Below are positions 1 through 36,819 of a stretch of DNA of 36,819 nucleotides, in pieces (within the stretch, counting starts at the first letter, position 1; each line of letters begins with the position of its first letter). The DNA is from Opitutales bacterium. Its GTDB lineage: Bacteria > Verrucomicrobiota > Verrucomicrobiia > Opitutales > T3Sed10-336. Position numbers and translations under genes: made by a program. Location: NCBI GenBank assembly GCA_007130045.1, contig SLTG01000017.1, positions 1 to 36,819 of the forward strand, read 5' to 3'. Below the pieces are notes generated by a model, which saw only the letters and a list, made by a program, of their open reading frames with translations, ran no database searches and had not been told where the DNA came from.

Positions 1-229
1 ACTGGTTGGCGGACCTACGGGATCGTCCTTTGCCCCGCCCCTGTTTCACCCCCGCGTGCTCGGTGTACCAGAGCCCGGTTCCGGGAACGCTGAGGGTCCG
101 CCGCACCCCGCTGGTGCCAGCGGTCAGCTTGGCGCCCCGCGGGCCGAAGGAGAGCGACCCGCCGCGCTTGGTGAGATTCAGCGTCACGCCGGGAGCGAGT
201 TTCAGGCGGCGGAAGAAACGGAAGGCCAT
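1..229 (-). CDS. DUF4236 domain protein, N-terminal part (runs off the window edge)
   Basis: The reading frame on the minus strand starts at an ATG at 229-227 and is open to base 1, giving about 76 residues. The start reads MAFRFFRRLKLAPGVTLNL, followed by TKRGGSLSFGPRGAKLTAGT and a 'VPGTGLWY' segment. This is the characteristic layout of DUF4236: a basic/aromatic first strand, a serine/glycine-rich 'S-x-S-x-GPRGA' stretch and a 'PGTGLxY' end. The family is short and of unknown function; it is often the N-terminal part of a longer membrane or SHOCT-type protein, and the C-terminal part here lies outside the window. The gene lies 82 bp downstream of the 448-aa hypothetical gene on the same strand. 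The family call is from remembered pattern, not a search. Confidence 0.75.
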   Translation of the reverse strand, partial: MAFRFFRRLKLAPGVTLNLTKRGGSLSFGPRGAKLTAGTSGVRRTLSVPGTGLWYTEHAGVKQGRGKGRSRRSANQ

Positions 230-311
230 TGCGGGGTGAGTTTGCAGGCGGCAGGGAGCGTTGGCAAGGGGAGACGGGGAAACGGGCGAGGGCGGCGAGT
301 GCGGCCCGGTT

Positions 312-1658
312 CTACTCGTCGGGCGGCCGGAGCAGGTTGATACCGACAACGAGATCTCCCGGGAGGTCCGTCCGCGGTACCTTCCGGCGTATCGGGTCCT
401 CTTCGTCCGGTCTTTCCATCGCCTCTCCGCCATTGTCCTGCCCGTTCGGCCCGATACTGTAGAGCAGGTAGGTGTCGTCTTCGCGGCGATAACGCAATGC
501 TTGGTCGAGGGCGAAGGGATCGCGCGGCACCGAGCTCAGCAGGTTCGGTTCAAGGTCTTCCAATCGTTCCGGGTATTCCCCGTGTTTTTTCCGCCATGCT
601 TCGAGGGCGAGGGTGGCAAGAAGCCCCTCGTGAGTCGTCTGAGCGACCAGGACTGAAAACCAGACTTTGGGCACGGCCTCGATGAAGTTCTCGCCCAAGC
701 TCGGCGGGAGTGGGCGGCCGGGGGTGGGGAAGCGCCCCTCTCTGTCGGAAAACGGCTCTTCAAGGATCTCGCCCACCGCCGAGGTCATTTCATCAACGGT
801 GCGAACGATCTTTCCTTGGTGGTATTTCCAGGCGCGCAGCCGCATCTGGAGACGTTGCCACAGGGTAAACTCAGCCCTGCCGTACCAGCTGTCGTCGAGA
901 TACATCTGCTCGGATTCGGCCAACCTGAGGCGCCAGTCGGACTTCGAAAAGATCGATTCCAGATACTTGAGGCCGTGTACGCGTTCCGATGCGAAGATGC
1001 CGGCCATCTCGAGCGGGACTTCACCGAGGGATTCGAGTCGCTCGATAGCATCCAAGAGTTCGGTCTGACGTAGATTCGGAATGATCGCCGGAGCGTCGTG
1101 TGCGCCGATCCCGTGATTGGCGATCCCGGTCAATGCGCCGCTGAACGGGCTGCGGGTACCGATCTTCCGCCCCAGTTCGAGGCAATCCAGGACCGACTCC
1201 ATGGCCCGGTCGAAACGTTCGTCGGCTGCGTGCAACCTTGCTTCGAGTGTAAGAAGGCGGGCCGCCATCCGAAAGGCGCCGAAGTGGTAGTCTCCTTCAC
1301 CCAGGAGCACCCGATGTAGCTGCGGATAGTGGAATGGATGTTGCAGGCCTTCTCGGATCAGTGCCAGCGCTTGCCGGTTTTCTTCGACGGCCGAGCGAAC
1401 TTGATCCAAGGTGGGATCGCGCCATTCACCGGTCTCCGGATCCCTCGTTCCGGAGACCGCATCTGCGATGGACTTTCCATGGTCCGGGATGGCCTCCGCC
1501 GCTTCCACCAGAAAGTCAAACGCATTCGGTTCGGGAACCTGCCGTGACTCCGGGTAATCGAACTCCGGCATTCGGTCGCCGTCGATCCGCCACCAGAGAG
1601 CGGCGAGGACCGTACCAAGGACCAGGGCGAACCCTGCGACGAGGAATTTGCGGAGCAT
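312..1658 (-). CDS. Exported hypothetical protein with pseudopilin-like C-terminal motif
   Basis: A 448-aa protein with one N-terminal hydrophobic segment at about residues 5-22 (FLVAGFALVLGTVLAALWW), read as an uncleaved signal anchor or signal peptide. The rest is soluble and rich in Arg, Glu and Leu, with several predicted helices. Near the C-terminus are 'YPERLEDLEPNLLSSVPRDP' and then 'DDTYLLYSIGPNGQDNGG' followed by 'GDLVV'. The same combination ends many planctomycete and verrucomicrobial proteins and resembles the C-terminal region of type II secretion pseudopilins. No enzyme family is recognised. The role is unknown; a periplasmic or envelope location is inferred from the N-terminal segment. 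The ATG at 1658 places the hydrophobic segment right at the N-terminus, which supports the start. The nearest upstream gene on the strand ends 109 bp away. Confidence 0.75.
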   Translation of the reverse strand: MLRKFLVAGFALVLGTVLAALWWRIDGDRMPEFDYPESRQVPEPNAFDFLVEAAEAIPDHGKSIADAVSGTRDPETGEWRDPTLDQVRSAVEENRQALALIREGLQHPFHYPQLHRVLLGEGDYHFGAFRMAARLLTLEARLHAADERFDRAMESVLDCLELGRKIGTRSPFSGALTGIANHGIGAHDAPAIIPNLRQTELLDAIERLESLGEVPLEMAGIFASERVHGLKYLESIFSKSDWRLRLAESEQMYLDDSWYGRAEFTLWQRLQMRLRAWKYHQGKIVRTVDEMTSAVGEILEEPFSDREGRFPTPGRPLPPSLGENFIEAVPKVWFSVLVAQTTHEGLLATLALEAWRKKHGEYPERLEDLEPNLLSSVPRDPFALDQALRYRREDDTYLLYSIGPNGQDNGGEAMERPDEEDPIRRKVPRTDLPGDLVVGINLLRPPDE

Positions 1659-1767
1659 GAGGCTTAGCTTCTTTCCGGAGGTGGCGGGCGGTCAACTCGG
1701 ATCGGGGTCTGTGCGGCCGCGGCATTATGAGGATTGGTTTTCGCGGCATGGCGTTACCCGCCGAGAG

Positions 1768-2274
1768 TCAATAAGCCAATGCTCCCTCTAAAACCAGGAA
1801 AGCTATGACTCCCGTAACGATTACCAGCAGTGAAACCACCTTTCCAAGGCCGGCCAATAATTCAAGCCCGCGAATCGGCGAACAATAAAAATGGAAAAAC
1901 ATCAGCAGGGAGATACCGAAGAAAACGGCGGCCAGGGCCGTGGCCGGAGCGCCCGTATAAGACTGGAAACCCTGCATCCGCCAGTCCCACCACAGAATCG
2001 TTTCCTGGCCGAAGGCTTGGACGGAGTAAAGCATGGGGAAAGCGGGCAAGGCGATGCCGAGGAACAACCGGCTTATCAGGCCTCCGGAGGCCGGGGTGCT
2101 CAAACGGGCTCCGACCTCGTGGGGATGCCACAACAACCAAAGCACCACACCGGCCCCAGCCAGCATCAAGACTCCGACCGCGACAACCAGCAGCATTTGC
2201 ACGGGCAGTGGGATTGAAGTAGCCGAGGATGCTGTGGTAATAAAGGAACCGATAGTCTGGTTGGGCGCTTGCAT
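1768..2274 (-). CDS. Small hypothetical inner-membrane protein
   Basis: The 168-aa product starts from the ATG at 2274 (MQAPNQTIGSFITTASS), preceded by a weak GGGA. It has four hydrophobic stretches: about 25-46 (LPVQMLLVVAVGVLMLAGAG), 65-85, 105-130 and 140-165. A longer form from an upstream ATG at 2289 or a TTG at 2346 is possible but would add only polar residues and run into the divergent BRO-N gene. No family is recognised and there are no conserved charged motifs suggesting transport chemistry. It is divergent from the BRO-N gene, with about 75 bp between the two preferred starts. Coding potential is supported by sustained hydrophobic segments with polar loops between them. Confidence 0.6.
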   Translation of the reverse strand: MQAPNQTIGSFITTASSATSIPLPVQMLLVVAVGVLMLAGAGVVLWLLWHPHEVGARLSTPASGGLISRLFLGIALPAFPMLYSVQAFGQETILWWDWRMQGFQSYTGAPATALAAVFFGISLLMFFHFYCSPIRGLELLAGLGKVVSLLVIVTGVIAFLVLEGALAY

Positions 2275-2349
2275 GTTTCCCGAATCCATGAGACCCGATT
2301 CAGGGTTCACAGACAAGTCTCCGTTCGGGGCCGGACTCTCAAGCACGAG

Positions 2350-2712
2350 GTGTTCAAACGTGCACGTGTGCTGATCCTGGAAGATGGGGAGCCCCGGCTG
2401 GTCGCAAAGGACCTGGCGGCGGAGCTGAAGTATTCGAAAACGGCTGATATGCTGCGGTTTATAGATGAAGACTATCGCCTAAAGCTGGGAGGCGCAGAAT
2501 CTGCGCCTTCTGGCTTTAATAAAGCAACGCGATATTTCTACGTCATCAACCGCCATGGAGTGAACCAGATCATCTTCAAGGCGGACAAGAAATTCCGCAA
2601 GTGGATATTCGAGGAGGTGGTCCCGGAGGCGGCAAAACCGAACACCGCCGGGCTGCCGGCCTCGCAGGGATTCGGGGGAAGTGGGATCGTGTGTGGACGA
2701 CTTAGCCGATAA
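2350..2712 (+). CDS. BRO-N (prophage antirepressor-like) domain protein
   Basis: From a GTG at 2350 the frame gives about 120 residues. The first 100 fit a BRO family N-terminal DNA-binding domain: 'LEDGEPRLVAKDLAAELKYS', then 'DEDYRLKLGG', then 'FYVINRHGVNQIIFKADKKF' and 'RKWIFEEVVPEAAK'. The order (V/F-AKD-hA--L-YS, a central 'I(N/S)xxGhxxhI' strand, 'F-(K/R)W-EEVhP') is the family signature. In phages this domain sits at the N-terminus of antirepressors; here almost nothing follows it, so the usual C-terminal partner domain is missing. The frame can be extended upstream to 2269, but that stretch overlaps the start of the divergent membrane gene and does not look like BRO-N. It lies just past the 3' end of a tRNA gene, a usual place for integrated elements. 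It is either a stand-alone chromosomal BRO-N protein or a prophage remnant. Confidence 0.65.
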   Translation: MFKRARVLILEDGEPRLVAKDLAAELKYSKTADMLRFIDEDYRLKLGGAESAPSGFNKATRYFYVINRHGVNQIIFKADKKFRKWIFEEVVPEAAKPNTAGLPASQGFGGSGIVCGRLSR

Positions 2713-2755
2713 CTCGAATTACTACGCAACGCAGGATACGCTAATTTGACTCTAC

Positions 2756-2785
2756 GACATTATCAATCGTTGACGATTTATTGTC
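2756..2785. promoter_or_regulatory. Nested inverted repeat, possible operator
   Basis: A perfect inner inverted repeat AATCGT-TG-ACGATT occupies 2765-2778. It is flanked by GACA (2756-2759) and TGTC (2782-2785), which are also inverted relative to each other but spaced 5 and 3 bases from the core. The dyad lies in the AT-rich gap between the BRO-N gene and the tRNA-Gln 3' end. It could be a repressor-type operator or part of an attachment region. Chance occurrence of a 6-bp dyad is common, so this is only a candidate. Confidence 0.2.
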
Positions 2786-2863
2786 AGTTTCATTGGCATT
2801 AGGGCGATTTCTGACCTTCGTCGGTTTTGTAATAAACTGAACTAAATGCACTTGCCAAAAAGG

Positions 2864-2934
2864 CTGCCCGGCTAGGATTCGAACCTAGACAAACAGAGTC
2901 AGAGTCTGTCGTGCTACCGTTACACCACCAGGCA
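2864..2934 (-). tRNA. tRNA-Gln (anticodon CUG)
   Basis: Read on the minus strand, the 71-nt gene folds as a standard cloverleaf. The acceptor stem is TGCCTGG/CCGGGCA (one G-T pair). The D arm holds GGTGTAACGGTAGC. The anticodon stem ACAGA/TCTGT encloses the loop CTCTGAC, giving the anticodon CTG. The T arm is CTAGGTTCGAATCCTAG with a perfect 5-bp stem. The discriminator is G, as usual for tRNA-Gln. The 3' CCA is not encoded: the genomic bases are CC followed by a run of five T, which may help terminate transcription. The gene stands alone; the BRO-N gene lies beyond its 3' end. Confidence 0.95.
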
Positions 2935-2968
2935 GAAGATATTCGTCTCGCGTTGACGAGAGAAATCG

Positions 2969-2997
2969 ACCGTACGCATTCAGGCCGGCTCTGACAA
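2969..2997 (-). promoter_or_regulatory. Candidate sigma-70 type promoter for tRNA-Gln
   Basis: On the minus strand a TTGTCA box (2997-2992) is followed by a 17-bp spacer and TACGGT (2974-2969). This would start transcription about 28 bases before the mature tRNA 5' end. The leader contains a short inverted repeat (TCTCG / CGAGA). The -10 match is weak, so this is a plausible placement rather than a firm call. Confidence 0.3.
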
Positions 2998-3120
2998 CCG
3001 GAAAATTTGTCCGGAATCGAATACTTGGGAAAACCGGTGTTGCGGGCGGTTCTGTATTGGCAGGCGAGCCGGGGATGTGAAGGGAACGTTGACCCGTGCT
3101 TGATGGTCGGGAAAATGGGA

Positions 3121-4095
3121 ATGGTGAAGAACGCGGAAGAATATGCGTGCTGTATTCCGTCGGGACCGGCGGGAAAGCGCGGTTGCGAAGGCGGGGCATC
3201 GGCTCGGGTGATGGGCTGTTCCTCGAAGCCACCGTCGACCGAAGGCATGGTTCGATTGGAGGGCGGAACGTTTCTCATGGGTACCGACAGTTCGGAGGCG
3301 TGGGTCGCCGATGGTGAGGGACCGGTCAGGGAAGTGACGCTGAAGCCGATTTACGTGGACCGTTGCGCCGTCAGCAACGGGGAGTTTTCCGCGTTCGCGG
3401 AGGCGACCGGTTATAAGACCGAAGCGGAGATTTTCGGATGGACTTACGTGTTCCATTTGTTCGTTCCGAAATCGGCGATCAAGAAGGGCAAGACGCATCC
3501 GTTGCCTGGCCTCGACTGGTGGATCGCGGTCGAAGACGCGTGCTGGCGGCGTCCTGAAGGTCCTGGGTCGAACGTGCGCAAGCGACGCGACCATCCGGCC
3601 GTTCACATTTCGTGGAACGACGCTGTCGCCTACTGCGCCTGGGCGGGAAAACGCTTGTTGACCGAGGCGGAATGGGAATACGCAGCCCGAGGCGGTCTCG
3701 TGCAGAAGACCTACCCATGGGGCGATGAGTTGATGCCGGCAGGGCGCCATCGATGCAACATCTGGCAGGGGGTATTCCCAACGGAGAACACGGCGGAAGA
3801 CGGCTACGCCGGAACCGCTCCGGTTCGGTCCTACCGTGCCAATGGTTTCGGCCTCTACAATATGTCCGGAAACGTCTGGGAGTGGTGCGCGGATTGGTTC
3901 AGTCCGACGCACCATCTCAAAGCCTCAAGGATCGACCCGGAAGGGCCGCCCGAGGGCGATCGCAAGGTCATGAGGGGAGGGTCCTACCTTTGTCATCATT
4001 CCTACTGCAACCGGTACCGCGTGGCGGCGCGCGCTGGAAACACGCCCGACAGTTCGACCGGGAATTGCGGCTTCCGGTGTGCGCTCGACGTGTGA
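3121..4095 (+). CDS. Formylglycine-generating enzyme (SUMF1/FGE family)
   Basis: This enzyme oxidises a cysteine in CxPxR motifs of type I sulfatases to the catalytic formylglycine, using copper and oxygen. From the ATG at 3121 the protein is about 324 aa, the usual bacterial size. Family landmarks are in order: 'MVRLEGGTFLMGTDS', 'WWIAVEDACWRRPEGPGS', 'HPAVHISWNDAVAYCAWAGK', 'RLLTEAEWEYAARGG', 'YPWGDE', 'NMSGNVWEWCADWFSP' and 'GGSYLCHHSYCNRYR'. The two active-site cysteines are present as C-x4-C at codons 3991-3993 and 4006-4008, separating true FGEs from cysteine-less relatives such as EgtB-type or PvdO-type domains. The N-terminal region carries 'YACCIPSG', as in many bacterial FGEs. Start choice is uncertain: ATGs at 3103 and 3115 are in frame and none has a good ribosome-binding site. 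No sulfatase gene lies in the window, so its client is elsewhere. Confidence 0.92.
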   Translation: MVKNAEEYACCIPSGPAGKRGCEGGASARVMGCSSKPPSTEGMVRLEGGTFLMGTDSSEAWVADGEGPVREVTLKPIYVDRCAVSNGEFSAFAEATGYKTEAEIFGWTYVFHLFVPKSAIKKGKTHPLPGLDWWIAVEDACWRRPEGPGSNVRKRRDHPAVHISWNDAVAYCAWAGKRLLTEAEWEYAARGGLVQKTYPWGDELMPAGRHRCNIWQGVFPTENTAEDGYAGTAPVRSYRANGFGLYNMSGNVWEWCADWFSPTHHLKASRIDPEGPPEGDRKVMRGGSYLCHHSYCNRYRVAARAGNTPDSSTGNCGFRCALDV

Positions 4096-4512
4096 CGGTT
4101 TTCAGCGGGGCTGGGTCGCGGGCCACAGCGCCGGTTCCCCGGTTCAATCAGCGGAACGGTCCTGGTAACGATGACCGAGGGGGAGTATTTTCGGCGTCCA
4201 GCGATGAACCGTCGGGATCGAATCCGGATCGTCTGATAAGCGGGACGTCCTGGCTGAGTTTACGGCTTCCCGTTTCGAAAGCGCGATCGATTATGTTCGG
4301 CATGGCCGTATCCGTGATCACAAATTCGCAGGCGGCGGGATTTCGATTCGGTCAAAATCTCGTTATAAAGGATTCGGAAGACGGGTCGATTTCAGTTGTC
4401 GTGGCAAACCGGAGTGGGGGAATGGAAAAACCGGGACCGTAAACCCGTTTTTGTGTTGCGAAAACCCTGAGAGCAGGTTCGGGTTTGAGGCTGTTGATCA
4501 AGATAAAAAACA
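4096..4512. other. Intergenic region without recognisable gene
   Basis: About 417 bases between the formylglycine-generating enzyme gene and the first small membrane-protein gene. Frames open on either strand here have no recognisable protein character, and no tRNA or obvious terminator with a T-tract was found. It presumably holds the promoter of the small genes downstream, but no convincing -35/-10 pair stands out. Confidence 0.5.
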
Positions 4513-4641
4513 ATGAAACCCAAAACCCGACGTTCGCGCCGCAAGAAGAAAGAAGAGGAGAAGCTCCCGGTCGTCTTTATCGCGATCCTGGTCGCCCTGA
4601 TTATTGCTTTTCTGGTCTTTGCATTGCTCGTTAATTTATAG
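4513..4641 (+). CDS. Very small single-span membrane protein (42 aa)
   Basis: The ATG at 4513 opens a 42-codon frame ending at TAG 4639-4641. The N-terminus is strongly basic then acidic (MKPKTRRSRRKKKEEEKLP). It is followed by an uninterrupted hydrophobic span of about 23 residues (VVFIAILVALIIAFLVFALL) and the end VNL. This is the layout of a tail-anchored or N-in/C-out small membrane protein. There is no strong Shine-Dalgarno; the upstream bases are A-rich (AAGATAAAAAACA). No family is recognised. It sits 64 bp before another tiny membrane-protein gene, so the two may be co-transcribed. Coding is supported by composition only. Confidence 0.55.
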   Translation: MKPKTRRSRRKKKEEEKLPVVFIAILVALIIAFLVFALLVNL

Positions 4642-4705
4642 GATATTTACGTCGATTTCAGTAGACACGAGACTTTGGAAGGACGAAGGTTTATCCGGAG
4701 TGCGA

Positions 4706-4852
4706 ATGCAGAACAAGAAAGCTCAATTAAAGAACGTCGCCGCGCTCCTGGCGCTCGGATTGATCCTGGCCGTCGCCGGGATTCTCAACCGCTGGGCGCC
4801 ACGCCATCTTACTGAGATGTACGAGCAACCGGTGATCGTCGAGGAGCGGTAG
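4706..4852 (+). CDS. Very small membrane protein (48 aa)
   Basis: The ATG at 4706 follows CCGGAG with a 5-base gap, a good ribosome-binding site, so this start is preferred over in-frame codons further upstream. The product is 48 aa: a short basic N-terminus (MQNKKAQLKN), a hydrophobic span (VAALLALGLILAVAGIL), then NRWAPRHLTEMYEQPVIVEER, a conserved-looking charged tail. One membrane span with the tail probably outside the cytoplasm is inferred. No family is recognised. It is convergent with the 500-aa gene on the other strand, which ends 157 bp away. Confidence 0.55.
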   Translation: MQNKKAQLKNVAALLALGLILAVAGILNRWAPRHLTEMYEQPVIVEER

Positions 4853-5009
4853 AGCGAACGCGGTCGTTTCGGTGAATCGTTGTGTTTACCCCTGCATTTC
4901 CACGCGGTTCCGCTTTCCAATCCATCAGCAACAGGAAGGGAGGCATTTTCGACGTAACGTCCGTCGCGAGGGGATTCCGGTAAGTGAGCGGGCGGAAGCT
5001 TCCGGGAGA

Positions 5010-6512
5010 TCAATTCCGTCTCGCGGTGATTTTTCGGTGGCCGGCGTCGTACCCGAACAACCCGAGTTCCTTGATCTTTTCGACGGCTTCTTTCGGTACC
5101 ATTTCCTCCCAGCCCGGCTCCCCGTCTTTGATCATCCGCAGTGCTTCGCGTCCGTGAATCCACATCAGGTCTTTGTTGTAGCCGGTAATCGGTTGGATGT
5201 ACTGGTTTTCGAACAGGTGGCGATACAGGTGCCGGAGGTGCCGGGCGACGAGAAGGTTGTCGGTGGTGACGATCGAATCTCCGTGAGGCGGCTCGTCGCC
5301 GTCCGACGGGTTTTGTTCAGTGCCGCACGGGAGCGTGCCATAGGAATGGAGATTTTCGTGGAGCATCGGGTAGATGTAGAGCTTGACAGTGTTCTTGAAC
5401 AGACGTCCGAACGATTCCAGAATTCCGCCGTCGAGGCTTTCGTAGTATTTTTCGTTGAAAATCTCGATGAGGTTGCTGATGCCCATGACGGCGCCGATCA
5501 TCGAGCGGGTGTACCGCCTGAAGTAGGCGGCCAGGCGGAAGTATTCGGGGTAATTCGAGATAAGAACGGGGTATCCGAGCAATCCGAGGACGTCCACCCG
5601 CGCGAGGAAGTCTTCAGGGTTGACTTCCCCTGTCGTAATCAAGTTCTTCATGCTGATCTCTGTCAGGGCGATGATCGATTCGTCTTCGACGAGGGCGTCT
5701 TTTGTAAACCGGGCAAGGCCGCAGCGCATCATATCGACATTGACGCGGGTGACCGGTCGAAAACTGCCGCGTTGCACGAAGACAGCCTTTTTGTAGAGGA
5801 TCTCCGAGGGCTGGAGGACGTCGCCGCCGTGTCCGAACATGACGGCATTGCTCAGACCATTCTGAACCAGTTCCAGGCTCATGAGGCGGTTGTCGACATT
5901 CTTGAAATCGGGACCGGAGAACTTCACCATGTCGATCTCGAATCGATCGCTGTGAACGTTGTCGGACAGCGATTGAATCAGGGTGGTTGGATTGTCTCGG
6001 TAATGGAAGGCGCCATAGATCAGGTTGACACCGATAATTCCCAGTGCCTGTTGCTGGGACACGTTTTCCGTGTCGTAGAGGTGGACATGAATGATGATGT
6101 CGTTCGGTTCCCCTTCCGGGACGAATTGGAAGCGGATCCCCATCCAACCGTATCCGTCGGTGTCGTTGCGGTAGCTCTTGGCGACGACGGTATCGGCGAA
6201 GGCGAAGAACGTGGAACGGGCGCCCCGTGACTTCCTCAGGCGTTCCAGGAGCAGCCGAAACTCGTATTCAAGCATCGTGATCAGGCGTTCGCGGGAAACA
6301 TAGCGTTGGCATTTCCCGTAAATCTCGTCGCTGAACGTCATGTCGTAGGCGGATATCGACTTGGCGATTGTGCCCGAGGCGCCCCCTGCCTGGAAAAACT
6401 GCCGGGCTACCTCCTGTCCGGCCCCGATTTCGGCGAACGTCCCGAACCTGGAGTCGTCGAGGTTTATGCTGAGCGCTTTCCGGTTGGTGGTGAGAAGTTC
6501 CGGCTCTTTCAT
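5010..6512 (-). CDS. Large conserved protein of unknown function (500 aa)
   Basis: The protein starts MKEPELLTTNRKALSINLDD and continues 'FGTFAEIGAGQEVARQFFQA'. Other striking segments are 'SISAYDMTFSDEIYG', 'RYVSRERLITMLEYEF', 'FFAFADTVVAKSY', 'GWMGIRFQ', 'VKFSGPDFKNVDNRLMSLEL' and 'VFVQRGSFRPVTRVN'. I recognise this as a widely distributed, well conserved bacterial family. As I recall, database labels such as 'TonB-dependent receptor' or a nicotinate-nucleotide phosphoribosyltransferase have been attached to it. Neither fits: there is no signal peptide, plug or beta-barrel pattern, and no phosphoribosyltransferase motif I can see. It is probably a cytoplasmic soluble protein. The gene stands alone, convergent with the small membrane genes and divergent from sppA (191 bp apart). 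Confidence 0.8.
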   Translation of the reverse strand: MKEPELLTTNRKALSINLDDSRFGTFAEIGAGQEVARQFFQAGGASGTIAKSISAYDMTFSDEIYGKCQRYVSRERLITMLEYEFRLLLERLRKSRGARSTFFAFADTVVAKSYRNDTDGYGWMGIRFQFVPEGEPNDIIIHVHLYDTENVSQQQALGIIGVNLIYGAFHYRDNPTTLIQSLSDNVHSDRFEIDMVKFSGPDFKNVDNRLMSLELVQNGLSNAVMFGHGGDVLQPSEILYKKAVFVQRGSFRPVTRVNVDMMRCGLARFTKDALVEDESIIALTEISMKNLITTGEVNPEDFLARVDVLGLLGYPVLISNYPEYFRLAAYFRRYTRSMIGAVMGISNLIEIFNEKYYESLDGGILESFGRLFKNTVKLYIYPMLHENLHSYGTLPCGTEQNPSDGDEPPHGDSIVTTDNLLVARHLRHLYRHLFENQYIQPITGYNKDLMWIHGREALRMIKDGEPGWEEMVPKEAVEKIKELGLFGYDAGHRKITARRN

Positions 6513-6547
6513 TTCCTTAAGATAAGCGCCGCACGCCGGATTGTCCC

Positions 6548-6562
6548 GGAAAAAGTTTTTCC
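6548..6562. promoter_or_regulatory. Palindromic dyad between divergent genes
   Basis: GGAAAAA-G-TTTTTCC is a perfect 7-bp dyad around a single central base. It lies in the 191-bp region between the divergently transcribed 500-aa gene and sppA, 36 bp upstream of the former. With a one-base loop it cannot be a terminator hairpin of normal shape, so an operator-like protein-binding site is more plausible. Evidence is the symmetry alone. Confidence 0.2.
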
Positions 6563-6703
6563 TGAATGGGTGTTGGGACGGCGGCGAATGAACGGATTGA
6601 ATTCCGTATACCGGTGACTTCCGGGAGAGCGGTATTCTAAATCGACAAACAGCCAGGGGTTGCCATTGTTGGACGCTGGAAATACCGTTCAGTTTTATCC
6701 GTT

Positions 6704-8485
6704 ATGAAACAATTCCTGAAATATACTTTGGCCTCCTTCTTGGCGCTGCTCCTGTTTTTCGGCGGGATGTTTTTCCTGTTCGTCGGGGTTCTAAGCGTGT
6801 TGGATAAGAAGCCGTTCGTCGCCGAAGACAATTCGATGCTGGTCTTCGACATGTCCATGAACATTTCCGATGCCCCGCCTTCAGCGGAGTTTGCCGACTT
6901 CATGGAAGAGGCGTTGGGCATGGGCAGGGTCCGGAGTCACTCGCTGCGCGAAGTGGTGGCGGCGATCACGGCGGCGGCCGACGACGACCGGATCACGTCG
7001 CTGTTCCTTTACGGTCAGTTTATTCCGTTCGAGTACGGGACGGGGTACGCCGCCTTGCTCGAAGTGCGCGAGGCCCTTGAGCATTTCAAGGAATCAGGCA
7101 AACCGGTGATCGCCTACATGAAGAGCCCGCGCATCCGCGACTATTTCCTCGCTTCGGTTGCGGACACTCTTGTTGTCGATCCCTACGGAGTCATCGCACT
7201 CAACGGAATGGCTTCCCAGCAGGTTTTTCTTCGGGATGCAATGGAGAAGCTCGGGGTCGGGATTCAGATCGTTCGTGCGGGCGATTACAAATCGGCAGTC
7301 GAGCCGTTTACCCGGAGCGACATGAGCGAGGAAAACCGGGAGCAGACCCGCGAGCTTCTCGATCATCTGTGGGCGACCATCCTTGAACCCATTGGGGATG
7401 GGCGGGGAATGGAGCCCGCGGCTCTTCAGGAACTCTCGCAACGGAAGGGATTCTTTACGGCCGCCGAGGCGGAGGAGGCCGGTTTGGCGGATCGGTCGGG
7501 TTATTTCGACGAAGTCCAGGCGCTGCTCGCCGAGGCCCACGGTGTTACGGAATTTCGAGACGTGCCACAGGCTGATTTCAGCGCGTACCTGACATCCCTG
7601 AAGGAAACCCCTGCGCGAGCGGTTCGCAAAGGCCGAAAACTTGCGGTGGTGTATCTGGAAGGGACGATTGTGGACGGCGAAGGAGCACGCGGGGAGATTG
7701 GCGGCGACCGCTTCGCGCGTGAAATGCGGGAGTTGCGACGTGACGAAAACGTTGGGGCGGTGGTTGTACGGGTCAACAGCCCCGGGGGAAGCGCGTCGGC
7801 GTCAGAGGTCATTCGCCGCGAAATGTCGCTGATGCGCGAGCGGAAGCCGGTGGTCGTCTCGCTCGGCACGGTGGCTGCGTCCGGAGGCTATTGGGTGGCG
7901 ACCGATGCCGATCACGTATTCGCCCAGCCCAATACGATTACCGGGTCGATAGGGGTGTTTGGAATACTGCCCAACATCGAGAAGCTTTCGGAGAATATCG
8001 GAATCGGTTGGGAGACGGTAAAAACCGGTCCGTACGCCGACCTTTTTTCAATCACCCGTCATAAGACGGATGAAGAAATCGGGTTGATCCAGGGATTTGT
8101 CGATGAGATTTACGAAGATTTTCTCATTCGCATCGCACAAGGGCGGGGGCTCGAAATGGAAGACGTTCGGGATCTTGCCGGCGGACGTGTCTGGTCGGGC
8201 GAGCGGGCGCTGGAACTTGGGCTGGTGGACGAGATCGGGGGACTGTCCCAGGCGATTCCTTTGGCGGCGGAGTTGGGCGGTCTGGGACCGCGCTGGGAGC
8301 TTTACGAGTTTCCAAGGGCGCGCGGAGTCGCGGAGATTCTCTCGGAGATGCTGACCGACGCGCCTCCCGGATTGGAAAAGCAACTGCGCACGACGCCACT
8401 CTGGCAGGAACTTCAGATGCTCAAGTCGCTCAACGACTCCCGCGGCGTCCACGCCCGGATGCCCTACAACCTGTTCCTGGAGTGA
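6704..8485 (+). CDS. sppA: Signal peptide peptidase SppA, 67K type
   Basis: A membrane-bound serine/lysine protease (family S49) that degrades cleaved signal peptides in the inner membrane. The 593-aa length and two S49 halves match the long, E. coli-like form. One N-terminal span is at about 8-32 (LASFLALLLFFGGMFFLFVG). The general-base lysine is K196 in 'VRAGDYKSAVEPFTRSDMS', in the first half. The nucleophile is S393 in 'GTVAASGGYWVATDADHV', in the second half, preceded by 'VRVNSPGGSASASEVI'. Both catalytic residues are present, so the enzyme should be active. The gene is followed after 199 bp by prfB on the same strand and is divergent from the conserved 500-aa gene. Confidence 0.95.
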   Translation: MKQFLKYTLASFLALLLFFGGMFFLFVGVLSVLDKKPFVAEDNSMLVFDMSMNISDAPPSAEFADFMEEALGMGRVRSHSLREVVAAITAAADDDRITSLFLYGQFIPFEYGTGYAALLEVREALEHFKESGKPVIAYMKSPRIRDYFLASVADTLVVDPYGVIALNGMASQQVFLRDAMEKLGVGIQIVRAGDYKSAVEPFTRSDMSEENREQTRELLDHLWATILEPIGDGRGMEPAALQELSQRKGFFTAAEAEEAGLADRSGYFDEVQALLAEAHGVTEFRDVPQADFSAYLTSLKETPARAVRKGRKLAVVYLEGTIVDGEGARGEIGGDRFAREMRELRRDENVGAVVVRVNSPGGSASASEVIRREMSLMRERKPVVVSLGTVAASGGYWVATDADHVFAQPNTITGSIGVFGILPNIEKLSENIGIGWETVKTGPYADLFSITRHKTDEEIGLIQGFVDEIYEDFLIRIAQGRGLEMEDVRDLAGGRVWSGERALELGLVDEIGGLSQAIPLAAELGGLGPRWELYEFPRARGVAEILSEMLTDAPPGLEKQLRTTPLWQELQMLKSLNDSRGVHARMPYNLFLE

Positions 8486-8630
8486 TGATTCCGATAAGCA
8501 GCATCGGCGCTTCGCTGATGAAACCCGTGATGGTCTCGCTGATTCATCAAGGACTTGCGATGACAGTCCCGAGTTCTGGCTGTGGCAGGCGGATTGGCCG
8601 GTCAAACGCCGGTTCAACCGCCACGGGCGC

Positions 8631-8663
8631 TTGACAACCCGCTGAGGCGGGGGATTTTAGATA
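8631..8663 (+). promoter_or_regulatory. Candidate promoter for prfB
   Basis: A perfect TTGACA box at 8631-8636 is followed, 19-21 bases on, by TTTAGA or TAGATA (8656-8663). This would place transcription start about 15 bases before the prfB ATG. The -35 box is ideal; the -10 box is weak and the spacing a little long. Confidence 0.35.
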
Positions 8664-8684
8664 CGAAGCAGTGAGTAAAAAGAT

Positions 8685-9828
8685 ATGAATACACCGGAAA
8701 TACGTTCGCAGATTGAGGAAATTGCCAGGCGCGCAGGGTATCTGTGGAGGTATCTTTGACGTCGAGAACCGTCAGAAACAGGTCGAGGCACTCGAAGCGG
8801 AAATGGGACGTCAGGGTTTCTGGGACTCGCCTGAAAAAGCCCGAACGACCATCGCCGAAGCCAACCGGCTGAAGCGCTCCTACGAATCCCTGATCGCCTA
8901 CCGGAAGAAGATCGAGGACGCCGAGGTCATGCTCGAACTGATCGACGAGTCCGGGGACGAGGAGAAAGGGGCCTACGAGGATGAATTGGAGACTCTGGTC
9001 GGGAGATTGATCGAGGAGATCGACGAACTGGAAATCGCGAGCTTCCTGACCGGTCCGCACGACGCCAGCAATGCGATCATGAGCATTCATTCCGGCGCGG
9101 GCGGCACGGAATCCTGCGACTGGGCGGAGATACTGCTGCGCATGTACAGCCGCTGGGCCGAACGCGTGGGCTTCACGGTCGAGGTGCAGGACCTTCAGGA
9201 AGGAGAGGAGGCCGGTATCAGCCGGGTGACGTTCCGGATCGTCGGAGAAAACGCTTACGGCTACGCCAAGGCGGAACGCGGCGTCCATCGACTCGTGCGG
9301 ATCAGTCCCTTCGATTCCAACCAGCGGCGCCACACGTCCTTTTGCGCGGTCGATGTCATCGCGGAAATCGACGACGCCATCGACGTCGATATCCAGGATG
9401 ACGACCTAAGAGTTGACACCTACCGCTCGAGCGGAAAGGGAGGGCAGCACGTCAACAAGACCGACTCGGCAGTGCGGCTGACTCACCTCCCGACAGGGAT
9501 CGTCGTGGCCTGCCAGAACGAGCGTTCGCAGATGAAGAACAAGGCCACGGCGATGAAGATCCTCAAGTCCCGTGTGTACGAAAAGATGCAGGATGAGAAG
9601 CGCGAGGAGATGGAAAGGTTTTACGGCGACAAAGGCGAGATGGGCTGGGGCAACCAGATTCGCAGTTACGTTTTTCAACCGTACCAAATGGTCAAGGATC
9701 TTCGCACCGGCATGGAGACCGGCAACGTTCAGGATGTGATGGATGGAGGGATCGATTCGTTCATTCACGCGTGGCTGCGGGGCGGGTGTCCGTTGACGCG
9801 GAACAAGGAAGCGACCGTGGAGGATTAG
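8685..9828 (+). CDS. prfB: Peptide chain release factor 2, with programmed +1 frameshift
   Basis: RF2 releases the finished peptide at UAA and UGA codons. The gene needs a +1 frameshift: the ATG at 8685 opens 24 codons ending ...LWRYL, then an in-frame TGA at 8757-8759; the downstream frame resumes at GAC 8758. The joined protein is about 380 aa. Landmarks in the second part are the stop-codon recognition motif SPF in '[16 protein letters not shown]' and the catalytic GGQ in '[20 protein letters not shown]'. The product of the second frame alone would lack the N-terminal helices. The gene is probably monocistronic or leads into the ATP-grasp-like gene 14 bp downstream. No strong Shine-Dalgarno precedes the ATG. 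Confidence 0.96.
8746..8760 (+). promoter_or_regulatory. RF2 autoregulatory frameshift site
   Basis: GGAGG-TAT-CTT-TGA-C: an internal Shine-Dalgarno-like GGAGG (8746-8750), three bases before the slippery CTT (8754-8756), then the UGA stop with a following C (8757-8760). This spacing is identical to that of the E. coli prfB site. When RF2 is scarce, the ribosome pauses at UGA and slips +1 to make more RF2. Confidence 0.95.
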
Positions 9829-9842
9829 TTGCAGAAAGTCCG

Positions 9843-11243
9843 ATGTCATCCCACCTTGAATACAAAACAATATCCGCGGCGCTGGAACGGCAGGAGCTGT
9901 TCGAGAACAAGACATGGAGGCTTTCTCCGGGCGCCTACGCGATCGGCCGGGAAGAGATTCGGCAAATCGAGGCGATCGGGGCGGCGTGCCTGGAATTTCA
10001 CAAGGCACTGGAGAACCTTTACCTCAAATCCGCTCAGGGAAGGAATATCCTCAGGAACCGGGAGTTGAAGGCGCCCTGGGTTGCCGAGTACCTGGAGCGG
10101 GGAAAGCCGGAACAGGTGGTGGCGTGGAACAGGCGCAAAGCGTTGCGCGGCGCCTACCCGCCGGTGATCCGTCCCGACCTGATGGTTACCGCAGACGGAT
10201 TTTCGGTGACCGAAATGGATTCGGTTCCCGGCGGCATCGGCCTCACCGCTTTCCTCAACCGCCTGTACGGCAGGGCCGACGGGGCAGTTATCGGGATCGA
10301 TGACCTGATGCTGACCGGATTCTACGATTCGCTCGCTCGCCTCGAGCCGCGGAAACATTCTCCCCTCATCGCAATCGTAGTCAGTGAAGAAGCCGCCACC
10401 TACCGGCCGGAGATGATCTGGCTTGCGCAGGAATTGCGGGAGTTGGGCAGGCGGGTTTATTGTGTGGGTTCCGACGAACTGATCCCGCTCGGGGGGGCGC
10501 TTTACCTCGACGTCGAAGGAAATCCCGAGAAAATCGATGTCATTTACCGGTTCTTCGAGCTTTATGACATGGACAATATCCCGTGCATGGATTTCATCCT
10601 GGAAGCGGCGGAGAATGAGGAAGTGGTCGTGGCGCCGCCGCTGCGGACGTTTCAGGAGGAGAAGCTGGCGCTCGCCTTGTTTCACCATCACCGCCTGGAG
10701 GATTATTGGAAAGAGAATCTGAGCCGCTCGGCGCGCAAAGTGTTGAGGGGGCTGATTCCGGAATCCTGGGTCGTCGATCCGGCGCCGCTGCCTCCGGGGG
10801 CGGTCTTTGTCGGACCGAAGGTGGGCGGGCGTTTTCCGACTGACTGGAAGGAGTTGTCGGATGCTTCGCAGAAAGACCGGAACCTCATCCTTAAGATCAG
10901 CGGATTCCACGAAACCGCGGAAGGCGCCCGAAGCGTTCTGCTGGGAAGTGACTGTTCGCGCGAGGAATGGAGCGAAGGGATCGAGGAAGCCATTCAGATG
11001 AGCGCGACGAACCCGTACATCCTCCAGCGCTACCGCAAGCCCCTGCGCACACGCCATCCCATTTACGCCGAGCCCGACCGAATCGAAGAGCGGGAGGGCA
11101 GGACCCGGCTGTGCCCCTATTTCTTCAACATCGGTGACGGCGTGCGACTCGGGGGAATTCTTGCGACCTTTTGTCCGGCCGACAAGAAGATCATCCACGG
11201 GATGACCGACGCCGCCATGCTTCCGTGCCGCCTGAACGCGTAG
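9843..11243 (+). CDS. Conserved protein with ATP-grasp (glutathionylspermidine synthase-like) features
   Basis: The 466-aa product is read from ATG 9843 (MSSHLEYKTISAALERQELF), 14 bp after prfB; an upstream in-frame ATG at 9771 lies inside prfB and is rejected. The middle holds 'IRPDLMVTADGFSVTEMDSV' followed by 'PGGIGLTAFLNRLYG', which resembles the substrate/metal region of circularly permuted ATP-grasp enzymes (R-x-D...E-x-N/D-x-x). The end holds 'LILKISGFHETAEGARS' and 'NPYILQRYRKPLRTRHP', similar to the ATP-binding lysine and 'Y-hhQ-ahxP' strands. No signal peptide or membrane span. A carboxylate-amine or thiol ligase activity is therefore suggested but the substrate is not evident. The C-terminal '...FNIGDGVRLGGILATFCPAD' fits the last ATP-grasp strand. 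Family membership is inferred from these patterns only. Confidence 0.6.
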   Translation: MSSHLEYKTISAALERQELFENKTWRLSPGAYAIGREEIRQIEAIGAACLEFHKALENLYLKSAQGRNILRNRELKAPWVAEYLERGKPEQVVAWNRRKALRGAYPPVIRPDLMVTADGFSVTEMDSVPGGIGLTAFLNRLYGRADGAVIGIDDLMLTGFYDSLARLEPRKHSPLIAIVVSEEAATYRPEMIWLAQELRELGRRVYCVGSDELIPLGGALYLDVEGNPEKIDVIYRFFELYDMDNIPCMDFILEAAENEEVVVAPPLRTFQEEKLALALFHHHRLEDYWKENLSRSARKVLRGLIPESWVVDPAPLPPGAVFVGPKVGGRFPTDWKELSDASQKDRNLILKISGFHETAEGARSVLLGSDCSREEWSEGIEEAIQMSATNPYILQRYRKPLRTRHPIYAEPDRIEEREGRTRLCPYFFNIGDGVRLGGILATFCPADKKIIHGMTDAAMLPCRLNA

Positions 11244-11274
11244 CGCGATCAACCGGCGAATACCGCTGTAAATC

Positions 11275-11811
11275 CTACCCCGATCCCTGTCGCGGCCGGT
11301 ATTTGAGCAGGAGCGTGTTTCTGTCGAGGGAATCGTGAGAGAGCAGTTCGAGCGGAAAATCGAACTGCCCTGGACAAAAGGGGGTGCCCGATCCGAAAAG
11401 CCGAGCCTCAAGGGTGACCCAGAGTTCGTCGACGCATCGGGCCTGCAGAAAGAGGCTGTAGATCCGGCCCCCGCCGAGAAGCGCGCAGAGATGATGGCCG
11501 CGGGTTCGGAGGTCTTCGACGATCGCCCGGGGCGATTGCGATGTGAACTCGAAGCTGTCCGGGTCCGCAACATCCGCAAACGCTTCCGGCGTGCGAGTCA
11601 CCGCGACGCGAAGCTTGTCCGGCATCAGGCGCGACAGCATCCAGTTCCTGGAGACGCGAAAACTTTCAGCGCCGACGATACAGGCGTCGAACCGGTTGAG
11701 TATATCGCGGAGGTAACGTTTGTCGGCTTCCGAGGTAAAACCGCTGCCCGGCTTGTCGTGGCGTGTGATGAATCCATCCAGGGAGACTGCGGCGATGAGA
11801 ACGACCTTCAT
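11275..11811 (-). CDS. RibD C-terminal / dihydrofolate reductase-like protein
   Basis: A 178-aa single-domain protein. It starts MKVVLIAAVSLDGFITRHDK, the first strand and loop typical of the RibD-C/DHFR-like fold ('S-DGhI'). Then come 'FDACIVGAESFRVSRNWM' and, near the end, 'CALLGGGRIYSLFLQARCVD' and 'ELWVTLEARLFGSGTPF', the NADPH-binding GGG loop and the 'DE-h-hhhxPxhhGxG-P-F' strand. The founding enzymes reduce a ribosylamino-pyrimidine in riboflavin synthesis or dihydrofolate; many stand-alone members have no known substrate. No deaminase domain is attached, so it is not a classical RibD. It is the last gene of the minus-strand block, 123 bp after the MauE-like gene. Confidence 0.85.
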   Translation of the reverse strand: MKVVLIAAVSLDGFITRHDKPGSGFTSEADKRYLRDILNRFDACIVGAESFRVSRNWMLSRLMPDKLRVAVTRTPEAFADVADPDSFEFTSQSPRAIVEDLRTRGHHLCALLGGGRIYSLFLQARCVDELWVTLEARLFGSGTPFCPGQFDFPLELLSHDSLDRNTLLLKYRPRQGSG

Positions 11812-11934
11812 AGGTCGGCGAGCCTTCGGGAATCACGATGAGGAGGCAAGATTTCAATCGCCGGAGCCGGAGCCGATCGGGAGGATTGTCAGACGCGGAA
11901 CTCGCGAGCCGCCCGCCGCGGACTTTTGTTGGAA

Positions 11935-12384
11935 TCAGCGTTGATTCGTCTGCGTGGCGAAGTATTCGATGACCGCAAGTCCTGTCAGAGCCAGGAAAAA
12001 CAGGGCGTCCCGTGTCAGCAGCCACAGGTAATTCGCGCCGGAGAGGTCGGTTGTCCCGAAACAGCCGCATGCAATGTCCAGCCCTCGCACCCACCCGGAG
12101 ACGATGAAGACTGCGAAGACGATCGTAAGGACGATCAAAATGGAAAGCGAACCCCGATACGCTGTCCGGAACCAGAGTGCCAGACCGCAGAACAGTTCCA
12201 GCCAGGGCAGGTAGAAAGCCGTCGCGACGGCGAGCGAATAGGGCAGGATGTGGTAGGACTGGACGGCGATGAGAAACTCGTCCGGCGCCAGAATCTTGAT
12301 TATGCCCGCGTAAACGAATATCCCGCCCATGACGAGCCGAAGGATCCACTCGACGGCGGTGATCAGCGTCTTTGATTCCGCCAT
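11935..12384 (-). CDS. MauE/DoxX-like membrane protein
   Basis: A 149-aa inner-membrane protein with four hydrophobic spans, starting at ATG 12384 (MAESKTLITAVEWILRLVMG). 'GGIFVYAGIIKILAPDEF' in span 1 and 'YLPWLELFCGLALWF' in span 2-3 are hallmarks of the DoxX/MauE group. 'LDIACGCFGTTD' carries the Cys-x-Cys pair of MauE-type proteins, thought to act in disulfide or thiol chemistry of exported proteins. The start lies 22 bp inside the end of the rhodanese gene, so the two are very probably translated together. An in-frame upstream start exists but would read through the rhodanese C-terminal region in another frame. A joint role in sulfur or thiol redox at the membrane is inferred from the pairing. 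Confidence 0.85.
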   Translation of the reverse strand: MAESKTLITAVEWILRLVMGGIFVYAGIIKILAPDEFLIAVQSYHILPYSLAVATAFYLPWLELFCGLALWFRTAYRGSLSILIVLTIVFAVFIVSGWVRGLDIACGCFGTTDLSGANYLWLLTRDALFFLALTGLAVIEYFATQTNQR

Positions 12385-12827
12385 GTTGCCCAGCCTCCGT
12401 GCAGCACGTAGATTTCTTCTTCGCGGGTTTCGTTCCGCAGCCGTTCCGCGACCTGATGGCTCGCGCGGCAGCCCTGGCTTCCGCAATAGACGACCACTTT
12501 CCGTCCGGGTATCCAGTGGTCGAGGAAATCGAAGAAATGGTTGTCCCAGTCGTCCTCATTCAAGAGCAGCGCGCCGGGTATGTGCGCTTCCTCGTAATCC
12601 TCGCGTGAACGCGAGTCGACCCAGAGAAATTCATCCTCCCAGCCTTCGATAATCTCCATGTTGACCTCACCCGCCGCCAGTTCGTCCGCGGACCAGGACG
12701 GCGCGGCCGGGTGAAGGAGAGCGCTGCCGGCGGCGAAGATCAGAGAAAGCGAAATCAAGAGCAGGATCTCCCGGGAGATCCCGCCGGATTGGCAGGAGTG
12801 GTCAGTGAACGTGCCGTCTGAATTCAT
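12363..12827 (-). CDS. Membrane-anchored rhodanese-domain protein
   Basis: A 154-aa protein from ATG 12827. One hydrophobic span (REILLLISLSLIFAAGSALL, about residues 20-39) is followed by a single rhodanese domain facing the periplasm. Key motifs are 'FLWVDSRSREDYEEAHIPGA', the family's D-x-R-x-x-x-E-x-x-x-G-H-I-P-G-A, and the active-site loop 'VVYCGSQGCRASHQVAERL' with the catalytic Cys present. The end 'YVLHGGWATWRNQ' is the usual G-G-h--W. Sulfurtransferase or sulfur-carrier activity is expected, substrate unknown. An upstream in-frame start at 12884 would put extra polar residues before the span. It overlaps the MauE-like gene downstream and begins 113 bp after the hydrogenase protease gene. 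Confidence 0.88.
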   Translation of the reverse strand: MNSDGTFTDHSCQSGGISREILLLISLSLIFAAGSALLHPAAPSWSADELAAGEVNMEIIEGWEDEFLWVDSRSREDYEEAHIPGALLLNEDDWDNHFFDFLDHWIPGRKVVVYCGSQGCRASHQVAERLRNETREEEIYVLHGGWATWRNQRR

Positions 12828-12940
12828 GTGTCCATTGCGAAAGTGTCTGCCCATCCAATATGAAATATTCGGCGCGGAACGCAAGAAGTTCGCGGGGCTA
12901 TCGGCTCTGTTATCAGCCGGCGGGACTCGGGCCTGACATG

Positions 12941-13489
12941 TTACGGTCGGCTCGTGAATTCACCGGGTGCGAATCCGGGATCTTTTTCCCAACCGATACC
13001 GTCGGCCGGTCGAGCTTCGATCAGTCGTCTCGCCGCATCAAGAGCGACGGAGAGATTGGCTGCGGCGCGGGGAGAAAGGCTTTCACTGAAGCCGAAATCC
13101 ACTCCGGGAATCGTAATGAGGACTGCCGCGGGTGTGGCTCCGTACAGTTTCGCGGCGAGCGCGAGGATCTCGTTGGGGCCGCAGTGATGGCTTCGGGGGG
13201 GGGCTGCGGTGCGATTATCGTGCGGTCCCAGAGGGATCACCCGGACTTCGGTCACTGTATCGTTCGCCGCCGTCGCGTCGGCGAATACGGCGCGGGAACA
13301 GCCATGGAGGGCCGAGGCGATCTCCGGAGCAAGCTGGCGAACAGAAAGGGTTTCCACGCCGTCAATGCCCCAGGACTCCACCTCCTCGGCGAGTTTTCGC
13401 CCGGCGCCGTCGTCCCCGCGCAGTTCGTTCCCGTATCCGATTACAAGAGTTTTCTTCCGGCGATCCGGGCTAGTCTCGGGTGCGTTCAT
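12941..13489 (-). CDS. hoxW: Hydrogenase maturation protease (HoxW/HyaD family)
   Basis: This nickel-dependent endopeptidase removes the C-terminal tail of the hydrogenase large subunit after metal insertion. From ATG 13489, preceded by GGAGG eight bases upstream, it is 182 aa. The N-terminal '[15 protein letters not shown]' is the family signature with the acidic metal ligand; '[11 protein letters not shown]' supplies the second acidic ligand and '[11 protein letters not shown]' the histidine. It overlaps the end of hoxH by 20 bp, so production is coupled to that of its substrate. A run of nine G (nine C in the coding strand) at 13195-13203 lies in the middle of the gene; the frame is intact here. 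Confidence 0.92.
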
Positions 13490-14906
13490 CGAGCGTGCCT
13501 CCATCCGGGCCGTACAGAACGACCTGCAGCGGCATTTGGCCGAATGCGTGGGTCGAGCAGCTCAGGCAGGGATCGAACGAGCGGACCCCCGCTTCAATCC
13601 GGTTCAAAAGACCTTCCGGGATGCTGTCACCTTTGATGTAGTGTTGGGCGGCCTGCAGGACGGTGCGGTTCATTGCCAGGTTGTTTTGTCCGGTGGCGAT
13701 GATCAGATTGCACTTCTGAATGAGACCCTGCCGGTCCACGGTGTAGTCGTGGAAGAGGGTACCGCGGGGCGCTTCGCTGGCCCCGACGCCATGGAGGCGG
13801 TTGATGCCGGCATCGGCGCGAACGTGATCGGAAAGCACTTCCGGCTCGTTCAGACCGCTTTCGATTCGTTCGACGGCGGCGAGCATTTCCACCAAGCGGG
13901 CGTAATGGTAGTAAAAGGACGAAGTGACCGGTTTTCCGCCGGAGGTTTGCCGGAATGCCTGCCAGGCTGCTTCGGCCCGGGGCGTCCCCATGCTTTCGCA
14001 GATGTTCAGCCGGGCGAGGGGACCGACGCGGTACATACCCTCCGGGTAGCCGTGCTTTTTATAGTAGGGGAATTTCAAGTAGGACCAGGACTCGACGGCT
14101 TCACCGATATAGGTGCGGTAGTCGCGGGGATCGATTCCGTCGGCGACGATGGCGCCCTCGGAGTCGCCGAAGCGGAGTTTCCCTTCGTAATGTTCCCAGA
14201 CGCCGTTTTCGCCCACCAGGCCCATAAAGAGAGAGGGAAAGTCGCCGAGGGCGGCGGCCTCGGCGGCGAATTTCGGGGCGATTTCCTGAAAGAGGGAGAG
14301 GGCTTTTTGGACGGTTTGGAGGGCTTCGGGAAGGCGTTCGCGAAGGAGGGATCGGTTTTCTTCGGAGAGGGGGGCGCTCACACCGCCGGGGACCGCCCAG
14401 GACGGATGGATCTTTTTGCCCCCGAGGCACTCAATGACGATCTGGCCGAACTGGCGCAGGCGGATTCCCTCGCGGGCCAAGTCCGGCGCCTCTTTCATCA
14501 GACCGAAGACATTGCGGGTGGCGGGATCGCCGTCCATGCCCAGGAGAAGGTCCGGGGCGCTGAGGTGGAAGAAGCTGAGTGCATGGGACTGGAGGAACTG
14601 CCCGAGGTTCATGAGTCGGCGCAACCGGGTGGCTTCCCGGGGGATGGCGACGGCGAGAATATCATCGCCGGCCTTGGCGGAAGCCAGGAGGTGGCTGACC
14701 GGGCAAATGCCGCAGATGCGGCCGGTGATGGCGGGCATTTCCCAGACCGGACGGCCCTCGCAGAATTTCTCGAACCCCCGGAATTCGGTAATGTGAAAAC
14801 GCGCGTCGGTCACGTCTCCGTTTTTATCCTGGTGGATGGTGATCTTGGCGTGGCCCTCGAGGCGGGTCACGGGGTCGATGGTGATCGTTTTGGTATTGCC
14901 GCTCAT
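13470..14906 (-). CDS. hoxH: NAD-linked [NiFe] hydrogenase large subunit HoxH
   Basis: Catalytic subunit carrying the NiFe(CN)2CO site; splits or forms H2. The protein has 478 aa. Ni ligands: L1 motif '[10 protein letters not shown]' with C65 and C68, and C-terminal L2 motif '[15 protein letters not shown]' with C447 and C450. About 25 residues follow H453, the tail expected to be cut off by HoxW. '[16 protein letters not shown]' is the usual N-terminal start of this family. L1 and L2 and the length match group 3d bidirectional enzymes rather than membrane uptake hydrogenases. Its ATG overlaps the hoxY stop (ATGA at 14903-14906). Accessory hyp genes are not in the window and must be elsewhere. 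Confidence 0.97.
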
Positions 14907-15496
14907 TCTCCGTCTTTCGTTTTGGCCGTTTCTTGGCCGGCCGCCGGGTTTATGGCATCCACTTCGGCGGGTTTTTCGACGCCGAGAAGTTTTTCGAGCA
15001 CGGCGCGGATGCGTGCGGCATCCGGGGGGCAGCCCCAGAGGAAGGCGTCAACCTTCACCACTTGATGCACGGGGAGGACCTTGGGCAGCAGTTTGGGCAC
15101 CAAGGGGTGGTCGGACGGAATCCGTCCGCCTGTGTTCGCTTCTTCGATGTAGGCGCGTTTCAGCACATTCTCGGGATCGCCGAGAGGATTGCGCAGGGCG
15201 GTGACGTTGCCGGTGACGGCGCAGTCCCCGAAGGAGACGACCGCTTTGGTTCGCGCGCGCACTTTGCGAATGAGTTCCAGGTTGTCCTCATTGGCGACGG
15301 CGCCTTCCACCAGGACGGCATCGACGTTTTCCGGGTATTCCTTGACGTCGGCCACCGGGCTGTAAACGACATCGGCGAGTTTGGCCAGTTCGAAGAGCCA
15401 TTCGTCGAGGTCGAGAAACGACATGTGGCAACCGGAGCATCCGGCGAGCCAGACCGTTGCGATGCGCGGGCGTCTCTTATTTTCGGATACACTCAT
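14903..15496 (-). CDS. hoxY: NAD-linked [NiFe] hydrogenase small subunit HoxY
   Basis: A 197-aa electron-transfer subunit that binds the [4Fe-4S] cluster nearest the NiFe site. '[20 protein letters not shown]' gives the first Cys-x-x-Cys; '[17 protein letters not shown]' and '[20 protein letters not shown]' give the remaining ligands. No Tat signal and no extra C-terminal clusters, as expected for the cytoplasmic group 3 enzyme. ATG 15496 is chosen because it overlaps the hoxU stop as ATGA and follows GGAG; a start three codons upstream is possible. The gene overlaps hoxH downstream by four bases. Confidence 0.96.
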
Positions 15497-16209
15497 GGGC
15501 TCCACTCCTTCTTTTTCCTGGCGTCTGCGATAAAGCGAATTCGGTCGCGCCGATGTTCCATTTCACCGACGGACGAACCCTTGCGGAAGATAGCGCCAGT
15601 GGGGCAGGCTTCGACGCACTTGGCGCACGAGGTGCAAGTGTCCGATTCGCCCCAGGGCTGATTAAGATCGGTGATTACCCTGGACTTCGTGCCCCGCCCG
15701 GCGACGTCCCAGGTATGGGCGCCTTCGAGCTCGTCGCAAACCCGCACGCAGCGGGTGCAGAGTATGCAGCGGTCCTGGTCGATGCCGAAGCGTTCGTGGG
15801 TGATGTCCACCGAAAGGTCCGGGTGCTGGTAGGAAAAGCGCACATGGTCCATCCCGTTCTCTATCGCGCGGCTCTGAAGTTCACAGTGTCCGTTCGCCAC
15901 GCAGACAGGGCAGATGTGATTCCGCTCGGCGAAGAGCAGTTCGAGAATCATACGCCGGTACCGATTGAGTCTTTCGCTGTCGGTTTGCACCTCCATTCCC
16001 TCGGTTGCCGCAGTGACGCAGGCGGGCTGCAGTCTGGGGGTGCCGGAAATCTCCACGAGGCAAAGCCTGCAGGCGCCGGCGCTGGAGATGCCTTCGAGTT
16101 CGCAGAGCGTTGGAATCTCAACTCCGTTCTCTCGGGCCGCCTCCAGTACGCTGGCGCCCGGAGAAGCGCTGACCAATTCGCCGTTTATAGTGAGCGTGGT
16201 GACTGTCAT
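15493..16209 (-). CDS. hoxU: Hydrogenase diaphorase iron-sulfur subunit HoxU
   Basis: A 238-aa iron-sulfur subunit, homologous to the N-terminal part of complex I NuoG. It links the NADH-oxidising HoxF to HoxY. In order: a plant-type [2Fe-2S] domain ('[19 protein letters not shown]', 'LQPACVT'); a His-Cys [4Fe-4S] site ('[15 protein letters not shown]'); and two classical [4Fe-4S] motifs ('[13 protein letters not shown]' and '[17 protein letters not shown]'). The starts further upstream run into hoxF and are rejected: ATG 16209 overlaps the hoxF stop as ATGA (16206-16209). Length is typical of HoxU. Confidence 0.96.
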
Positions 16210-17837
16210 GTCAGGATTGCCTCTTTGCGAAGCAGGTTTTCGTATTCGTGCCGGAAGAAGCGCAGGGTGCTCATGACCGGATTCGGGGCGGTCTGGCCCA
16301 GTCCGCAAAGACTGGTGTGCCTGACCATGTCGCAGAGATCTTCGAGGAGCGCGAGATCGTCAGGGGTTGCGTTGCCGTCGCAGATCTTCTGCAGAAGCCC
16401 ATGCATTTGGACGGTTCCGGCCCGGCAGGGAATGCACTTGCCGCACGATTCATCCATGCAGAACTCCATGAAGAAGCGCGCGACGTCGACCATGTTCGTC
16501 TTTTCGTCCATGACGATCATTCCGCCCGACCCCATGATTGAGCCGAGGGCTGCCAGGGACTCGTAATCGACCGGAGTATCGAGGTGTTCCGTCGGAATGC
16601 AGCCACCCGACGGACCGCCTGTCTGCACGGCCTTCACCCGGCCATCGGGAATGCCGTCTCCCATGTCTTCCACGATTTCGCGCAGAGTGATTCCCATTGG
16701 CACTTCGATAAGGCCGGTGTTCCGGATCTTTCCGGCCAGGGCGAAGACCTTGGTTCCTTTGCTCTTTTCGGTTCCCACCGATGCGAACCAATCGGCCCCA
16801 TTGCGCAGGATCGGCGCCACGTTGGCGAGCGTTTCAACATTGTTGATCAGGGTGGAATGCCCCCAAAGTCCGTGTTCGGCCGGGTAGGGGGGCCGCGGGG
16901 TCGGTGCTCCCCGTTTACCTTCGATCGATGCCATCAGCGCGGTTTCCTCACCGCAGACAAACGCGCCCGCACCGATGCGAAGATCGACATTGAAATCGAA
17001 TGGCGAGTCCATGATATGGCCCCCGATCAGCCCCATTCGTTTGGCGGACCGGATTGCTGTCTGGAGGCGGTTGATGGCGAGAGGATACTCGCCCCGGATG
17101 TAGATGTAACCCTGGGCGGCGCCGACTGCGTAAGCGGCGATCGCCATTCCTTCAAGCACGCGGTGGGGATCGCTTTCCAGGACGCTGCGATCCATGAACG
17201 CGCCAGGGTCGCCTTCGTCGGCGTTGCAGACCACGTATTTCTTGTCGGACGGCGTCTTGGCCACCAGCGCCCACTTGACACCCGCTGGAAAGCCGGCGCC
17301 CCCGCGCCCTCGAAGCCCGCTTTGCGTGACTTCCTTGAGCACTTGTTCCGGCGTCATTTCCCTCAGGACGTAATGAAGCGCGCGGTAACCGCCGGCTTCG
17401 ATGTAAGATTCGATACGCTCCGGCTCGACCCAGCCGCAGTTCTCGAGAACGATCGGTTTCTGGCGGGAGAAAAAAGGGTGGGAACGATCGGCGACCGGGA
17501 TATCGGCGCGACCCCCGTCGACGATTGCACGGATGACCGGCGCAACGTCGTCAGGTTGGACGCTTTCATAAAGAACGGCGTCTTTCAATTGGTCTCGCCG
17601 CCCTCCTCCGTCCGCCACGCGGACGAGCGGGCCGCGCGAGCAGAGTTTCATGCAGCCGACGCTGCAGACATCGACACGCCCGTCGATGGCGGCCACCTTG
17701 ACTTCCGCGCGAAGATTGTCGAGGACGGCCTGGGAGTTCGAGGACAGGCAGCCGGCCGCGGTGCAGCAGGAAACGCGAATCGGTTTCCTGCTCTTCCGTT
17801 CCTTTTCCGCGATGGCTTGAAGTTCATTCTGGTCCAT
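16206..17837 (-). CDS. hoxF: Hydrogenase diaphorase flavoprotein subunit HoxF
   Basis: A 543-aa FMN/NAD(H)-binding subunit related to NuoF. An N-terminal thioredoxin-like [2Fe-2S] domain has C25, C30 ('CCTAAGC'), C62 and C66 ('VGCMKLC'). The FMN/NADH part carries '[17 protein letters not shown]', '[16 protein letters not shown]', '[20 protein letters not shown]' and '[10 protein letters not shown]'. The [4Fe-4S] N3-type site is '[13 protein letters not shown]' with the late Cys in '[13 protein letters not shown]'. The N-terminal 2Fe-2S extension is typical of HoxF and of NADP-reducing HndC-like proteins; the neighbours HoxE, U, Y, H settle the identity. NAD versus NADP preference cannot be read with certainty. 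It begins inside the last 14 bases of hoxE. Confidence 0.96.
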
Positions 17838-18366
17838 TTTTCACCTCCCACTCATTCAACTTTTCGAGTGCGTCTTCCGGGGATTGCCGGCCGGCGACCT
17901 CTCCGTCGTAGACGACCGCCGGGGCGATACCGCAGGCACCGAGGCAGCGCGCCGTCGAGATCGTAAGATTTCCGTCCGGCGTTGTCATGCCATCCTTGAT
18001 ACCGGTGGCCCCCTCAACGGCGGCGAGGACCGAGCCGGCCCCCTTGACGTAGCAGGCGGTTCCCATGCAGACCGAGCAACTGTGGAGTCCCCGCGGTTCG
18101 AGCGTAAAGAAATGGTAGAATGTCGCGACACCGTAGACCCGGCTCGGAGGGAGCTTCAGGGCATGGGCGACAAACAGGAGGAGGTCACTCGTAAGATACC
18201 CGAAGAGCCCTTGTGCGCTGTGGAGGACTTCAATCAGCGCATCGGGCTGGTACCGGAGCTTCTTCATCGAAGTCTCCAGCATCGTAAAACGGTTGTCACC
18301 GCTTGGGTGATTCCCGTTCTTTTGCCGGGAGTTGGCTTTGGAGGGTGCGTTGGCTTCGGTTTTCAT
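17824..18366 (-). CDS. hoxE: Hydrogenase subunit HoxE (NuoE-like)
   Basis: A 180-aa [2Fe-2S] protein related to complex I NuoE. The cluster is bound by '[14 protein letters not shown]' (Cys-x4-Cys) and '[11 protein letters not shown]' (Cys-x3-Cys). The N-terminal '[20 protein letters not shown]' strongly resembles the start of cyanobacterial HoxE, which supports the upstream ATG at 18366 over internal ATGs. HoxE is present in cyanobacterial-type and many other group 3d enzymes and is thought to add an electron-transfer branch. It is the first hox gene, 53 bp after hupE, and overlaps hoxF by 14 bp. Confidence 0.95.
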
Positions 18367-18419
18367 CAGCGAGCTGCATTTTATGTGAAACTTTCAACCT
18401 CGATCTTGATCTGAACCAG

Positions 18420-19034
18420 TTACGACAGACGGACCGGGTGTCGCGCGGGAAAAGCCCGGCGGAGCATCAGGCCGAATCCGACGCCCGCGGAGTGAACGAC
18501 GAGCGTTCCCGCGAGAAAAGCGCCCCAATAAGCGGGATGCCCGGCGATTGCGGTTTCGAGCCCGTGTGCGTACCCGTGGAAGATTGAGAAGAACGCCGCG
18601 AGGATCACGGCCGTTCGCAGCGTGGCTTCGGTTGCGCGCAAGGCGAAATATCCAAGGACGAAGACCGAGGCGAGCACGCCGGTTTCCGCAATGCCGGCGC
18701 CTGCGCCGATTCCGGCGAAAAGGGCTCCCGCAACGAGGAAAGTGACGAAGAATCCGGGAACGATGCAGAGCGCCCGCCCCCCCATCCGTCCGGACCAGAT
18801 TCCTATCGCCAGCATCGCGAGGAGGTGGTCCCAGCCGGTGAGCGGGTGAAGAAAGCCGTGTGCCGGGTTGCCTCCCCATTCGTGTCCAGGGTGTCCGTAC
18901 GCCGCTGCCGGCAGAAGCAGAAACACAGTGGTGATCGCTCCGGCGGCTTTCAGAATCGACTGCGGGGCGGTGGTGTTACGGCGACCGAATGGACACGGGG
19001 TGGGCGGAGCAAAAGGTCTGTTTCCGGTATTCAT
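18420..19034 (-). CDS. hupE: HupE/UreJ-type nickel permease
   Basis: A 204-aa membrane protein with about six spans that supplies nickel for the hydrogenase. After a hydrophobic signal-like stretch comes 'HPGHEWGGNPAHGFLHPLTG', then 'WDHLLAMLAIGIWSGR': the conserved HPGHE and H-P-(L/F)-x-G-x-DHLLAM motifs whose histidines and aspartate are thought to bind nickel. 'FFSIFHGYAHGLE' carries the second family motif (F-x-h-x-H-G-x-A-H-G). The first 25 or so residues before the signal segment are polar, so the true start might be further downstream. First gene of the hox operon on this strand; 258 bp separate it from the MFS gene. Confidence 0.92.
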   Translation of the reverse strand: MNTGNRPFAPPTPCPFGRRNTTAPQSILKAAGAITTVFLLLPAAAYGHPGHEWGGNPAHGFLHPLTGWDHLLAMLAIGIWSGRMGGRALCIVPGFFVTFLVAGALFAGIGAGAGIAETGVLASVFVLGYFALRATEATLRTAVILAAFFSIFHGYAHGLETAIAGHPAYWGAFLAGTLVVHSAGVGFGLMLRRAFPARHPVRLS

Positions 19035-19292
19035 CTTAGCCGACGCCGTTCGGTATGTTTGGAGTTCTGTGGGCTCCAGTCTGAGTTAACCGGAAGGATT
19101 TAAAACGACTCTTTCGCTCCACCCTTTGTTCGTGTTCACTAACGTTTGGACGCTGATTCCAGCGTTGAGAATATCATGCGTTATTTCCCCGACGATTTCG
19201 CTGCACACATTGCGATTTACTCGGCCATTTTTGCAAAGAATTGGTCAAGAGGCGCCATGGGATTCGGAAAGCCGGACGGATGATTCGCTGGT

Positions 19293-20870
19293 TCACACCG
19301 CTTCGGTGGCTGATTTTTGCATCCGCCGAAGGACAAGCGCCAGACCCGCCGAGATTAGACAGAGAAATCCGGCGATCGTGAAGGCCACCACATAGCTTCC
19401 GGTCATGACGCGTGCGGTATTGCCCGCGGCGATACCGACGACTCCGGCGATGCCGTAACTGGTGAAGAGCCATCCGTAGTTCGCGCCGAGATTCTTTGCG
19501 CCGAACAGGTCGGAAGTGGCCGAGGGGAAAAGAGCGAATTTCCCCCCGAAATTAAACCCGACGGCAGCTGCGGCTACGCAGAGTGCGACCGGGCTGTCGA
19601 GATGGCCGATAATAAACATAACGACCGCCTGGATGCAGAAAACGCCGATGAATACGGCGGTTCGTCCGAACCAGTCGGAAAGGACTCCCCAAGCGATCCG
19701 TCCCAGAGCGTTGAATACGGCCAGGTAACCGACTGCCGCAGTGGCTACGGCCGCGATGCGGATCGGATCCATCCCGGTTCCGGCGAGCTGTTCGCTTACG
19801 AAGGGATGCACGATGCCAATTACCATCAAACCGGCCATGGCTCCGCTGAAGAACATGAGCCAGAGAAGGTAGAAAGCGGGATTACGGAGGGTTTCCTGCC
19901 AGGCGGACTGTTTCTCGGAGGCTGCGTGCGAATCCACGCCGGGCGGATTCTTGAGCAGCAGCGCTCCCGCCCCGACGCCGATGATGCAGATTAACCCGTG
20001 TGCGACAAAGAGCTGTCGAATACCGTAGGTATCCGCAAATCCCTGGGCTCCGGGTATCGGGATCGTGAACCATTCCGTGGAAATGATGTAGGGATCGCCC
20101 TTAAAGAAAAATGCCCCGAATCCGAAACCGGCTACGGCGATTCCGCTGACGAGTCCCTTCTGTTTCGGAAACCACTTGACGAGGGCGGCGATAGGGCAAA
20201 CGTACGCGAACCCGATCCCCGCGCCAGCGAGAAATCCTATGGTTCCCCACAGCAGAAAGACCGCGTCCCATTCCCCGAGCTGGCCGACATACTGGTTGCC
20301 GAGAGTGATCGCGCCCACGGCCACGCCGGTGACAATGGCCCACGGGAGAAATTGTCCGATTGAATCCTTCTCCGACGGGAGGGCGTTGAGAAGCACCCGC
20401 GACAACATCAACAACGCCAGTACGGTGGCGCCCGCGAAGACGGCGTGTGCCAGGTAGAAAACGATCGGACTCGCCATCAATCCGGCGACAATAAAGCCCG
20501 TTCCCATCATCAGCGCACCGATCAGCGCGGGAACTCGCGGTCCCTTCAGGTCCTGAAGGCGACCCGCAAAAATCATGACGAGCGCGAATGAGAGGATGCA
20601 AATGGAGAAGGCATACCGGACATAGCTTTGATGAAGCGCCTCTTGCCGCTCCACCGCCGCTTCGTCTTCGACCACCCTGTAGCCGTCGGTGGAATCTCCG
20701 GCTGCGACTATTTCGGCGGCTTGCGCCTCAGTAATCACCTCCGGAAACACTTCCGTCGTCAAAGGCGTCCAGAAGATGCTGTATCCATATACTGTTCCCA
20801 GGATCATCTGAACGAGGATCGCTCCTCCAAGGACTCTCCATCGCGTGAAATCGGAAGTTTTTCTGCTCAT
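19293..20870 (-). CDS. OFA-family MFS transporter (oxalate/formate antiporter type)
   Basis: A 525-aa, roughly 12-span major facilitator. From ATG 20870 (MSRKTSDFTRWRVLGGAILVQ) the first span leads to 'GTVYGYSIFWTPL', the OFA hallmark near the end of span 1. 'MIFAGRLQDLKGPRVPALIG' is the loop 2-3 motif (G-x-L-x-D-x-x-G-P-R). 'GIGFAYVCPIAALVKWFPKQ' and 'GLVSGIAVAGFGFGAFFF' are also typical, as is 'WGVLSDWFGRTAVF' for the second half. A polar insert of about 45 residues between spans 1 and 2 is longer than in OxlT. The substrate is probably a small organic acid such as formate, oxalate, lactate or pyruvate; the choice cannot be read from sequence. It lies just before hupE on the strand, so co-function with hydrogen metabolism is possible but separated by 258 bp. 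Confidence 0.85.
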   Translation of the reverse strand: MSRKTSDFTRWRVLGGAILVQMILGTVYGYSIFWTPLTTEVFPEVITEAQAAEIVAAGDSTDGYRVVEDEAAVERQEALHQSYVRYAFSICILSFALVMIFAGRLQDLKGPRVPALIGALMMGTGFIVAGLMASPIVFYLAHAVFAGATVLALLMLSRVLLNALPSEKDSIGQFLPWAIVTGVAVGAITLGNQYVGQLGEWDAVFLLWGTIGFLAGAGIGFAYVCPIAALVKWFPKQKGLVSGIAVAGFGFGAFFFKGDPYIISTEWFTIPIPGAQGFADTYGIRQLFVAHGLICIIGVGAGALLLKNPPGVDSHAASEKQSAWQETLRNPAFYLLWLMFFSGAMAGLMVIGIVHPFVSEQLAGTGMDPIRIAAVATAAVGYLAVFNALGRIAWGVLSDWFGRTAVFIGVFCIQAVVMFIIGHLDSPVALCVAAAAVGFNFGGKFALFPSATSDLFGAKNLGANYGWLFTSYGIAGVVGIAAGNTARVMTGSYVVAFTIAGFLCLISAGLALVLRRMQKSATEAV

Positions 20871-21062
20871 GTTCTTTCGTCGAATAAGGACAAGACTATA
20901 ACATCCGCGTCGGCATTCTCGCCGCATCTCTTGTCAAATGCTCCGCGAGATCGCGTGACGCGAAGGCGAAATGAAGGCTGATCGATCCGAATGCTGTCGG
21001 CGTTCCGACAAGTTCGAAAAGGTACTGGAAACAAGGAGGCTTGACGATTATGATACTCCTCT

Positions 21063-21758
21063 ATGCCTGAAGGAAAACATATAGTAATCACCGGAACGAC
21101 CCGCGGATTGGGGCGGGCGTTGGCGAAGGAGCTGGCGCGCCTGGGGCACCGGGTGAGTGGTTGCGGGCGTTCGGAGGAGGCGGTCGCGAAAATAAACGGG
21201 GAAGGTTCCGGCAGGGAGCACCACTCAGCGGTGGACGTCACCAGCGAGGCGGACGTTGTGGAGTGGGCGGAGGAGCGAACCGCCGCGGAGGGGCCGCCCG
21301 ATTTCCTGGTCAACAACGCCGGGCTCATCAACCGGCACGCACGACTGTGGGAGGTGCCGCCCGAAGAGTTCAAGCGAATTTGGGAGGTGAATGTTTTTGG
21401 GGTCTTCAACGTCTGCCGCGCGTTTCTCCCGAGAATGGTTGCGCGGAAAAAGGGCGTGGTTGTCAATGTCAGCACCGGCGCCGGAGTGAAAGGCTTTCCG
21501 GAGATCGGACCTTATTGCACAACGAAGCACGCGGTGGAGGGGCTGACCAGGAGCCTTGCCGAAGAACTCCCCGCCGGAATGGCGGCGATTCCGTTTCAGC
21601 CGGGAGTGGTCCGGACCGAAATGCTGCGCAGTCATTACGGCGCCCGGGCGGAGGAATTCCCGGAGCCCGAAACCTGGGCGAAAACCGCCGCCCCGTTCCT
21701 GTTGAACCTTTCCGCCAAAGAAAGCGGCCGGTCGATCCGGCTTCCGCAGGCCCGATAG
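21063..21758 (+). CDS. Short-chain dehydrogenase/reductase (SDR)
   Basis: A 231-aa classical SDR. The cofactor site 'VITGTTRGLGRALAKELARL' has the T-G-x3-G-x-G pattern. 'FLVNNAGLINR' is the NNAG strand; 'VVNVSTGAGVKGFPEIGPYCTTK' region (residues about 137-161) contains the catalytic Ser, Tyr and Lys (S...Y-x3-K). The following 'PGVVRTEM' is the usual segment after the active site. The cysteine/arginine after strand 2 ('SGCGRSEE') is compatible with NADP(H). The substrate is unknown. It is divergent from the MFS gene. It is on the opposite strand to the lipid cluster about 1 kb away, and a role as its missing ketoreductase is speculative. Confidence 0.9.
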   Translation: MPEGKHIVITGTTRGLGRALAKELARLGHRVSGCGRSEEAVAKINGEGSGREHHSAVDVTSEADVVEWAEERTAAEGPPDFLVNNAGLINRHARLWEVPPEEFKRIWEVNVFGVFNVCRAFLPRMVARKKGVVVNVSTGAGVKGFPEIGPYCTTKHAVEGLTRSLAEELPAGMAAIPFQPGVVRTEMLRSHYGARAEEFPEPETWAKTAAPFLLNLSAKESGRSIRLPQAR

Positions 21759-22019
21759 GCTGACTTGGAGTCACGATGGTTTGAATGAACGGCGGAGACC
21801 GTTCCGCGGATCCAATGTCCGTGGAACCGAGGTTGAACGCGAAATCCGCGAAGGATGGCAAGAAGTTCCAACGTACTCGTTTTCGCTTTCAGGCGAACGT
21901 TCAAGCATTCGCCAGGCGCGTATGAATCTTTTTGACCTGATCCGGTATTCCATCAATTTCAATTGCGTCGACGCATGTGTTGACACTCCATACGGGCGAA
22001 TTTCATGAAGTGAGCGACA

Positions 22020-22394
22020 ATGTCAAAGTCTGATAATGCGAGAAATGTTATGGGCGGGCCCCTGCGCACCTGTTGTACGGCTCCGATGACGGGGTTTTAT
22101 CGAACCGGAAGGTGTCAGACGGGGTTGGAGGATCTGGGCGCTCACGTGATTTGTGCGGAATTGACCGATGCCTTCCTTGCGTTCAGCCGGAAAGCGGGCA
22201 ACGACCTGAGCACGCCGCGACCCGAGTTCGGTTTTCCGGGACTGCGGCCCGGCGATCGTTGGTGCCTGTGCGCGTTGCGTTGGATGGAGGCCCTTGATGC
22301 CGGTGTAGCCCCGCCTGTTGTTCTGTCCGCCACGCACGAGGGAGCGCTCGAGTTCGTTTCCCTTGAAGAATTGCAGGCGCACGCGTGCGGTTAG
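22020..22394 (+). CDS. DUF2237 family protein
   Basis: A 124-aa soluble protein. 'NARNVMGGPLRTCCTAPMTG' and 'FYRTGRCQTGLEDLGAHVIC' form the N-terminal half, with 'FLAFSRKAGNDLSTPRPEFG' and 'FPGLRPGDRWCLCALRWMEA' in the middle: the diagnostic DUF2237 sequence with conserved Cys, 'GNDLSTP' and 'GLxPGDRWCLC'. The end is 'VVLSATHEGALEFVSLEEL'. The family is widespread and uncharacterised. ATG 22020 gives a complete domain. Converges with the MMPL exporter gene 170 bp further on. Confidence 0.92.
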   Translation: MSKSDNARNVMGGPLRTCCTAPMTGFYRTGRCQTGLEDLGAHVICAELTDAFLAFSRKAGNDLSTPRPEFGFPGLRPGDRWCLCALRWMEALDAGVAPPVVLSATHEGALEFVSLEELQAHACG

Positions 22395-22473
22395 CGCGAA
22401 GCGGTTTTCATGTGATCGTTCGGCCCGAATTTCGGCGAACGGATGGGAACAGAGATCCATGGGATTCGGATCG

Positions 22474-22495
22474 TCAGCCGACGGTTGATGGCTGA
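22474..22495. other. Hairpin between convergent genes
   Basis: TCAGCC and GGCTGA form a perfect 6-bp stem with a 10-base loop, between the convergent DUF2237 and MMPL genes. No T-tract follows on either side, so it is at most a weak terminator or a chance repeat. Confidence 0.15.
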
Positions 22496-22564
22496 GGGAC
22501 TCAAGTGGCGCGGCCTGTTGTGAAAGGCCGGACTGTCGTGGTTGGCGCCGTGGATTCCATGTCG

Positions 22565-24811
22565 TTACCTGGCACTGGGGAAATTCTTTACGAGTGTGAG
22601 GAGGAAGGCGAAAAGGATTGTGCAGGCGACGGTGAAGCCGAGTGCTTTGACGGCGGGAATGGCGCTTGTTGCGAGGATTCCGAAGACGCCGAAAGTCGTG
22701 AGGGCGGAGAGGGGAACGGAGGCTGGTAGGTTGCCGCCGGCGCGGCGTTGTTCGGTGGCGAAGAGCGCGTAGTCAAGTGCGATGCAGGTTCCGAGAAAAA
22801 GACCGATCAAATGGAAGAGGTTGAGGTGTTCGAAGAACAGCGAGGCGGCCCCGAGCGTGGCGCCCGCTGCCATGACCGGTCGAAGCAGGCAACTGCAGGT
22901 CTGTTTCCGATACACCAGAAAGACAATCGCAGCGAGGACGATGGAACCGGCGAGGATGAGGCGGGTTGAGGATTTCCGGTAGAGAGCGAAGGAGGCGTTG
23001 AGGGTTTCCAGTTGTCGGACCGGTTGAACAAAAGGGGGCAGGTCGTTGACCTGGTTTCCCGTCGCCTCCCGCCTGACGAGGATCCAGGTCAGGCCGGGTT
23101 CGACGTGCAGCAGTATGGAAAGGGGTGTCGGAAGGCTTTTGGCAAGATCCTCCACCTGTCGATTGTAACCGGCTGCGGAGGGACGCTTTTCCATGTAGGC
23201 CGCCCAGTCGGTTTCAAAGGGCGAGAAGGCGTCGAGTTCGTACTCGTCCGCTTCCAGTTCGTCGCGCAGGTCGGAGAGAAACGGAACGGAACGGAAGAGT
23301 TCCCATGCGGCTTCGGATCGCGACTGGAGTGGAATAAGTGCGCCGAGCGCACCGGCGTCGCCGGGATCGTCGCCGAGCCAACGGCCCAGGTTGACCCTGG
23401 TTTCGGCGGGATTCGGTCCGACGACGAGATAATCGACGGTGTTATTTTTTGGGGGGGTGAACGGATCGCGGACCATCCGATCCCGTTCGTGAAGTTCGGG
23501 ATGCGGGTAGTCGAGCTCGCGGATATCGTCGTGCCATGACACATTGAATACGGCGACCGCGGCCAGGAGAATAAGCGGAAGTGCAGCGGCGGAGGGCAGC
23601 AGGGAATAAGGACGAAAGCGCGGCGTCAGCAGAGGGACACGGACCGGGTCGGGGTACAGGCGTTTCAGAAGAAGTCCGAAGAAGAGGGCGGCGATGAGAC
23701 CGCAGACCGTGAAGGCGCCGACCTGATTGAGCAGCGGCAGTTTGGAAAGAAGGAGGAAGGCGAAACCGCCGGCGGTTGAAACCGCACCTGTGAGAAGCGG
23801 ACGAAGCAGGTGCTTCTGCGACACGGGGGAGGGCTCGTGCAGGAAGATATGGAGGCCGTAGTCGATCGCAACGCCGACTAGAATCGCGCCGATCACCAGT
23901 GTAAGGATATGCACGGATTGAAACACCGCGAGAGCCAGGAACAGGGCGGCGGCGAGTGCGAGTGCCATGAGAGCGACGAGGAGCAGAACGAGGCGGGTTT
24001 GGCGAACGAAGAAGCTGATGATGGCGAGGACAAAGAGAAAGGTCATCAGATTGAGTCGCGTGACTTCGGCCTGGATTCGTGTCCGGCTGGCGTGGGCGAA
24101 GGGGGCGACGCCGGTGTAGTCGAGGACCAGGTCGGGCTGTTCGTCCCTTGCTTTCCCGTGAGCGTGAGCCAGCGCTTCGAAGACCGGCGCCTGGCCGGCC
24201 GGCTCGAGCGGGGACTCCTTTTGATTGATCCAGTAGAGTTTGCGGAAGGGCGGTCCGGTCCGAGGCGCTGCGGGAAAATCCTCCATTACGCCCGGCACAA
24301 GGAGAAATGGGTCGTGGGGAATGACGTCGGCCGCGTGATACGAGGCGGGATCCTCGAGGAAGGCTTCGAGTTCCTCGACAACCCTTGCGGCAATGATGGC
24401 GGAGGGAGGCGCATCGGATTCCCATCCGGGGAAGTGCGTGTCGAGCCAACCGGGAAGGAGCCAGGAGAAGCGGTTCCTGTGGATCACGCCCGCGGCGTCT
24501 CGAAGCAACTCCTCGGAGTGCGGTTTGACGTGTTCGATTGCGGGGTGGGTCGCGAGGCTCTCTTCGAAGGCCCGGACGGCGGCGGAATCGAGAGGGAGCT
24601 CTTCGGGATGCGCCAGGATCGCGAGCAGAATCCGGTTCCGGGCGCCTTCAATGAGTTCACGGGCGATCCGGGCATCGTCTGTGTCGGCCGTCTCAGGCAG
24701 CAGACCGAGAATGCGGGTTTCCAGGATCCGGTCCCAGGGAATGAAAACGGCCGGCGAAATCACGACGGCCAAAAGGAGAACGACGATCAGTCCGGACAGG
24801 GAACGTTTCAT
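22565..24811 (-). CDS. MMPL/RND-type exporter of the lipid/polyene cluster
   Basis: A 748-aa inner-membrane exporter of the RND/MMPL type. One span at about 5-22, a large periplasmic loop, then five or six spans from 'LNLMTFLFVLAIISFF', containing 'GAILVGVAIDYGLHIFLHEP' with the conserved G-x3-DY motif. A second loop and membrane block follows, with 'GLFLGTCIALDYALFATEQR' holding the equivalent D-Y. Such a protein is a regular member of aryl-polyene and related lipid clusters and is thought to carry the product to the outer membrane. Start: ATG 24811 overlaps the stop of the LolA-like gene (24808-24811), so the two are coupled. There is a T6/G7 homopolymer around 23446-23459; the frame is intact. 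Confidence 0.88.
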   Translation of the reverse strand: MKRSLSGLIVVLLLAVVISPAVFIPWDRILETRILGLLPETADTDDARIARELIEGARNRILLAILAHPEELPLDSAAVRAFEESLATHPAIEHVKPHSEELLRDAAGVIHRNRFSWLLPGWLDTHFPGWESDAPPSAIIAARVVEELEAFLEDPASYHAADVIPHDPFLLVPGVMEDFPAAPRTGPPFRKLYWINQKESPLEPAGQAPVFEALAHAHGKARDEQPDLVLDYTGVAPFAHASRTRIQAEVTRLNLMTFLFVLAIISFFVRQTRLVLLLVALMALALAAALFLALAVFQSVHILTLVIGAILVGVAIDYGLHIFLHEPSPVSQKHLLRPLLTGAVSTAGGFAFLLLSKLPLLNQVGAFTVCGLIAALFFGLLLKRLYPDPVRVPLLTPRFRPYSLLPSAAALPLILLAAVAVFNVSWHDDIRELDYPHPELHERDRMVRDPFTPPKNNTVDYLVVGPNPAETRVNLGRWLGDDPGDAGALGALIPLQSRSEAAWELFRSVPFLSDLRDELEADEYELDAFSPFETDWAAYMEKRPSAAGYNRQVEDLAKSLPTPLSILLHVEPGLTWILVRREATGNQVNDLPPFVQPVRQLETLNASFALYRKSSTRLILAGSIVLAAIVFLVYRKQTCSCLLRPVMAAGATLGAASLFFEHLNLFHLIGLFLGTCIALDYALFATEQRRAGGNLPASVPLSALTTFGVFGILATSAIPAVKALGFTVACTILFAFLLTLVKNFPSAR

Positions 24812-25497
24812 GAATGGGGAGGAAAGAACCTGTCCAGCTCCCGGGGGCTCCACCCGGGATGAAGCTCGATGTCTTCAATCGAAAACTCGACGCGCCGGTT
24901 CGGGGTCTGGTGAATGATAATCTTCTGAATCCGCGTATCCGATCCATGCATTACGATATTCATCAGGACATCGTCGAGATCATTCGAAACGGGGTCGAGT
25001 TCGAGGCGCCATTCGGTATTCCGGTATTCACCGGAGAGGCGGAAGGTTTCGCTTATCCATTTCTGGTCCCATTGGACGAGACGGCTGACCGCGATGATGA
25101 GATTTCGGGCGTCGCCCGGGAGGTGGACGTTTTCGGGAGTTCCGCCGGTGGCGTCGAAAAGAGTATTGTCCCGTATCAGAAAAAGCCGTTCCCGCCGTTG
25201 GAGGTAATGGAATGCGACGCCGTGGTCCGCATGGAAGCGGAGCACGCCGGAAAAGCGTTGGGCGGTGCCGCGGAACGCCTGGTAACGTGCTTCGCTGAAC
25301 TGCGCCGAGAACGAAGAGACCGATTGCAGGTGTTCGAAAAGCGCATCCCATTTGCCGGCCGGGACAAGCGAATGACGAACGCCACCTTCACCCGAGGCGG
25401 ATGCGGTTAAGACGAGGGCCAGGGAAAAAAATCCGGCCGTCATTGACCGTATCAGGGAAAGTGCGCGCATTCCAGTTGCTTTGTTTCGCTGTTGCAT
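24808..25497 (-). CDS. LolA-like outer-membrane carrier of the lipid/polyene cluster
   Basis: A 229-aa periplasmic protein. A signal peptide (MRALSLIRSMTAGFFSLALVL, then TASASGEGG) is probably cut after 'TASA'. 'SVSSFSAQFSEARYQAF' and 'FSGVLRFHADHGVAFHYLQ' match the LolA first strands. Later segments contain 'YRNTEWRLELDP' and 'IIIHQTPNRRVEFSIEDIEL', as in the LolA-like members found in aryl-polyene clusters. It likely shuttles a lipid across the periplasm with the MMPL exporter. Start: ATG 25497 follows AGGA; a start at 25470 would give a more standard signal peptide and is possible. Gap of 61 bp to the glycosyltransferase gene. Confidence 0.8.
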   Translation of the reverse strand: MQQRNKATGMRALSLIRSMTAGFFSLALVLTASASGEGGVRHSLVPAGKWDALFEHLQSVSSFSAQFSEARYQAFRGTAQRFSGVLRFHADHGVAFHYLQRRERLFLIRDNTLFDATGGTPENVHLPGDARNLIIAVSRLVQWDQKWISETFRLSGEYRNTEWRLELDPVSNDLDDVLMNIVMHGSDTRIQKIIIHQTPNRRVEFSIEDIELHPGWSPRELDRFFPPHS

Positions 25498-25558
25498 TTC
25501 CTGAATTCCTTAACCCGGAACCCTGCACCCTGTCCCATTCGCGGAAACGGGCGCGGGA

Positions 25559-26398
25559 TCAAGGGTTTTTTGAATCCGTTGTCCATGCCCGACGGTACTT
25601 CAGGTACGGAATCAGGCGCAAGAGGAGAAGTTCCGGGATGAGGCGGACGTGCATAAAGGTGAGTTTGATGTTGTCGCGCAGGTAGTTGAAATGCGAGATG
25701 CCGCCTTCTTCGCGCGTTGGATAGCGAACCGGAACCGAAAGTTGCCTGGGATGGTGTCCCATCCAGACCATGCGGACGGCGACTTCAGGATCGAAATCGT
25801 AACCGCGGGCGAAGCGGGTTTGCCGAAACGCCTTGCGGAGTGGTTCGAGGGGGTAAAGGCGCATGCCGAACATCGTATCGCCCAATCCGGCCCCTGGCGT
25901 TTCGAGGGTGGTGCACCACAGCGTGAGTTTGCGTCCCTTCAGGCGGATGAAGGGCACATCGGGACCGAAGACAGGATTGCCCATGATGAGGTCGTCCGGG
26001 AAGCGCTCGCCGAGACGGAAAAATTCCGGAATGTGATCCGCTGGATGCTGGCCGTCGGCGTCCATGGTCAGCACATGTGTAAAGCCCGCTTCGATGGCGG
26101 GCTCCAGGCCGTGCAGAACCGCGGTTCCCTTTCCGCCGTTTCGTTCCCGCCGGAAGACTCTCAACTGGTTTGGGGCCTGTTCACGCAGCGGCTCCAGCGG
26201 GCGTTCGCTGCCATCGGTAGAACCGTCGATCACAACCCATACCGAATGAGGGACCGCGTGCGCGAGCGCGCCGGAAACCGTTTCGGGCAAGAGTCGGCCC
26301 GTGTTGTACGAGGGAATAAGGACGAGCGGTTTAAACGGGTTGTTCATGGCTGTCTTGAATTGGCGTCCGGGGGCGTACTTGAAATCTTCCGAACTCAT
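25559..26398 (-). CDS. Glycosyltransferase family 2
   Basis: A 279-aa GT-A fold glycosyltransferase. 'FKPLVLIPSYNTGRLLPETV' is the nucleotide-binding start, 'VVIDGSTDGSERPLEPL' the first acidic motif and 'LTMDADGQHPADHI' the metal-binding D113-x-D115. 'GYDFDPEVAVRMVWMG' precedes the catalytic region, as in dolichyl-phosphate-mannose-synthase-like enzymes. No obvious membrane anchor, though the tail 'LLLLRLIPYLKYRRAW' is amphipathic. ATG 26398 overlaps the acyltransferase stop as ATGA (26395-26398); an internal ATG at 26347 is also possible. Similar genes occur in aryl-polyene loci, where they may glycosylate the lipid head. Confidence 0.9.
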   Translation of the reverse strand: MSSEDFKYAPGRQFKTAMNNPFKPLVLIPSYNTGRLLPETVSGALAHAVPHSVWVVIDGSTDGSERPLEPLREQAPNQLRVFRRERNGGKGTAVLHGLEPAIEAGFTHVLTMDADGQHPADHIPEFFRLGERFPDDLIMGNPVFGPDVPFIRLKGRKLTLWCTTLETPGAGLGDTMFGMRLYPLEPLRKAFRQTRFARGYDFDPEVAVRMVWMGHHPRQLSVPVRYPTREEGGISHFNYLRDNIKLTFMHVRLIPELLLLRLIPYLKYRRAWTTDSKNP

Positions 26399-27324
26399 GG
26401 GCGCGCTTCGGGATTCAGGGGCGTGAAATTGAACCAGAGATAGGGATGCTCCCTGAGATGATCTTCGAGCACGGACAGAACCTCCTGGAAATGCGTCCTG
26501 GCTGCGGCGAGCGGATCCTTGTGATCCGCGGGACGGAATACTGCGGAGGTAATCACGGGAATGTTCCCCTCCGGATCTTCGGGGCCGGCGAAGGCGAAAA
26601 CGACCGGACGTTCGAACAGCGTCGCAAGGTGGTAGATTGTGAAGGGGAATAGGCGCCGTTTTCCCAGGAACTGAAACGATTCGATACGTCCTCCGAACTC
26701 GACTCTGTCGCATTGAAGTCCGACCGATATGTTCTGCTCGATGGCGTTCTTGAGGTCGAAAAGGAAATCCTCGGCTCGGTTGATCCAGAGAAAGCGAACC
26801 GAAGGGGAAAACGCGCGACTCATAAAGTCGGTGTCGATGGAGTTTCCCAAGCGGTGCCGCACCAGCGCGATCTTGCGGTCGAAATCGCTTAACATGCAGC
26901 CAATGAGGTCGGAATGTCCGATGTGAAAGGTTCCGAACAGAGCCGGTTCCGGCGACCTGCAAAGCGTATCGAACGGTTCCGACGCGCGGCGATCGGCGTA
27001 ATAAACGGCGGGCCTGATTCCCCGGGCGAGCCGCAGTTTTGCCATGAGCGATCGAGAAAACGCGTAAAAGTGACGGTTGATATCACTCCGGGCGGGAGTG
27101 CGGTCCAGGACGATCCGAAGGTATTCCGCCGACGCCGCGCGCTGCGCGGGCATCACCGACACCGCGAGCGCGGAACCGGCGTAAAGAGCGGGATCGGCGA
27201 TGGCGGTTGGAAGGATACGGTCGCCGAGACCGAGCAGGCGGTAACCCCAGGGCGGCCCGGGATTCCGGTCCGGGCGTTGCCGGGTTGTAAGTTCCACTCT
27301 CAACTTTCCGGATTCTGTTGCCAT
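26395..27324 (-). CDS. LpxL/HtrB-type lipid acyltransferase
   Basis: A 309-aa acyltransferase of the lipid A biosynthesis type. 'GTFHIGHSDLIG' holds the catalytic H-x4-D (H134, D139). 'IALVRHRLGNSIDTDFMSR' and 'LFPFTIYHLATLFERPVVFA' fit the membrane-associated core. 'VGLQCDRVEFGG' resembles the conserved 'D-x-hhxx-G'. The end 'HPYLWFNFTPLNPE' matches the family 'P-x-x-W-h-h-F'. It probably joins an acyl chain made by the ketosynthase pair to a lipid head group. ATG 27324 is preferred to the non-ATG codon 9 bases upstream. Gap of 37 bp to the ketosynthase-like gene. Confidence 0.85.
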   Translation of the reverse strand: MATESGKLRVELTTRQRPDRNPGPPWGYRLLGLGDRILPTAIADPALYAGSALAVSVMPAQRAASAEYLRIVLDRTPARSDINRHFYAFSRSLMAKLRLARGIRPAVYYADRRASEPFDTLCRSPEPALFGTFHIGHSDLIGCMLSDFDRKIALVRHRLGNSIDTDFMSRAFSPSVRFLWINRAEDFLFDLKNAIEQNISVGLQCDRVEFGGRIESFQFLGKRRLFPFTIYHLATLFERPVVFAFAGPEDPEGNIPVITSAVFRPADHKDPLAAARTHFQEVLSVLEDHLREHPYLWFNFTPLNPEARP

Positions 27325-27361
27325 TGAAACCAATACGATGGGAAAAGTCGACTCGGCTGAA

Positions 27362-28045
27362 TTACCCGGTCCATTTCAGCGAGAAACGTCCCGCGGCGGT
27401 GTCCCAGTCGAGTTTCTGGCGGGTCTTGAGTATCCGTCCAAAGTCGTGCAGGGACGGTGATTTCTGAACGAAGGTTGCGTTTGCGGGTTTCGCGGCTGTC
27501 GAAGGAGGAGAGGTGAAAGTAAGCGATCCCATCGCGCGATCCGTTTCGATGGCAAGGAAAAGGGCCCATACGAAAGTTCGGGAGGAGGCGGCGTCGAGGT
27601 CCGCGAGCCAGGTGGCGGCTTCTTCGCCGGCGACGATGAGAACGTCGGGCCGATCGTCCGCGCAGGCAAGGCGGAGGGCGTGACTGAGAATCCCGGCTCC
27701 GCCGGCCAAGGGATAGAGCGCGGTGACCGGGTGCTGATTGAGAATCAATGCCTGCTCGATCCCGCCGGGGTGAATCGAGGTTTGAAAGTATGTGGGGCTC
27801 GGATACGGAAAGCTGCCGAGAAAAGCTTCGAGAGCGAGTGACTCGGTGAAGGTGGTTGTGTAAAGAATTGCGGTGTCGCGGGTGAAAGGCATGCCGCTGA
27901 GCGCTTCTGAAACCAGGACCCCCAGCGGACTCATACGTCGCGCCTGGCGCGGGGGCAGTTTCGTCCTGAACCCCGCGAGCTCCGCCTCGCCGTTTTCGCG
28001 CGTCAATTCGATCGAACGGAAATTCTTTATATAACGCTCATCCAT
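27362..28045 (-). CDS. Degenerate beta-ketoacyl synthase-like protein (chain-length-factor type)
   Basis: A 227-aa protein (start MDERYIKNFRSIELTRENGE) resembling the N-terminal half of a ketosynthase. 'LVSEALSGMPFTRDTAILYTT', 'FPSPTYFQTS' type core ('SFPYPSPTYFQTSIHPGG') and 'PLAGGAGILSHALRLA' match the Ketoacyl-synt_2 type found in aryl-polyene clusters. The nucleophilic cysteine is absent: in the expected place are Ser and His ('TSIHPGG'), and there is no second half with the two histidines. It is therefore taken as a non-catalytic partner of the adjacent ketosynthase. Its start overlaps the ketosynthase stop by eight bases (28038-28045), which indicates coupled translation. Confidence 0.78.
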   Translation of the reverse strand: MDERYIKNFRSIELTRENGEAELAGFRTKLPPRQARRMSPLGVLVSEALSGMPFTRDTAILYTTTFTESLALEAFLGSFPYPSPTYFQTSIHPGGIEQALILNQHPVTALYPLAGGAGILSHALRLACADDRPDVLIVAGEEAATWLADLDAASSRTFVWALFLAIETDRAMGSLTFTSPPSTAAKPANATFVQKSPSLHDFGRILKTRQKLDWDTAAGRFSLKWTG

Positions 28046-29162
28046 AATGAAGCAGCAGGGAAGCGTGGGCGCCGCCGAAGGCGTTGCTGAGCAAAAGGAC
28101 ACTGTCGAAATCCGACGGGAAAAAGGACTCGCGCCGGACATTGGGCGCAAAGAACGGTTCTTGAGAACACACCGTTCCCGGGACCTTCCCACGTTCGATC
28201 GCCTCGGTTGCGAGAACCAGTTCGACGGAGGCGCAACTGCCGAGCGTATGACCGAGAGAACCCTTCCATGAGACGAGCGGGGCGTCCGGGAAGTTCTTGT
28301 TGACTGAGGTGGATTCGAGCTTTCCGGCTTCAAGGGTTCCTGTGCCGTGACCCTTGACCCAAAAGCGGTGATTGCGGGATTTGTCCGCATAAGGGGCGAG
28401 AACAGCGTCGAAGCCCGTGCCGGAAGGTTCGTTGGCTGTAAAGTGAAACATTTCGTTGTAAGTGTTTCCCGGGCCGAGGCGGAAGGGAGAGTCGTCGCGC
28501 GAAAGCACGAGGTAAGCGGCGCCGTCTCCGAGTCCGATAGAACCGGTTTCCCCGTCGCGGTAGGGGGCGGGGAACGATTCGTTGAGAATCTTCAAGGCGT
28601 GAAATCCGGCGGAGACGAAGGGGCCGACATAGTCGAAGGAAAAGATCAGCGCTCGTTCGGCGCGGCCCGTCTTGACGAAACGAGCGGCCTGGTCGATCGC
28701 CAGTTGTGCGGAGACGCAGGCATGGGAGAGGATGAAGTGATTCGCTCCCCAACCGAGCGCTTCACTCAGTTTTTCGACACAACCGTGAGGCGTGGCGAAA
28801 GGGACGAAGCGCGGGTCGCGGTGTTTTCCGAGAGAATACAGGGCGTCGATGCCGTAGTTGGAACTGGCGACGAAAATCGGGTGATCGGGGCGGCCCCACG
28901 GTTCGCCGGCAAGCGGTTGGAGAAAGCGCAAAAGGTCGTCCCACCAGCGCGGAGGGGTCGAATGGCTGAAGGGTTGGCGTAACGCCAGGGGGACGGGATC
29001 GCCGCCTTCGGAGCAGAAAACGGGCGTTGCCTGGAGCGCACTTTCGTTGGCGATAAGGCGATTCCACGTTTCCCGCCCGTCGCCCAAACCGGTCAGGCAG
29101 GCGCGTTCGTGGATGAAGCAGTCCGCCGGACGGATTCCGGCTATGTGTGGCGGCGCGGACAT
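28038..29162 (-). CDS. Beta-ketoacyl-ACP synthase of the lipid/polyene cluster
   Basis: A 374-aa ketosynthase that condenses acyl chains on the ACP. The catalytic Cys is C149 in 'FILSHACVSAQLAIDQAARF', the first histidine is H272 in 'WVKGHGTGTLEAGKLES', and the second is H305 in 'VSWKGSLGHTLGSCASVEL' with the preceding Lys K300. All three (Cys-His-His) are present, so the enzyme should be active. It is shorter than FabF (about 410 aa) and the N-terminal region is variable ('IRPADCFIHERACLTGLGDG'). It is followed immediately by the overlapping degenerate partner and preceded by the ACP 30 bp upstream. The arrangement is that of an aryl-polyene-type KS/CLF pair. Confidence 0.9.
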   Translation of the reverse strand: MSAPPHIAGIRPADCFIHERACLTGLGDGRETWNRLIANESALQATPVFCSEGGDPVPLALRQPFSHSTPPRWWDDLLRFLQPLAGEPWGRPDHPIFVASSNYGIDALYSLGKHRDPRFVPFATPHGCVEKLSEALGWGANHFILSHACVSAQLAIDQAARFVKTGRAERALIFSFDYVGPFVSAGFHALKILNESFPAPYRDGETGSIGLGDGAAYLVLSRDDSPFRLGPGNTYNEMFHFTANEPSGTGFDAVLAPYADKSRNHRFWVKGHGTGTLEAGKLESTSVNKNFPDAPLVSWKGSLGHTLGSCASVELVLATEAIERGKVPGTVCSQEPFFAPNVRRESFFPSDFDSVLLLSNAFGGAHASLLLHYG

Positions 29163-29192
29163 ACAGAAGCTGGAAAGACGGGCACTGATCAG

Positions 29193-29456
29193 TCAGGTCG
29201 CCCGGCCGTGCTTCTTTATATATTCCGCCAGAACCTCGACGGATTCAAGGGCTTTTCGACTCTCTTCACTGCTCCCGATTTTGACGCCAAACTCCTTTTC
29301 CAGCTTCAGGGCGAGTTCCAGGCCGTCAATTGAATCCAGGTCCAGACTGCCGCCGAAAAGAGGTTCCTCGTCGGGAATCTCCTCCGGCTTCACATCCTGA
29401 AGGTTGAGGGTTTCGACAATCAGCTTCTTCAGCCGGATTTTCAATTCGTCTGCCAT
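29193..29456 (-). CDS. Acyl carrier protein
   Basis: An 87-aa acidic carrier protein. The 4'-phosphopantetheine site is S42 in 'GGSLDLDSIDGLELALKLEK', the normal D-S-h context. Helix 1 is 'ELKIRLKKLIVETLNL' and the end is 'ALESVEVLAEYIKKHG'. It is a dedicated carrier for the cluster, being the first gene and lying 30 bp before the ketosynthase. The main fatty acid ACP would usually sit with fabD/fabG, which are absent here. Confidence 0.93.
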   Translation of the reverse strand: MADELKIRLKKLIVETLNLQDVKPEEIPDEEPLFGGSLDLDSIDGLELALKLEKEFGVKIGSSEESRKALESVEVLAEYIKKHGRAT

Positions 29457-29502
29457 CTTGAAAAAAGCACGCCCGGCGGCAGGCGCGCGGTCAAGCCTTT
29501 AA

Positions 29503-31749
29503 TCAATCCGCCGGCGCCGTTGGGGATGTCGCGCGGGCTTGTTCTCCGCAGGCGGCGAGGATTCGTTCGCGGAGGTAGGTGTGGCGGGCGCGGGTTTCGT
29601 TGTTGCGGACGGCCATGGCGTAGGCGGCCGGATCGCCGACAAGGAAAACTTTTTTTCGGCCGCGGGTGATCGCGGTGTAGATGAGGTTGCGCCGCAACAT
29701 CATATAGTGCTGCTTGAGGAGCGGAACAACGACCACCGGGTATTCGCTGCCCTGTGACTTGTGTATGCTGATTGCGTAGGCGAGGCTGAGATCGCCGAGA
29801 TCGGCGCGCTCGAAAGCATGTTCTTCTCCGTCAAAGGCGGCGGTCAATGTCCCGGATTCGGGATCGACGCGGGTCACGACGCCGAGGTCGCCGTTGAATA
29901 TGTTCTTGTCGTAGTTGTTTCTGAGCTGGATGAGCTTGTCTCCGCGACGGTAGGCGACGGCCCCGAGCGTCAGCGCCCTCCCTTCCGGATTCAGCGCGCG
30001 TTGGAGTTCCGCGTTAAGGTTGGCCACACCGACGACTCCCTTATGCATCGGCGCGAGCACCTGGGATTCCCGGACCGGGTCGATTCCCATAAGGCGGGGG
30101 AGGGTAGCTGCGCAAAGGTGCAAAAGTTTTTCCAGGCAATCCTCGGGGCTGATTGCCTCGATGAACTGGAGGTCGAGGCCGGGATTGACATCGTCGGGCG
30201 ACGAGACCTTCTCCGGTATGATAACCCGGCCGGCGTTGATGCCGTGGGCGGTGGCGACGATCGCGCTTTCCTCGCGCTGGCGGTAGATTGTGCGGAGCCG
30301 GGTGACGCGGGCGGCCTCGCTTCGTATCAGATCTCCTAATACATTTCCGGGTCCGACGGAAGGGAGCTGGTCGGTGTCGCCGACGAGGAGCAGGTGCGCC
30401 CTGGCGGGGATCGCCTGAAGCAGGCTTGCGGCGAGCCGGACGTCGAGCATGCTGGCCTCGTCGACGATCACGAAATCGGTCTTGAGGGGACGATCCTCGT
30501 TCGCGACAAACGCGCCTTGAGCGGGATCGTACTTGAGCAGGCGGTGGATGGTCTGCGCTTGCCCGGAAGTGCTTTCCGCCAGACGCTGGGCGGCGCGCCC
30601 CGTCGGCGCCGCCATTTGAATCGAGACCTTCTTTGCGCGGAGAATCTCGGTCAGGGCGCGGAGGATGGCTGTTTTGCCGGTTCCGGGGCCGCCGGTAAGG
30701 ACCGAAACCTTTTCGCCGAAGGCCCGCCGGAGCGCGTCCGCCTGAACCGGGCCGAATGCGAACCCGGCGCGGTCCTGCGCCCATTCGAGGGCTTTCTCGA
30801 TTTTGATGGACGGAAGGGCGCTTGCCGTGTTCCGGATCCGCGCGACGGATTCGGCGATCTTTCGTTCAGCGAGCGCGGTGGAGGGAAGCTGGATGCGCGG
30901 ACCGTCGGGAACGCGGATAAGATCGCGTTTTTCGAGAAGACTCTCCAGCGACTTCTTCAACCTGGCTGCGTCCGAATCGAGAAGGGCGGTGCTTTGGATC
31001 AGGAAGGCGTCCTCGGGGTAGGCGGTGTGGCCTTCGGATTCGAACTTGCTCATGGCGAAGAGCAGCCCGGCCTCGAGCCTGGGAGGGCTGTCGTTGGCGT
31101 AGCCGAGATTGATGGCTATGCGATCCGCGGTCTTGAAGCCGATGCCGTTGATTTCCCGGGCGATCCTGTACGGTTCGTTGCGAAGGACCGTTTGGGCCTG
31201 GCCGCCGTACTGTTTGACAAGGCGAACACACTGGGCGGGCGTGACGCCGTAGGTCTGGAGAAACACCATGATTTCGCGGACGGCCTTTTGTTCCTCCCAC
31301 GCGTGTTTAATGGCCCGGGCCCGTTCCCTGCCGATTCCTGGGATGTCTCTGAGCCGGCCCGATTCTTCCGAGATGATCCGAAATGTGTCCGCCCCGAATT
31401 TGTCGACGATCTTGTTCGCGTACACCTTGCCGATACCCGGAACCAGCCCGCTGCCCAGGTAGCGACGGATGCCGTGAACGGTCGCGGGGAGTTCGGATCG
31501 GAGCGTTTCCACCCGGAACTGGTTGCCGTGATGCGGGTGTCGCGTCCATTTGCCGGTGAGGCGGAGGCATTCGCCGCATTGGACGTTCGGCATGGCGCCG
31601 ATGACCGTGATGCTGCGGTCGCCTTCTTCCTCGCGCAATTCGGCGATACAATAATGGTTTTCTTCATTGAAAAAGATAATGCGTTCCAGCACCCCGCGAA
31701 TTGTTTCGCCGCCGGGAGTCGAAGGAGTTCGGCCGAGGTGGGTGGTCAT
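29503..31749 (-). CDS. recD2: RecD2-type ATP-dependent DNA helicase
   Basis: A 748-aa superfamily 1B 5'-3' helicase of the RecD-like type, without RecB/RecC partners here. The N-terminal part carries 'GLVPGIGKVYANKIVDKFGA' and 'DIPGIGRERARAIKHAW', then 'EINGIGFKTADRIAINLGYA', helix-hairpin-helix motifs that mark RecD2. The helicase core has Walker A 'GGPGTGKT' (residues 353-360), 'DEAS' (430-433) and 'VGDTDQLPSVGPGNVLGD' (motif III). The C-terminal UvrD-like part has 'NGDLGVV' and 'AYAISIHKSQGSEYPVVVVP' (motif V) and 'NLIYTAITRGRKKVFLVGD' (motif VI). It probably takes part in replication-fork repair. Gap of 46 bp from the ACP gene; ATG 31749 has no good ribosome-binding site. Confidence 0.95.
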   Translation of the reverse strand: MTTHLGRTPSTPGGETIRGVLERIIFFNEENHYCIAELREEEGDRSITVIGAMPNVQCGECLRLTGKWTRHPHHGNQFRVETLRSELPATVHGIRRYLGSGLVPGIGKVYANKIVDKFGADTFRIISEESGRLRDIPGIGRERARAIKHAWEEQKAVREIMVFLQTYGVTPAQCVRLVKQYGGQAQTVLRNEPYRIAREINGIGFKTADRIAINLGYANDSPPRLEAGLLFAMSKFESEGHTAYPEDAFLIQSTALLDSDAARLKKSLESLLEKRDLIRVPDGPRIQLPSTALAERKIAESVARIRNTASALPSIKIEKALEWAQDRAGFAFGPVQADALRRAFGEKVSVLTGGPGTGKTAILRALTEILRAKKVSIQMAAPTGRAAQRLAESTSGQAQTIHRLLKYDPAQGAFVANEDRPLKTDFVIVDEASMLDVRLAASLLQAIPARAHLLLVGDTDQLPSVGPGNVLGDLIRSEAARVTRLRTIYRQREESAIVATAHGINAGRVIIPEKVSSPDDVNPGLDLQFIEAISPEDCLEKLLHLCAATLPRLMGIDPVRESQVLAPMHKGVVGVANLNAELQRALNPEGRALTLGAVAYRRGDKLIQLRNNYDKNIFNGDLGVVTRVDPESGTLTAAFDGEEHAFERADLGDLSLAYAISIHKSQGSEYPVVVVPLLKQHYMMLRRNLIYTAITRGRKKVFLVGDPAAYAMAVRNNETRARHTYLRERILAACGEQARATSPTAPAD

Positions 31750-31984
31750 TTCAAGCAGTCCGGTCGGATACGTCCAGAACGAGGACGAAGTTCGAAAGTG
31801 AGGAACGTGGATGCGGTTTGTTCATTCGCTCTCCCAGGAAGGTTTGAACTTTTCCCTGACGCTCCTCGCGTATTCCCGCGGCCATGCCAATCGCCGGTAT
31901 CACGTTCATGGGTAGCTTTTTCAGAGCTCATAAATCAATGTTAATGACGCTCGTGACGAAATCAGACTTTTCTCACGGTTCGGG
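31750..31984. other. Intergenic region upstream of recD2 without recognisable gene
   Basis: About 235 bases between the recD2 start and a small orphan open frame on the plus strand. Nothing protein-like is recognised on either strand, and no tRNA was found. It should contain the recD2 promoter on the minus strand, but I see no convincing box pair. Confidence 0.4.
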
Positions 31985-32152
31985 TTGGGTGACAAGCCCA
32001 TATTTTACGTTGAGCATCATCTGGAAGACGAGATTCCGGAAGCGGGCCTCAACGTCGATTATGTCGGCGATTGCGACTCCAACAATGCAGGATTCGGCGA
32101 ACGGTACAAGCAAGGCATGCGCCCGGAGGACATTCCGTTAGTCATTGATTGA
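31985..32152 (+). pseudogene. Small protein-like frame, probable gene fragment or non-ATG small gene
   Basis: From a TTG at 31985 the frame reads GDKPIFYVEHHLEDEIPEAG, then LNVDYVGDCDSNNAGFGERY, then KQGMRPEDIPLVID and stop at 32152 (55 aa). The composition (alternating hydrophobic strand, acidic turns, D-C-D and N-N motifs, an R-P-E-D-I-P end) is much more protein-like than the alternative frames. The frame stays open upstream to 31934 but has no ATG or GTG. It may be the C-terminal remnant of a gene damaged by a frameshift, or a small protein with a TTG start. Family unknown. It runs toward the HAD phosphatase gene and overlaps its end by 15 bases. Confidence 0.35.
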
Positions 32153-32833
32153 GGGGGCCGGTGATTCATCACGTGCGCCGGCGGGATTCAGACCGAAGAC
32201 TTCTTCGCCCAGAGAGAAGAGATCGGGGTAAACGCCGTCTGCGCCTGCTTCGATCAACTGCGAGCGGGAATGGGTGCCGGTGGTGACGCAGTAGCAGGGA
32301 AATCCGCCGTTGTGGGCGGACTGGACGTCGAAGGTGGAATCACCGACCAGGCAGGTCTCATCCGGGCGGGCGTTGAGGGTATCGAGAGCGTGACGGCTGA
32401 AAGCGGCCGCCGGTTTGTGATGGGGCGTATCGAGCGCGCCGAAAACGCCGTCAAGCCACCGGTCGAGTCCGAGGTGGCGGGTGATTTCACGGGACCCCCG
32501 GCCCTGCTTGTTGGTGAAGACGGCAAGCGTTTTCCCTTCCCGCTTCAGTGCAGCGAGAATCCACGTGACGCCCGGATGGACGGTGATGTCTTCAAGGTAG
32601 ATCTCGCTGAAATGCTCGCGGAAGAGGCGAATCGCGTCGAAGAGGGTATTTCCATCCACGAAATGTCTCATGGTGTGCTCCATCGAGCCGCCGACGGTCG
32701 CCCTGAGGATTTCGCGGGAAGGAATCTCCCGTCCCAGCGAGCCGAGCGCGAATTCGTAGCACCGGAAGATCACGTCGAAATGATCGATCAGCGTGCCGTC
32801 GAGATCGAATAACACGGTGTGGAACCTGTTCAC
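32138..32833 (-). CDS. HAD-superfamily phosphatase (phosphoglycolate phosphatase-like)
   Basis: A 231-aa HAD hydrolase. The start is a GTG at 32833 (reading MNRFHTVLFDLDGTLIDHFD); the frame upstream continues without family character, so this start is chosen. Motif I is D10-x-D12-G-T, motif II the threonine in 'LAVFTNKQGRGS', motif III the lysine in 'DTPHHKPAAAFSRHAL', and motif IV 'CLVGDSTFDVQSAHNGG'. A helical cap lies between motifs I and II ('YEFALGSLGREIPSREIL', 'TMRHFVDGNTLFDAIRLF'), as in the Gph/PpaX group. The substrate could be phosphoglycolate or another small phosphate ester. It is divergent from the Mla operon with only 39 bp between the starts. Confidence 0.88.
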   Translation of the reverse strand: MNRFHTVLFDLDGTLIDHFDVIFRCYEFALGSLGREIPSREILRATVGGSMEHTMRHFVDGNTLFDAIRLFREHFSEIYLEDITVHPGVTWILAALKREGKTLAVFTNKQGRGSREITRHLGLDRWLDGVFGALDTPHHKPAAAFSRHALDTLNARPDETCLVGDSTFDVQSAHNGGFPCYCVTTGTHSRSQLIEAGADGVYPDLFSLGEEVFGLNPAGARDESPAPSIND

Positions 32834-32872
32834 GGGAATAGGATAGAGCGAAAAAGGGAGGAGGTGTCGAGG

Positions 32873-34105
32873 GTGGAGTTGGATGCGGGGCTTAGCGAAT
32901 CTGAACCGGTTTTTGCGATGACCGAGAGGTTCCTGTCCGAATGGGTTGCGTTCGTGGGAGGGTTCGGCGAATTTTGCAGGGTGATTATGGATTCCAGGGT
33001 CAGTGTGGAGGTGAAGGAAGGGGCGGTTCTGATCGGTGTCACCGGGGACTGGTCGCTGGAGAAAGCGGCGCCCGGATGGAAAGAGGTTGTGAAGCGTGTA
33101 CGCGGCCGGGAAAAGGGACTGAAGGAAGTGGTGGTCGATCTGGGAGGGGTCGGGGAATGGGACAGCAGTCTGCTCCTGTTCCTGCTTCGCGCGCGCGACT
33201 ACGCTGACAGGCATGCGATTCCGTGCCGGATGGAGAATCTGCCCGAACTGCTGCGGCAGTTGATGGATCAACATGTGAAAAGCGACGCCAAACCGTCCGG
33301 TGCGGTCAGGAAGTCGATTTTCGAAGAACTGGGGGGACGTGTTCTCGCGGGTTGCCGGGGAGGGTTCGAGTGGTTGGCATTTCTGGGCGAGTGTGTTCTG
33401 AGCGTGTTTCGGAGCGCGCGCCGTCTGAGGAAGTTCCGCTGGATGGATTCCCTCCTGGCGATGCAACAGGCGGGGGCGATGGCGCTGCCGATTGTCGGAC
33501 TGATCAGTCTCTTGATCGGGTTGATTCTTGGGTATCAGGCGGCGATCCAGATGCGCGAGTACGGAGCGGAAATCTTCGTGGCAAACCTGGTGGGCCTGTC
33601 GGTGGTGCGGGAAATGGGGCCGATGATGACGGCGGTGATTCTCGCGGGTCGAACGGGAGCCGCGTTTGCCGCCCAGATCGGCAACATGAAGATGAACGAG
33701 GAAGTGGACGCCCTCGAGACGCTGGGGATCCACCCCGTCGATTTCCTGGTTTTGCCGCGGGTTCTCGCGCTTGTTCTCATGGTACCTCTACTGACAATCT
33801 ATGCCGATATCCTCGGGATCCTTGGCGGTTACCTGGTCGGGGTGTACGCGCTCGACATCGCGCCGGCCGCCTATTGGTTCCAGACGCGGGAGGCGATCGG
33901 CGTGAACGATATTGCGAGCGGATTGATCAAGAGTGTGACTTTTGGATTCGTTATCGCGGCGGCGGGATGCCTGCGCGGCTTGCAAAGCGAACGCAATGCG
34001 GCAGGCGTGGGGCGCGCAACGACCTCCGCGGTCGTGACGGCGATCTTTCTGATCATTGTATTGGACGCGATCTTCGCGGTGTTGTTCGCGCGGATTGGAT
34101 TATAG
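32873..34105 (+). CDS. mlaE: MlaE-type ABC permease fused to an N-terminal STAS domain
   Basis: The permease of an inner-membrane ABC system that moves phospholipids to or from an MCE protein. A GTG at 32873 preceded by GGAGGAGGTG is the best start and gives 410 aa; internal ATGs at 32918 and 32987 are alternatives. Residues about 40-130 form a STAS-like domain: 'VEVKEGAVLIGVTGDWSLEK', then 'EVVVDLGGVGEWDSSLLLF'. In E. coli this function belongs to separate MlaB. The permease part has about five or six spans, with 'MDSLLAMQQAGAMALPIVGL', 'GAEIFVANLVGLSVVREMGP', 'MMTAVILAGRTGAAFAAQIG' and 'EEVDALETLGIHPVDFLVLP': the MlaE signatures. Followed by mlaF after 16 bp. Confidence 0.93.
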   Translation: MELDAGLSESEPVFAMTERFLSEWVAFVGGFGEFCRVIMDSRVSVEVKEGAVLIGVTGDWSLEKAAPGWKEVVKRVRGREKGLKEVVVDLGGVGEWDSSLLLFLLRARDYADRHAIPCRMENLPELLRQLMDQHVKSDAKPSGAVRKSIFEELGGRVLAGCRGGFEWLAFLGECVLSVFRSARRLRKFRWMDSLLAMQQAGAMALPIVGLISLLIGLILGYQAAIQMREYGAEIFVANLVGLSVVREMGPMMTAVILAGRTGAAFAAQIGNMKMNEEVDALETLGIHPVDFLVLPRVLALVLMVPLLTIYADILGILGGYLVGVYALDIAPAAYWFQTREAIGVNDIASGLIKSVTFGFVIAAAGCLRGLQSERNAAGVGRATTSAVVTAIFLIIVLDAIFAVLFARIGL

Positions 34106-34121
34106 AAAATGGGAAACGGTG

Positions 34122-34922
34122 ATGACCGACAGTAAACAGGCGGATTCGGATTTCATCATTCAGGTCACCGGCCTCTCGTGCGGCTATGGTGAAACCACGG
34201 TTTTGCAGGGGGTGAGTTTTTCCGTGGAACGGGGGGAGATCTTTTTTGTGGTTGGCCGAAGCGGTTGCGGCAAGAGCACGTTGCTGCGCAATCTCATCGG
34301 GCTGGAATCACCGCTCGAAGGCGAGATTCGGTTCGGCGGGCAACCTCTCACGGGAGCCGGGCACGACGCGCGGAGAACGCTGATGCGAAGGATGGGGATT
34401 ACCTACCAGAACAGCGCGCTCTGGAGCACAATGACGGTTGGAGAAAACGTGGCTTTGCCCCTGGAGGAGCACACGTCGCTCACGCGGGATGAGATCCACG
34501 ATCTCGTGGCAGTGAAGCTCGGCATGGTTGGGCTTGCGGGGTCCGAGTCGACGTATCCATCGGAACTGAGCGGCGGAATGCGCAAGCGGGCGGCTCTCGC
34601 GCGTGCTCTCATCCTTGACCCGGAAATCCTGTTTTTCGACGAACCCTCCGCCGGGCTCGATCCCGTCAGCGCCCGGAACCTCGACCGGCTGATCCTGCAG
34701 ACAAGGGAAAACCTCGGGACCACGGTCGTTGTGGTGTCGCACGATGTCGAAAGCATTTGCACGGTGGCCGACCGGGTCGTCATGCTTGGGAGGGAGACGA
34801 AGACAATTATCGCATCGGGAACGCTCCGGCACCTGCTGCGCGAGGAGCAAAATCCGCACGTTCTTGAGTTTTTCGGAGGAGAACGCGTTCTCCGCGATAA
34901 GGATTGTAAGGAATCGGAATGA
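34122..34922 (+). CDS. mlaF: MlaF-type ABC transporter ATPase
   Basis: A 266-aa ATPase that powers the Mla lipid transporter. Walker A is 'GRSGCGKST' at residues 45-53, the Q-loop is in 'MGITYQNSALWSTMTVGENV', the ABC signature 'LSGGMRKRAALARAL' begins at 149, and Walker B 'ILFFDEPSAGLD' ends near 180, with the H-switch in 'VVVSHDVESI'. 'RKRAALARALILDPE' and 'PSAGLDPVSARNLDRLI' are typical MlaF. ATG 34122 is 16 bp past the mlaE stop; a GTG three bases earlier is possible. The stop is 25 bp before mlaD. Confidence 0.95.
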   Translation: MTDSKQADSDFIIQVTGLSCGYGETTVLQGVSFSVERGEIFFVVGRSGCGKSTLLRNLIGLESPLEGEIRFGGQPLTGAGHDARRTLMRRMGITYQNSALWSTMTVGENVALPLEEHTSLTRDEIHDLVAVKLGMVGLAGSESTYPSELSGGMRKRAALARALILDPEILFFDEPSAGLDPVSARNLDRLILQTRENLGTTVVVVSHDVESICTVADRVVMLGRETKTIIASGTLRHLLREEQNPHVLEFFGGERVLRDKDCKESE

Positions 34923-34947
34923 TGAGAGAAAACAGAAAGGAGGAACT

Positions 34948-35955
34948 ATGAAATCGAGACCAAGTACCGCACTGATCGGGATGTTTGTGGCCGGGGCGAT
35001 CGGGTTGGCCGCGGCCGGGGTATTTTATTTTGAGGCGAGGACGTGGTTCGGAGAACCTTCCCGGGTCGTGGTTTACTTCGATGAGTCCGTGCATGGCCTG
35101 GATGTCGGTGCTCCCGTGAAATTCCGCGGGGTGCGTATCGGACGAGTGAAGGAGATTGGGATCCATTACGATCCGACGAGCGAACGCTCGATCATGCCGG
35201 TTATTTGTGAGTTCGACCGGCAGGTAATCCGCGACGCGCAAGGAAGGGCTGTAGATATCGGGGATCCGGAGGTGATGCGCCAGTTGGTGGCGGAGGGCCT
35301 GCGGGCGCGACTGACGCTGGTCGGGATTTCCGGACTGATGTTTATCGAGATGGATTACGTCGATCCCTCGGCTCCGCCGCGAACCGTCGCGGTGCCCGAA
35401 GATCCGCCGTACGCGGTCGTTCCGGCGGTTCCGTCCATTTTCGCGGATCTGCGCGAAAGGTTCACCGGTATCGCGGCGAATATTGGCGAAGTGGATTTCG
35501 CGGGAATCGCCGGGAAGGTGGAAAACCTGCTGGAACACGCCGAATCGAAGGTGGGTGCGCTGGAAACCGAACGGTTGGCCGCAAACCTGAACAAGGCGGC
35601 CGAAGCCTTTACCGAGTTGATCGGCTCGGAGGCAGTGCACGAGTCAATTCAATCCGCGAATCTTGCGTTCGGCGACCTAAGCGAAATCCTGAGGCGACTT
35701 GACGAGCAGGTGGATCCGGTCAGCGAGCGGGTTATCGTGACGGCTGACGAGCTTTCATCAACTCTGAACCAACTGGGAAGCGCCGTGGAAGCGATGGAGG
35801 GCTTGATCAGCCCGCGTTCGGGTCTTGGGCCTGAGTTGGCGACCACGCTTCAGCGCCTGGGAGAAGCCTCCCGTTCGGTTCAGCGGCTTGCGGATTTCCT
35901 TGAGCGGAATCCGAATGCGCTGATATCGGGACGGAGGGAGGAGGTGCGGCAATGA
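34948..35955 (+). CDS. mlaD: MCE (MlaD-like) substrate-binding protein
   Basis: A 335-aa MCE protein that forms the periplasmic ring of the transporter. The ATG at 34948 follows a near-ideal AAGGAGG, so the start is secure. One N-terminal membrane anchor is at about 9-28 (IGMFVAGAIGLAAAGVFYFE). The MCE domain follows: 'VVVYFDESVHGLDVGAPVKF', 'RGVRIGRVKEIGIHYDP', and 'GLRARLTLVGISGLMFIEMD'. After residue 170 comes a long helical part ('LRERFTGIAANIGEVDFAGI', 'AAEAFTELIGSEAVHESIQS', 'ERVIVTADELSSTLNQLGSA'), as in the extended MCE proteins of the PqiB/YebT/Mla class. Its stop overlaps the start of the auxiliary lipoprotein gene. Confidence 0.93.
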   Translation: MKSRPSTALIGMFVAGAIGLAAAGVFYFEARTWFGEPSRVVVYFDESVHGLDVGAPVKFRGVRIGRVKEIGIHYDPTSERSIMPVICEFDRQVIRDAQGRAVDIGDPEVMRQLVAEGLRARLTLVGISGLMFIEMDYVDPSAPPRTVAVPEDPPYAVVPAVPSIFADLRERFTGIAANIGEVDFAGIAGKVENLLEHAESKVGALETERLAANLNKAAEAFTELIGSEAVHESIQSANLAFGDLSEILRRLDEQVDPVSERVIVTADELSSTLNQLGSAVEAMEGLISPRSGLGPELATTLQRLGEASRSVQRLADFLERNPNALISGRREEVRQ

Positions 35956-36608
35956 ATCCGCGATTTCTCAGGATCGCGGGAGTCGCGGCTTTGGGCGGAG
36001 TCGTTGTGATGAGCGCGTGTACGCTGACCCGCCCGATCACGGATCCGACGCGGTATTACCTGCTCGCTTCGGTTGAATTTGAGGAGGAAGCCGGGAGGGG
36101 CGACGAGCATCCGGCGGGAGAGCCGCTGTCGGTCGGCCTGCGGCGGATCCAGGTGACCGATTATTTCAATACCCCTGCGATTACGGTCCGCACCGGGGAG
36201 AACAGTTTGCGTTATTCTGAATTCAACCGGTGGGCGGAATCCCTGGACCGGGGCGCGTCGCGAATTGTACGCGAACAGCTTCGCGGTGATCCGTTCGTCG
36301 GCTCGATTCTCCTGTTTCCCGAGGCGAGCCGGGAGGAGGTGAACTACGAGGTGGAGATTCACCTGCTGGCATGCGAAGCGGTCGAACACCCGGATGGTTC
36401 GGGAAGTTATTCGTTTCGGGCGTTTTGGATGATCTATGACGGCGTGGAGCGGAGCATCGAATCAGGCGGCGAATTCACGCGGACGGGAGATTGGTCCCGG
36501 GGGGATTACGCCGCATTCGCGCGGTCCATCAGCGGCGCGTGCAGCGAACTGGGCCGGGAAATAGCGCGCCAGCTCAGGGAGTTGGAGACGGCAACGCGAG
36601 AGATATGA
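35952..36608 (+). CDS. ABC transport auxiliary lipoprotein (PqiC/DUF330 type)
   Basis: A 218-aa lipoprotein that partners MCE systems in the periplasm or outer membrane. The signal peptide (RFLRIAGVAALGGVVVMS) ends in a lipobox 'VVMSAC', with Cys at 23. 'TRPITDPTRYYLLASVEF' and later 'PLSVGLRRIQVTDYFNTPAI' (with 'YF.TP'), 'RYSEFNRWAESLDRGASRIV' and 'RGDPFVGSILLFPEA' match the ABC_trans_aux (DUF330) family. 'NYEVEIHLLACEAVE' is a later family strand. ATG 35952 overlaps the mlaD stop as ATGA. The operon mlaE-mlaF-mlaD-lipoprotein is complete in this window, but no MlaC-type carrier follows. Confidence 0.9.
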   Translation: MNPRFLRIAGVAALGGVVVMSACTLTRPITDPTRYYLLASVEFEEEAGRGDEHPAGEPLSVGLRRIQVTDYFNTPAITVRTGENSLRYSEFNRWAESLDRGASRIVREQLRGDPFVGSILLFPEASREEVNYEVEIHLLACEAVEHPDGSGSYSFRAFWMIYDGVERSIESGGEFTRTGDWSRGDYAAFARSISGACSELGREIARQLRELETATREI

Positions 36609-36616
36609 TCCCGGGC

Positions 36617-36632
36617 CCCGGCTTGGGCCGGG
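36617..36632. terminator. Hairpin after the Mla operon, possible weak terminator
   Basis: CCCGGC-TTGG-GCCGGG forms a perfect 6-bp stem with a 4-base loop, eight bases past the stop of the lipoprotein gene. No T-tract follows, so it is a poor intrinsic terminator and might be a chance GC-rich repeat. The remaining bases to 36819 contain no recognised gene. Confidence 0.25.
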
Positions 36633-36819
36633 ACGGGAACCGTCGAGCAAGAGGGGAGTCGCGCCCTGGGCCGCTGCCTTGGCCAAGGCGCAATGGCACT
36701 TTAGCCCAAGTTCGACACCTCTTGCGAGAATCAACGACTTGCGGATTTCGGTGAAGAAGAAAACCCGGTCAAAATCGCTCTGAATCGGGTGCCAACCCGC
36801 ATATTGTCGTTGCGCAAGG

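Follow-up and report, generated by a model that had tools for sequence, protein, structure and literature searches.

The window analysed here, a stretch of 36,819 nucleotides, is one entire contig of the 3.4-Mb genome of an Opitutia bacterium (Verrucomicrobiota), whose source assembly is a MAG of 146 contigs, 96.7% complete. Seven intact open reading frames lie on its minus strand in the order ACP, ketosynthase (KS), CLF-like partner, LpxL-type acyltransferase (AT), GT2 glycosyltransferase, LolA-like carrier and MMPL exporter (Table 1), as described in an earlier note made from this DNA alone. The final ORF set comes from a codon-usage caller.

Table 1. Features of the locus in the window.
Feature	Position	Strand	Remarks
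ACP (ACP1)	29193..29456	-	DLDSIDGLEL 4'-PP site; PF00550 E 6.8e-8; NCBIfam PRK09184 above cut-off
KS, ApeO-type	28038..29162	-	C149/H272/H305; best PDB profile matches 7f28_B, 6qsp_A (ApeO)
CLF-like partner, ApeC-type	27362..28045	-	half-length, no catalytic Cys; PDB profile matches in the text
AT, LpxL-type acyltransferase	26395..27333	-	HX4D motif (H137, D142); likely start 27324
GT2 glycosyltransferase	25559..26398	-	PF00535 1.3e-18; DxD motif DADGQH
LolA-like periplasmic lipid carrier	24808..25497	-	weak PF19574/TIGR00547; alternative start 25443
MMPL/RND-type exporter	22565..24853	-	PF03176 at threshold, TIGR00921 1.6e-8; syntenic in relatives
Deletion junction	26395..26398	-	ATGA common to the AT stop and the GT2 start; 367-aa PlsC-ApeI there in G003
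VTT scar TTAAAGGCTTGA (LKA*)	29491..29502	-	fused directly to RecD2 stop codon; compared with L034, L035, L170

The seven core genes

The tight junctions that the earlier note pointed out are borne out by measurement: KS and CLF overlap by 8 bp, AT and GT2 have the ATGA in common, and LolA and MMPL overlap, the ATG at 24811 being the more likely start of MMPL. The spacers are 30 bp between ACP and KS, about 28-37 bp between CLF and AT, and 61 bp between GT2 and LolA.

Direct Pfam support exists for ACP, KS and GT2; for LolA and MMPL it is weak. ACP1 is 49% identical to an ACP from an aryl-polyene cluster of Moellerella, and GT2 53-54% identical to the GT2s of the Azospirillum and Roseomonas aryl-polyene-type clusters. 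The window AT has no Pfam match; PF03279 (Lip_A_acyltrans) is found in 7 of 19 members of its family, and the H and D of its motif are invariant in the family alignment. The LolA-like gene keeps its position ahead of MMPL in the relatives.

The residues C149, H272 and H305 of the KS are exactly those previously noted and are invariant across 21 orthologues. For the CLF family the only significant profile matches in the PDB are both ApeC chains, 7f28_A (3.9e-6) and 6qsp_B (1.6e-4), and an AlphaFold model of the window CLF (pLDDT 89.6, pTM 0.85) has 6qsp_B (ApeC) and 7f28_A as top Foldseek matches. The window CLF itself gives no Pfam match, while Ketoacyl-synt_2 matches 13 of 22 of its relatives. 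According to PMC8358021, ApeC is a half-size CLF that comprises a single thiolase fold, and the 220 residues of the window CLF fit this. Since ApeO and ApeC are the best matches of the KS and its partner, and ApeC the top PDB match of the partner's model, the pair is an aryl-polyene-type KS-CLF, in keeping with the likeness proposed earlier. All invariant positions of KS, CLF and AT are unaltered in the window; GT2 has one conserved position changed conservatively (L176M).

The locus in relatives and its split over three contigs

Orthologues with 70-73% identity are present in the two other species of the genus (referred to as G003 and G004), and on a quick KS tree the window, G003 and G004 form a single clade with 100% support. 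Further orthologues, 48-55% identical, occur in twenty other genomes of the order; none was matched at E 1e-20 in the five genomes searched from other genera of the family. The best 80 loci of the named collection carry labels that are nearly all Opitutia, Opitutales or unplaced Verrucomicrobia. Their usual order is FAD2-FAD1-(VTT)-ACP2-KS2-ACP-KS-CLF-AT-PlsC(-ApeI)-GT2-LolA-MMPL-(ApeP)-AMP-ligase-<chorismatase, the PlsC, ApeP, ligase, chorismatase, FAD, ACP2 and VTT genes of the relatives being backed by Pfam. With this gene order repeated in about 80 Opitutia loci (the best 80), the seven-gene set is far from chance.

The locus had been described as a compact cluster; it is not self-contained. 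The window genome carries an AMP-ligase on another contig (C31:25628-26974), convergent with a chorismatase of the FkbO/Hyg5/XanB2 type (C31:27448-27765; PF21168, E 1.4e-19). The ligase is 64% identical to that of G003 and 41% to the cluster ligase of G186. A third contig, C29, carries a FAD1 gene 68% identical to that of G004. In G004 KS2, ACP2, chorismatase, ligase and ApeP are contiguous with MMPL-LolA, and FAD1 adjoins ACP; the scattered pieces therefore belong together, and the pathway of the window genome is spread over three contigs. In G003 FAD1, FAD2 and VTT lie directly upstream of ACP, the end of C94 repeating the start of the ACP contig. Such a split shows that predicting a class from one contig can mislead: the supposedly missing ligase and the enzyme for the starter lay elsewhere in the genome.

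The list of absent enzymes drawn up earlier is right for the dehydratase, the ketoreductase (KR) and the second ACP; for the AMP-ligase it is right for the window but not for the genome, which carries the gene on C31. It had also been suggested that close relatives might reveal a split classical locus. This is true of the ligase, unlinked here and contiguous in G004, but not of the dehydratases, which are truly lost. At the level of the genome the sequences describe an aryl-polyene locus that is split and in part eroded, lacking the dehydratase pair, the KR and the second ACP and KS.

Genes lost and genes kept

The genome has lost PlsC-ApeI, ACP2, KS2, FAD2 and VTT, and retains ApeP only as a deletion relic. 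A genome-wide search, which the earlier note had proposed for the missing genes, found the ligase and, for the ApeI/ApeP dehydratase pair, FabZ-type matches only. Two of these were considered and rejected: the hit on C10 is an LpxC-FabZ-type fusion and that on C26 a FabZ in an Ole-like cluster. No orthologue of PlsC-ApeI was found in the genome, where the best matches are common PlsC proteins and proteins of the FabZ type. G003 carries ACP2 and KS2 between its chorismatase and PEPCK; in the window genome both are gone from that interval, and no orthologue was found elsewhere; a search of the same interval for remnants of KS2, ACP2 and Gfo/Idh gave nothing significant. The ketosynthases on C79, C16 and C1, only 28-30% identical to the KS2 of G003, were rejected as a relocated KS2.

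Two of the losses have left traces. Upstream of the ligase a frame of 69 aa (L129, 11386-11595) starts with TDDIPLPHGQRARF and has PLAEAEF further on. In tblastn its N-part matches the ApeP of G004 (8e-7) and its C-part the ApeP of G003 (4e-4), with z about 7 against shuffles. By these matches the frame is an ApeP relic, its middle deleted, at the expected place. The scar listed in Table 1 matches the final codons of VTT/DedA, the gene ahead of ACP in G003. Since G003 has both ApeI and ApeP, the loss of the dehydratases in the window clade is recent.

Could the missing genes simply lie in the unassembled 3%, the pathway being split and not reduced? With 146 contigs and about 97% completeness a missing gene could sit in an assembly gap. 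But neither half of the locus is at a contig end, the same flanks (PEPCK; DinG-ligase; AT-GT2) meet with the genes missing from between them, and the ApeP relic is in place, so that we regard this explanation as very improbable.

Reduction also occurs in other loci. Of the 67 loci with both AT and LolA, 64 carry PlsC between AT and GT2; the three exceptions (L179, L207 and L231) are on different branches of the quick KS tree, and their losses of PlsC are thus probably independent. L207 and L231 were reduced independently and have all their frames open, which counts in favour of a working reduced pathway, although for L207 only about 290 bp are covered upstream and further genes are possible there. 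L179 was rejected as an intact reduced parallel, given frame changes in its MMPL and ligase genes. Among the best 80 loci, 54 have both MMPL and ligase; ApeP is labelled in 9 of these, and in about 25 loci the gap between MMPL and ligase is too short for it. Most Opitutaceae loci lack ApeP as well.

The KR is a different case. FabG probes pick up the KR in both control aryl-polyene clusters (1e-49 to 1e-53), and neither these probes nor the control KRs detected a KR inside any of the best 80 Opitutia loci. SDR genes occur near three of these loci, always outside the locus bounds. A control-thioesterase probe likewise gave no match in the best 80 loci and the contigs of the window genome examined. 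Judged from these searches, the missing cluster KR is a property of the order and not special to the window genome. The SDR gene at 21063-21758 was rejected as a KR: it is a generic SDR with no conserved place next to the cluster in G003, and it matches the control KRs at 1e-9 and 3e-17, less strongly than the FabG of the genome (1e-50).

All ten remaining genes are open. Between species their dN/dS is about 0.1-0.25, compared with 0.07-0.11 for the controls FabF and PEPCK; these ratios are rough, synonymous changes being near saturation, but they indicate purifying selection on the remaining genes. The KS branch is barely longer in the window genome than in G003; the branches of ligase, chorismatase and CLF are somewhat longer, as is that of FabF.

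These data bear on whether the pathway is dead or dying, i.e. whether the loss of ApeI, ApeP, ACP2, KS2 and PlsC ended polyene synthesis and the rest has not yet decayed. The ApeP relic beside the ligase, the disappearance of ACP2 and KS2, the VTT/FAD2 and PlsC-ApeI deletions and the frame changes in L179, another reduced locus, all speak for such an end. Against it stand the open frames, the conserved active sites of the core, the dN/dS and the short KS branch, and the Opitutaceae loci that also do without ApeP. The dN/dS favours a working but reduced pathway, although selection up to a recent loss would leave much the same signal. We consider a dead or dying pathway unlikely, yet the most serious of the alternatives.

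A proposed reduced aryl-polyene pathway and its relation to known systems

We propose, with moderate confidence, that the seven genes form the core of an Opitutia aryl-polyene pathway, responsible for elongation, attachment and export; the pathway would be xanthomonadin-like and fed by a chorismatase, and its locus has been broken into three and trimmed but is still under selection. The chorismatase on C31 would make hydroxybenzoate, which the AMP-ligase would load onto the ACP, and the KS-CLF would extend this starter with malonyl units, host FabG and a FabZ reducing and dehydrating at every turn. The LpxL-type acyltransferase would then move the chain onto a lipid, GT2 would modify the head group, and LolA and MMPL would bring the lipid to the outer membrane. 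What the sequences show are the identities of the genes, the split, the losses, the ApeP relic and the purifying selection; we infer the starter, the borrowing of FabG and FabZ, the order of steps and the polyene nature of the product. The genome has the enzymes to be borrowed, in FabG-AcpP-FabF (C58), LpxC-FabZ (C10) and a free FabZ (C26). A reduced pathway drawing on central fatty-acid enzymes, already suggested in the earlier note, is the best functional reading, and a pathway that still works with FabG and FabZ is the most likely state.

Published work bears on this proposal in both directions. ApeO-ApeC alone yielded full-length polyene (PMC8358021), which makes a pathway without KS2 plausible. 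In E. coli most deletions of core ape genes abolish the pigment, apeR perhaps excepted (PMC8253772), and in A. baumannii FabG failed to replace the cluster KR ApeQ in vitro (PMC8041823). The ApeP relic also weakens the proposal, as it shows that a function was lost at least once in this very pathway. In the literature we found no product for any Opitutia cluster and no paper on the gene content of the locus.

It is also conceivable that the core has switched to another lipid, aryl or acyl but not a polyene: with no dehydratase of its own, the KS-CLF would lengthen an aryl or acyl starter, and AT-GT2-LolA-MMPL would attach and export the product. The retention of KS-CLF and of the attachment and export module after the loss of both dehydratases and KS2 would fit such a change, as would the lack of a KR inside the best 80 Opitutia loci. 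However, the genome retains ligase and chorismatase under selection, which makes an aryl starter still likely, it possesses enzymes of the FabG/FabZ type, and nothing points to a non-polyene product; we hold this change of product to be quite improbable.

If the reduced aryl-polyene pathway is extended to the whole order, Opitutia would synthesize aryl polyenes with FabG and FabZ recruited to an ApeO/ApeC-type KS-CLF, dispensing with a dedicated KR and thioesterase and, for the most part, with a dehydratase. The window genome would be the extreme but still functional case, left with a single KS-CLF and a single ACP and with its starter module unlinked. We put this forward tentatively, as a possibility against which the balance still leans. 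In a lineage with no detectable cluster KR, with the dehydratases also lost in the window genome, the borrowing of primary metabolism by a KS-CLF becomes directly testable.

Aryl polyenes rank with the most widespread secondary metabolites of bacteria. The proteobacterial clusters (Xenorhabdus, Acinetobacter, E. coli ape, and the control on Moellerella plasmid pW1-a) have in common with the Opitutia loci the ApeO-ApeC KS-CLF, ACP, GT2, LpxL-type AT, LolA, MMPL and AMP-ligase. In contrast to them, the Opitutia loci have no methyltransferase, and no KR or thioesterase was found in the best 80; the window genome also lacks ApeI, ApeP, the second ACP and the ApeR-like KS; its locus is split, and its chorismatase stands with the ligase. 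The plasmid cluster of Azospirillum ramasamyi (NZ_CP029832, L264), whose GT2 is 53% identical, shares FAD oxidoreductase, PlsC, CLF, KS, MMPL, LolA and AMP-ligase, but unlike the window it has fabG and a dehydratase within the cluster. For the Opitutales strain ASA1, Congregicoccus parvus, the part of the source consulted gives an antiSMASH "arylpolyene" region, which is a class prediction (PMC12193912); the strain belongs to the same order as the window organism, and its region is probably of the same family of loci.

The xanthomonadin and arcuflavin clusters likewise have a chorismatase of the FkbO/Hyg5 family beside an aryl AMP-ligase, GT2, LolA and an exporter (PMC3949708); compared with them, the window core has no linked KR or dehydratase and follows the Opitutia gene order. 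No DarA or DarB gene, as in flexirubin/dialkylresorcinol hybrids, was seen near the core. As in the window genome, the genes for arcuflavin in Azoarcus, with a XanB2-type chorismatase and an AMP-ligase, are unlinked: they form two loci, both of which are required (PMC3949708), a precedent indicating that unlinked loci can serve one pathway.

Gene loss within the genus

The congener G004 has likewise lost FAD2 and the greater part of VTT beside the ACP gene, and a C-terminal remnant of VTT is left. Thus a second species of the genus is also undergoing trimming of the locus. In both congeners (loci L130 and L131) an oxidoreductase of the Gfo/Idh/MocA type is inserted between the chorismatase and ACP2-KS2; it is absent from the genome of the window, missing together with ACP2-KS2.

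Variant loci among Opitutia relatives

In the Opitutaceae loci L206 and L209 (L044 is listed alongside) a mini-cluster made up only of KS, CLF and LolA follows a cysteine desulfurase, with an SDR gene about 2 kb away. Its KS-CLF pair has possibly been repurposed. In the reduced locus L231 a B12-binding radical SAM protein is encoded between MMPL and the ligase, and the MMPL-ligase gaps of L225, L241 and L251 are equal in size to that of L231. The MMPL and ligase genes of L179, a reduced locus otherwise open, contain frame changes, reflecting either an assembly error or decay.

Hydrogenase genes and further lipid-like clusters in the same genome

The hyp maturation genes, the AMP-ligase and the chorismatase share one contig, C31.

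Coordinates of the features
Location	Positions	Feature	Assignment
Window	12941-19034	NAD-reducing [NiFe] hydrogenase operon, HoxEFUYH-like; maturation protease; HupE-like protein	by eye from sequences
Window	22020-22394	DUF2237-like small protein, between SDR gene and MMPL	by eye
C31 (L129)	233-6091	hyp maturation genes	by eye from sequences
C26 (L139)	3643-12404	OleA/OleB-like, AMP-ligase, free FabZ, FabI-like reductase, CrtISO-like FAD protein	
C1 (L134)	6163-10102	KS, ACP, CrtISO-like FAD protein, phosphatidylserine decarboxylase	
G004 (L035)	1-2114	trimmed region	
L130	8310-9458	Gfo/Idh/MocA-type oxidoreductase	
L131	1985-3316	Gfo/Idh/MocA-type oxidoreductase	
L209	9953-12463	mini-cluster	
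L231	8722-10161	radical SAM protein	
L179	14165-17755	frame changes	

The operon on contig C1 is a further small lipid-like cluster, and the cluster on contig C26 is Ole-like.
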